64,000 nucleotides of DNA from Turritopsis dohrnii (Eukaryota; Cnidaria; Hydrozoa; Anthoathecata; Oceaniidae): NCBI GenBank assembly GCA_027922465.2, contig BQMF02000066.1, positions 1,054,001 through 1,118,000 on the forward strand. Reading direction: 5' to 3'. How positions within the stretch are numbered: position 1 is the stretch's first letter; every line of letters begins with the position of its first letter. Below, piece after piece: positions 1 through 64,000 of this stretch. The translations under genes and the position numbers were made by a program. A model generated the notes under the pieces. It ran no database searches, was not told the DNA's origin, and saw only the letters and a program-made list of their open reading frames with translations.

Positions 1-640
1 GTAATTTTGTGTACATAAAAGATCATGAGAAAATAAAAAATATTGATCATGTCACCTGTTGATCCTTTTATTTCAAATTCCATTGTCATAGTGATTAATC
101 AGTTCACACAAAAAAAGTTGATCTGAGAAAAATCTTTGAAGCTGTTTTTTTCAGTGTTCATTTTTGGTGTGAGAGCCACTTACATTTGCTGTCCCATTTA
201 CAAAACTTACAAAATTTACAAAACAAAAGTGTAAGATACATTAGTCAAACGTAACTGGTTTTGTAAATGGAGCTACGTTTTACAACAAGGTTCATTTTCT
301 TTGACTCATTCTAATATTTAAAATTTTTAGTTTACATTAAAATGTTTAACATGCTTTTAGAGATCTAAATAAGCTTTCCAAAAATGTATCATACTTGATA
401 TAAACATATTCCTGTCAAAAGAATTAATTAAAAAAGAAAAATATGTTTTTTCTTTTACTCATACCTTAACTTACTATCAAACTTATTGCTTGTAATGTTA
501 TTTTTTTGATTTGTGTTTCACCAATTCTCAGAATACACAAAAATGCACCTAAAAAATAAATAAGTGCACCTCTTAAAATGCTGATGTTTCTTTTAGATGA
601 TTATTGTGACATATGGTGAATTTATTTTTATTATTATTGA
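1..640. other. No gene seen; AT-rich non-coding flank
   Basis: No open frame, conserved domain or clear repeat pair was found. Gene A lacks its upstream exons in this window, so this stretch may be intron of gene A lying upstream of the LINE insertion. That placement is inference. Confidence 0.4.
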
Positions 641-1119
641 TTTATTTAATGTTGGTCATAATAAAATAGATACAACAGTAGCTAATAAAAACCAACAATG
701 ATATTGTTTCAGGATTTACAATAAGGACAAGTACAAAAATTAATAGGCAATTTTTTAACTCTATTTTTAAAAATATCTAAAGTTGTCGAGTCTTTTACGT
801 TTTTTGGCAATTGGTCCCAGACTAAACTTCCTACAAAGCTTACCGAATGTATGTCAAATTTAACAGTATTGGTTGGGGGTAAAACAAGTTGTAGCCCTCC
901 TTTTCAGCGAATAGCCTGAAAACTCTGGTACAAAAAGCTCTGACATAAAAGAAGGGTTGAGACCGTTGACGGATTTAAAAATTTTGTGTAAAAATTTCTG
1001 TATGAAAGAGACATGAAGGGTGACTCCCTTTGATAAAGACAGTAGATCTGATAGACTCGAATTAAAATTTTGATAAACTGCAGAGATGAACCCTGTTGAT
1101 GTAGATGTTGCTGGCCTTA
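641..1119 (-). pseudogene. LINE reverse transcriptase, C-terminal remnant (left piece)
   Basis: The minus strand gives a decayed C-terminus of a CR1/L2-like non-LTR retrotransposon ORF2. It includes the usual late block (a VSFVG..VWDQLPKNVKD..TLDIFKNRVKK-like stretch) and ends near 710. Internal stops and frame changes show it is dead. The 3' side runs into a TTATT-rich tail near 610-650. It is the same copy as the piece at 4257-4975; the Harbinger transposon 1120-4253 landed inside it and split it. Confidence 0.75.
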
Positions 1120-1160
1120 AGCCGAATCTCCACTAGGCGGAAAATGTAGCGGCGGGCGAC
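1120..1160 (+). repeat. Harbinger left terminal inverted repeat
   Basis: 41 bp exactly matching the reverse complement of 4213-4253; similarity weakens but continues a little further inward. Preceded by TTA at 1117-1119. Confidence 0.95.
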
Positions 1161-1341
1161 TTTTTCCGCTGCTCCACATGCGCAGTAGTCTACATTGCGC
1201 AATAATTAACGATGTCGCGGCGGAAAAAGTTGAGAGGCGAATAGTAGAAACAAGTTCTACAATTCGCCTCTCGACATTTTCCGCTCGCAAAGAAAATGCC
1301 TTTTTTTTGCTGAGGTAAGCAATTCTTCATAGAAAAACAAG

Positions 1342-2387
1342 ATGGCCTACGAACCAGACAACACGTTCGGTTGTGGTGATGCTGTTAATTTTTTTAATTT
1401 AAATGCTTTGATTGGGGCTTCCCAAATGGTAGGAGCAAGTGATTCACAAGAAAATTCTGAGGAACCCATTGTGCCTGATGAAGATTGTTTTGATAAAGAA
1501 GCTTTCATCGAAGCGTTACGAAGTTACAGATGTCTTTGGGACACAAATGATAGTAATTACAAGAATAGAATCATGAAAGCAAATGCATGGAAAAAGCTTT
1601 CAGACATATTTCAGCAAGATGGTCAGTACTGTATTTTTAATCGTAATTTTTGACAAATAATATAGAATGAATGAAACTACTGAATTCAGGAATTTGTTTA
1701 CAGCCAACGAAGTTGTTTGAATAAATTGAACTTTATATTATTTTTTATGTTTCAGTCATATTTCTCCAAAAAACATTAAAGAATCTCAAGGATAATTTAA
1801 AAAGATGCCTTGATAGAAGACGAGCACTAACTAGATCTGGTGCTGCTCATTCAACGTTGCCAACATGTAAATACTTCGATCAAATGGCTTTTTTGCATGA
1901 ACGGAGTGCAAACAAACCGACGGATAGTAATGTGACATTGCCATTGCAATTTCCAGCTCAAGGGTTGCAGTCTACAACTCAAGACTTACAGTCTGCAACT
2001 CAACAAACAGACTTCCAATCACCACTACCATCAGCAAATCCTTCACCTATTTCTTCTGCACATTCTCCAAGTTCTATTTGCAGTGATGTTCCTTTAAAAT
2101 CACCACCCCTGAAGAGGCGAAGTGCTTTCAAAAGAAAGAGTCAAACAACAATGTCAGATTACAACAGTGATCCATTTTTGAGCCATTTAAAAGATATGAA
2201 CAATGAAATAATTAACTCTGTCAATGAGAAAAGCCAACCAGTTGTTGTTGATGAAGCTACGTCATATTGCAACAGCATTATTCCAGTTTTAAGTGGATTT
2301 TCAAAACGAAAAATGAGAATGGCAAAACTAAAAATAGACGAGCTCCTCTATGACATCGAGTTTGGAGAGCAATATATTGATTTATAG
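1342..2387 (+). CDS. Harbinger-encoded MADF/Myb-like DNA-binding protein
   Basis: Model join(1342..1621,1756..2387). Exon 1 starts MAYEPDNTF and carries the first half of a MADF (Myb/SANT-like) domain (FIEALRSYRCLWDT...AWKKLSDIF). A GT at 1622 and a TTTCAG acceptor ending at 1755 join it in phase to the second half (LQKTLKNLKDNLKRCLD). A low-complexity Q/S/P linker follows. The C-terminus has the lysine/arginine-rich helix usual in these proteins. Harbinger elements encode such a partner, which in studied systems helps import the transposase and bind the termini. It faces the transposase gene tail to tail. No stop or frameshift is seen. Confidence 0.87.
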
Positions 2388-2827
2388 GATATTTATATGT
2401 ATATATTTCTGGATATCAGAAGATATATACCTATTTTCAACATGATCCTGTTGCCAATACTTTTACTTGAAAATCAGTTGCTAATATACCAAAAATTATG
2501 TCATGAAACCTTTGGTACTTAAAAGGTACAATAACGAAACTAGGAATAGTGTGACATATGAAGAATTAATTACCAATATGTTCAAGAAATTTTTAGTTCT
2601 AGTGATACTCTTCCATTTGTCAACAATAATTAATCAACTCTGAAAAACAAGGAATATTATAGAGAAATGATTTTGCTTTGATTTTAATTCAAAATATGCA
2701 TTTCTGACTGATATATTAATTCTTCATGTTTCTGTAAGTCCACCATATCTTATGTTTATCAACAAGTGTGCACATGAAATAAAACTAGTTTACGTTTAAC
2801 AATTAGAATTAAGTACATGTTTTACAG

Positions 2828-4120
2828 CTACTTTGCCCTATTAACATAATCCCACTGCCACTCAACTGCGCCTTCGTTATTGAAATAATCTTTGAATTTA
2901 TCTCTAACCAATTTTGCTTCACCAGTGTAATTATTTGAGGCTCTTGCATTAATAGGTGACAGTCCGTTTATGTTAGCTTCATCTCGTCTCCATTCTCCTA
3001 GTTGTAACCCATTAGGATCTTCCCGGTCAACATAATTTATAGGGCAATAGCTGTAGTCATCGAGAGTGTTATTTTCGGTCATGAGAAAATTGTGTAATAC
3101 AACGGCAGCTTTCGTAATTTCTTTTACCTTTTCTTTTTTAGCAATAATAGGGCGGTGAAATACCCGAAACCTACTTGCCATAATGCCGAACGCGTTTTCA
3201 ATTACCCTTCTTGCTCGACTCAGCCTATAGTTAAAAACCAACTTATCTGTTGATAAATTTGTGAATGGATAGGGTTTCAACATGTGCCTTTTGAGACCAA
3301 AAGCGTCATCAGCTACGAAAACGTAAGGAAGTATTTTTTCACTTCCATTTAGTTTGCTATCATTAGGAATGTTGAGACAATTATTTTCAATGCCGAAACC
3401 CAAGTGGCTATTGTTATACACACTGCCATCACTTTGTCTTCCACTATCACCGATATCAACTAATGTGAATCGGTACTTTGCGTCACAAACGGCCATTAGC
3501 ACTATACTGTGACTTTTTTTGTAGTTAAAGTAACTTGAGGACGAACGAGCAGGAGCGAACATTACAACGTGTTTTCCATCAATAGCACCTATTGCGTTGG
3601 GAAAGTTCCATCTCGCCTCGAATTCGTCAGATTTTTGTTTCCATTCCTCAATGCTACTTGGGGGCTTGATATATTCTCCCAGCACATTCCACATAACAGA
3701 ACAAGTTTCATGAATAATCCGACCAACAGTTGTTGGACTCATTCTGTAGCTAGCTGCAATCGAACTATGGGCATCACCAGTCGTGAGATAACGTAACGTG
3801 ACAGCGAGTCTTTGGCCAGCTGAAATTGGCTCCCGCATTTTCGTTAACCTTTTAGCAATGCTTGGACCTACATATCCAAGAAGTTTCTCTAATGTTCTCG
3901 GTGACATGCGAAAATAATTGAAAAACATTTCATGATCATGAAGCCTCATATCTCGTATGAGATTGTAATATTCACCCTTGGCATTGCGCTCAAGGTATAT
4001 CTTTCGAACCCAAAAACGTCTTTTTGTTGAGCTTGCTTTCCTCTTCTTTAGACAAATAGTTCGATAAATGAAAGCACTTCTTAAAAAAAGTAAGTAGCGT
4101 ATCTTCGATAATTGATTCAT
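2828..4120 (-). CDS. Harbinger DDE transposase (DDE_Tnp_4 type)
   Basis: A 430-residue open frame with no break. The N-terminus has a helix-turn-helix-like segment (SAGQRLAVTLRYLTTG...SIAASYRMSPTTVGRII). Catalytic acids appear in the expected order: Asp in GAIDGKHV, Asp in LVDIGDSGRQSDG and Glu in RRVIENAFGIMASRF. This matches PIF/Harbinger nucleases such as those related to HARBI1. It lies entirely within the TIRs and is convergent with the MADF gene. It would cut and integrate the element at TWA sites. Intact length and motifs suggest function, but activity is not shown. Confidence 0.93.
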   Translation of the reverse strand: MNQLSKIRYLLFLRSAFIYRTICLKKRKASSTKRRFWVRKIYLERNAKGEYYNLIRDMRLHDHEMFFNYFRMSPRTLEKLLGYVGPSIAKRLTKMREPISAGQRLAVTLRYLTTGDAHSSIAASYRMSPTTVGRIIHETCSVMWNVLGEYIKPPSSIEEWKQKSDEFEARWNFPNAIGAIDGKHVVMFAPARSSSSYFNYKKSHSIVLMAVCDAKYRFTLVDIGDSGRQSDGSVYNNSHLGFGIENNCLNIPNDSKLNGSEKILPYVFVADDAFGLKRHMLKPYPFTNLSTDKLVFNYRLSRARRVIENAFGIMASRFRVFHRPIIAKKEKVKEITKAAVVLHNFLMTENNTLDDYSYCPINYVDREDPNGLQLGEWRRDEANINGLSPINARASNNYTGEAKLVRDKFKDYFNNEGAVEWQWDYVNRAK

Positions 4121-4212
4121 GTTGTTTATGTTTGATTCAAAGTAGCGCTCTTTTTAAAGTTTAGTGGAGATTAAACTGTCATTCCGCCGCGGAAAATATC
4201 GAGGCGGAAAAG

Positions 4213-4253
4213 GTCGCCCGCCGCTACATTTTCCGCCTAGTGGAGATTCGGCT
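4213..4253 (-). repeat. Harbinger right terminal inverted repeat
   Basis: Reverse complement of 1120-1160 over 41 bp, followed by the target duplication TTA at 4254-4256. Confidence 0.95.
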
Positions 4254-4256
4254 TTA

Positions 4257-4975
4257 TCGAAACGCATCCAAATTAATGGGCAGTAGTGAAAATGAGAAAG
4301 AACATAGTCATTATATAAACATTTTGCAGTTTTAACTGAGATATAAGGTCGAATCCGTAGAAGTGCCTTGGTTTTACTTGAGACCTTCTTACATTTTTCA
4401 TCTAGATGCTCTCTGAATCGTAGTTTATCATCTATGTAGATTCCTAAAAGTTTTACACAATTTGAGGTATCTACAATTATATTCTCTATATGAAATTTCC
4501 ATAACCTGAAATGTTGCTGGATTTGCAACAAGCCCATTGACACTAAACCATTCAATGACGTCTAAAGTATCAGCGCCAAGTATTTCCAAGACTCTGGCTA
4601 ATGTTTTTGCAAATGCATACAGAGTATTATCATCAGCAAAATTACAAATTTCTGATTTTCGGTTGTTAGTTGACAATAGGAGATCATTAAGAAAAATATT
4701 AAAAAATAAAGGTCCTAAGATGGATTCCTGTGGGACCCCAGTAATACGCAAAGAAATGTACTAAATTTATCTCTTACTTTAACTCTATGTGTTCGATTTG
4801 TAAGGTAATCGTAAGTAAATTTTGAACTTTTATAGTTCACCCCATAAGCTGCAAGTTTTGCAATTAGCAACTCATAGGGTAAACAGTCGTAAGCCTTAGA
4901 TAAGTCCATTAAGACAGTACCTACAATATTTGAATCGTCAAGGGCTTTTTGCCAGCGGTTTAACATTCTATGCAA
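4257..4975 (-). pseudogene. LINE reverse transcriptase remnant (right piece)
   Basis: Minus-strand pieces in shifting frames give RT blocks: DLSKAYDCLPYELLIAKL, then a GVPQESILGPLFF-like block, a FADDNTLYA catalytic box, and the thumb-like VKLLGIYIDDKLRFREHL. This order is that of CR1/L2-like ORF2. At least two frameshifts are present. The 5' end stops at about 4975, immediately before the splice acceptor of gene A's first visible exon, so the LINE is 5'-truncated and lies in an intron of gene A. Confidence 0.85.
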
Positions 4976-4994
4976 AACATGAATTGTTTTTTAG

Positions 4995-7900
4995 GCAATT
5001 TTAATCCTTGGAAAGAAGAAGCCATTTGTCTCAAATATTTAGCTGGAGAATGTGAAGATGCCAGGTTTTGCCATTTGATACATTCGGCAGGAAAACGCCC
5101 TTTCCTATGGCAAAGTAAAAAAGCTAATGATGATAGTTGGGATAATTTTTCCTCCGAAATGAATGAGAAAATTGAGGAAGAGTTTTGTGATCCTTCTAGA
5201 GATTGTTGGAGCAGGTATATACATTGATCCTTACAAAATTATTTTACCACAATAATGTTTATTGTTAAAATTAATAAATTTCTTCAAAAAACTTTATCAA
5301 TTCATAATGATTCGAAAATGTTTTTTTCTAGTTTATCCTTGTTTGTTTTACTTTTCTGTTTGCAGTGATCTTGACATTAGTTGTGAAACATTTGCCACTC
5401 TTTCTGATATAAATTGCAATAACTACAATGACGAAAATGTTGAGATTCGTCGTCTGTCAACAAAGTCATCAGTGAAAGGTCAAAAAGATGACTATGGTCT
5501 AACAGAATGGCAATGGTATTGGAAAGGAGACACTGAATGGCATAAATATAATAATTTGGTACGGTACTTTTGTTTTTATTTTTTAGCTATGAAGAAAACT
5601 CAGGAGAATAACAGAACTTCAAGAAATTGATACTTGTTTTAATATTTTAGAATGAAGAACTAGAGCTTGCATTTCTCAACAATGAGTCATCATTTAAATT
5701 CAAAAGAAAAGAATTCATTTATGTGCTATCATTTGATACTATGGAGCAACAGAATCTAAATCCAAAATACCTAACAAAAAGAGCTGTTCGTAGAAGACCT
5801 CTTTTTAAGACGAAAGAAGATATGAAAAGGTAACTTTTAGGAATCAATGATGTTATTTCATGGTAAAAATAGATCTTGATGTGAGAAAACCAAGCCCTAT
5901 ATGTCAGTCCAAGTATCAGGCAAGGTACAGGTTGAGAAGTGATGCAAATTATTAGAGGCAGATTTTAGAGCTTCATTTTTTGCAAATGATTGAATGCCAA
6001 CAATTACAAAGGCATGGAAGGGCAAATGTTGAGAATGTTTATAATGGACATTTATGTTTTATGTTGATTTGATCTTATTTGAAATATCATCTGATATAAA
6101 TTTGAAGCTATCAGAAAGAATTTAAAGTTATTCTTGTCATATTTTATTCTTAAAATTAGGTTTGACTGATAAAGTTTCTTCTAGGGCAATATCAGTTTTT
6201 CAAACCCCTCCACATTGGCCACTGAATTTTGATCGAGGAGAAAGAATACCCTTAGACTTCAAAAAGCTGAAACAGCTGAAAACTGATTTCCGCAACTCTA
6301 TCAAAATGCCAGTAATTATTTGGGATATTCAAGAAATATGCAACAAAGAACATTATGATAGTTATGAAAGGTAAGATGAAAGAAAATAGTTTACAGCATA
6401 GGCGTTAAATTGGAGTAACATGCTTTGAAATTTGTAATGTGTCTAGGCTGTTCTGCTATATATATCCTTAAAGTTTGTATTGATTTGGATTTAACAAAAG
6501 TAAACAAGTTATTTAGACAAGTTCATGTATTATTGGTGATTAGGGTGTGTTTGCTAACTCATTCAAATCTAATGTTCATTACAATCACCTTATATTAAAA
6601 GTTGACCAAAAAAATACTGTCAAATGTGGTATCATTAATTATTTTTTATTTTCTTACTTTTATTCAAGTTCACCCTTCCCTAGTCAGACTTTCTATTTTG
6701 GCTAGCCGATAGGAACTTTGAATGGAGGTTACAATTTCATTACCTTCGGCTTTCATCACAATTGGGGACAATTTGTTACTAGTCTCTCACCTAGCCCTAT
6801 TATCCCTGAAGCACCAAGAGACTTCATGGGGGAACAGGCTGGTAGCAGTACTGCCAGGGACACGGCTGGAACACTGAAAACTGTTTGAAGAGGGCACATT
6901 TTCGAAATTAGATGTGGTAAAAAACTTTACCCAGATTACTAGTATTTTTATGTTTAACATTGGGACAAAAGATGAATGTAAGGAAAGATAAATGAAATCA
7001 CTTCAACATCAGCTTCGAGTCAGAAATGTTCTTTTTTTGAAATACTCACCTTTGTTTAAAATAATATCCAAACTCTTCAGATTTCCATCATGAAGTTTGT
7101 GTGGAAGATTTTCTGAAGCCAGTGTTGATAAAGGATTACAAATCTCTCCCATCTCCTGGATGGAAAGCTTTTTCTTGCAGTAGTCAATATTAAAAATGTG
7201 ACGATTCGAAGGAAAATCACTACAAGCGATAATAGCGCTCGCATCGAGAAGTAGCGCTAAATTTATCGCTAACATTGACGAACTTAGCGATAAATATAAG
7301 CAGCACAAAAAGCACTTTCAAGAATAATTAATTAATTATTCAAGAATAATTAATTTGTTGCTAATATATTCATCATAAATATTATTCATCTTCCGTGTTT
7401 TTTATACATTTTTCAATTTTGGTTTTGAAGTTTACTTGTGTGTGTCAACACAACCTTTAGACAATCTTTCACATAAACTTCACGAAAAGCCGAAGGAAAC
7501 AGGTGTTATTTTATTTAAACGAAAGTGAGTATTTCAAAAGAGAACTTTCGCAGCTCGTCAAGCCGAAGTTAAAATGTTTTTATTTTTCCCTTCCTACATT
7601 CATACTTCATCCTAATATTGAACCTAAAGACATTATCGATGCAGTGACAGAAGTCAATAATGATCACTAAAAACGTTGTGATCAATTTAATTAAGGGTAC
7701 ATCTCCACCCAGTGCAAGTGAAATGTCTTTCGAAAGAATAATAATAAAGGTTTTGCTATCGAAAAAACTTTTAATGTAATGTGTCTTTAATATTGTAAAA
7801 GTTTTCTCCCAAGAGCTTATAGAATGGCAATCGAACAATCTAGAAAAAAGAATTATCGCAGATGGTTTCTACTTGTGGTTGCTTTCGAACTAACTTCTGT

Positions 7901-10900
7901 ATCTTTAATCTCCAACTGAATATAGGAACCAGTCAATTAAGTTCAATTTAATACACAAGCAGGTGCTCAAATCGAATAACACTGTATTTTAAATTGGCTT
8001 TCAGATTTGTGCTGAAGGTGCCTGAATAACAAATAAAATAAAAAGCGTTTCGGAAACTTTTTATTTCTCGAGAAATATGTCCGCTCGTCTGTTCAGTCAT
8101 AACACAATGAATCAGAGTTTATCATGTCAAAACAAGCGAGTTTGTTTTGTATTTATTGCTATTTGGCGAAACAATAATTAAATCACTGTTATTTGAGAAC
8201 TTCATAAAACAACACATGGTATGTGAAATTGTATAAACAAAAGACTTGAACAAAACTTTTTGACGATAATAACGGTAATCTGTGCCCTTAGAGGATATTA
8301 ATGATATTAACGATTTCACTTTCATCTCATTCGATATTCTGTCCGTTTCACATAATTAATTGAACCAACATTATTATACGAATAATTTTAGTGATAAATC
8401 AAATACTTATCGCTAAAATTTAGCGCTTTTTCGTAAAGAGCGATATTTATAAGCGATAATAGTGATAATGATAAAACTACAAGCGCTAAATTTATCACTA
8501 ATATTGTTACTACATTTGTAAATAAGAACAAATTAGCGCTAAAACCCATTGTTCTTTTAGCGCTATTAGCACTTTGTATAAAGCGCTATTATCGCTTGTA
8601 GTGATTTTCCCTTGAATCGTCACAAATGGACAGTTGGAAAAGCAGGTTCCAAATGGTATTACCTGCCATGCAACGATTGAGCACGATTGAGCAGAGGAGT
8701 GTTGGCATGGAGTGCTAGTACCCACATTTTTCTTTCAAAGCCTTTAAGACCTATACTGCAATTAGTCAAAATATTCTGGAGGGTTCCTACACACTTTTTG
8801 GGGGAACTTTGTTAGACGTTTAAAATTAGTTCCATGTATATAACTCTAGGAGAAAAACATTGTGAAGATCCTTTATTTGAATTGCATTGCATCTTCATCT
8901 AAGAACATATGATTATTGAACATACTCCAAATGTTTATAATTATACTTATTTGATTATGATGGCGATGATGATGATGATGATAATGATGACGATTTATAT
9001 CATCACCTGGAAAATGTGTTACCTGGGATACTTTTCAAGTTTTCAAGTTATTTAAGTTTAAGTGAATGGTCAGAAGACATAAATAACACATAGTCTATCA
9101 ACGGTAATAGGTGCGGTGAGAAGTGTTTCATGTTTTGTATTAGCAGCCACTTACATCAGATTTTTTGTTTACCGCGAATCATTGCATTACATCCCCAATC
9201 AAATGCAGCCGTTAGAATGTCTAGAGATCCAATAGGGGTAACTGACGTTTTTGAGACTGCGATATTGGTAATGAAGTGATGAAAATTCTGGGTCTATATT
9301 TTTTAGGGACGGATCTGTGACACCTTTAAAATATTTGATCAGGTGGTTGTAGCAAAACAATCTTGTGCATTTTTTATTGGTTTTTGGAGCTCCATAACAT
9401 ACTTGCCACACTTTTCAACAACCATTATGTGATAACCTACCACTATTTGATATAGAAATCACGTTGTAAATTATTGTTTACAATGTACAATAATATTTGT
9501 GCTAACTATTAACATGACCTAAGAGGCTTCTAAGTGAAAAGACTGTCTTTATGTTTCAGAAAGAAAATGATCTTACAAGAGAAACTAGATGATGTCAACG
9601 AGAAGTTTCTTTACCATGGTACTGATTATTCTGTCGTCAATGCAATTTGTGCCCAAAATTTTGATTGGCGATTATGTGGCAAAAATCAAACTGCATATGG
9701 AAAAGGTAGTTATTTTTCTACAAGTGCATCCTACAGTCATCGTTACTCAACAAGTGACATCTCTGGTTTTCGTTATATGTTTCTTGCATCAATCTTGGCT
9801 GGGCGTTCTACTGTTGTAAGTCATAAATTCTTTTGAGTATTTACTTCTTTGTTTATCTCAAGCAGGGATCATACTGGCTATGAGTTTAATCATGGAATTA
9901 TTTTTTTCAGGATTTTCTAGTCAGCTCACTGTCTTGCAAATTTGTTAACATTTCATTTACTGGATCGTTACATCAAATGTATGTGACTTCAAAATTCAAA
10001 CAGAAAGAAAAATTGCAAACTTAAGCAATACGCATATAAAATCTTTAAATCAATGCTTCTCAGAAACAAAATATTTAAGTACATAGACCGTATATTTTTT
10101 TAACAATTTTTGCTATACTTCATCATATCCCGTCATTTTTTCTCCAAATTTTTCTTCTGTGACTGTTATCATTTTGTACCATTACGACCTAACGTACTAT
10201 TACTGACTTAAAAAAATATATCGCAACCAATTAATTACAGGAACTGATGTAATTTACCGGCAATATCTCAGATGATAGATAATTTATTTGGTAAGGAAGG
10301 TCATTGAGAAGAGCAGCACAATACTGATGTGGACCTAATGTATGTATATGTAAATGAAAAAAATACATTATAAACTAAAACATTTCATGTCAAACCAGGA
10401 AAATGAGAGAGAATAAGAAATCGCATATTAAAACAAGTATTTTGAATTCATACATGTTTTTCTTCAATCGAAGTATCTGTCGATACACTGTCACATACCT
10501 TCATAATCCCAAATCTGAAAATTAACACAAATTCTGGTCACAACAATATGTATCAATATTAACCAAAATACCACAGATATCTGAAATTTTATTCTTTAGT
10601 TCAATTGGCAGCATCGGTTTGCAGTGCTTTTGATTTTCAGACTCTTATGTTGGAATGTGTTTGACTTGCATTCATAATTACCGAAATTGTTATTCCCGAT
10701 TTTTTCACTCCATGTTAATGTGTATTTTTATTTTCTTTATGTTTTGATGTTATCTACCTTGCTATTAATGTTGCAGTGTATTGAATTTTGATTTCAGGGA
10801 CATTCAAAGTTGAAAAGGCCTCCTGAAGTAAATTCATCAACACATGACTTGTATGATAGTTGTGTGAACAACCTGCGGAATCCTTCTATCTACGTCATTT

Positions 10901-10977
10901 TCGAAAGAGACCAATGTTATCCACGTTATTTGATTACCTATGAGGATACCTTAATTGGGTATGATGATGAAATGTAA
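4995..10977 (+). CDS. ZAP/PARP12-like mono-ADP-ribosyltransferase, 3' half (gene A)
   Basis: Exons 4995-5214, 5366-5558, 5651-5829, 6185-6370, 9560-9815 and 10798-10977 (TAA) join in phase. Exon lengths match gene B nearly exactly (220, 193, 179/176, 186, 256, 180/162). Order: one CCCH finger (CLKYLAGECEDARFCHLIH), first WWE region (RPFLWQSKKANDDSWDNF), second WWE (LTEWQWYWKGDTEWHKY), then the PARP catalytic domain. The triad residues are His in FLYHGTDYS, Tyr in GKGSYFS and Ile in NPSIYVIF. H-Y-I is typical of mono-ADP-ribosylating PARPs (PARP10-12, 14-16), unlike catalytically dead ZAP. WWE regions of this type bind ADP-ribose. The exons for the N-terminal fingers are not in the window; a LINE plus Harbinger sits in the preceding intron. 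The intron 6371-9559 holds a DNA transposon. Confidence 0.88.
6371..7197. other. Intron of gene A, no gene seen
   Basis: Left part of the long intron between the fourth and fifth visible exons. It shows no coding similarity and ends at the TIR element at 7198. Confidence 0.5.
7198..8623. mobile_element. TIR DNA element with AGCGCTA-rich ends (copy 1)
   Basis: The ends are inverted repeats, about 40 bp with a few mismatches: GTGACGATTCGAAGGAAAAT at 7198 and its complement at 8583-8623. Both flanks carry AAAT, a possible 4-bp target duplication. Inside each end are many short AGCGCTA / TAGCGATAA palindromic units (7225-7290 and 8390-8610). No transposase was recognised; the ORFs on either strand look like noise. 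A truncated, inverted copy lies at 52399-52909. The superfamily is unknown. Confidence 0.8.
8624..9559. other. Remainder of gene A intron
   Basis: Non-coding apart from the trinucleotide microsatellite near 8953-8994. It ends in a pyrimidine-rich TTTCAG acceptor at 9559. Confidence 0.5.
8953..8994 (+). repeat. Imperfect GAT trinucleotide microsatellite
   Basis: About 13 GAT-like units with GCG, AAT and GAC variants, inside an intron of gene A. Confidence 0.85.
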
Positions 10978-12616
10978 AGAAAAATCACTTTCTATGTTGG
11001 ATGTGGCTTTACATGTGTATTCACAATGTTTCAAAATATTTCTGAAAGATCCACAACTACTCTTCATTAGAAGTCTCAAATCAAGCTTCATTTCATGGAT
11101 GCAATTTTATTTAATTTTGTTGCTAGAAAGGTTTATTCACTTTTGTTCAAGTAAAGAAACTGTACTTTGATTTCTAATATGATGTTTTTTGCTAACTAAA
11201 TATGGATATTTTGAGGGTTGTGGGGTATTGGCCATGTAAATCAATATACATATAAGAAAAGCACATGAAAATTGATTTGCACAAGAATTTCTTGCAGAGA
11301 TTGATGCTTGTCAGATGGCAAAATGTTTGAATATATAATAACATCTTAATTTTATGAACCACCTTTTCACGTCAAAGGGAGCCACTGTTGATAAGGAAAT
11401 CTTTTGTGTTCCTTTGCAGTCTTTGCTATTAAACGAATTTGTAAATTTTATTGTTTAGTGTTTTCTATATATTTGTTTTTATTATTTATTTTAATATAAT
11501 TGGGTGGTTTATGTATTTTTTAAAGGAAAATTTGATTATTGTACAGGCTGTCTTTTTTCTATAACATTGGCCATAGTACAGATTTGTAGATGAAAGGAAC
11601 CTGGAAATGAATTTGCAAATGACTCAACTTGGACTTTTTCTATTTGTCAAAAGAGACTATTGATGTATTTTCATATAGTATTGTGATCCTGCTAAAGTAA
11701 AAGTTGTAAAAAGTATTGAATTGGGAAAGCACATTTTAAATCACGGTTTTAATTTGAAAGTATAAAATATTTACAAAATACACATTGAATACTGCCCACT
11801 TTCATGAGGATCATGTCTTTTTTACTGCACACAAATGCTGAGAACTTAGTAGTCACCCTAGGTTTGGATAGTGAGAGCACTGGGTATAATGATTTCTTCT
11901 TTCTAGTAAGTTTCTGCCAAGGATTATTTATTCATCATTGTTTAGGTGTTCATTTTTGTACCAGTCTTTACTAAAATTTCAAATACGCTTTCAGTGGGAA
12001 AACACTTATTACGAACGGCTAACAAGAGCGATAAAACTCCCTCTCAATTAGTTTATTACTTAAAAAGTGCTGTTTGAAATTAAAATGAAATGAGTTAATA
12101 AAAAGCCTTTTTGTTGCCTTTTATATTTCAACAAAGTTTTCAGTTTCATTTTTAATTGATTTCAGTGATATTTTTGGATATTGTTTAATGTTTTAAAAAT
12201 ATATACATACTTTATTTTTTGCCGTAATAAATTTAATGCAATTCTGCTTTTCAGTTGGGATGTATTTCTTGTATCTCAGAAATCCTAAAGAATGAATTTA
12301 AGATACCTAGATACGGTTATACGTAGGCACTCAAACCTTTCTATGATGGTTTATTAAGATAAAGTAAAATTTACATATCCAAATACATATATCCAATGAC
12401 ATTATTTAAGATGAAAACACCCTTAACAAAACATGTTCTGCCATGGTCACCTATATACAGTTTGTATTTGTTGCAGTCAACTCGTCAGATTAAAGTTAAA
12501 ACTATGGCGATGCTGATACTTAGAGGACATGCAATATAGTTCAATTTGTTATCTGTCTTAAGCTATAACCTTTAACTTCCTTTAGATGTTTTGCTAAAAA
12601 CTCAGAATATAAAATC
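10978..12616. other. Intergenic region with duplicated 3' flank of gene A
   Basis: No gene was seen. Blocks at about 11210-11350 and 11460-11660 match the 3' flank of gene B at about 21520-21640 and 22440-22640 (for example AAAATTGATTTGCACAAGAA in both). The tandem duplication that made A and B therefore included at least about 0.7 kb of downstream DNA. Polyadenylation signals cannot be assigned with confidence. Confidence 0.6.
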
Positions 12617-14490
12617 ATGGGTATTATTTTTTCTGTTTTGCCAAAGTTTCAAGTAAGTTCATAATTACGGTTATTTTAATTCATAAAAAAAGTCTATTAT
12701 TATGAACCCTTTTTGCCTTTGTGTGAACATTCAATGTTTTTTAACAATTTTAAAGAAAATTTTTGTGTTATTGGACTGTGGAATTTATGATGATGTTTCC
12801 AGTCACATCTTAGAGTATTCACATTCTGAACTGAAATATTAAATGATTGTTCACTGATTTATTTCAAAGCTTTGGTTAAATTGAGATTGAGTTTTAACGC
12901 AAGATTCTCCAGAGTCTCCAGATTTTTAAAAATGTTGTAGTTGGAAAAGGGCGAATCTTTTCATTAATTTTCATCATAGAAAAAAATAACAACCAAAGAA
13001 ATACTGCAGCACATTGAAGAAGTGAGTTATTCCATCCAAAATTAAAAAATATATGCTTTTTCACATTCTCTTCAAAATCACAATATTGTGCTTATCTTTT
13101 TTAGGATATAGAAAAATGTCATTCAACCCTGCAACAGATTCGAAGACTAAAAAACACAGCAGACCTATTCTTTTTAACTCACTCTTTCTTAATTTGTTTT
13201 GTTGCTGTGCTAGTTTCCTTTTTATCATCCCTTCCACGGAAATGGACAGATCGATTCCTGTACATACTTCCGTTTTTAGCAGTTCTTATTTTGTAAGTTA
13301 GAATTTATGATTTGTAGATCAATATTTTATTTCATTCCTATCATTCATATTTTTTCTTATTTCAGAGTGTTTGTTTCAAGGAAAATTTTGGATTTTTGCT
13401 TTGTTAGAGTATGTAAGTATGTATTTACATCATAAATCAGGTTTTTTTATAGCTTAATACGAAACTTATGAGTGCTTACTTATCTTTCCCACAAAGTATG
13501 TACAATAATTATCATAATTCAGACCGTATTAGTTATACGTCACAATTTTTTGATTCTCAAAGCGTGTCTACAATGTGGCAATCGAAGAAGATGATCATGT
13601 GCCAAAGGAGAATTATATAAAGTACATTATTTTTGTTGGAAAGCGTTTTTAAGGAATTTGATTTAAAAATTTATCATCAATGAAAATATATTTTTACAAT
13701 ATCAAATAAGTAGATATTAAATTAAGTTAGCAATTATCAGATGCGTTATGGGCAAAGAATAGCCTGTTATCAAAAAGTTTCATCTTGATAGTTTCCAAGA
13801 AGTGATTCCTTCTTTTCAACTTATATGTGTATAATAAATGTTGAGTTTGACACTTCTTATTTTGATGTCAAGAAAGGCAGCAAAGACTAAGAAGGAAATG
13901 ATAATAATGAACTCTTTCCTATATTGCATATGCTGCTGATAATGGTAAAATTAATTATTCATCTTTCCTGGTAAGCTCATTTTGTCAAAAACCATGTTCA
14001 AAATTCATAAGTGAAGTTGTAAATTAACGTCATCAATTTTGCTAAAAATAAAATCAGGAAAGGAATTTATTTCCCTATGTGTTTTAACTTACAGTGTTTA
14101 TTGATTTTAACGGTAAATAAACTCAAAGAACTTCAAAACAAAAAGAAGAAGTTGGTGAGTTTAAATTTCACGCAAGTCATTTGAAATTATATTGCAAACC
14201 AAAATGATGGAATTTTCTTTTTGTAGCTGGAGAACGTCATGGAAACCTTCAAAGGTTCTAAAGAGTTACTTAATGAATATAATCTGGATAGTGAACAGCA
14301 GGAGGTAATGGATTTACTTGAAATCAATAACATTAATTCTTACCTTTTGAAGTGCTTCTTGATGGCTAGCAACTCTGTGTAATATATACTTTATTATCTG
14401 AAAACATCGATTGAAAGGCCCTAATGGACGATGTCTGATTTGTTATACAGGTAGATGGTCAAGAAAAGCCATTGACTACAGGAGGTCATG
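12617..14490 (+). other. Lunapark-type N-terminal module of gene B
   Basis: Seven small exons. MGIIFS fits the N-myristoylation pattern (Gly2, Ser6) and resembles the lunapark start. TTKEILQHIEE and DIEKCHSTLQQIRRL match the cytosolic helix before the membrane hairpin. Two hydrophobic segments flank a short charged loop (PRKWTDR). LKELQNKKKKL and LENVMETFKGSKELLNEY match lunapark's post-hairpin coiled coil. The C-terminal lunapark zinc ribbon is not seen between 14304 and 15341. In lunapark this part shapes and marks ER three-way junctions. The last exon ends in phase 1 and the zinc-finger exon begins with two bases, so the join is in frame. Confidence 0.78.
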
Positions 14491-17400
14491 GTATTGTTAT
14501 GTTTTATTTCCTATTTTGAAATGTTTCAATAGGATTTGTAAAGCCATGTCAGAGGGAGGTGCAGAATATTATGTTTGGAATACCATGGTTGCCAATCTAC
14601 CTTGAGGATAACATTGTTGAGATGTGCACTCACTGTGAATTGGTATTGAATTAAAGTTAGTCTTTAAGAATGCAAACCCAAAGACCCGAAGCTTTCCATT
14701 AAAAATGAAAAGAACTCATTTGTTTCAGATCTTATTCTTATAGGATTTTTTGGCATTTCCTTTAAATTTGTAGCTGTACATGTCACAAATTTACTTAGTG
14801 TCAACATTTACTGTGTGGACCAATTACCCTAGTAATTGTTAGAAAGTGGAACGAATTCAGCTCATTATGATTATATGTGATATATAATAGAAGCTGTTAA
14901 AGGATTTTATCGTGATGAGTACTATCTTTAATTATTTTCGTGTTGAAAATCCCATATAGTTGCGGCATGTAATGTTATAATTGAATATATTGTACTAATT
15001 GAGCTTTGATTAAATTGGAAGGTTTCAGTTTTTGCCAATTACCAAACAATCAAGCAATTGATTTGAGATTCTTCAGAAGTAAACTGCACATCAGAAACAG
15101 CAGACTGTATTGCACCTTAAATGGTCCACTGCTGTTCGTTTAGCAGAGGCCTTGTTGGTAATGAAAAATCATAAGTTGTAATGGATTTTTTATTTGTGCC
15201 CAAAAGAAATCTGACCATGTATTTCATACCAGTGGGAAAAATTTCTTTGTTTATGAAGTAAATTCCATATGTTCCACTTATGTAAAGAATTTTTGATGTG
15301 ATATTTGTTTTTAATGTCTAATACTTTTCTTCTCTATTAGTGCTTTCTTCAAGGGTTCCTGAACCAACGGAACAAGATGTCATTTTTGATATGTTGAAAG
15401 AAGGAAAAACCAGCCTGCCTCTCAAATCACTAACTTACTTTGATAATGAACGAAAGACTGAAGAATGGTTTATCAAATATCAAGATGTTTTTCGTTTAGA
15501 AAGTACTGATGATACAAAAACTGTTCACATTTGTGTTGAAGAAGTAAGACCATGCCCCTATTACTGGTCTAAAATGGGAAATAGTGGGTGCTCGGAAATT
15601 TACTGTGGTCTGTTTCATGTTTGCTACAATTTCCTATTCCACAAAAGACACAACAAACGAACATGCAAGTTTAACCATGACCTACAGGATTCACACAATC
15701 AAATGGTATTATCTAATTTGCAGTTCACCAGGTTAACTGAAACACATATAATGGAGTTATTAAGAGTTCGTTATCCATTTGTTTGCTTGGATTATAATAA
15801 TGGTATATGCTTGTTGACTGAAAAGTCATGCACAAAACTTCATGTATGTTATGATTATTTGAATGGTAATTGTAAAAAACTGGAAAGCCTTTGTAAATTC
15901 AAACACCAGAGTGCATTTAGCAGCCAGCAAGCTCTAGACATGATGGAAAGTTATAATATTGAATCAGAAGAATTCAAATTTTGTATCATCTCACCTGAAA
16001 GGAAATATGATATAAACAAGATGCTTCTTTCAAATTCAGGTAAGATAAATTGTCTGTTTTGATTTACATCAATGTTGAATGTGTGGTACTGCATTCATTA
16101 TCGAAGATGTTTGTTAGCAAGGATTTCTTTTTTCGAATTGCTTTTTTAAATAATGATATTTCCCTTTTTCTGTCTTTTTGGAAGTTTTAAAAGAAAAAGA
16201 AAATAGAGTAAAATCGTTATTGGGAAAGTCCTTCTATAAATTGAACGAGTATGGTATCCATTGTGGTATCGCAGTGTTAGGCTCTAAATAAGAAAAGGAG
16301 GTTTTGAGGTCTGCTTTGAAGGCTCTCAATGGGGTAAAATATTCTGGTAGCTTTGTAAATTAGTCATAGAAAGCACTCTAAAAGGGATTGTTTCGAAATA
16401 GCTAGAACACAATTGGGAAAATGATCGGTGTTCTTCATTGAGAAAACGCCTTTCAGCAATCTCTACTATGTCTGGCTTGGAAAAGGTTGGGAACAGTCTG
16501 TAAAATGTTTGAAAGAAAAAAGACATCACATTCAATCACTTGCATTACCCTGTAATAAACGAGAGATTTTACCTTAAATTTTAATTGTGAAGTATTTTGG
16601 TATTCGAGTTACTTTTGTGGATTATATTTAGACTGTTTTAATCCTTGGAAAGAAGAAGCCATTTGTCTCCAGAATCTCGCTGGTGAATGTGAAGATTCTA
16701 GTTTCTGTCATTTGATACATTCACCAAGAAAACGTCCTTATGTATGGCAAAGTAAATTGGCAAATGAGGATGGGTGGGATAATTTTCCCTTTGAATTGAA
16801 TGAAAAAATGGAAGAAGAGTTTTGTGATTCTTCTAGAGATTCGTGGAGCAGGTATTTTGATTCTAACAAAACTTTTCCAGCGACAGTGTTAATTGTTATT
16901 GAAATACTATTTATAGTAATCACAATAATTTTTGTTGTAAATCAACAGAAATCAATTCAAAAATAAATTATAAACTGTATTGTGTCTCTCTTATTTATAA
17001 CAGCGATCTTGCCATTAGTTGTGAATCATTTGCAACTCTTTCTGATATAAATTGCAATAAATACAATGACGAAAATGTTGAGATTCGTCGTCTGTCAACA
17101 AAGTCATCAGTGAAAGGTCAGAAAGATGACTATGGTCTAACAGAATGGCAATGGTATTGGAAAGGAGACACAGAATGGCATAAATATGATAATTTGGTAT
17201 GATGTTTGTGTTTTTGTGATTTATCTATGAAGATAACTTATGAAAATGTTAGAACTTTAAGAAATTGATGAAGTTATTTATATAAGCTTGATATTGTTAT
17301 TGTTTTAATATTTAAAGGAAGAACTAGAGCTGGCATTTCTCAACGGTGAGCCATCATTGAAGTTCAAAAATAAAACATTCGATTACGTTTTGTCATTTGA

Positions 17401-20400
17401 TGTTATGGAGCAACAGAATCAAGATCCAAGATACCTAACAAAGAGAGCTGTTCGTAGAAGGCCTGTTTTTAAAACTAAAGAAGATATGAAAAGGTAACTT
17501 TTATATTGTTATTTCTTGAACAAAATGGAAAAGCTTGCTACCTGGAAAGCAACGCTTATGTGTAGTCTCAAGAAACAATATCAGCCAATACATAGGTAGA
17601 TGCAATCGAGAAAAATGTTAGACTTGCATTTTTAGCAAATGATAGGAATTCCAGAGTAATAGAATAGAATAAATGTTTACAATGTTGGAAACATTGGTGT
17701 AAACATAACTGACATTTTGGATTTCTATCTTCGTTTTTTCGTGATTTAATTGTATGCAAAAGATCATCTAATACATTAATATTTCTAGCTTCTACAAAGA
17801 ATTTTATTTATTCTTATGCTGTTTTTGTTTCCCTAAAATTAGGCTTCACTATTAAAGTTTTTTCTAGACCAATATCAGTTTTTAAAACACCTGCACATTG
17901 GCCACTAAATCACGATCGAGGAGGCAGAATATCGTTGGACTTAGTTACGTTTGTACCACTGGAATTTTATTTTCAACACTCCATCAATATGGTAGTAATG
18001 ATTGCAGATATTCAAGAAATATGCAACAAAGAACATTATGATAGTTATGAAAGGTAATATGAAAAAAAAATAGTAGATAATGTATTTTCACGTCTATTTT
18101 CACGTCGAGAGACCTGAAACTCCGAGTAGTAAAAAGTTGTTTTTATTTCTCATAAAATAAATTAATAAATACAGTAGACTCTCTCTAACTCAAATCTCGA
18201 AGGGGAAAACAAAATCGTTCGAATCATGGAGAGTTCGAGTTATTGAGAGTGATATCACTAGGTTTTAGCTTGAAGGGACCCAATGATTCAGTTCGAATTA
18301 TGGAGAGTTCAAGTAATAGAAAGTCGAATTATAGAGAGTCCACTGTAGTATATAATATATGCTTAAAATTTGGATAGTATTCTTTCAAATCTGTAATCTA
18401 CTCAGACTTTTGCAATACACATCCATACATCCATACAAATGTGGCTGGGGTGTCTTTTCCTGTTATGTTCTCTGTTATACCGAGAAGGTTTTCACAATTT
18501 TATCGAAAGCTATCTGGTATAGTGTACGTAGAACCGTTTTGTGTCGACGTGAATGTTATTATTATTTTTTATTTTGATATTGAGTCCTCTATCTTTGCTT
18601 ATGTAAAATATTTTTTATTTGAAATCCCAGGCAAAAATGAGATATCAGGATGAAACTCATTCACTTTAGCTGTTTAAACTACAAGCTGTGCGTAATAAAT
18701 TCATTTCCAGTAGCTACATAACATACCACTATCTGATAAAGAAATCATGCCATGAATCATTGTTTATAACGAATCTTTGTAAACAAAAGGCCAATCCGAT
18801 ACAATATTTGTATTGACATTAAACATGGCCTAAAAGACTTATTTTTATTTATTTTTCAGAAAGAAAATGATCCTACAAGAGAAACTAGGTGATGTCAACG
18901 AGAAGCTGCTTTACCATGGCACTGATCATTCTGTCGTAGATAGAATCTGTGCCCAGAATTTTGATTGGCGACTATGTGGCAAACATGGAACTGCGTTTGG
19001 AAAAGGGAGTTATTTTTCCACAACTGCATCCTATAGCCATAGTTACGCAACAATGGACAGGCAGGGTTATCGTTACATGTTTCTTGCATCTATCTTGGCT
19101 GGGCGTTCTACTGTTGTAAGTTATTAATTCTTTTGTTGTATAAGTGTACCTGTCAATATTATGCAAATACTATTCCAATACTCGTGTTTGTAAGCATTAA
19201 GACCTGATCCTTTACAACAGCAGTTAAATGTTAGTTCGTTAGTGAGTACAATGAATGATTTCTAGATAATCATTTTACAGCATGCTATAGTTTAGAATTT
19301 CAAAGTTTTCTTCTTGTTATTGTCATTTTAATTTGCTCCCTTGGGCCTGTTACTAGTCAGTCAGACTGTACATAATGACGTGAGGGTCACGTGACATTGA
19401 AAGTTTGAAAAGGTTTCATGAAAATTGATCCATTTGTCATATGTTTTCTTTCTAAACATTGCATTAATGAAGTTTGTCTTTGGAAAACGTGTTTCTGTCT
19501 CTAATGTATATGCTGATTAGTATTTTATATTTTACTTCATTCTATTCATGTTTATGGCAGCCACGGAGCAGGAAGGCTAAGGGAGCTATAGCCCGGCCAA
19601 TAATTTTATCGTAAATAGTAACTTTCATAGTAATTTTCAATATAATGAAAGTTTAAGAACATTTTAACAGTGTCGCGATTGTAAATCCCCACAACGTCGA
19701 GCAGATAAATGAATATTGTAGATATTGTCAACAGTTTTGTACGTAACGACAACAGACATCATTTTGGAGAACTAATCTTGTGTAACTTATATGCAAATAA
19801 TATACATTTCTTCTTTCCTGACGTAATTTCCAGTCCCTTACCGTTCGATTCCCTTATTTCAAGCACATAAAGCCTGTAAGACTCCACCTTTATTAACAAA
19901 CATATCATATTTTACTCGATGAATTCCAGCGATACAACTTGTATTTATGGGCCGTAAAAGAGCTTCTTAATTAGGAAAAACTGTACGGTTTTAGCCATTC
20001 TAGACCAATAAAATTCTAAACATTTTCTGGGCCCTAGTCAGCTCTCCCAAACAAAATTCCGCTCCGCGATTCCTGATTCATACTTCCATTTCAGCCTTAT
20101 TTTTTATCAAAGACTTTTTGATCAGTTTTAAATCAAACCTTTTTATTTGATAAACTATTTATAACCGTTCAGGTGGTATAACTTTTTAAAGAAAACAATA
20201 AGCCCTAAGACCGATTTGAAGCTCCCTTCTTGTTGAATTTGATAGCATAGATTCCTTTTCATTGATAGATGTCTTACTCCCAGAAAATATGCCAATTTTT
20301 CATTCAATGTCCTTTCTTATAAAATGTTTGTGAAAGAAAACAGCTATTTATTCCTGTTTGTTCCTGTTATTCTAATTCAGAAAAACCTGTAAGTAAATGT

Positions 20401-21172
20401 AACTTCATAAAAATTGATCAGTTTGTAAACGAAAATGTAACATAAATCATGAATACTTTTAAAGAAAAACCAAAAAATGCACTTTATGATGGCGTAGAAA
20501 GATTAACAGTACTTTTGAATGTTTAAAGCATATGATTTACGTATGTAATCATTGTACTATCTGAAAGGATCAATATGAACTTAATGTTATTTTCTGCCCC
20601 AAAAATAGAAAGATGTCGTAATGAAGTTTATTGGGATTATTATACAGTATGTTTCAGAATGTTGGAAACGGGAAATACAAAACTGTTTATTTCAATGAGT
20701 ATACCGAATTTCGAAATAATTTTAACATCAATAGAAAGCCCTTTTCAACTTGTATACTTTGTATGAAAAATGAAGAAATGGTTTAAGAAAAAATAAGGGA
20801 ATGTCTTGGGGAAATGTCGTTAAATTTTTAATGGTCGATTAACACAGTTTAATTAAAATAATTGACACGTACATAAGCGACATACAAAGAACACCAAGTG
20901 CACCATTTTACTTCACTTCTATACTGTAATGTTTACTTTGATTTCTTTCATGTTTTGATTTTTATCCATCTTGATGTTAATTTTTCAATGATAATGAATT
21001 TTCATTTCAGGGACATCTAAGTTTTGTGAGGCCTCCTGAAGTAGATGCGTCAACGCATGACTTATACGAAAGTTGCGTGAACAACCTGCGTGATCCTTCT
21101 ATCTACGTCATTTTCGATATAAACCAATGTTATCCACGATATTTGATTAAGTACCGTGTCGTGGGTGAATAA
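12617..21172 (+). CDS. Lunapark-ZAP-PARP fusion, predicted ER-anchored mono-ADP-ribosyltransferase (gene B)
   Basis: Exons 12617-12652, 12980-13021, 13105-13292, 13366-13420, 14095-14154, 14227-14304, 14451-14490, 15341-16039, 16632-16851, 17004-17196, 17318-17493, 17868-18053, 18860-19115 and 21011-21172. They give one open frame of 796 residues. Residues 1-166 are lunapark-like (MGIIFS start, membrane segments about 47-69 and 76-93, then a coiled coil). About 167-235 are winged-helix-like; 238-370 hold four CCCH fingers as in the ZAP N-terminus; 400-537 hold a fifth CCCH and the WWE regions, as in the ZAP central domain; the rest is PARP catalytic with His677, Tyr709 and Ile774. The exon at 15341 has no usable ATG at its start, so upstream exons are needed. 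The weakest junction is 13420/14095: a better donor at 13413 would break the frame. Alternatively, lunapark and PARP are two genes. Confidence 0.72.
15341..16039 (+). other. Gene B exon: winged helix plus four CCCH fingers (ZAP N-terminal-like)
   Basis: The exon begins after a CTATTAG acceptor. About 65 residues form a winged-helix-like unit (DVIFDMLKEG...EEWFIKYQDVFRL). Four cysteine/histidine sets follow, starting CPYYW, CYNFLFHKR, CLDYNNGIC and CYDYLNGNC, with a conserved SHNQMVLSN-type linker after the second. This order is that of the RNA-binding N-terminus of ZAP (ZC3HAV1) and PARP12, which in vertebrate ZAP recognises CpG-containing viral RNA. RNA specificity here is unknown. Confidence 0.88.
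18172..18345. mobile_element. 174-bp pogo/Tigger-like MITE
   Basis: The ends CAGTAGACTCTCTCTAACTC and GAATTATAGAGAGTCCACTG are imperfect inverted repeats. The element is flanked by TA on both sides (18170-18171 and 18346-18347), and internal GAGAGTTCGA-type units recur. This is the usual form of Tc1/mariner or pogo MITEs. It sits in gene B's intron before the catalytic exon. Confidence 0.8.
19557..20078. mobile_element. Possible non-autonomous TIR element
   Basis: CAGCCACGGAGCAGGAAGG at 19558 faces an imperfect complement, AATTCCGCTCCGCGATTCCTG, at 20056-20076. The CAG...CGGAGC ends recall hAT MITEs, but no clear target duplication was found. It lies in the last intron of gene B. Confidence 0.35.
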
Positions 21173-21499
21173 CAGAATCCTCAGGAAGTCACTAAGATTA
21201 TTCATGGAGAGCAATATGCTAAATGTGTTTTTTATTGTTCTTGCGCATTGATGTTTATAAATGTATATGTTAACTGAAACCAATGTGCTATTTTGATATA
21301 TTAATTAATTGCACTGCAATTGGAAAGGTACATTATGTGCGGATATCATTAATTAGAATAAATGGATATGTAATATCCACGATTACTGTTTTTTTACCTG
21401 TCTCAACAAGTTATCTTGTCTAACTGCATTTCTTGGATGAAACATCATTGAATTTTGTACCAGAGATTATTTACTTTTGTTTATACGAAGAAACTATGT

Positions 21500-22660
21500 T
21501 ATAATTTGATTCAAGACTTTGGAGTGTTGTAGGGGGGTTGGTGAATGGTAAATTGATATGCAGATAAGTAAAGCACATTGAAAATTGATTTGCACAAGAA
21601 TTCCTTTTTTCCTTCAGAGATTGGTGCTTGTCAATCGTCAAAATAATGGAATTTATATCGAACACCTCAATTTTACGAACCTCACTCTTCTTCTCACATC
21701 ATAGAAACCATGGACGTATAAAAAGAGAAGGACTCACAACTAATACTAAAGCCTTTCATTTCTATTATTAAAATCTATTCTGTCGGCATTTCTTTGATGT
21801 AATCCTCGCCTCCCATTTCACTGGATTTCGGTTCACATGGGCGGGTTTATACGACGCTTTAGGTTTAATCCGATGTGGAAAACCAACGAATTGAGAGAAA
21901 ATACGATTTGCAGATGCATCAGCAATATTCTTGAGTATCTCAAAGCTTCTACTCAACCGTTTTTAAAATGTTGGATTGGAATTAAGATAAATTTCTCGGA
22001 GTTAGGAGGCATTTTGTGTATATACTTATATCCAAAGATTTGGTACTTTGAATGATGCCTGGGTGATGCCTGAGAATATACAGAACGAAGTATGCTTTTT
22101 CATTCAATTCTGAAAATTTCATGTTTGAGACTGTAAGAAGTCATGAGGAATCAGAGTTTAAAAACTGGCTTCAAAATAATCATAAAATCTTTAAATTCAT
22201 TTCTGGTTGGTTGTTACGATCATGGAAGCCAATGAAAACATGTATTTTTAACAGCACTTGAGGGAGTTTCAAAACTGCTTTTGTCAAAATTTCAATAAAC
22301 CGAGGCGAGGTTGTTTGAATAGATTAATAAAAGTTGTAAGTCCTTCTCTTTTTATACGTCCATGTAGAAACCAATTGCTCATTGTAATGAAAACTATCTT
22401 TCGTTTCCCTTTGTAGAGTTTATTACAAATTAACTTTTTATGAATTTTATATCTGCTTATACCGTTAGATTTATACTTTTATATTTTTTTGTATAGTGGA
22501 ACTTTTATGATTGGGTGGTAAATTTCATTGGTTATGTTGTGCATAACATTACCGATAGTACAGTTTTGTATATGACAAACTACTGGAAAGGAATTTTCAA
22601 ACAACTTGGCAAGGGCTGTTTCCTCTTGCCGAAAAGAGATTAACGTTTCCCATCATTGAA
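21500..22660 (+). repeat. Duplicated 3' flank of gene B, interrupted by a transposon
   Basis: Blocks at 21520-21640 and 22440-22640 correspond in order to the 3' flank of gene A (11210-11660). They are separated by the 656-bp element at 21709-22364, which the A copy lacks. That element therefore inserted after, or independently of, the duplication. Confidence 0.7.
21709..22364. mobile_element. 656-bp non-autonomous TIR transposon with 7-bp target duplication
   Basis: Starts CATGGACGTATAAAAAGAGA and ends with its complement. The inverted repeats run about 33 bp with one or two mismatches. TAGAAAC is repeated on both sides (21702-21708 and 22365-22371). The empty site at the paralogous gene A flank supports insertion. 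No transposase is encoded. The superfamily is not assigned; 7-bp duplications are uncommon. Confidence 0.85.
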
Positions 22661-22852
22661 AGACTTCATTGTTATTAAATCAGGGACTTTTCTCTGTGGC
22701 CCTTTTTCAATATAATAAAGAGTTCATATGAGTTCTCATATTTAGGATTTCGTGAGTTAAGGTGAAGATCGTATTAAGATTTGACGGTTGTTATTTTTTG
22801 AATAACATCAAACTTTAGTTCTATTCAAATGTCTATCCAATTTTTAAACAAT

Positions 22853-23475
22853 GCGGATCCAGGCAACATCTGGTGTTCCACCAGTAATTGTCACAAACAA
22901 CAGTAAATGTCGAAACGTCGCCAGTAAATGTCGCAAATAAAAAAAATCATTTTGATTCTCGAACGTTACAATACAGTAAATGTCGCGCAGAATTTCAAAA
23001 TCAACAGGAAATGTCGCTTTTTTTATCGTTTCAAAATTCAGAGAACATTTCATTTTTAAGAACATTTACCATCGAATAGACCTTCAACTTTAAAACACAT
23101 TTTGTATGTATGCGAAATGTTCACCAGACAAAGCTAGAATAAGATAAAAACTATTTTGAGATTACAGTTGAGTTTTGTTTGTATTCTTTGCGTATTTAAG
23201 GAAGACTTTTCTCTAACCTCTTTTCTATTTTCATTCTTTCCGTGAGTTACCTGGATTATGATATATGCTGTAGAAAACTGAGACAGTTGTTGTAACGATT
23301 ACTGACATCGTTGATAAGTGAATGTGGTGAATTGATAATATCTTTGCTACATTTACTGTTGATCGTCGATTTTGTTGCGACATTTGCTGTTGCGACATTT
23401 ACTGTTGATTTGCGAGATTTACTGTTGATTGCGACTTATCTGTTGATTGTGAAATTTGCCAACCTCCACCTCGCC
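22853..23475. repeat. Foldback-like repeat built of CAACAGTAAATGTCGC units
   Basis: The left half (22890-23020) has several copies of CAGTAAATGTCGC-like units. The right half (23345-23455) has the same unit inverted (GCGACATTTACTGTTG and variants). The middle is unique. This looks like a MITE with subterminal direct units in inverted orientation. Exact ends and target duplication are not resolved. Confidence 0.6.
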
Positions 23476-23711
23476 TTATTCTCCTTTATGTAATAACCGA
23501 CAATTTCAAACAAGTTTAACAAGTTTATCTGTAAAAGACTAAACAGACTATCCGTATTAGGACTTCGAAAAAGCTTCTTTTTTTTTTCAAAAAATCGTGA
23601 CTAAATTCGTTGTTTCGTTTTTCCGTTATGATAAAAATCGCATTTTCGTTCTGCAAGGTTTGTTTCAGTATCTTAAGAACTAAAAGCGTTTTCAAGTAGT
23701 GTTCACTAGTA

Positions 23712-23803
23712 GAAACCTCATCACAAGGGCTTCTTGCCCTTTCGATATACGGATATGGTGCCATCCGTATATCGAAAAGGCAAAAAGCCCTGGGGACGAG
23801 GTT
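23712..23803. repeat. Long hairpin (palindromic repeat), copy 1
   Basis: Arms containing CCCTTTCGATATACGGAT and ATCCGTATATCGAAAAGG pair around an 8-base loop. The pairing extends outward through GGGCTT..CTTGCC and AACCTC with a few mismatches. It shares its core (CTTGCC-TTTCGATATA) with 27212-27273 and 25022-25080. Confidence 0.8.
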
Positions 23804-25021
23804 GCACTAGTAAAAACTAGTAGAAAGGAATACAGTGTGTCGTGTTGTAAGTATCGGGATCAAGACCACTTGACAACCTCTTAATTATGTTAACGAACAT
23901 TGCTTACACTGTTGTAATTGTCGGCGAATATAGTTATCAAACCAACAAATTAAAACCTATTGTTTTGCTCTTTGTTCTCCGATAAAAAAGAGAAGTTACT
24001 GTCTACAGTGTTTCTGATGAGAAGATAATTCTAAGAAAAGCTTATGTTTCTGCCGAATCAGTTGATGATTATGAAGATATACTAAAGTTTGTATTTACCC
24101 AGGTACTAAATTTCGATTTTACTAAATTTGCATCCGCAAAAATTAATTCCGCAAAATCCTTTTTGAGGTCGTCATCCGCGAAAATCTTCCCCGCAAAATA
24201 TGGAATTTTTAGGTCATTTATTTGCAAAGATATATTGCGCAAACAATTTCTTCCTTAAGGTACCATTTATATATGTCAAAGCACCACGATTTTTGGCATT
24301 TAGGATTAAGCAGTAAAGTGGTGATATTATTCGCTGCAATGATTATCTCTGTTAAATAAATGGCAACTTATCCAGAGAACTTTAGTTCGCTCAAATGCTT
24401 TCCAGAAGTATCATACGGGGAACAATGGACCTTCCTTATACCGCTTAAATTTAAATTTTGAAAATTCAAATTTGTATGCAACCACAAGAAATTACATCAC
24501 AGATTGAAAAAAAGAAACTACATCTAACTACCAGCCTTTTGTTAGTCAGATTGTGCTTCAGGTGAATTTGATGTGTATGTAAGGGATTCACCACGAACCG
24601 ATGATCGAGCAGAATGATTTATGAGTTGAAATGTCTTGTTTCTCATGATACAGAAGGCGATCTGGATCTTTCAAAGATGGTATACACGATGTAAATCCAC
24701 GAGTATGAAGAAAGTTAAGTTCTTTTATAGTAAATGTTCCATGTTAGATTACTCTTTGTGGCTTGAGGATCGCTCATAGTTCTTAGCTAAGACCAGCTTT
24801 AATGTCCATATTAACGAACATTTCTACGGCTTACAATTTTTCTATGAAACATCAACGTTAGAACTTTTCAAGAGTACTTTAAAGTCAGGGAAAAGTTGGG
24901 GAATTTTTAAATTTGGGTATATCAACAATAAGGGTGTTTTGTAAGTGACCAGGGAGGTTTTTTATACAGGCTGCTTCAGTTGCAAACTATAGAAGATCAC
25001 GTTTTGAGATGTTAGCCTAAA

Positions 25022-25080
25022 ACTCAGGGTCCCTTGCCTTTTCGATGTATACGGCACAAAAGGCGACAGACCCTTGATTG
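25022..25080. repeat. Hairpin repeat, degenerate copy
   Basis: CTCAGGGTCCCTTGCCTTTT faces CAAAAGGCGACAGACCCTTG with mismatches; same family as the hairpins at 23712 and 27212. Confidence 0.55.
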
Positions 25081-25844
25081 AGATTGGGTCTTATTAGCTA
25101 ATTAAGTTGACATTTTGTGAAACACGTCTTTGTTCGAAATACACTTGATCAATACCCAGAGAAAATCTGACAGTTAGATTTATCCTGTGACGCTTGAGAA
25201 ACGTTTAAATGTGAATTAACTATGGGTCTAAGCAGTATTATGATTAAGAACCATTTATAGCATTATATCACCATATTATTAGCAATAGTAAGACTTTATT
25301 TCAGATTAGGATGGTAAATTATTTTTCGAACGTTTTTCTCTTAAATGATAAATGATAACATCACGACCGGATGGTCGAAAGATTTCGCTCATGTTTTTCA
25401 AGAATAGCGTCCCTTTAAATAACGCCCATTCTAAATACATACTCGAGGGTTCATGGGAATACAGAGCGGAATCTATAATAAATCTGTTCTGCATAAACGT
25501 GCTTTCATACTTCTGCGTAACGCTTTGTTTTTGAGCCTAAGTTACACTATTGATGTCATTTTATGTTTGAAAAAAATCTGTTAGTGTAAACATTGAAATA
25601 AGAAAGTTGTAAGTTGAAAAAGGAAAGTTTTTGGTGTAAACCCAACTTTATTAATAATAAAAAAATTGAAACAAAAGAAATATACTTATATGAGCTGTAG
25701 CCATGGCCATGACGCCAAGGAAAAAAAGAAATAGAAACAAAATGAGTTTAAGTGCGGTCCTAAAAAACTTTCGCCGTACACAGATAGATAGATAGAACGG
25801 CGCCGAAACCAATATATTTCACTTAGCGAAATCTAATGATAACA

Positions 25845-27180
25845 ATAATAATAATAATAACCAATTTATTTCAAGCATTTCCGTACAAATGGTTCTTCGT
25901 CCTGAAATGCGTATGTTGTATATTATGTGTAAGTGTAAGTAGAAAAATAATTCGAATAGACAAACATCGAAAAAAACCAAAACAAATCGGTTGATAGTAG
26001 AAAAGATTACTTCATTGCTCGGGCTAAAGCTTTATCTAATAAATATAGTTCTGCAATGCCTTTCTGAATGTGTTTAGCTTGTCAATGTCACGGATCGAAA
26101 ATGCGTTTTGCTTCTGCTCGTGACTTTATCTTTGCATTCGATCATGGTTCCTTTTATGTTGGTGTTACTGCGTAGGGAACTTCGATCCACCTTGCGCTCG
26201 ACTCGCATGTTTTTAGGAACAGTTTCATAAAGAGCTTTCAAAACTAACACCGAAATAGCATATTCGTGTCTCTCTTACACAGGAAGCCACGACAGCTTGA
26301 TAACATCTTCCATATTTGCTTGTTTTTGGAGAACGAAACCCGCTGCTGCGTTCTGAACTTTTTGAAGTTTATTCAGTAAATAAACTGGGGTTGTTCCAAT
26401 GTAGACTGGATTTGCATAATCAAGCTTTGAAAGAATCAGCAAGCTTTGGCAAGCTGTTTCTTCAGTTGAAAGGGTATTAGGCGCTTCATCATCCTTAGCA
26501 ACTTTAGCGTACTGAAGCAGACTTTGACTGTGTTATCGATGTGTGGTTTCCAGTCGAGTTGTTGGTGAAAAGTAACGCCGAGTACCTTGAGCTCTTCCAC
26601 AGCCTCAAAGACGTGACCATCATATTGAATCTTTGTGTCAGTGTTTTTTATATTGTGATCACGCGACAGATGCTCACCGCTGAAGAGTATCGTTTTCGTT
26701 TTTGTGTTGGTAAGTACGAGATTGGAGTTTGTTGACCAACACTTTAGGTTGTGAAGATCAAGCTTGAGGAGCTGTATGTTTTATTTAATTTGAGATGGTT
26801 TGCAATGATTGTAAACAGTTGTGTCGTCTGCGTACTGAAGGGAAGCGGATGTGTTTAGGTAGTTGGAAAGGTCGATCACAACCCTGTGGAACCCTTTGGG
26901 ACACCGAATTTTGTCTTGCGCGTTTGTAGAACATTTGTCATCTATCTGCACGTAATGCATTCGGCCTGCGATGTATTCTGTTAACCAGAAGAAAGGAATT
27001 GGAGAACTGTAGCTTGTTAAGCTTTCGCAGTAACATCTCATAGTCTATTGTGTCGAAAGCCTTTGAGTAATCTGCGAAGACTGCATGATAAACGATAACA
27101 AAGAAATTAGCAACTAACGATATGACGTCACCTGCTGAGAAACGTTTGCTGTTTTTAAAAAGCACTCAGCATTTCCAGCC
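25845..27180 (-). pseudogene. Decayed LINE reverse transcriptase with TTA-repeat tail
   Basis: On the minus strand, pieces read ADYSKAFDTIDYEMLLRKL, FFWLTEYIAGRMHYVQID, LQYADDTTVYNHC and, further on, VLGVTFHQQLDWKPHIDNT. These are the RT palm and thumb blocks of a CR1/Jockey-clade ORF2. Several frameshifts and stops are present. The 3' end has a TTATTATTATTATTATTG tail (complement at about 25842-25862), as in LINEs that end in short tandem repeats. It is 5'-truncated near 27180. Confidence 0.82.
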
Positions 27181-27211
27181 TCGTACATATTTTTTAACCC
27201 ATTTAACCAAC

Positions 27212-27273
27212 CTCGAACCCAGGGTCTCTTGCCTTTTCCTTATATCGAAAAGGCAAGAGACCCTGGGTTCGAG
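27212..27273. repeat. Near-perfect hairpin, copy 2
   Basis: CTCGAACCCAGGGTCTCTTG..CCTTTTC and its exact complement surround an 8-base spacer, giving 27-bp arms. It sits next to the truncated end of the LINE remnant. Confidence 0.88.
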
Positions 27274-27280
27274 CTTGCCT

Positions 27281-30044
27281 TTTTAACGTCTGTCACGGTC
27301 CGTGTAGATAAAAAGTGTGCGAAAAGTGAGTGCTATGTAATCATTTCACATTCGAATCTAGAAATTGGTTATAGCCGGTAATAGTTGATAATTCGGATTC
27401 ATCATCACAGAATAGTTATAGTTATACTTTGGTTCGTGAAGTCCGTAGAAGAGAGAGAACATTTTGTCCCCACATGGAAAAATGGTTTGGCTTTGGGATT
27501 CTTTTACGATGTCGCTGTCATATATAAAACAATGAAATAAAACGTTGCCTTTAAAAAGATTTCTTCATTTTGTTTTTGTTTCAACCATATTTTGCGTGAT
27601 TCATTTGCATCTCTCTCCATGCGCTCGACCGAGCCAAGCCATGCCGATCGGCTGTACAATCACAACACATTCGCTGTAAACGCACCATCTTTTTCTTTTT
27701 TACGCATCAGAGTCATTTCCAAGAATTTGTTAGCGCACGCGTAAAGGTAAAAGAGTCTTTTTTCTTTTTGAGAAAGGTTTCTGGAAATGGGACGCCACGC
27801 TCTTTGTTAAAGGGTAAACATCTATGTGTTCTTATTTTGTTTTGTAATTCTACAACTTGTGTGTAAATTAGCCAATGCTACTTTTAGAAAATTATCTTCC
27901 TTAGATTTTGTTATTAATGTTTGTGTGAATTTATGCCTATCGAAATGAGAAGTAGTAATAGCAGCAGGGGGCGGTTTAGGATTTTTTTTAACTGGTGCAA
28001 ATGTCAACTTGACTGGACTTAATCATTTTTTTCAGCGGCGTGGGGTGGGGGCGTCCAGCTATTTGGAGCCACCCAAGTAGTCTATAGCCCTGCATTTATA
28101 AGAGCTGTAACAGACACAAACACTATATTTTTCTCCCATGATGTGGTTATTGTATATTGACAATGCATTTGAGGGAAGAGCAACAGTAAAAATAATATTC
28201 AGAAAGTCCAAAGTCCAAAAAAAACTGGGATTAAGGTTGGTCATCAACATTAACAAGGGCTGAATTAAATTTCAAATAATATGTATTATTATTATGAAAT
28301 ATCAAACATGACTACAAACACTTTCAATAAAAAGTAATTGACCAGGAAGCCAGACTATTTGTCAAAAAATATTCAAAGGAGCTGGCTGCCTGTCAGTCAT
28401 TTGAGATTTACGGAACCTATTTTATTTCTGAACAAATACATAATTTATTGTGCATAAAACAGCACGTGATCTAACAAATGGACACAAGATATGTGTGCAA
28501 CACATTAGATATTCTGCAGTCACCAGGATAATAACTGATGATTACCAAAAGGGCCCCACTGTTACTTTCTTAGAAGCAGTAAAACAAACACTGTTTAGTA
28601 AAACAGACACTTGGAAAAGAGTAGGAGAACTATTTGTTTGAATTGTAACAAAAGGATAAAATATGAATTGAAAGAACAAAAATGATAATAATGTCTGCAA
28701 ATATTTTAAGCAAATGAACTGTTATGAAAGGTTGTGAGAAACATAAGTCAGCAGTTTTTTATTAGGAAATTTGAATATTTGGGAGTTGCAATTTTGATGT
28801 TTTTCATATTTTTATCGATCCAATGAGGGTTCCCACTGCTGACATCATCAGTTCAGTTCTGTTCATAAAAATTCATCTATTATTTATAAGTTACACAAAA
28901 TGGCTATTTGCAGTTCCAGAATCACCACTGTACTGTGATTACTCCTACACGTTGAGGATTTTTGGTTTTGAAAATCACCACCATAATAGTACTAGGAAAA
29001 TTCGTTTGTATAATATAGACATTACTAGTAACCCGGGTAAAATTTTTTACCAATTTTAACTTTGAAAAGGATGTGTCAAATTCACCTTTCCTGTGTGCGA
29101 ACCCTGTGACGAAGATTTTGATTACACAATTGCAACTCAAAAGTGTACCCATGTTGTAGAGCTCAAAAACTGATCCAAAAAATGTATATATGGGACCGTT
29201 TCGCTATGACCAACCGTTACTGATATATCCCGATCAAAGATTTTGATGATGTCACAGCCGCAGTACCAAATAAAATTTAGGCCCAAATGTTGCGGCACCC
29301 TATCACCCTTATCACGCACCTTAAAAAACGTCAGTTATCCCTATTGGTTCTCGAGATATTTGTTTGGGGATGCAATGCAATGATTCTCCATGAACAAATG
29401 CCACATGCTTTTATACTAATCGTGAAAAAAGTGTCTCTCGCCTCTACGTGGTTTGACACGGACATAAGAAGACGATGGCCGTTAAAAAACCCCAAAATAT
29501 ATCACTCTCTAAAATAAAAGTGGGATGTACTTACGCGATTATTATAATAAGATGTTTTGAATTGCTAGTTTCCATAATCTTTTCAAAAAGATCAAGTTCG
29601 ACGACGATTGAATATAATTGAATATATTGTATTTCTATATTGATTTTTTTTTAAAAAAGTTTGACGAAGATAAACCATGACTGTAGAGAAGCTAAAAATC
29701 CATGACAAAAATTTAAATTAAATTATTAACCAAAAAAATGAAGTAACTGTCTAAACACTAATTTTAACACTTCTGTGCTCTTAACTTAAAATTTATGATC
29801 ACACTAGAAACTTTTTGTAAACAAAAAGCCAGAAAACTATTCTTACCAGTAAAGAATGATACACAAACCATTTACTTATTATATATCGTTTTGAAATTTT
29901 ACAATAACATAAGGTTCTGCATACTATTATCTTTCAGCATAAACGTATAAGGAATAAAAAAGTGAAGACTACTGTAAAAAAACTTGGAAGTATATAGACA
30001 AAAATGATGAGCTTCATATAATCTTAAGGATAGCCTCTAACCTA
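27281..30044. other. No gene recognised
   Basis: Short open frames occur (for example 28450-28641 and 28823-29059), but none shows a domain, splice logic or composition that I can support. A purine-rich GGGGTGGGGGCG patch lies at 28040. Confidence 0.45.
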
Positions 30045-30075
30045 CAGTACTGGTAAAAGGTCTCTTAACATCGTG
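30045..30075 (+). repeat. Left terminal inverted repeat of the TA-target element
   Basis: 31 bp identical to the reverse complement of 44521-44551, preceded by TA. Confidence 0.85.
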
Positions 30076-32374
30076 AGCGTGTAATAAGTAAAACTGATTT
30101 TTATCCTCGATCCTCCACGATGCAACGTGTCTATAACGTGTTTCACCCGATCATAATGTACTCCACAAAGCAAACGCGACATACAACACGATATACGCTT
30201 CATTATAAAGCATTGATATGATGAGTTATAAAATGGATTTTATGACACTTGATACACATGAGTGACTTCAAAAGAAAATGATTATCCAAATTTTAATGAT
30301 AAACGAGAGAAGAGATTTTATTAATGAGAACTTCATTTTGCACAAATCGTAAACAATACTGTTTTTCGGTTATTACGATTAATACGGTATTCGGTTCGAC
30401 CGATGTAAAAACAGAACTAAATTCACTCAAGTTCACCCTCAGTGTCGGCCACGCCGTAATGTCTGGCGAGTCAGCGAAACCGACACCATTATAAGTTCGT
30501 GAACACCACTTCGTAATTTATTCGACATGTTTGAAATTAAAGAAAATTAGTATCTCTGTAATCTCTGTCCATTTGTTTTGAATCGTGTTTTAGTTCCGCT
30601 AAAATTCAAAACGTTGCTTGTAGCAGATGTTCTGTTAATGTTGTGGTACTTTTAAATAGATGTTTTAAAGCTCAGTTCAGACCTTCCTATTGCCTTAAGG
30701 CTTTCAAAGATCTAGTTCAAAAAGGCAGTTATTTGTTCGAATTCATTTTTGGTTTCAAGTAATTATAATTAAAAAAACCCAGTTTTTTCGAAGAAACGCG
30801 TGCTTCTTTCCAACATAAACTTATAAAAAAACATATGTTATACACAGCTCACGCATGTATAATTCTTTTATCTTTTACATACGTCTTTTTATCAAATAAA
30901 AATAAATACGCATTATTCATGTTAAAGTCAAAATACCAGTAAATAGTTGCCATAGTGATTAAATACTCTGCATGTCTATACAAACTGAAAGCGCTTTTTC
31001 GCCGAATCCCCAATGTCAGAATGAAAAGAGCTCTGAGGTGGAAATCTAGCAAGCTGAATAATTGATCTAAAAACGGTTTTTGATTTTATACGTAGTAAAA
31101 ATGAACAGAACTTGAGTTATGATGTTAACTTTGAAAAAAATAAGCTGTAAATAATATGTGAAAATATCTTCAAAAATACAGTTTTAGGAAAAAAGAAAAA
31201 AACTATTTTTAGGGTCTTATGATTTGAAAACGCCCAAAAGTATAAGTGTGGCTTCAGCCGTTTTGACAGTGAAGCTTCAAATATAAAATACACAGCCTTT
31301 CTCTATTAACCTCAAGAACCTGTAATTATTATTATATTTCGAAATAATTTCGATATTTTCTGATAGCGATTTAGAGTCTGCGGGACTCTATCAAAAACGC
31401 AATGTAAATTCTAATGAAGGAACGCAGCCTTCGTAATTTGGAAGCTTTTTCATATCGAACATTTAAAAGTAGATTAACTTTTATTTTAAAAGTACATAAC
31501 CTGATATTTTATAACTTAATCCACGAAATTACAATTCATTCGAATTCTAATCAAATAGGCGTACATAAAAATGGGACTTTTAGTTCATTACGCTAACTGA
31601 AAATATATACTTGATAATATCAACATATTATGTTGCTTTTCTTTAGTAAAGCTTATCAGTTCAAAATTTCTTATTACCTCGTTAGGTTTTGTAACTATTA
31701 CACTATGTTTGTTTATTAAAGTTTTCAAAGGTCTAGTTCAAAAAGGCAGTTTATTTGTTGGAATTCAGTTTTGGTTTCGTCAGAAATTATTTTTAGAAAC
31801 AAATTTTTTTTTCTACATAAGCTCTTACGAAAAAATTTCTTATAAAAAAACATATGTGACACAGCTCACGCATGTATAATTCTTTTGTCTTTAAATAAAT
31901 TATTGCTGCTGTTTTATGGTTAGACTCTATTTACACTAATTAATCATTTTCATTGAATTTATCGTTAATGCCTGTTTTCCACCAGTGAGATATCTTAGAA
32001 AACACCCAGTAAAGAAGTTTTTAGCACTTAAATTAAAATCTCAAAAGCGTTTGCGTGAAAAGTAAACTTGCTGCTACCGCTTTGCGCCACCTGGCTCTTG
32101 TCTACTTTGGTACAGAAATAAACAGTATTTACACTGAAATTAAGGATATAAAAAATCATGCTTTTTTGTTTACTCACGAATGACTTATGAAAGTGAAACA
32201 TTTTCTGCTAGAAATATTTCGATAATAGAATTCCACATTGAGATTGAACTTAATTAGCTGGTTCTCATATTCAGTTGGAGATTAAAGATAGAGAAGTTAT
32301 TTCGAAAGCAACCACAAGTGGAAACCGTCTGCCATAATTCTTTTTTTCTAAATTGCTCGGCACGATTTTGATAA
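30076..32374. other. Non-coding interior with a local direct repeat
   Basis: No gene was seen. About 180 bp at 30699-30880 recurs imperfectly at 31718-31900 (shared blocks CTAGTTCAAAAAGGCAGTT and CAGCTCACGCATGTATAATT). The stretch 32255-32350 is the reverse complement of part of the 7198 element (about 7838-7930). Confidence 0.6.
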
Positions 32375-32652
32375 AGGCCCTGTTAGACGATAAATTAATC
32401 GCTAAACTATTCCATAAAGTTACTTAAAATAAAATAGTTTATGAAATAATTTATCGTGTATTGTATCGGAAACTATTCAAAAAAATACTGACATAAATAT
32501 ACTATTCTAGTCAGTAAAAGTCAGTAAAAGTCAGTAAAAGTTATTATAGAAAAGCACCGAAGGAAGGGCCAAGGCTGTAGTTGCCCGATAAACAGCCCTA
32601 CCCACTCAAATTGTTGAGTGGCCGGTTTTTTGTCCGGATTGGTGTGGACAAG

Positions 32653-34053
32653 ATGACTGATGAGATGACTGAAAAAGAGAATGCAATAAAGAAAATTATT
32701 ATGGAACTTTGCTTGGGAGCACCGAGTATAGACATCAAATCATGTTTACAAGCGTACCAATATGGTAAAGATCTTCAGCAAATCAAGAAAGGTTTTAGTA
32801 GTTTTAATAAATCAGTATTGGAAGAGACATTACGTTATCTCAAAGTACCTGATGATCCTCAAGACTATACTAAACCAGCTAATATACACACATTGGTTTG
32901 TCGAATTCAAAACCTTCTTCCTGATACATGCCACATTTGTGATGAGACTTACGTTATTTCACTCCAAGATGAACCTTTGCTGGAGTGTGTTATATGTGGA
33001 CAAGACGTGCATAGACCATGTTTCTTACAGAAATTGGGTGAAATAGACCCGGACATCGACTCATCATCGGTACAAGCTATAATTAACCCATACAACATAA
33101 AAAGTATGTACTATATTTGTTACCATTGTGCTGATAAAACGATACCCCAAAAACATGATGGAATGAAAAAGAGGAGAAAACGATCGATTTTAGATACAGT
33201 GACACATTCAACTGAACTTAATGAAGGTGACAAAAATAAAACTGTAGATACAAATTTTACAGAAAATACTCAAGAGCACATAGTACTACTACCACAAAAC
33301 ACAAAGGACTATGAAAATACCATAGAGCATGTTACTAAAACTGACATTGACAACGATCCTCCTAAAAGAAACAAGGACGGAATTTGTAAATTCTATTTAA
33401 GAGGAAATTGCAGATTTGGTATAGCAGGGAAAGACTGTCCATTTACTCATCCAAAGGCCTGTACCAAACTCCTAAAGCATGGCGATAAAGGAGACAGAGG
33501 TTGCAAAAAAGGAATTTCATGTGCCTTTTTTCACCCCCGAATGTGTGCAAGTTCTATAAAATGGGGGCAGTGCTTAGATAGACGATGTAAATACACCCAT
33601 GTCAAAGGAACAAGACGCACCAAACCTACGCATGAGCAAAAATCGTATACCAACAATAATAACCAACATGCTGATACATCAGAAAATCGCCAAAACCCTC
33701 GGAGAGTTAATAACACAGCAAATGAAAGGGCGGATTTTTTAGAGCTAATAAGAAACTTCAAGCACGAAATCCTGAAGGAGTTCTCCAACAAAGTGACCGA
33801 ACTTACAACCAGTCACAGAACGAATGCTGTACACCAACCACCTTACCAGCAACAAAATCACCTCTCACCACCCCAGCACCTACCACAACAGCAAATACCA
33901 CCACCATTTCAACCAAACACAATGATAGACAATTACACTGTAAGACCAACAGTACCGAACACGTGGATTCCAACCCAAGCATCCCAGAGGATACAACCAG
34001 TTTCAAACCTGTGGATGCAGCCGCCACCACAATTTTCCTCCCGAATGTTTTAG
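32653..34053 (+). CDS. LINE ORF1 protein with PHD-like finger and CCCH fingers
   Basis: The start is taken at the first ATG (MTDEMTEKENA); the frame is open further upstream. A PHD-like cross-brace follows at about residues 95-160 (CHICDE, CVICGQDVHRPC, CYHCAD). Three CCCH-like fingers come next, in the region starting CKFYLRGNC and ending CKYTHV. Then comes a Q/P-rich tail. ORF1 proteins of CR1-group LINEs often carry zinc fingers and are thought to bind the element's RNA. It overlaps ORF2 by 91 nt in another frame. Its CCCH fingers are not close to those of genes A-C. Confidence 0.85.
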   Translation: MTDEMTEKENAIKKIIMELCLGAPSIDIKSCLQAYQYGKDLQQIKKGFSSFNKSVLEETLRYLKVPDDPQDYTKPANIHTLVCRIQNLLPDTCHICDETYVISLQDEPLLECVICGQDVHRPCFLQKLGEIDPDIDSSSVQAIINPYNIKSMYYICYHCADKTIPQKHDGMKKRRKRSILDTVTHSTELNEGDKNKTVDTNFTENTQEHIVLLPQNTKDYENTIEHVTKTDIDNDPPKRNKDGICKFYLRGNCRFGIAGKDCPFTHPKACTKLLKHGDKGDRGCKKGISCAFFHPRMCASSIKWGQCLDRRCKYTHVKGTRRTKPTHEQKSYTNNNNQHADTSENRQNPRRVNNTANERADFLELIRNFKHEILKEFSNKVTELTTSHRTNAVHQPPYQQQNHLSPPQHLPQQQIPPPFQPNTMIDNYTVRPTVPNTWIPTQASQRIQPVSNLWMQPPPQFSSRMF

Positions 34054-37000
34054 ATTCCTTCTCAATTTTGAATGTCCAAGGGCTGAAGCCTCAAACAGTA
34101 TTATCCAAAATCCCATATGTTAAAGAAACTCTTTATGAGAAAAAACAACTATTCATTGCTTTAACCGAGACCTGGTTGCACAAACACAGAGAGGCAGAAT
34201 TAGTTATTGAGGGATACAAACTTTTTCGAGCGGATAGAAATCGTGAGAAAAAGAAGAGAGGCAGAAGCAGCGGAGGAGTAGCCTTCTATATCAAAGAAGA
34301 AATTGCAGTCAGTTGTGAAAAACTGATTGAGTATAGTAACGGAGTTAATGAACTGCTTGTACTCTACTCTAAAATGCATAACATTACCTTAGCTATTATC
34401 TATCGCCAACCTGATGATTCAACCCACGGACACCCCTCAAAAGAAAAAGAATTTCAGGAGATACTACAAAAATTGAAGGAGTGTTTTGATATGTGCGGAC
34501 AGACTTCTGACATTTTTATATGTGGAGATTTTAATTTACCACATTATGACTGGCTCAACATGACTTGCAAAGATGGTATATCCACTAGTGAGAGAAATAT
34601 GATAACTATGCTTAGAGATTTTACAGATGCTCTTCATATGCAACAAATTGTTGAAGCTTCAACGCACAAAGATGGAAATACTCTCGATCTTCTTTTCACC
34701 AACAATAAGCAATTAATACATAGCTATAATATTTTCCCAAATAGTCATACCATATCACACCACCACTTAATTCAGTTCAATACACATACTCTAACCAAGA
34801 GAAGTACTCTACCCAAAACCACAAACAGGACTCCCGTAAATTCTTTTGAACGTTACAATTTATTTGACACAAACATTGATTGGGAGAAATTGAGAAACTC
34901 TTTTAGTTTCATAGATTATGCAGTGGAATTTGAAACTCTTGAACCGGTTGAACAGTTGAACAAAATACTGAAAATGAGCAATGACATTATTTCTACTGAA
35001 GCACCAACGAGACCGTCATATGACGACAAACAAAAAAGTAAAATACCCAAAGACAGAAGAGTACTAATGAGAAAAAGGAACAAACTGAGAAAAAAGTTTA
35101 TAAAAACTAAAACTGAACTCCAAAAAAGTAAAATATTTTCAGAACTTATAACAATAGAAGTACGGTTAAATAACTCACGTGATAAACAATTGATAAATTC
35201 AGAGAGAAAAGCTACAAATGCTATAAAAGATAATCCTAAATACTTCTTTGCATATACAAAGAAACACTGTAAAGTCAAATCTCGAGTTGGGCCACTCTAC
35301 AACAAAGACGAAAAAACTTTTACAAGCGACAGTCTCGAAATGGCAAATCTTCTTCAAAAGCAGTATCAAACAGTTTTTAGTACGCCACTTGATATAGACA
35401 TAGATACAGAATTTCCGGAATTGCTTTTTAATGACATTGAGTTCAAAACAAGTGACTTTTTGGAGGCTATAGAGTCCCTGAAACCTAATGCAGCTGCTGG
35501 ACCAGAGGGTCTTCCTGCAAAACTTTTACTAGAATGCAAAGAGTTTTTCGCAGAGTTTTTACGTAAATTTTGGAAAAATTGTTTTGACAAAGGACTGACA
35601 CCAAGCATGCTCAGAACACATTTTGTAACCCCAATCTACAAAGGAGGTAACCAGGGTGACCCAGCAAACTACCGACCAGTTTCGCTTACTTCTCACCTGA
35701 TCAAGATATTTGAAAAAGTTTTGAAAACAAAAATAGTTGAATTTTTGGACAGTCAACAACTGCTGAATGACACACAGCACGGATTTAGAAAGGGCAGATC
35801 TTGCTTAAGTCAACTCCTTGTTCATTTTGACAGGATTTTAACTGAACTCCAGAACGGTCACAACGTTGATACAATATATTTGGACTTTAGCAAGGCATTC
35901 GACAAAGTCGACCACAAATTGATCATAACTAAACTGAATCAACTCGGAATCGGAGGTAAAATCGCCAAATGGATCTACTCATTCCTTATTAATCGAAAGC
36001 AGTATGTTTTAGTTGATGGAAAGATGTCTCATAGTGCTGATGTTGTATCTGGTGTACCACAGGGATCAGTGCTTGGTCCATTGTTGTTTCTCTTAATGAT
36101 CGGAGACATAGATAAAAACACCATTTATACCTTCCTTTCCAGTTTCGCAGACGATACAAGAATGTCTAAAGCTATAAGCAATCTCATCGACACTTTTAAG
36201 CTTCAATCTGATTTGAACACTGCATTTAAATGGACACTCGAGAACAACATGAAACTTAATGGGGATAAATTCGAACACCTCCATTATGGAAATGATCTCG
36301 ATATAAGAAAATTATCTTTGTACTTGGATAACCAAGGAAAGAGGATCACCTCAAAAGAATTTGTTAAGGACTTAGGTGTGATCATGGAAAATGATTGCAC
36401 CTTTACAAAACAAATAAATTCAATTATAACTAAAACAAAGGAACTTTCAGCTTGGGTATTGCGAACTTTTCATACACGAGAAAAACTAATACTGTTGACA
36501 TTGTGGAAATCATTGATAATACCTTATTTCGACTACTGCTCACCGCTCTGGTCACCAACGAAAAAAGGAGACATTCAAGAGATTGAAAAGGTCCAAAAAG
36601 CTTTTGTTAACAACATAAACGAGGTGCGTCACTTGAACTACTGGGAACAACTACATAAGCTTGGACTATATTCCCTTGAAAGAAGACGTGAAAGATACCA
36701 AGTTATATATGTATGGTGTATTCTCGAAGGGACAGTACCAAATTTCAGTCATTTCAATCCAGAATCGGGAGACCAGATTGGGGGAATCTCATCATATATA
36801 CACAACAGGCACGGACGACTATGTTCCATACCTCCTGTTTCACGTGGAAGATTTCAAGGGGCCATGTACGGCAGCTTTCGCTACAGAGGGCCAAAGTTAT
36901 TCAACTGCTTACCTAAAACACTCAGGGACATGACCAGGTGCTCGAAAGATTTATTCAAGAAAGAACTAGATGTTTATTTGAAGACAGTTGCAGATTATCC

Positions 37001-37088
37001 ACAACTACCTGGCTATGCAACTGGAAATGAAAAATCAAATGCTATTTTCGATATGAATAGGGCTGGTTTCAACGAAATGGGCCGATGA
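33963..37088 (+). CDS. LINE ORF2: AP-type endonuclease and reverse transcriptase
   Basis: Open for 1041 codons. Endonuclease motifs: ALTETWL (catalytic Glu), GDFNLPHYDW (Asp/Asn) and a late ISHHHLIQF where the family normally has S-D-H, so one catalytic Asp seems replaced. RT motifs: NYRPVSLTSHLIKIFEKVL, YLDFSKAFDKVDH, GVPQGSVLGPLLF and the FADD catalytic box (SFADDTRMS), then the thumb (KDLGVIMENDCTF). The frame has no ATG before the endonuclease domain. ORF2 is probably made by frameshifting or reinitiation from ORF1, or an indel has hidden its start. Confidence 0.93.
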   Translation: MDSNPSIPEDTTSFKPVDAAATTIFLPNVLDSFSILNVQGLKPQTVLSKIPYVKETLYEKKQLFIALTETWLHKHREAELVIEGYKLFRADRNREKKKRGRSSGGVAFYIKEEIAVSCEKLIEYSNGVNELLVLYSKMHNITLAIIYRQPDDSTHGHPSKEKEFQEILQKLKECFDMCGQTSDIFICGDFNLPHYDWLNMTCKDGISTSERNMITMLRDFTDALHMQQIVEASTHKDGNTLDLLFTNNKQLIHSYNIFPNSHTISHHHLIQFNTHTLTKRSTLPKTTNRTPVNSFERYNLFDTNIDWEKLRNSFSFIDYAVEFETLEPVEQLNKILKMSNDIISTEAPTRPSYDDKQKSKIPKDRRVLMRKRNKLRKKFIKTKTELQKSKIFSELITIEVRLNNSRDKQLINSERKATNAIKDNPKYFFAYTKKHCKVKSRVGPLYNKDEKTFTSDSLEMANLLQKQYQTVFSTPLDIDIDTEFPELLFNDIEFKTSDFLEAIESLKPNAAAGPEGLPAKLLLECKEFFAEFLRKFWKNCFDKGLTPSMLRTHFVTPIYKGGNQGDPANYRPVSLTSHLIKIFEKVLKTKIVEFLDSQQLLNDTQHGFRKGRSCLSQLLVHFDRILTELQNGHNVDTIYLDFSKAFDKVDHKLIITKLNQLGIGGKIAKWIYSFLINRKQYVLVDGKMSHSADVVSGVPQGSVLGPLLFLLMIGDIDKNTIYTFLSSFADDTRMSKAISNLIDTFKLQSDLNTAFKWTLENNMKLNGDKFEHLHYGNDLDIRKLSLYLDNQGKRITSKEFVKDLGVIMENDCTFTKQINSIITKTKELSAWVLRTFHTREKLILLTLWKSLIIPYFDYCSPLWSPTKKGDIQEIEKVQKAFVNNINEVRHLNYWEQLHKLGLYSLERRRERYQVIYVWCILEGTVPNFSHFNPESGDQIGGISSYIHNRHGRLCSIPPVSRGRFQGAMYGSFRYRGPKLFNCLPKTLRDMTRCSKDLFKKELDVYLKTVADYPQLPGYATGNEKSNAIFDMNRAGFNEMGR

Positions 37089-37130
37089 AGATATCATCAA
37101 AACTCAACAATAGGTAACAATAGGTAAAAA

Positions 37131-37717
37131 TTATTAAAAGAAGCAAAAACAATAGCTTAATTTAGCTTCGAATAAAATCAAATCATTTTGATTTTATTCC
37201 GAATAGTTTAGCAAAGTTCAAAGAATACCGACATTTAGATCATCGAACACGTGTTCCACAAAGGTAATTCAATGGGTTTAGGACAAATTCCCTCAAGAAA
37301 GTAACAATTGTACATGAAGAAAAATGTGCGTGTCGATGCTAACGGTAAAATTATTGAAGCTTTAAAAAAAGGTGAAGATTTAAATCGTTTAATCTCAATT
37401 CTTGAAAAGTCAAATGCTCCATGGTCACGTTCTTTGAAATAATCTTTCACTTAACATTTTCTGTTTCGTTTTCTGGAATTCAAAAGATTCGCTATACACC
37501 ATACATGAAGAAGCAATATTTGAACAAACTAAAACTTCTTCAACTGCTTTTTCCATGATGAATGAATGAACCTTACACTTATAACCCATAACTTATCGTA
37601 TTAGTTTATTGATTATTAGTTTATCAGTGTATTTGAACATAAACTAAATTATTAGAATAATTTTCTGTTTCTATTTTAGGAATAGTTTAGCGAATAGTTT
37701 ACCGTCTAACAGGGCCT
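37131..37717. other. Right interior of the Harbinger-like element
   Basis: AT-rich, no gene. AATAAAATCAAA and its complement form a small palindrome near 37170-37200. The right TIR is at about 37679-37717. Confidence 0.6.
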
Positions 37718-37947
37718 TAAGACGAATATTTTTTCACAAGCCATTTCGAAAGGTTGAAATTATTTTAACTCACATTCGCACAGTAGAGAAAAAAAATTTA
37801 TCGCTCGAAAAACAAAAATATTTAATGCGCATGCTCAATTTTTTTCTCCATCGAAATAATTCGAACAAAAGTGTAGTCGTGGAAATAGCGCTTAATAGCT
37901 TGAAAGAAAACATCGGTTAAAATTGAAAAGCGTCTGAGGCATTTTAA

Positions 37948-39135
37948 TTAATGTCCAGAAGCTTTCCCACCACGTTCTACTACAAGTGGTAGCACTTTTT
38001 GAAGGTGGTTGATATATTTAGTGCATTTTTCCCAATCAACTCTTTCCTTCCAAAAATCATTCAGTCCTCCGACCAGCTCCTCCTTATTGGTTGGTTTAAT
38101 TCTTGTGCGAATATAGTTTTTCAGCTCATTCCACAGCATCTCAATCAGATTCAAGTCTGGACTTTCTGGCGGTGTTGGCCAATGATTAATTCCATTATTG
38201 AGCATGAAGTACTGAGCAAGTTTACCTTAAAGATAAAGTCAGTATAATTAAACGTTACAAAACGCTATACTGTTCCTTTTTGTTTGAAAATTAACACATG
38301 CAAAACAATGATTTCTTACTGGTATAATTAGGATCATTGTCTTGCTGAAATCGGTGACCATCCGGGTAAATATTCTTTATGAAGGGTAGCAATTCTGTTT
38401 TCAGTATTTCATTGACGTAAAACTCCTTCCTCATTATACCGGAAAAAAATTTTAAGTTTGTTGGTCCACGTTTTGATATCCCTGCCCACACATGCACTTT
38501 ATAGGGATGTTTAGGTTTTGGTTTTAGCTTTGGTTGCTGTCCTTTTTTCCTAAAAGAAATTCTCCCATGTCTGTCCAACATGATTGTTGACTCGTCTGTA
38601 AATATTACATTATCAAAATTTTCTTCATCTGCGATGCATTTAGAAGCAAATTCTAATCTTTTTATTTGGTTCGGTATCCGTATCAGTTGGCAGTATTTAG
38701 ACCCTCTCATGGTCCATCCCAACTTTTTCCGCGCTTTGCGAATTGTACTTGTTGAAAAGTTCATGTCGAATTTTTCATGAATGATTTTTTGCAAGCCTAA
38801 ACGAATATAATTATGATGATCATAAATTTCAATTTGTAAGAACTCGAAAATGATGTTTTATGTAGCTACTTACTTGATGATGATCATTCATCATTATCTT
38901 CGTAACATTTGTCGATGAAATTTTTTATTTCACCAGTCACCTTCGGTATTCGTCCACTTTTTTTCTTCAGGTATGCTGTCCCACTTTCTTTAAATCTATT
39001 TATGTATTTACTGACAGTTTGACGAGTGACTGTGATGTCATCTTCGTCTCGTAGTATTTCCACTATTTCTGTTATTTTTTTGTTTTTCAAAGAGTTTCCT
39101 ATGCGTTTTCGGTGATAATCATGTAAGTAAGGCAT
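37948..39135 (-). pseudogene. Tc1-type DD34E transposase with two introns, one in-frame stop
   Basis: Minus-strand exons 39135-38874, 38796-38320 and 38225-37948 join in phase across GT-AG introns of about 77 and 94 bp. The N-terminus has paired HTH motifs (TVTRQTVSKYINRFK; STIRKARKKLGW). The catalytic core has Asp in VIFTDESTIM, Asp in FQQDNDP and Glu in SPDLNLIEMLW, the Tc1 arrangement. A TGA follows NDE at the end of exon 1, before a run of serines, so this copy is probably dead. It lies inside the TA-target composite, whose termini it could in principle serve. Introns are unusual in Tc1 transposases. Confidence 0.85.
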
Positions 39136-39922
39136 TTTTTCAGAAATACTGAAGCATAGCAGACATAAATTAGCTTTTCTATCGGAGACTTTTTAGATCA
39201 GGTAAATGGTTTTTCATTTTTGAATAATATTCTTAAGAATTCTTTGAACACTATTTACGTAAAGGAAATCTAAGTGTGAAAATGTGTTATGTTGAAACGT
39301 CATGATAAAATATCTTTCCAGAAGTACACCCAGCCGGTCTGTTTCTATTCCTGTTTCTACCCATTCATTCTATAGTGATATCAATGAATATTTCTGCTAA
39401 ATTGCATGTTCCATGTGTCCAGGTGTCTTCACATATTTACTTAGTGCTTTGAAATCAGAAAAAGCAATGTGTCTAAAAAAGGACTCATATTATTAAAGAA
39501 GCCAAACGTGGGCTGTCAATTTCAAACAATTCCTCAAAAGAATGAATTGGACATTATGACACTATTTACTTTCAGAAGTAGCCAAATCTTTCTTCTTCTT
39601 TTTTCGATGGAAAATCTTTCTTCCATACGAAAATAATTTGTAAAACCAGGTGTTTTCTTTCAGTTTTTTTTTCTTTTCTTCATTTATTTATTTATTTTTG
39701 AGGAACCATCATTAATTCGAAACCAATCAAATGCAAAACTTATTATTATTCTGTATTATGGGGATAAAATAATTGTTCAGAATAAATTGAAACACTGTCA
39801 CGATAGAATTTCAATTAAACCGAACTTTCCGTTACAAATTATTCCTATAAATTTTCTCGAAACTTTTTATATTCATTTCTATCTTCAGATAAGCAAGTGA
39901 TTCTCGGTTTTTCGAATTTAAA
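39136..39922. other. Non-coding spacer
   Basis: No exon was recognised between the Tc1-like transposase and the BEN gene, which are divergently oriented, so this could hold their promoters. No element can be named. Confidence 0.4.
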
Positions 39923-41974
39923 ATGGCAGCAAGAAAACTTACCAAACAATTTCGACATGGTTTATTTTACTTTTCATCCAATAAAACTTTAATGACTTTA
40001 AGCACCAAATACATTAAAGAAAGTATTAATGAAGTAGGAAGTGAAGTCAGCCTGGTGCTCAATGGAAAAGGAGAAAAAGGGAAAATTATTGCCTTGAACG
40101 GTAAGTACTGATAGTGTTAATATTTTTGATCAGCTACATGTTTATTCATCTGTTAATTTCCGGTTAATTATTTGTAGATGACATCAACATTCTAAATGTG
40201 AAGTCAATGGAATTTTTGGACAATAATGCCTGCATGTTTGAAAAAGACGCAGATTTGAGCGGTGAGTACGATGACAGTGAATATGAGATACTGCTGCGAA
40301 TAGCACAAAAAGGAAAAAGGAAAAGAAAGTTGAAGGAGAAAACAACAAAGAAAACAGAACCCAAAACCAAAAATATAGCGGTGACAAAAAAATTGGTAAC
40401 TTGCGTTTTTTTATTCATCTACATGTTTATCACCCGATCGTATTAATTCATAATTTTTTTCATATAACAACGCTTCCTTATTATGTGTTCTAGGCTACAA
40501 CGATCTGTTCTGTCACACCACAACCATCGAAGCAGTTACGGCTGAATAAAATGGTGACAAAAGAGAGCGTAACGGCAAAAGAAAACATCGTGACAGAAGA
40601 GGGCGTGATGGCAAATGAAAGGGTAGTGACTCAAGAGGGCGTAATGGCAAAAGAAAACATCGTGACAGAAGAGGGTGTGATGGGAAATGAAAGGGTAGTG
40701 ACTCAAGAAGCATAATGACAAAAGAAAGCATCGCGGCAGAAGAGGGCGTGATGGCAAATGAAACGGTAATGACTCAAGAGGGCGTAATGGCAAAAGAAAA
40801 CATCGCGACAGAAGAGGGCGTGATGGCAAATAAAAGGGTGGGTGTAGTGGACAAAGGAGATGCAGCTCCAGAAGAGAGCATAATGGTGGGAGAAAATAAA
40901 GATTTGCTTCCCTCGACAACGGAGCACACGGCTGACCTGATAGCGGCACTGTCATCAACATTTGATGAAAATAATGAAACCTCCGAGAGTGTACAAGTGG
41001 ATTTCTCAATGTGGTCTGGCACAGAGGTGTGTTTTTTTTAACATAAATTGTTCTTGAACTTTTCAGATCAACTAGTTTTTCGATGGTCTCAGCAACACAA
41101 ATTCTTTTAAACAAAGAGCTGATTCAATTTAAAGGTTAATGCTTCATCAATAATTCATAAAAAAATTCCAGCCTCAGCAAGAAAAAAAAAATTTTTTCAC
41201 AATTTTTTTGCCTTTGTGTACATTTCAATTTTTTTTAATGCTAATGTTTACATAAACTCATGATTTCACTTATTCTAGATTCAAATACAAGCACAAGCTC
41301 TGTTGTTGGTAATGGACAAAATGGAAACTTTAGTGCAACAGCAACAAGAACTTCTTACCCGACAGGAGGCTATCGAGAACCAGCTTCAAGCGCAAATTGG
41401 GAATCAAGTCTTCATTCAAGACCAACTCTGCAGGATCACATCGATGCTGGAGCAACTGTACGGAAGAGTTTCCTATATGGATGCTCCAAGATTGATGTAC
41501 AGTTCTCCACCCAAAAAATTTCAGTGACAACCAAAAACTTCTACCACAGCCGAAAAATTAGATTATGTTGTAGAACCAAAATTGCCAAAACAACCTTCTC
41601 AGTCATCATTTATATGCACTGGAGAAATAAGCCATGGCGAAAATGATTGCATACCAGTAAACGCTGAACCGTCACGTTCCGATGATGTAGAATTAAGCTT
41701 TTCGGAACTTACTAAAATTTCTTATCAGTCCTCATCAGTTCCTAACTTCGCCAAGAACTTGGCATTTAAAATATTTTCAGACGAGGAGCGCAAAGAATGC
41801 AACTGTTCAGGACTGAAAGGTAAGAAAAAGTTTAATGAAGAAAAGCTATGTAAACTGAAGGATTACGTGTTAGGTGTTTATGAAATGATGACGGCTGAAA
41901 GGGAATCGATGTGGTTTAAATGCAGAGATGCAATCAACGAAGCTTGCAGACGACCTAAAAAGATTAAATTATAA
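39923..41974 (+). pseudogene. BEN-domain gene with a frameshift and a premature stop
   Basis: Exons 39923-40100, 40178-40395, 40494-41026 and 41279-41974 join with consistent phases. Exons 1-2 form a basic N-terminus (MAARKLTKQF...). Exon 3 has tandem 72-nt repeats. Exon 4 has a coiled coil (METLVQQQQELLTRQEAIEN) and a C-terminal BEN domain (FAKNLAFKIFSDEE...KLKDYVLGVYEMM...WFKCRDAINEACR). BEN domains bind DNA or mediate chromatin contacts. Two lesions break it: a 1-nt deletion in the repeats giving TAA at 40713, and an in-frame TGA at 41525-41527. It lies within the candidate TA-target composite, so it could be cargo or a trapped host gene. Assembly error is possible. Confidence 0.75.
40547..40830 (+). 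repeat. Coding minisatellite, about 72-nt period
   Basis: Units encode alternating motifs such as VTEEGVMANER and VTQEGVMAKENI. About four units are seen. One unit (near 40701-40720) lacks one base relative to the others, which shifts the frame. The minus-strand open frame over this stretch is only a shadow of the repeat. Confidence 0.85.
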
Positions 41975-42760
41975 TGTTTTCATCTTTCTTGTAGTATATA
42001 CTTTTTATGAATTAAAACAGATCACACAAATTAATTTTAGTGAATTCTACCCGAAACTATTAAGTTTGAGAAAAGTTCTTCGCATAACATATTTTTCACA
42101 ATCAATACGAGATACGTATTACAAAAATTTCATATGCATGAGCGACAGATTGGGCGGTTATAGCGTCATATGAAATATTAAAATGTTATTGCATGTTTTT
42201 TTTACGTAATTATAAAAAGATCAACACTACAGGTGTTTGGTTTAAAATTTTCGTTTCATTCATTTCGAAAAATGTCACGGGAATGTTGATCTTTGTGAAA
42301 AACGTCTTTTCAATTAGAAACAAATTGTTAAACAGGGTTTTGAAAATTTTCCTGCATGCAATTCTGTAATTAGTATATGCCTTACACGAAATTTACCTGA
42401 AAACCCGTAAATTTATATGTGCAATCTCAGGTATTGCTTTGCCGTATATTTTGTGTAATATGAGAGTAATTTTCAAACAAAATTAGAAAATCTCTTTTCA
42501 AATGGAAACTTAAACAAAATCATAAACTAAAAGGTCTCTTAACATTACGATTGTATAGGGAGCATGTGCACGATCCATCACATCATGTTACAAAGACAAT
42601 TTTTCCCATAGTGTGTACACCATGGTGCAGGCCAGAACGTAATGATTACAGAAACCTGAACAAAGATATATGTTGTAGAATATACGTTCTTATAATACCA
42701 TTATGTTTGGAATTTGTGAAGTGGGAAATTTTAAAAATGTTTTATTGCGGAATGTGTTTT
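41975..42760. other. Non-coding stretch
   Basis: No gene was recognised. An end-like sequence, AAAAGGTCTCTTAACAT, at about 42529 resembles the termini of the 30045-44551 element. Confidence 0.45.
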
Positions 42761-43468
42761 CAGGGGCTAATCCAGAAAACTATTTTGGGCGTCGGTAGTA
42801 ATAGCAACATAAGAACGAAGGCCTTTTTGAAACGCCGAATATGTGTACATCGCATCTGGGGGTCTGGGGCAGAGCCTTAGTGGGGGTCCAGAGTCGATAC
42901 TCTTTAAAAATATCAACTATTTATATGAACTAAAACATGTTCAACGTATTAAAATAAGTTTTCACGCTCAATTGACAACGAAGGATACCAGCAAGGCTCG
43001 TTTTCGCGTTATTCAATGAAATTAAAAAGCATCTTAGTTTCCAGCTCCCTTTAGTGAAAGCGTAACCGAATTTCCACAAACGGAAACTTGCTTAAGTTAA
43101 AATAATTTTTTGGGGCTGTGGTTGCACACTGTTGGCTGATTGCAAACATCCTCATGACAAGACCTGGTGGCAGTGGAGAGTAAAAGGATTCCCCGGCATA
43201 TATTTTTTTAAAGATCATGCTTTGAAACATTTTATTATTTTTCGTGATGGTTAACGAAAACAAATCGACACTGAATGAGGAATATGTAACGTTTTCAGAG
43301 AGAATGGCCTGTTATGTTTTCATTAGATTATTAAGAAATCAGCAAGAGAAGCATTCTAATGTATTTCTGTAGTTAATTTTTGCACAACTAGTATCGAATT
43401 TGGGCGCCCAAATTGGAGGCGCCCAAACTCGGTATACCGTTGTGGATTTTGGCCTCTATCAACCCCTG
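42761..43468. mobile_element. hAT-like MITE, copy 1 (5-bp target duplication)
   Basis: Starts CAGGGGCTAATCC and ends AACCCCTG. GTTTT is duplicated on both sides (42756-42760, 43469-43473). Inside are TTGGGCG...CGCCCAA palindromes. It shares ends and internal blocks with 51473-52183 and 53008-53468. CAGGGG termini with 5-bp duplications fit the hAT5 group. No transposase is encoded. Confidence 0.85.
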
Positions 43469-43473
43469 GTTTT

Positions 43474-44520
43474 ATGTAGAACTCATGAAAATAAAATGAA
43501 TGATAAAGTTTTTATGAATGTCATAACGCATGCACATTTTTTTTCTTCCTTAAGGGAAGTTGATTTCCTTTTCTCTTCGATGTGGAGAAAAGAAAAGAAA
43601 TCCAAATAATAAATGAGCAAAGAATTCTTTGCAAATTGATAAAAGATTCAAAGCTTTACTTCTTTTTACTGAATGTTTTATTCTAACGAACGTTTCAAGC
43701 TCTTTCCCGCGCCATTCATTTGATGTAAATTTATTTGTTTACTTGTTGATTAAAAAGATCAACACGCCAGGTGTAAACTTTCAATGAAAGTTTCATTCAT
43801 TTAAAAAGCATGTTACGTGCTTCTTTCTCGTGGAAAAAGGTAAAAAACAAGACTTCTTATCCGTCAGAATCTTAACCTTTCCAAGCTTAAACCAAACACT
43901 CCTCAAAGAGGTTGATTTAAGTTAATGGCAAATACACTTCCAAGTAGTACTCTATGGCCTCCAGTTACTAAAAATTGTGTGTGATCGCTTCCGAGATGTC
44001 AGGTGACACTTCTTTGATATCATTACGAACTTGATTAATATCCTGTTATGCCGGGACTTCAATAACGATGTAAAACACCGACAAAAATTTCTGTTTCCAT
44101 CCCACCCACTTTATTTTAAATTCAGACTTTTCGTTTCTACTTTTCTTTTTTTAATGACCTGCCTTATCGGAATAAATTTTTCGTCGGACAAAATTTCATC
44201 CAACGAAAAATCACATTTCAACAGTTTCATTTATTTTTGTCGAACAAAAGTTTCGTTGCTTCCAGAAAATTTCTTACTTTTTTAATTACACTATATTTAA
44301 AAATTTTGAATTAATCTTAAGATAAATTTCTAAGAACTCCCTGATGCAAGAAGTTTTGTGAATATTCTTTAATGAATTAATTACAAGATTCTTATTGTGT
44401 TTTCCAACCGGGGAAACACGACCGGATGTAACGAGTGTATATTGTGTCTTCCACGTTTCAGCGTGTTTGAAGACATCATGAACATTGTGGAAACGTGCGT
44501 GGCCGCCTTGTTACACGATC
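43474..44520. other. Non-coding stretch near the right end of the TA-target element
   Basis: No gene was seen. Around 44400-44520 are short inverted GGAAACACG / CGTGTTTCC-like units typical of subterminal transposon sequence. Confidence 0.45.
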
Positions 44521-44989
44521 CACGATGTTAAGAGACCTTTTACCAGTACTGTATTCGCTCAAAAAATAGCAAAAAAAATTTTTAGCTTTTCCTATGTAAT
44601 TTTTATCATAAATTAAGTTTCTGGAGTCAAAAATTTAAATTTAGAAGCACTTTTTCCAAAAAACGCGTTTTTGTATTCTACTCAGCATTTTTTAAATAAA
44701 TATGTGACGTTCGAGGGGACTTTGATAACAAATGATAAAACATTTTATAACGTTTAAACGTTTTACACTTTGTTTAAAAACGTTTTTTCAGTAACGAAAA
44801 AACGAAGTCTTGTCATTTGGGCAACGTTGTAAACGTTTTCTTAAACGTTTTTTCGTTTTCGTAAAAAACGTTTTTTTTTGTTTTCGAAAAAACGTTTAAA
44901 CGTTTTTACATAAAAAAAGATGAAAATGATATTTAAGTTTTGTTTACAAAAAGCATTTTCAGTTACTCAACCCGCTCAAAACACTTTAA

Positions 44990-45991
44990 GGATAGTCCAT
45001 ACCCTCCGAGGTGAATTTTTTTGAAAAAAAATTTTTTTCAATATTTCCTTTCAATTTTTTATTTAAAAACAGATTCTGCAATCAGAATTTTAAAATTCCA
45101 AATAATTATGGAGTTATTAGCAAAAACCAAAAGGCAAGAAAATCTTTGTTTACACAAGTAATTAATCTTTCGGTGAAATAAAAGAGATTTCTCTCAATAT
45201 ACGCACATGCATGACGCCATACATACTTTTTCGGCTTTGTTTACTTTTCGTATTCAATATTTTGCTTTATTATCGTTAAAAATAAAACCAGGTGGTTTTC
45301 TTTATAATTATACACACTATCATTATTCAATGAGATAGTTTTCTACCTTTTTAACTTTTCATACATTCCAACATCTCACATTCACAATAGAATTTGATCG
45401 CTATTCAATTTTGTTTACACAAGCGATGGAAGAAGAAAAAATCTTTAAATGTGATTTTCTCTGAAAGTAATTTTAGCTTGATGACCAACATTTAAAGAGT
45501 TCCAACTCCCCTTGTGAACGAGATATAACCATGCGGGTTTTTTCATTTTGTTCAGTTGGCCTTTGCGCAAAAAAGTTTGCCACATATTTTGAAAAGAATC
45601 AAAATTCGCCCCGTGAGGGAGAGTTGAAGTTAAAGAATCAACGTTTTTATAGGGTCATGAACAAAAAGCTTTATATTTTTGGAAGTAATGAGTTTGAAAA
45701 AAAACTGTGGCAAACTTTTTTCGACAAATGATCATGGATTTCAAAAGTGCAATTTGTTTGAAAAAAAAGTGTAATGGAGGGGAGTTGGAACTTTTTAATT
45801 CAATGCGTTCTAAATTTTACTTTTTTTCTTCTAATTCCTGTCCTTTTCATTTTTAATAAACAAAATATGGATCATTAGACAGATAATTAAATAAGGATTC
45901 AGAAAATATATACTTTTGATAAGAAAAAATCAACACATTTCAAATTATCAGGGAAAAACTGAAATCATGCTTAGGAGGGTATGGACTATCC
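44990..45991. mobile_element. TTAA-target TIR element (Kolobok/piggyBac-like), about 1 kb
   Basis: GGATAGTCCATACCCTCC and its complement form the termini. TTAA lies immediately outside both (44986-44989, 45992-45995). Non-coding. It contains a second TTAA element. Confidence 0.82.
45496..45794. mobile_element. Nested TTAA-target MITE, 299 bp
   Basis: AGAGTTCCAACTCCCCTT faces its near complement, AGGGGAGTTGGAACTTT. TTAA is on both sides (45492-45495, 45795-45798). It sits inside the 44990-45991 element, so it is younger. Confidence 0.8.
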
Positions 45992-46838
45992 TTAACCTTC
46001 CACTGTCCAAGAAGAGTTCCTAGTTGGTCTGGAATCAATGGAGGATAGTCGTCCAAGGACCACGTCATAAATAATTACGCTATAAATTGTACTGAATAAG
46101 TGTAGTTTTACGTTAGAATTTAAATTCTGGAATACGGTTTAATCCATAATACATAATGTCAGTAATAACTGGTGGCTGTAATTCGTTATTAAAACCAGTT
46201 ATAATACATTTTGTATAACCATTCACTTGAGAGAAAAACATTGACGTCATTAAACTCAATCAAAACAAAAGAACGCACCTTGTTCATAAATACATTCGCA
46301 GGTAACTTATGTAAGTATATTAATGCACTGATTACTTGGTTCTCATTCAGTTAAAGATTAAAGAAACAACAGCTGTTTCAAAAGTTACTACAAATAGAAA
46401 CCGTCCGATATAATTCTATTAATTCTATAATAGAACGAAGTTGATAGAATTGCTATCTTGTAAATCCTCAGGGAAAAGTTTCATGTTTATTTTCGTAAAG
46501 ATGTATTTTCACTCGGCGAAAGTTGTTTTAAATGGATAATTTTACAGACAATGTCAGATCTGGAAAAACCTTAATTATTCTTTTTTAAGAGACATTTCAC
46601 TTTCGCTAATGCACTCTTAATCAAATTGCTTCACAACGTTTTTAGGTATCTTTATGGACTTCATTTTGATAATATTTTAAGGTTTTGAGATGAACTGATG
46701 AATGATGTGCGCGACCACAGTGATTGATATGGAAACTGGCCTTTAGTTTCGCCTTCCTAGATGAGCAGCTGCCAAAGTAACTGCTCACCGACTATGAGTG
46801 AAAATGATTATTGTGTTCAGTATCTGGTCTTTCTTTAA

Positions 46839-47593
46839 AGGGAAATTAGGCCTTAAAATTTCTTTTCTAATTTTGAGCATGAAATACTTCATTCATCCTA
46901 GAGGAACACCTTTTTATGTATAAAAGGTATTCCAAATGAAAAAAACTGCTAAAAAAACAATTTAGTTAAATCGCCATTACAACTTTCATTATAAATATCA
47001 TGACGTCACAGAGCGAATTTCATTTGCAGAAACATCAGACGTAGACAGAACATGATGACATGTTTTCTACCCCTACGTTCTAAAGATATGAGAAATGGTA
47101 GAAAAACAATAAAGACAACACAAAGATATTTATCGTTCATCAACATAACAATCTTAAACATCAAGAAACAGCAAAATGTAAAATAAGTTTATCGTTGGCG
47201 ATTCAAGAAAAACAAAAACAGTCATACTGAAGATTTCATTTTTTATCCATCTAAAGTATACACATTTGTTCTAAAACTCACTTACGCACGTATACCTGCT
47301 ATAAATCTAAAACAAAATACTTTTTAATAAAGGTTTTATATCACAAAAAACACAAGAACTTTCATCAACAAAAACAAAATATTGTAGTTTATGTAATCCT
47401 TACAAAAACAGCGATCGCGCTGTGACGTCAAAATTTACATCGCAGAGCACTGCAATGGCGTCCATTGTTAGATACTAAATAACGAAAAACTGAGTATAAT
47501 TATCATTTAAGATAATTTTTAATGATCACAGAAGATTAATGAGACCTTTCTGCAGCTAATATAAAAAGTTTTTGATAAAGGCTTACTTTCCCT
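46839..47593. mobile_element. TTAA-target MITE, 755 bp
   Basis: AGGGAAATTAGGCCT faces AGGCTTACTTTCCCT, with TTAA outside both (46835-46838, 47594-47597). No coding content. Confidence 0.75.
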
Positions 47594-47918
47594 TTAAGAA
47601 TTTTGAGAGTTAAATATCATTTTTTAGGTTCTTTTTGAACTTTCTTAACTTTATGTTTACTGTGAAGCAACCTGAAAGTAAAAAATTCAAGTTTTAAAAC
47701 AATAAAACATTTTTAACAATAAAACGTTTAAACGTTTTTAATGTTACTGCATAAAACGTTTTAAGAAACGTTTAAATGTTTTTTTAAATTTTGGTAAAGA
47801 CGTTTTATGGTTTTTATCAAAACGTTTTCTAACGCTTTTTTCCATTGTTTTTACAACGTTTTTAACGTTTTTTGAAAAACGTTTTATCATTTGTTATCAA
47901 AATCCACTGGAACGTCAC

Positions 47919-48586
47919 AATTTATTTAACTTAATCTTGACAGCTTTGCAATTCACTATGATGTTTCGGGGCCAGAAAAACAGTTCACCAATCTTGTGCA
48001 TGATGTTTATTCATGAAAATTGAAGATTTTTTGAAATTTGGTCCAAATTTGGCCCAAATCGTCCAATTTTAGTCAAATCTGACAAAATGACTGTCAAATT
48101 CGAAATCAGCACCTTTCAAATGTAATCCATGCAAAATTTCTTGAATTTTGCAGGGCTTGCTAAATATTTTTCAGACAGCACTCGCTAACTTACAAAGTTT
48201 TCCATTATTTTGTACGTTAACATACAAATAATATGTAAAAACTGTACGTAGCTTTGTGGAAAATAAACCACAAGAAGTGTTATAAGAGACAAAAAAACTA
48301 TTCTTCAACTTCATGATGCTACCAAAGAACGTGAAAATCTTATGAAGGGGGGTGGGGGTGGGTGGATTTACACGCAAAGGAAATTCTTGAAAAATGTTCT
48401 TTTAACCTGGTGTTTGACGCACGCTTCTCTCTGTCTCCGTAATTTGAATAGAAAAGTCGATTTGATTTTTCACCAATTTTTTGCTCATGAATAATTAATG
48501 AGTTGATTTACAGTTCATTTTTAAAGCCTGAAAACACCTGGTTATAACAAAAATTGTTCAAAAATCTTTACGTGTAAACCCCCTAT
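47919..48586. other. Non-coding stretch
   Basis: No gene was seen. AACCTGGTGTTT at about 48405 and AACACCTGGTT at about 48532 form a short inverted pair that may bound a small MITE. Confidence 0.4.
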
Positions 48587-48970
48587 AGCTGGATCTCCAC
48601 TAGACGATTTTTAAGACGATCGTCTTAAATTTTCGCGACGACACATGCGCAGAAGAGTAAAACTGATCGTCACGGCGAAGATATTCTCTCGACGAAAAGT
48701 AGAAATGAATTTGACTTTTCGTCATGCGGAGCGACGATCGTCAAATTCTAAACCAATGGCATTGCAGTAATTTCCAACTTTCCAACATAATCATCATAGC
48801 CAGTTTTAAGATGGCTGACATTGTGGAAGGAAACACTACTGCTGATATTAGTACTGTTAATCTTAATTATTCTTTTTCAGACGATTTTAAGAGTGATCTC
48901 CACTTGACGATTTTTTCGTCGAGAAAAAAATCGCTTCGAGGGAACTTTTTTGTCTAGTGAAGATTCGGCT
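48587..48970. mobile_element. Harbinger-derived MITE, 384 bp
   Basis: The termini AGCTGGATCTCCACTAGACG and its imperfect complement resemble those of the complete Harbinger at 1120 (AGCCGAATCTCCACTAGG). TAT is duplicated at 48584-48586 and 48971-48973. An internal ATGGCTGACATTGTGGAAGG start gives about 35 codons of acidic sequence, like the beginning of a Harbinger MADF ORF. It probably arose by internal deletion of an autonomous element. Confidence 0.78.
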
Positions 48971-49354
48971 TATAAATGTGATTGCCGAACACAATCAAAA
49001 TAACAACAACGTAATATTTTACAAGTTCAGCATTTTATGAATGCTTTTGGGCATGCCCTCGGATATGTCTTGTGCCGTGTGTATTGTTTAGAATCGAAGC
49101 ATTGATAGAATTTTAGAGCTACAGTTACACGTTGTGAAATTAAGTTTGTTTTTACAAATCGGCAACCAGTGACAGCAGAGGTCGCAGTTAAAAAAGATGG
49201 TAAAGAGTTTACGATTTCACGACGGCAACGGCAACGGGCTAGAACTAATTAGCAGCAAATGAGCATGCACAAAGTGAGGGAATCTTCATTTTCACGTTTT
49301 CATGTGAAGCGACCGACTTCAAAACAACAATTTTGAGGTTTTTGTGAAAACGTG

Positions 49355-50741
49355 ATGGCAGAAGCTGTAAAGCAGTAAGTATTTTTGCTTGTTCTTAATC
49401 ATTTTTGTTATTTTTGTTTTCGAAATCATATCAAACAGATCAAGGACTGTTTCTATAGATTTCTGCTTGTTTTTTGAGTGCTTGAGAACCAAGAATGAAC
49501 TTTCACTTAATGTTTTGACGCTGTGTGAATGGTTGTGGATGAGTAAGAAGTATAATTTTCATTCACAATTTGCTAATTTTTCATATTTCTCTCTAGAAAA
49601 CCTATGTGTTGGACCCAAAGACACGATGACATATTAGTTCAAGAAATATTAGTCTTTCAGCCTTGGACACAGAAGAAGGGCTCACCTGAACGAGGGGCAG
49701 TCTGGACAGCAATTTCTGAAAGCTTGAAACAAATTCCAGAGCCAAAATTTACTGTTGATCAAAGGTCAGTACGTGATCATTACAAAGTACTTGAAAAAAA
49801 GAATATCAGAAAAAGAAACCTTGAGGAAAAAGCATCTGGTATCATGGATTTTTCCAAGCACTTTCCAACTACCGTTTACCGGTAGTTAAAACTCATCTTG
49901 AATTGAGTTGAGAAACGCAATCATTCATTATCAATTAAACATTTTTTAGCTCTTTAATGTGTAGTATTTAAAAACATGTTTTGAGAGAGTAATTAGGCCA
50001 TTTTCACCAAATATTCTGTTGCTAGGGAGAACGACCACCCTTGCTAAGGTAATTTTGAAATTTCCTTTGTTATACGCATTCATATCTTCACCTTAGGAAA
50101 GAATATGAAATTAAAAAACATCTTAGTTTCCAACTCCCTACGCATGCCTCTCATGACAAGGCCTGTTTGTGGAGATTGAAATCTCTAAAACTTCGGAGCT
50201 TCCTGGACTGTAAAACTCAATCTTCTCTACAAAAGACGGTAGTAACTAAAAGTGCTTGGAAAAATCCCTGGGTATTTGTCCTGAGGAAGAGAGTGACTTT
50301 GAAAAAGGTATGACTGATATAATTCAGCAGTTTCAAGATTTTGATCATCAGTATACCTTAGAGAAATCCAAAAAAGACAGTGATGCTTGTAAAGAACGAG
50401 AAGCAGCAGAGGAATTCAGACAGGCATCTCTCGAGACTTTTCGTGATACCCAAAATCGTAATGGCACTAGTAGCAGTCCTGAGGAGGGACCTTCAAAAAA
50501 AGAAGGAAGGGGATCTGAAAAAGAAACTCTAGCTTACTTGCGAGAAAAAAATCAAAGTAGCATTGCATTACAAAGGGAACAGCTGTTGTTTCAAAAACAA
50601 GAGTTGGAATTACGCAAGCAGCAAAATGATAACTTTAACCAGCTTATCTTAAATCAGCAAAATCAAGCAAATGCTATATTGCAGCAGCAACAGCAACTAA
50701 GCATAGCTTTGCTGCAGTTTGTGAACAAAACCAATCAGTAA
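49355..50741 (+). pseudogene. Second Harbinger Myb/trihelix-like gene, interrupted
   Basis: Exon 49355-49374 (MAEAVKQ) joins in phase to 49597 onward. This encodes a Myb-like domain (CWTQRHDDILVQEIL...GAVWTAISESL...VDQRSVRDHYKVL). The reading is cut near 49840. The stretch to about 50260 contains material resembling the hAT-like MITE family (AATTAAAAAACATCTTAGTT, also near 43020), so an insertion probably split it. Coding resumes with ICPEEESDFEKG, a charged linker and a long Q-rich coiled coil ending at 50741. Such proteins accompany PIF/Harbinger transposases. It is a different lineage from the 1342 MADF gene. Confidence 0.72.
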
Positions 50742-50778
50742 AACCAAAGTTTCTTTTATCTTTTTTTTTATTTTGTTT

Positions 50779-51095
50779 GGACTAAATCATCATTAATTAT
50801 GTTGATTATTTTCAGTTGTGTTTTTTGAAATGGGTGTATACCATCATATTGTTTGCAAGGACTAAATCATCATATATACCTATATTATTTTATGTTGATG
50901 ATTTTCTGTTTTATTTTTTTAGATGAGTATATACTATATTGTTTGCAAAGACTAGATCATCATACCTATATTATGTATTATATTGATGTCTTTCAGTTGT
51001 GTTTTTTGAGATGAACTATATAATATTGCTTGGAGTAAATCTTCATACTTATATTATATGGATGACTTTCAGTTGTGTTTTGAAATAAGTGTAAG
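50779..51095 (+). repeat. Minisatellite, four units of about 80-90 bp
   Basis: Units start near 50779, 50859, 50949 and 51031 with GGACTAAATCATCAT-like sequence. Each includes a TTTCAGTTGTGTTTTTTGA-like block. It lies just after the Myb-like ORF. Confidence 0.8.
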
Positions 51096-51367
51096 TGAAA
51101 TATACTGTTTTGAGTTTTTCAAAATATGAGCTTTTATATGTACATAGATGTACAGCATTTATTTTTTAATATATATATACTGTATATTTTTTGAAAAGGT
51201 TGAAAATTTTGTTACCTTGTCTTGAAACTTTTCTGCGATCTTTTGTATTTTGTAATTCTAAGATGGCTGTAACAGGTAGGGTGAAAGAAGAAAAAAAAGT
51301 TTTTTTTTCCGATTTCTATCCTAATAAACAATCACTTCACTAAACAGAAATAACAAATCAAAAATAT

Positions 51368-52398
51368 CTACTGAAAATATTCTTCAATACTTGGAGGCTT
51401 ACAATAAAAAAATGACGATGTTACTGAACCATAAAAACAAGAACAGGCATTTTGAAGTAGTACACACACAGTCAGGGGCTAATACAAGATTTTAATTTGG
51501 GCGGCAGCTGGGGGTCAGGGGGGGGGGCGCTGTAAGCCCCCTCTGTGGGGTCCAGGGGCGAAGCCCCGAAAAATTTTCGATTTGAGGGCCTAGAATGGTC
51601 TAAAATGCGTTCTATTTTAACATACTATACATATTCTTAGTCCCTTAAAACTTTCTCATTTCTTGTTATTCGTGTCGTAACAGTCTTTCCTGTAGAATCT
51701 TCAAATGTTCTTCGAAATTCAATCACGCAAATCGGCGTGTTTACCTTCCGCCATTTTTGATTTCCTTACTTTGTGGATATTTTACAGGACTATATAATCA
51801 TTTCGAAAGTTTCAGTTCGTAAAGTAATCACCTAGCCTTGGTAACCAGGTACGGAAACCTCACGGAGTGTCCTTCTTTCCCAGCACTTCTCTGCTTTATG
51901 CTAAATCGTAAGTCTGATTTAGCGCAAAAGAGAGAAGAAGCGACGGTAACGAGGTTGTCTTTCTGCTTTAAAATAAGATGAACGCACTTCTCCGTATTTA
52001 ATAATTTAATAAGAGAGATAAGGAACTTCGAACTTTTTTCCCTTTCTTTCGTTTTGCTCTTCTCACGTTTTTTTTTATCTTTTCAAAAAAAATTTTTTTC
52101 CCTTTTTTTGTTGAATTTGGGCGCCTCGATCTTGGCGCCCAATAGCGGTTACCGCTATGAAATTTGACCTGTATTAGCCCCTGACAGTGTACATTTTACC
52201 AACAGCACTTAGCTGTATTTTTAGGTTTTTGTGAAAATCCAAAAAATTGTAGTAGTTAACAATGTCTCCAAACACCCATTCAACTGAAGTTCGAGTTTTA
52301 TTCATTGCCCAATTCCATTGACTTTGAAGAGGTGTCACATTAGCTCCTCTGAATGCAGTTTGCAGCTGGGGTCTAAGTGGGTAGGCAGGATCTCCATA
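51368..52398 (-). pseudogene. Harbinger transposase C-terminus, split by a MITE
   Basis: The minus strand from 52398 reads YGDPAYPLRPQL, a KTRTSVEWVFGDI block with the catalytic Glu, and FLDFHKNLKIQLSAVGKMY. After the MITE 51473-52183 it resumes LLQNACSCFYGSVTS and stops at 51368-51370. This is the end of a DDE_Tnp_4 transposase, distinct from the intact copy at 2828. Its upstream part is lost at 52399, where an AGCGCTA-type element begins. With the Myb-like gene at 49355 it forms a second, wrecked Harbinger. Confidence 0.85.
51473..52183. mobile_element. hAT-like MITE, copy 2
   Basis: CAGGGGCTAATAC and its complement GTATTAGCCCCTG form the termini, with ACAGT on both sides (51468-51472, 52184-52188). 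It interrupts the transposase remnant, whose reading frame resumes across it. It contains a GC-rich GGGGGG run and TTGGGCGCC palindromes. Confidence 0.92.
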
Positions 52399-52909
52399 TG
52401 TGACGATTCAAAGGAAAATCACTACAAGCGATAATAGCGCTTTATACCAAGTGCTAATAGCGCTAAAAGAACAATGGGTTTTAGCGCTAATTTGTTCTTA
52501 TTTACAAATTTAGTAACGATATTAGTGATAAATTTAGCGCTTGTAGTTTAATCATTATCACTATTATCACTTATAAATATCGCTCTTTTCGAAAAAGCGC
52601 TAAATTTTAGCGATAAGTATTTGATTTATCATTAAATTATTCGTAAAATGTTGGTTCAAATAATTATGTGAAACAGACAGAATATCGAATGATATAAAAG
52701 TTAAATCGTTAATATCATCAATATCCTCTAAGGGCACAGATTACCGTTATTATTGTTAAAAAGTTTTGTTCAAGTCGTTTGTTTATACATTTCACATATC
52801 CATGTGTTGTTTTATGAAGTTCAGTGATTAACAGTGATTTAATTATTGTTTCTCCAAATAGCAATGAATACAAAACAAACTCGCTTGTTTTGACACCGCA
52901 AAATTAAAT
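52399..52909. mobile_element. AGCGCTA-type TIR element, truncated copy 2
   Basis: The sequence is the reverse complement of about 8110-8623 of the first copy, with the same terminal GTGACGATTC and the same AGCGCTAA units. It lacks the other end, so it is truncated near 52909. Confidence 0.85.
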
Positions 52910-53007
52910 ACACTTAAGGTAGTTGCTTATGGTGAGGCTGTATTTTTGGAGTACCTGTATTATAAGTATTTAAAAAGACCTTTAAAAATCTTAAAACCTT
53001 CTATGTT

Positions 53008-53468
53008 CAGGGGCCAAAATTGACAATGGTATGCCGAGTTTGGGCGCCTCGAATTTGGGTGCCCAAATTCGATACTAGTTGTGCAAAAGAATGCTTCTTT
53101 TGCTTATTTCTTAATAATCTAATGAAAACACAACAGGTCATTCTCTCTGAAAACGTTAATATTCCTCATTCAGTGTCGATTTGTTTTCGTTAACCATAAC
53201 GAAAAATAATAAGAAGGAAGGAAATTTCAAAATTAACACGTTAGCAACCGTGGTCATTCTTCCTAGCAACAGCTAATAATTGCTTAAAAAACCTTAGTTA
53301 TCCTTGTTGTCAATTGAGCCCGAAAACTAATATAATACATTGAACATGTTTTAGTTCTGCCCCAAACCCCCAGGTGCGATGTACACATATTCGGAGTTTC
53401 AAAAAGGCCTTCACCCCTATGTTGCTATTACTACTGACGCCCAAAATAATTTTCAGGATTAACCCCTG
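53008..53468. mobile_element. hAT-like MITE, copy 3
   Basis: CAGGGGCCAAAATT and the end TTAACCCCTG, with ATGTT on both sides (53003-53007, 53469-53473). It is inverted relative to copy 1 and shorter (461 bp). It contains the same TTTGGGCGCC block and the TGCACAACTAGTATCGAATT sequence in complement. Confidence 0.88.
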
Positions 53469-53580
53469 ATGTTTCAGGTTTTATCGTACCCGAGTGTGAT
53501 TTTTAGGGTACATCTATGAATGTGCTTCTTAAGCAATTAAGACTTTTTTCCTACTTTAGGATGTTATTGAAGCAACAAAA

Positions 53581-56500
53581 ATGGCCAGCGCAGATGCAAT
53601 ATACAATTTTCTGAGAGGAAAAAAGAATGGTTCTACAAAGGATGAAATCAAAGCAGCCTTTCCGCACCTTGAAAATGTAGAAGAGATTTTAACATTAATC
53701 CCCTCTCACTTTTGGATCAGCAAACATACTGTTATTGACTGGGTAGTGCAAGCCAAGGCAAATGTAAAATTATGCCCTCTGTACCAGCAAAGCAACTGCA
53801 ATATTAACAATTGTGGAATGCTACATCTTTGCAAAGATTACTTAATTCATCGGAAAGCTTGTAATCCTCAGAACTGCAAGAATGGATTTTCACATAAGAT
53901 TCATGACAGTCATAATAGAAAGATTTTAGTAAGCCATGGTATTAATAATCTAGATATTTTGCGATCTTCATTTCCTAGATTATGTCCGGACTTCACGGAA
54001 ACAGGAAATTGCAAAAAATTGTTTTGTGGTTATCTCCATATTTGTCCTGACTATGTGCTGGGGAAATGTATTGGTAAATGTGTATTGGATTTGAAAACTG
54101 ACAAGAATAAATCATACATTCACAATTTCAGCAATGAACATAACAAGATGGTTTTGAATTATTTTGATTTAAGCATTCTTGCCAATGATCGACAGCTCCT
54201 TCTGGCTAATGTGTTGATAAAAAGTGATATCACTGATTCAATTGGTACTTCTAAGTCTTTGTCTGACTCCAGTAGTACAGTATCCGAAAGTTTGTTTTCG
54301 CAGAAAAAACCCAACAAATTATGTATCAAACTGTGCAAATTTTATCTTGATGGTAAATGCCATAATGTAAGCTGTGGAAGACTTCACTTTTGTAAAGACT
54401 TTTTAGTTGATGCTAACAAGTGTAATGCAGAAGAATGCAAGTATGGATTTTCTCACAACCCATTAGACCAAATAAATGGAAAAATCATGGCTCAGCATAA
54501 AGTTGATAATCTGTCAAACCATGAACTGCTTGAAATCCTTCGTCGATCATTTCCTCGTATTTGTAAACCCTATCAAGCCGGTCAAGGATTTTGTAAGAAA
54601 AAAAATTGTAATAGAATACATATTTGCAAAGGCTTTGCTAGTGGTAAATGTTTTGCAAATAACTGTTCAAAATCACACAACGTGAGGGATACCCATAATT
54701 TAACTGTTCTTCAATTATTTTCTCTTGATACAATCAAAGGAAATAACAAAATAGTGGAAGCATATATTTGGTCCAATATTTTGTTTACAAAGACACTGAA
54801 ATTTAATTTAACAGAAGAAAAGGTGAATGACTGTTCCGTCAAAAGTACTGAAAATTTAATTGATGTAAAATCAAATCCTAAAGGTATGATTATGTGTGTT
54901 CTGATAATTCTCTCTGGAGAATTATTTTCTAAACAGAAAAGTTATTTATAGATATTCCCTGGCATTGTATAGTATCAAACATAACCTCTGCATAACAAAT
55001 TAAAGAAACAAATTATTAACAATATCTTATAGACATTATGGAAATTACGTCTCAGCAGATCTTGCCTCATTTCTAATGTTTTAAATTACTAACATGGTTA
55101 AGAATGATCAAAAAGTTTGTGTAGCATTTTCCCCTTGGGTACCGTTTCTTTTCAGAAACGACGCAAAAGCGAGGCAAGATCTGCCATGATGTAATTTCCG
55201 AAAAGGTCTATTTAATGTTGTTTCTTCATTATTGAAAAAAGAAAACTGCATAGTGTTCTTCTATTAATTACTTTTCACGTTTTTATAGTGTATGTTAAAG
55301 AACAGTCTTAAAAATAGAAATTTACTATAAATAGATTAAGACTGTTTATATATCTTTTAAGGAAATCATGACAATAATTCAAATCATGTGGCAAGGGTCA
55401 CAAAAAAGTCTTCTTCGGTCAGTTCTGCTGGTCCCGCATCTTTGATTAACATCAGAAAAGGTAAGAGATAAAACTTTAATCAAGAAATGTAATCAACATC
55501 ATAAGAATTGGGTAGAAAGTTATTCTTTATGATATTTGTGTGGGTTATGCTAAAAGGAAAATGAAATAAAACCAATATACTACTGCATAGAGTTATTATA
55601 TTGTTGAAATTTCTCTCATTAAAAATGAATATTTCGTGGGTTCTCTATAAAGAGCTCAAGAATTTTGATCACAAATAAATTCCCATATAAATTCAACTTT
55701 TACATATAAAGTGATTGGCAACCTTTAACTTGATACTTACTATGCAAAAATCCAATAAGTAGGTCAGGAACTATGTATTTGTTGCATTTGGATGTAATTT
55801 TGCTGTTGAGAAAATGCATTTTTAACTGTTTCTTTTGTGCATATGCTTATTGTACTGATTGTATGAGCTCAGCAGGTGGTTAGTAACATACCTGGTTGAA
55901 ATCATGACAGGATCTTATAAGATCCTTGTAAGAGTCCTATAGGACTCCTACAAGGTTTTTTTTGGCTTCTTAGGTGTTTGTATTTCGCTTGTGCTTCTCC
56001 TGTGCACTACAATTCAATAATTCAAAAGATATTTTATTGTATACACATATAAACACTTAAGATTTAAAATACTCCATGACTTTTGATTTAAAAATTTGCA
56101 CAGATTTTTCAGTTCTTATTTCATGTGGAAGCTGGTTATACAGTTTTGTTTTGTGACCTACAATGTATTTCTAGCTTGACAGGTGGTAGTCTCAAGATGA
56201 AATGATTATTTCGAGTGTTTTTATTGTGGTCGACTTGCCTGAAATAGTTCTTGTAATGTTCGCAAACGTCTTGATTTAAACACTTCTTCACATATATACA
56301 TGTCTTCACTTGTAGCCTGTTTTGAATGGGTTGCACGTAAGCATTATTAACGAGACTTCTGTATCTGTTTTCGAGCGATGTAAGCTGTCTTTTTTGGGTC
56401 TCTGTCAATACAAGGTGAAGGCTGCCACAGTATGTTATAATTGGAACAATCATCATTTGTGACGTTCCAGGGGATTTTGATAACAAATGATAAAACGTTT

Positions 56501-59147
56501 TTCAAAAAACGTTAAAAACGTTGTAAAAACAATAGAAAAAAACGTTAGAAAACGTTTTGATAAAAACGATAAAACGTTTTTACCAAAATTTAAAAACATT
56601 TTAAGAATTCGAAAGAGAAAACGTTTAAACGTTTCTTAAAACGTTTTATGCAGTAACATTAAAAACGTTTAAACGTTTTATTGTTAAAAACGTTTTATTG
56701 TTTTAAAACTTTTCGTTACTGAAAAAACTGAAAAAACGTTTTTAAACAAAGTGTAAAAACGTTAAAACGTTATAAAACGTTTTATCATTTGTTATCAAAA
56801 TCCCCTGGAACGTCACATTTCAAAGACCTTTTCAGTTGCTTTCGTAGTAAGTAGGTGTCTCATCTTCTGAGAAAATTGATTCGAGTGGCTGCTCGTTTAA
56901 GTTTTGATGCGAAATCTTCATTTAAATTCAGAGTACTGTTCAAAACATTACTTTTTTGGGTAATAGAGGACAGTATCATCTGCATACTTTAGCAACGATG
57001 AGAAGGTTATCGAGTCTCTTAGGTTGTTGAAGAATATCAGAAACAACAATGGACCCAATATGGATCCCTGAGAGACACCGCATGTTACTGGTTTCTCTTC
57101 AGATAGTTTTGAACCAATGCATATTGTTTGTAGTCGGTTGAACAAGTACGATGTGAACCATTCAAGTTCTGTTGACTGTACTCCATATGACTGTAGTTTT
57201 TGTATTAGATTGCTATGGCTTAACGTGTCAAATGCTTTGCTTAGATCCACAAAGACAGCTCCAACCAGACACCCATTACTTGCTTGAGTTCTAATATTGT
57301 CACATAATTTTGTAACTGCTTCCTCGGTTGAGTGCTTTTTACGGTATCCATATTGTCCCGAATCGATAAGGTTGTTTGTCTCGAGAAATTCCATCAACTG
57401 TGTTTGTACCACTCTTTCGATGACTTTTGAAAGTACGGGCAGTACCGATATTGGCCTATAGTTTTCAGGAGCATTTACAGGACCTGATTTATAGATTGGT
57501 GTAACTTTCGCGATTTTCCATGAGTTTGGAAAAGTTCCTATTTTGAGCGATAGATTTACAACATTAGAAAGAATTGGCGCAATAGATTCAGCTCCGTCTT
57601 TAATCATTGAGGTGGTAAGTTTATCAACTCCTGTTGCCTTTTTATGTTTTAGTCATTTCAGTTAGTTTCGCACAGACACTGTTGACACGTATGAAAAATT
57701 AAATGTTTTTAAAGTTTTGGGAAGAATGTTTGTTGGTTTCCTCCATGTGAAATCCATTAATTTTATTGAAGCTGATTTGATTTTTCCAACGGCACTGTAA
57801 TAGTAGTTCGAAAAAATGTTTGTTTTATCTGCATTTCCAGAATTTCCTTCAACTGACGTCGTTTTAGATACAGGGAAAATCTTTTTGATAATGCTCCAGA
57901 AGTTTTTAGTATTTGTGTAGAATTGTCTTTTTTGATAACACCTGGTAAAAGTTTTTGATCAGTGCTCATACTATTGATTGTATTGTAAAACTCATTATTC
58001 TCAGTCTATTGCGGGGCCATTTATTGATTTTTGGCGAACTTTGGCGAACTTAAAAATAAAAAAAGATTTTTGCAGTGATCTCAGAAGTACGAAATTGTTT
58101 CTGTACCAATCAACTAATGCAACAAAGTGTAATAAGATGCCCTATGACAGGTATAAGGATTTCTAAAAAATCAGCTGAAGCATGTAAAATGAAAGACTTG
58201 TGACATTCTTGAGATTTGAAGGTTGAATGACTTCTACAATACATTACATTTTTGATCACACACTCCCTGATACTACCGTATAAAATGTTCTTTATTCTGT
58301 TGGTACGAAATAATGCAAGAGCCATATGGCACAAAACAGTAGCAGTATTTTATCTTGAAATATACAATGCAAATAGATTCAAAATTATTTGTCTGAAATC
58401 CCGCATGAAACTTTGTCAACTTTTCTTCATCTTCTGGGCTGATGGCAATTTGCCTTTAAAAAAAGTGTATATGGCTTAGCTAAAAAACACCAGAAGCTAT
58501 TAGATACAAACAAAAAAAATATGGATAAGGCATGAATCATAACCATGGATACACATTTTATAAGAATGTCAAATTTTATGAGCCAAGGTTTATGTTTAAA
58601 CTCTACTAAAAATAATGTTGAACATTTTGTTGTTTTGTTATAAATGCTTGTTGTTTTAACTTTGTTGACAGCCTCTCAAAGAAGAAATGAAAATCCTAAA
58701 TTTGATAGAACTAATGATCAGTTCAACACAGAAAACTTTCAGCTTGAGAAATTCGACGGATCTTCTCTACAGATTGGATCAATGGTGGAAGTCACCATTA
58801 GAGGAGAAGCGTATTATGGAGTAATTAAATGGAAAGGCTACAGTGACAACTACCCTGAAACATACCTGGCTGGTCTTGAAATGGTAAAAACTAGTTTCAT
58901 TCAGAGAATGTTCTGTTTCAACAACAAGGATTTTTATTAGAAGATTTTTATTATCAACGATTTCCTAGTTTTTGTGTTCTTCTGAGATTTTGTTATTATC
59001 TTTAGGAAGACTTAATTCAAGGAGGAACTGATGGTACGTTCATGGGAACAAGATATTTCGTTTGTTCTACAGGTCATGGGTTTTTTTGTAAAATGAGTCA
59101 ACTAAAAGCTGTTAAAAGATTTGGACAATCCTATTCCATAAAAGAAG
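53581..59147 (+). CDS. Double ZAP-like CCCH protein fused to CYLD-type CAP-Gly domain (gene C, 3' end not in view)
   Basis: Exons 53581-54883, 55362-55460, 58672-58883 and 59006-59147 join in phase and run on. The start is the first ATG (MASADAIYNFL). Its frame is also open back to a TTTAG acceptor just upstream, so an earlier exon is possible. Residues 1-60 are winged-helix-like. About 65-190 form one ZAP-like set of CCCH fingers (CPLYQQSNC, CKDYLIHRKAC, CPDFTETGNC, CPDYVLGKC); about 250-390 repeat the set (CKFYLDGKC, CKDFLVDANKC, CKPYQAGQGFC, CKGFASGKC). A serine-rich linker leads to a CAP-Gly domain (IGSMVEVTIRG...YGVIKWKG, LAGLEM, then GTFMGTRYFVC) closely resembling the third CAP-Gly of CYLD. 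CYLD is a deubiquitinase acting on K63 and linear chains in NF-kB signalling. A USP domain, if present, lies beyond the window. Confidence 0.78.
56024..57960 (-). pseudogene. LINE RT fragment, copy 1
   Basis: Minus-strand order: pre-RT segment, then NYRPISVLPVLSKVIERVV, FVDLSKAFDTLSHSNLI, GVSQGSILGPLLFLIFFN and the KYADDTVLYY catalytic box. A MITE interrupts the thumb, and the C-terminus follows (YNQLPHEIRTEKSVQIF). No endonuclease is present. A frame break near 57650 separates the RT from its upstream part; copy 2 is open there. It is CR1/L2-like, 5'-incomplete and non-autonomous. Confidence 0.88.
56459..56816. mobile_element. AACGTTT-rich MITE, 358 bp (in copy 1)
   Basis: GTGACGTTCCAGGGGATTTT and its exact complement bound the element, with ATTT on both sides (56455-56458, 56817-56820). 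It is filled with AAAACGTTT units and interrupts the LINE RT. It has the same terminus family as 44704-47918. Confidence 0.9.
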
Positions 59148-60308
59148 GTTTGAATTTATTCATAATATAATATTTATAATATCACTTCCAGATTTGGCAT
59201 AAATTATAAGTGATTAATTTTCAGATATTTTTCAGCACTGTTTTTTCTTTCCTTAAAAAGATTTTAGAAGTCATATAATTGGATTTCTGTCTAAGTAAGA
59301 AAGCCATATTACAAATTGTTGTTCTTCGTGTTAATTTGTGATTAACTCATGATATTGTTGCTGTTGCTGGTAGTGTGGTGGTAATGTGCTTAGAAACTTG
59401 ACTTCACTTAAAATAAGATTCATCAAAGTAGTTTTAACTTTTAAAAACCTTTTTTTATATTTTTGTCCTTTTTTGTGTAAACATTTTGGCTATTTTTTCC
59501 TTGTTTTGAATCAAAGTTTAGAACGCAAATTTCTAATGGATATTTTGCTTTGATTTTTTTTCGAAAAAGTTAGTTGCTTTTTTTGGCTCTTAAATAATTT
59601 CTGTAAAAAATTTCATGTAATTATAAAATATTGTTCCATAGTATATTAACATCAGTATAAGTTAGGCCTGAGAGATAACAAAAAGTAACAAAGTTTTGTG
59701 CAGATTTACAGATGTTTAAATTTTGATCTATTTTATTTGTATACCGATTAAGCGTCCAGGTTTAGAGGACAAATTTGTAATAAGCGTCCAGGTTCCGATT
59801 AAGTGCCCAGGTCCAAACCTGAAACTAGGCACTTATTCGGCGAATAATATTTCCTTATGTATCAGCAAGTAATTATTTGTTTATACCCTGTGCAAACCGC
59901 TGAACAATCAAAATCTATAATAAAGGAAATGAATGCGCTAATGTCTATTAATCAAACATGTTGTTTTTTTGTTTTTTTTAAATGAGCCCTTCACAGAAAT
60001 CTTCTGGCTTCCTGATGTAGTGTTTTTGTAATTCGTAATTATTCAATCACAGCAAACAAACAGGGATAGTTAAAGTCTACTTGTTCATCTGTTTGATAGT
60101 TTTGTTTGAATTAATGATATTTATTTCCTTATGGAAGATACACAAAAAGTAATGCTTGCTACCTTTATTTGATTTTATTATTATTAAAATTATTATTAAA
60201 ATAAATATTTATACAGGGTGACTATTCCAGTACTAAAATACTGCTATCATATAGGTCCTGTTTATATACAAGAATACAAGCATTAAAATGATCTAATGAA
60301 TAAGAAAT
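59148..60308. other. Intron or downstream region of gene C
   Basis: No exon was recognised. AT-rich, with (ATT)n near 60175-60210 and a short AAGCGTCCAGGTT repeated unit near 59750-59815. Confidence 0.45.
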
Positions 60309-62245
60309 AAAAGATATTTTATTGTATACACATATAAACACTTTAGATTTAAAATACTCCATGACTTTTGATTTAAAAATTTGCACAGATTTTTCAGTTC
60401 TTATTTCATGTGGAAGCTGGTTATACAGTTTTGTTTTGTGACCTACAATGTATTTCTAGCTTGACAGGTGGTAGTCTCAAGATGAAATGATTATTTCGAG
60501 TGTTTTTATTGTGGTCGACTTGCCTGAAATAGTTCTTGTAATGTTCGCAAACGTCTTGATTTAAACACTTCTTCACATATATACATGTCTTCACTTGTAG
60601 CCTGTTTTGAATGGGTTGCACGTAAGCATTATTAACGAGACTTCTGTATCTGTTTTCGAGCGATGTAAGCTGTCTTTTTTGGGTCTCTGTCAATACAAGG
60701 TGAAGGCTGCCACAGTATGTTATAATTGGAACAATCATCATTTGTGACGTTCCAGGGGATTTTGATAACAAATGATAAAACGTTTTTCAAAAAACGTTAA
60801 AAACGTTGTAAAAACAATAGAAAAAAACGTTAGAAAACGTTTTGATAAAAACGATAAAACGTTTTTACCAAAATTTAAAAACATTTTAAGAATTCGAAAG
60901 AGAAAACGTTTAAACGTTTCTTAAAACGTTTTATGCAGTAACATTAAAAACGTTTAAACGTTTTATTGTTAAAAACGTTTTATTGTTTTAAAACTTTTCG
61001 TTACTGAAAAAACTGAAAAAACGTTTTTAAACAAAGTGTAAAAACGTTAAAACGTTATAAAACGTTTTATCATTTGTTATCAAAATCCCCTGGAACGTCA
61101 CATTTCAAAGACCTTTTCAGTTGCTTTCGTAGTAAGTAGGTGTCTCATCTTCTGAGAAAATTGATTCGAGTGGCTGCTCGTTTAAGTTTTGATGCGAAAT
61201 CTTCATTTAAATTCAGAGTACTGTTCAAAACATTACTTTTTTGGGTAATAGAGGACAGTATCATCTGCATACTTCAGCAACGATGAGAAGGTTATCGAGT
61301 CTCTTAGGTCGTTGAAGAATATCAGAAACAACAATGGACCCAATATGGATCCCTGAGAGACACCACATGTTACTGGTTTCTCTTCAGATAGTTTTGAACC
61401 AATGCATATTGTTTGTAGTCGGTTGAACAAGTACGATGTGAACCATTCAAGTTCTGTTGACTGTACTCCATATGACTGTAGTTTTTGTATTAGATTGCTA
61501 TGGCTTAACGTGTCAAATGCTTTGCTTAGATCCACAAAGACAGCTCCAACCAGACACCCATTACTTGCTTGAGTTCTAATATTGTCACATAATTTTGTAA
61601 CTGCTTCCTCGGTTGAGTGCTTTTTACGGTATCCATATTGTCCCGAATCGATAAGGTTGTTTGTCTCGAGAAATTCCATCAACTGTGTTTGTACCACTCT
61701 TTCGATGACTTTTGAAAGTACGGGCAGTACCGATATTGGCCTATAGTTTTCAGGAGCATTTACAGGACCTGATTTATAGATTGGTGTAACTTTCGCGATT
61801 TTCCATGAGTTTGGAAAAGTTCCTATTTTGAGCGATAGATTTACAACATTAGAAAGAATTGGCGCAATAGATTCAGCTCCGTCTTTAATCATTGAGGTGG
61901 TAAGTTTATCAACTCCTGTTGCCTTTTTACGTTTCAGTCTTTTCAGTTGATTTCGCACAGACACTGTTAACACGTATGAAAAATTAAATGTTTTTAAAGT
62001 TTTGGAAAGAATGTTTGTTGGTTTCCTCCATGTGAAATCCATTAATTTTATTGAAGCTGATTTGATTTTTCCAACGGCACTGTAATAGTAGTTCGAAAAA
62101 ATGTTTGTTTTATCTGCATTTCCAGAATTTCCTTCAACTGACGTCGTTTTAGATACAGGGAAAATCTTTTTGATAATGCTCCAGAAGTTTTTAGTATTTG
62201 TGTAGAATTGTCTTTTTTGATAACACCTGGTAAAAGTTTTTGATC
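60309..62245 (-). pseudogene. LINE RT fragment, copy 2
   Basis: The same RT as copy 1, but with a longer continuous frame (61233-62042, 269 codons: MDFTWRKPTNILSKTL to YADDTVLYYPKK). The thumb is still split by the MITE 60744-61101. The C-terminal part is at 60421-60771. No endonuclease was found. Confidence 0.88.
60744..61101. mobile_element. AACGTTT-rich MITE, 358 bp (in copy 2)
   Basis: The same element at the same site as in copy 1, including the ATTT duplication, so it was present before the 2.5-kb segment was copied. Confidence 0.9.
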
Positions 62246-62847
62246 AGTGCTCATACTATTGATTGTATTGTAAAACTCATTATTCTCAGTCTATTGCGGG
62301 GCCATTTATTGATTTTTGGCGAACTTTGGCGAACTTAAAAATAAAAAAAGATTTTTGCAGTGATCTCAGAAGTACGAAATTGTTTCTGTACCAATCAACT
62401 AATGCAACAAAGTGTAATAAGATGCCCTATGACAGGTATAAGGATTTCTAAAAAATCAGCTGAAGCATGTAAAATGAAAGACTTGTGACATTCTTGAGAT
62501 TTGAAGGTTGAATGACTTCTACAATACATTACATTTTTGATCACACACTCCCTGATACTACCGTATGAAATGTTCTTTATTCTGTTGGTACGAAATAATG
62601 CAAGAGCCATATGGCACAAAACAGTAGCAGTATTTTATCTTGAAATATACAATGCAAATAGATTCAAAATTATTTGTCTGAAATCCCGCATGAAACTTTG
62701 TCAACTTTTCTTCATCTTCTGGGCTGATGGCAATTTGCCTTTAAAAAAAGTGTATATGGCTTAGCTAAAAAACACCAGAAGCTATTAGATACAAACAAAA
62801 AAAATATGGATAAGGCATGAATCATAACCATGGATACACATTTTATA

Positions 62848-64000
62848 TCACAGTTTTTTTGAAAAAGAAACTTTGTAAGAGCAAAAAGAGAAAAAAAAAA
62901 CCTTCTTCGAAAATAATAATAACTGAAAAGCAAACAAGAGGCCCATAGGCCTTAAGGTCAGCGCAAAATACATATGCTCAAAAATCAAAAGATTATAATC
63001 ACTTACTTACAAAACGAAAGAATTGCTTTTTAAAACCTGGTACGCCCGTTTATGGTTGGTAGGCATGCAAATCGAAATAGTAAATCTATTCACCCAAAAC
63101 AAAGATACATTAAAACCATATGCGGTAGAAAGGACCACGTTACATTAGCACTATTGAATAGGTAAGTCATCGAATGACAACTGGAGAAGCCTGACCACAC
63201 ATATAAGTTGTTTCCTTTAATCTAATATTAGGATCTATATCCCGTGCAGACAGTAAAGGCAATTTCCTAAATGCCGAATAACAAGTATCACAATATGTCA
63301 CATGCGCATTGTTTTCTAATGGCTGTACCTAAGTTAAAAATATTGGAGCAGGCAATCAGTTTTAAAATAAATATGAAAGACAGAAGCTTAATGTTGAATT
63401 TAATAATTTATAATTTATTAAAACGTTTCCACGAGTGTCCACTTGTCATCATCAGTTAAAATTCATACCAAAGTCAAATTCATATAAAAACATGAAAGTA
63501 AAGAGTAATCATTGGTAAACGTTTTGAAAGAAAACCAGGTCGCCCGCGCGTTTCCAAAACAATCAATGAAAACCATAGTCGGGTAATATTTACAGAAATC
63601 AAATGGACAAGAACAACTACAGCAATAACAGATACTTTAATCGATTTTATTTCAGCTTCAATTTCTACTTTCCAGCTTTACGTTCTTGCAAGCATACGAG
63701 TTCGGCTAATCGCGCAGGTGAACTTTTCTTTCTACCAATGTAACTGGACAATGAAGATCCAACACCAAGCAGTTGCTGATTATTAAAAATAAAAGTGTAA
63801 AAAGTTGTGTATAACTGCACAATGCACCATTTAATTCTAGGCCCATTTAACAAAATTCAGACCTAACAGAAACTCGCAAACAGATATACAAATACTATTT
63901 TACTTAGGGAAAAGCTGAATTTATCTATTTCAGAGTGGGTGGGGTGAATCACTTTTCAATTAACCAACCCTAAAAATGTAAAATCCAGTTCATGACAATT
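62848..64000. other. No gene recognised
   Basis: Short open frames (63271-63459, 63665-63853) show no domain or splice logic. Further exons of gene C may lie here or beyond, but none can be supported. Confidence 0.4.

Follow-up and report, generated by a model that had tools for sequence, protein, structure and literature searches.

Human lunapark is reported to be N-myristoylated, with both of its ends in the cytosol (PMC3817238). The lunapark N-terminus is described as needed, and the C-terminus as dispensable, for junction location (PMC6588657), while truncation before the zinc finger is described elsewhere as abolishing junction location (PMC5021524). Among antiviral members of the PARP family, ZAP-L is reported to be dependent on its farnesylation site and on association with membranes to act against viruses (PMC8568172). 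ZAP/PARP12-related genes are reported to be present in cnidarians, and invertebrate genomes typically hold one copy (PMC8102003).

Here we describe a locus of the hydrozoan Turritopsis dohrnii in which these two families meet. The stretch of DNA analysed (the window) comprises 64,000 nucleotides (C66:1054001-1118000), and the genome searched for relatives of its genes comprises 436 Mb in 891 contigs. COX1, on contig C880, reads well when TGA is taken as W, AGA as R and ATA as I at conserved sites, a code pointing to a non-bilaterian animal (for example a cnidarian or a sponge). As read from the sequence, the locus is a phase-matched lunapark-PARP12 chimera, open on one haplotype and joined by a predicted splice, and we consider it somewhat more likely than not that it represents a real fused gene. 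The predicted gene has 14 exons, from 12617-12652 through 21011-21172, all with GT-AG sites and matching phases, and on the window haplotype (C66) their open frame encodes 792 aa without a stop. A sequence-only reading of the window had described seven small exons, and these are present with their GT-AG sites and phases; the span that it gave, 12617..16039, has the right start and ends too early, six more exons carrying the predicted gene to 21172. The features are as follows.

12617..12652, + strand: lunapark-derived exon 1, MGIIFSVLPKFQ, MGxxxS start; homologous to exon 1 of the lunapark gene on C153
12980..13021, + strand: lunapark-derived exon 2, first coiled-coil region; 8-bp deletion in the C537 allele
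13105..13292, + strand: lunapark-derived exon 3, membrane segment 1 and start of segment 2
13366..13408, + strand: lunapark-derived exon 4, remainder of membrane segment 2; end 12 bp shorter than in the parent, donor read as GTATGT
14095..14154, + strand: lunapark-derived exon 5, second coiled-coil region; parental acceptor AACAG is AACGG here
14227..14304, + strand: lunapark-derived exon 6
14451..14490, + strand: lunapark-derived exon 7; phase-1 donor homologous to the exon 7 donor of the parent
14491..15340, + strand: putative fusion intron, made up of remnants of lunapark intron 7 and of the beginning of exon 8, followed by unrelated sequence and by the M2 relic
15162..15298, + strand: relic (137 bp, with stops) of the second CCCH module exon (M2) of the paralogs
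15341..16039, + strand: CCCH exon (module M3), phase-1 start
16632..16851, + strand: exon 9, overlapping the sub-threshold WWE_4 match; 61-bp deletion in the C537 allele
17004..17196, + strand: WWE exon a
17318..17493, + strand: WWE exon b
17868..18053, + strand: exon between the WWE and PARP domains
18860..19115, + strand: PARP catalytic exon (YHGT...GKGSYF)
21011..21172, + strand: final PARP-domain exon (DPSIYVIF) and stop

Exon 1 is preceded by a leader (12586-12616) with a possible acceptor (CTTTAG) just 5' of it. The leader opens with an ATG-x-x-TAA frame, also found in the lunapark parent and in another lunapark copy of the array (copy 1, below); the gene may thus have a 5' untranslated intron or a tiny upstream frame.

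The full lunapark gene lies on the minus strand of contig C153, with eleven predicted exons, and its protein carries the lunapark zinc ribbon (PF10058, E 8.5e-20). Residues 1-152 of the predicted fusion are identical to it at 98 of 151 aligned residues, with an alignment score of 447 (maximum of 64 in 500 shuffles), which bears out the lunapark identity first proposed for this N-terminus. The MGxxxS start in exon 1 is presumably a myristoylation-type motif. Both the window copy and the C153 parent have two hydrophobic segments, and coiled coils, judged by homology, would flank the membrane hairpin of the window copy. The absence of a zinc ribbon, noted earlier for the sequence just downstream, extends to the whole array: the genome-wide search for PF10058 returns one match, on C153. 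Window exons 1-7 are a copy of the N-terminal half of this gene, the only one in the genome recognisable as lunapark. Since the introns were copied together with exons 1-7, the copy must have arisen at the DNA level.

Across the lunapark exons, dS between window and parent is 0.66. Exon 7 of both is phase 1 with a GTAT donor, and the acceptor AG of parental exon 8 aligns to AA in the window. Exons 4 and 5 of the window haplotype require a changed splice pair, converting the parent's RISRTS to CLLILTV before the second coiled-coil region; here an acceptor 5' of the parental exon 5 site is assumed, because of the AACAG to AACGG change.

In the PARP half, the predicted protein contains a Pfam PARP domain (E 2e-25), and the best solved-structure match of its catalytic part is PARP12 (E 1e-41). 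The stretches YHGT, GKGSYF and DPSIYVIF align with PARP12, and we take the residues of the H-Y-I triad to lie within them, the H-Y-I pattern being that of mono-ADP-ribosyltransferases. WWE gives one match above cut-off (E 3e-10) and a second match, to WWE_4, below it (E 0.001), and zf-CCCH_PARP12 (E 7e-6, 26.5 bits) falls just below the 27-bit cut-off. The CCCH exon is related to the ZAP N-terminal domain (E 5e-5), with solved-structure matches beginning at exon residue 88, and contains a conserved PTEQDVIxxML stretch, which we assume to be part of the winged helix. The PARP12-type catalytic domain, CCCH fingers, WWE domain and H-Y-I residues would place the predicted protein in the PARP12/ZAP-like family.

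The window gene sits in a tandem array of PARP12/ZAP-like genes, a family that has undergone a large expansion in this genome compared with the one copy reported as typical of invertebrates (PMC8102003). The upstream neighbour gene (L040 and window 4995-10974) has three module exons, M1 (which opens MASQF), M2 and M3. The CCCH exon of the window gene is the M3 of this set and has 66 matches in the genome, a number that includes fragments, M1/M2 modules and haplotigs. Copies of the lunapark N-terminal exons are found on C66 at about 981.7, 1039.6 and 1066.6 kb (the last being that of the window), with counterparts on contig C537. From its corresponding genes in the same order, we infer that C537 is the other haplotype.

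Several further features of the surroundings were recorded. The WWE and PARP exons at 4995-10974 belong to the upstream neighbour. Its M1-M3 exons (L040) fall immediately beyond the window edge, and its M1 region, interrupted by a stop on C66, is open over 450 aa on C537. A 3.1-kb DNA transposon (1119-4254) separates the CCCH exon of this gene from its exon at 4995. The transposon has terminal inverted repeats of 51 bp (98% complementary), and its DDE_Tnp_4 transposase frame (2828-4120) is read from the minus strand. A retrotransposon at 32581-37088 has a pair of long open frames that overlap, one encoding a CCCH-like finger (sub-threshold) and the other endonuclease and reverse transcriptase domains. 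At 53560-54951, a 463-aa open frame encodes PARP12-type CCCH modules; it probably represents the 5' end of a gene that has its M3 exon beyond the window, at C66:1121756.

The window gene has lost the upstream module exons present in the neighbouring paralog. No match to the M1 start exon is found between C66:1050.2k and 1107.6k, and M2 survives as the 137-bp relic at 15162-15298, with three stops (a slightly longer match has four on C66 and three on C537). Because M1 is absent and M2 decayed while the CCCH exon is under purifying selection, the gene needs another start, and the lunapark exons are the obvious one. As had been claimed, the donor of exon 7 (14490) is phase 1, and the CCCH exon opens at 15341 with TG in the matching phase 1. 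All nine of the closest M3 loci (L009-L017, window and allele included) begin AG|TG in phase 1, and L018-L021 and L023-L026 look phase 1 by eye (19 loci surveyed, L022 and L027 not counted). The junction donor ATG|GTATTG has a leave-one-out score of 4.8, tied with the predicted exon 4 donor as the lowest of 28; four other donors score 4.9-5.3 and the parental exon 7 donor 6.7. It is thus at the weak end and not an outlier, and the junction acceptor (6.1, leave-one-out) is twelfth lowest of 28.

The interval between exon 7 and the CCCH exon bears on the leading alternative, namely that two genes adjoin here. One would encode a short stand-alone lunapark N-terminal protein, a hairpin lacking the zinc ribbon, with its end in exon 7 or shortly beyond; the other would be a PARP gene that starts at an unrecognised short exon or at ATG 15391. 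In favour of this reading, the frame past exon 7, read on without splicing, stops after nine more codons, and two genes would account equally well for the constraint on the lunapark part. The interval 14491-15340 also contains two candidate start exons with an ATG and a phase-1 donor (14780-14831 and 15121-15157), but this is about the number expected by chance (mean of 1.3 in 200 shuffles). Variant polyadenylation signals occur in the gap (ATTAAA at 14650, 14698 and 15009; AGTAAA at 15078 and 15257), but AATAAA is absent from it. The ATG at 15391, the first in-frame one of the CCCH exon (17th full codon), lies inside PTEQDVIxxML, a stretch conserved in close paralogs that an internal start would remove; the earlier reading held that such a start would cut into the winged helix. 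The phase-1 acceptor common to the nine closest M3 loci also argues against this alternative, although one of these loci, L011, has an in-frame ATG 5' of its M3 acceptor. We regard two separate genes as unlikely.

Purifying selection on both the lunapark and PARP halves is supported by several comparisons of sequence. For the lunapark exons (NG86; the codon alignment drops one codon in exon 5), dN/dS is 0.28 between window and parent (Fisher p 8e-8), 0.41 between window and array copy 1 (p 2e-4) and 0.33 between copy 1 and parent; solved from the three pairs, the window branch has dN/dS of about 0.35 and dS of about 0.23. For M3, pairwise dN/dS against five paralogs is 0.28-0.46, and the window branch (from pairs with L011 and L012) has dS of about 0.24 and dN/dS of about 0.29. 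For the WWE-PARP part, dN/dS against the neighbour gene is 0.36. Window-specific codon changes number 8 synonymous and 11 nonsynonymous in the lunapark part (binomial p 0.036), 16 and 17 in M3 (p 1e-4), and 14 and 18 in WWE-PARP (p 0.004).

Sorted by codon position, window-specific changes are 21/12/18 in M3 (of 204/215/186 sites) and 17/10/16 in the four WWE-side exons; this weak third-position excess tempers the selection argument. Of the 137 bases of the M2 relic, 22 carry window-specific changes (10/6/6 by codon position; third sequence, L031), and at positions 1 and 2 the relic has evolved faster than M3 (16/~92 vs 33/419, p 0.01). In neutral simulations at assumed rates of 0.16 or 0.25, the frame was still open in 1 of 2000 draws for M3, 1 of 2000 for lunapark exons 1-6 and 0 of 2000 for WWE-PARP.

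These data also weigh on a second alternative, that a fusion was perhaps once made and is now a decaying pseudogene, still open by chance on the window haplotype. The C537 allele carries two frameshifting deletions, of 8 bp in exon 2 and 61 bp in exon 9, the junction donor is at the weak end of the 28 scored, and the other array copies are wholly or partly degenerate. On C66, exons 1-7 of copy 1 are open, and its exon 4 has lost the same 12 bp as that of the window; on C537 copy 1 has a frame shift in exon 3, and its exons 5-7 were not found within the stretch examined there. The CCCH exon that follows copy 1, at a distance of about 17 kb on C66, is affected on both contigs by an internal deletion that changes the frame. 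Copy 2 contains stops and is situated 5' of the neighbour gene, a gene with a start exon of its own. Against decay stand the 792 codons without a stop on the window haplotype, the rarity of open frames among the neutral draws, the bias of window-specific changes to synonymous in all three parts, and the identity of the M3 exon at 699/699 bases between C66 and C537. The junction sites are unchanged on C537. A relic seems to us slightly less credible even than two genes. An assembly artefact that put the lunapark exons next to a PARP gene is highly improbable, for although separated haplotigs such as this assembly holds may presumably be misjoined, C537 shows the same layout with its own substitutions and indels, and dS between copy and parent is 0.66.

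Of the fusion reading originally proposed, what the analysis upholds is the lunapark N-terminus, the phase-compatible junction, the loss of upstream exons, purifying selection on both halves and an open frame through PARP; splicing, expression, membrane placement and an antiviral role are inferred. In the favoured reading, that of a fused gene, a DNA segment with lunapark exons 1-7 and their introns was copied into the PARP12/ZAP-like array, where three copies are found today. The window PARP gene is without M1 and retains M2 as a relic, and the lunapark exons would have taken over as its 5' end, as they could because the phase-1 donor of exon 7 fits the phase-1 acceptor of the family's CCCH exon. 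The predicted 792-aa product would carry an N-terminal myristoyl group and be anchored in the ER membrane through the lunapark hairpin, placing the CCCH RNA-binding fingers, WWE and H-Y-I mono-ADP-ribosyltransferase domain in the cytosol. Its likely job would be RNA capture and ADP-ribosylation of targets at ER membranes, the replication place of many RNA viruses. By analogy with lunapark, ER anchoring of the product, if made, is likely; junction placement is less settled, because the reports on lunapark disagree (PMC6588657, PMC5021524). That exon shuffling has produced an ER-tethered antiviral PARP, the lunapark hairpin carrying CCCH-WWE-PARP to ER tubules and junctions, is a tentative proposal.

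A search with residues 1-260 against a set of 5.8 billion proteins returned 1869 candidates, none with E <= 0.001 and no lunapark or ZAP relative of any kind; the search scored not even ordinary lunapark, and therefore says nothing about other animals or uniqueness. In open-licence PubMed Central, nothing was found joining lunapark with PARP12 or with zinc finger antiviral protein. If expressed, the fusion would give a protein of the PARP12/ZAP type an integral ER anchor taken from another gene, and domain swaps could then test whether membrane placement drives the antiviral function of PARPs. The fusion is also relevant to the question of which parts of lunapark junction targeting needs, the point on which the published accounts differ, and offers a clear case of exon shuffling in which phase match, native exon loss and continued selection are readable from one genome.

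Compared with known systems, the predicted fusion shares with lunapark (LNPK / Lnp1) the MGxxxS start, two membrane segments, flanking coiled-coil regions and the exon layout through exon 7, the parent gene being in the same genome; it differs in being without the linker exons and zinc ribbon, in place of which PARP12-like exons come next. With PARP12 it shares CCCH fingers, WWE and a PARP catalytic domain with the H-Y-I residues, but has an N-terminal membrane anchor replacing the native start, and one CCCH module exon versus three in the neighbouring paralog. Its CCCH region is related to the N-terminal domain of ZAP-L (PARP13), which is likewise membrane-dependent, through C-terminal S-farnesylation according to PMC8568172; the anchor of the predicted fusion, in contrast, is an N-terminal hairpin and not a prenyl tail. 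Its catalytic residues look active by alignment, whereas the ZAP PARP domain is reported to be catalytically inactive (PMC8568172). The proposed ER tethering could, though we hold this with some doubt, be a route to membranes independent of ZAP-L farnesylation.
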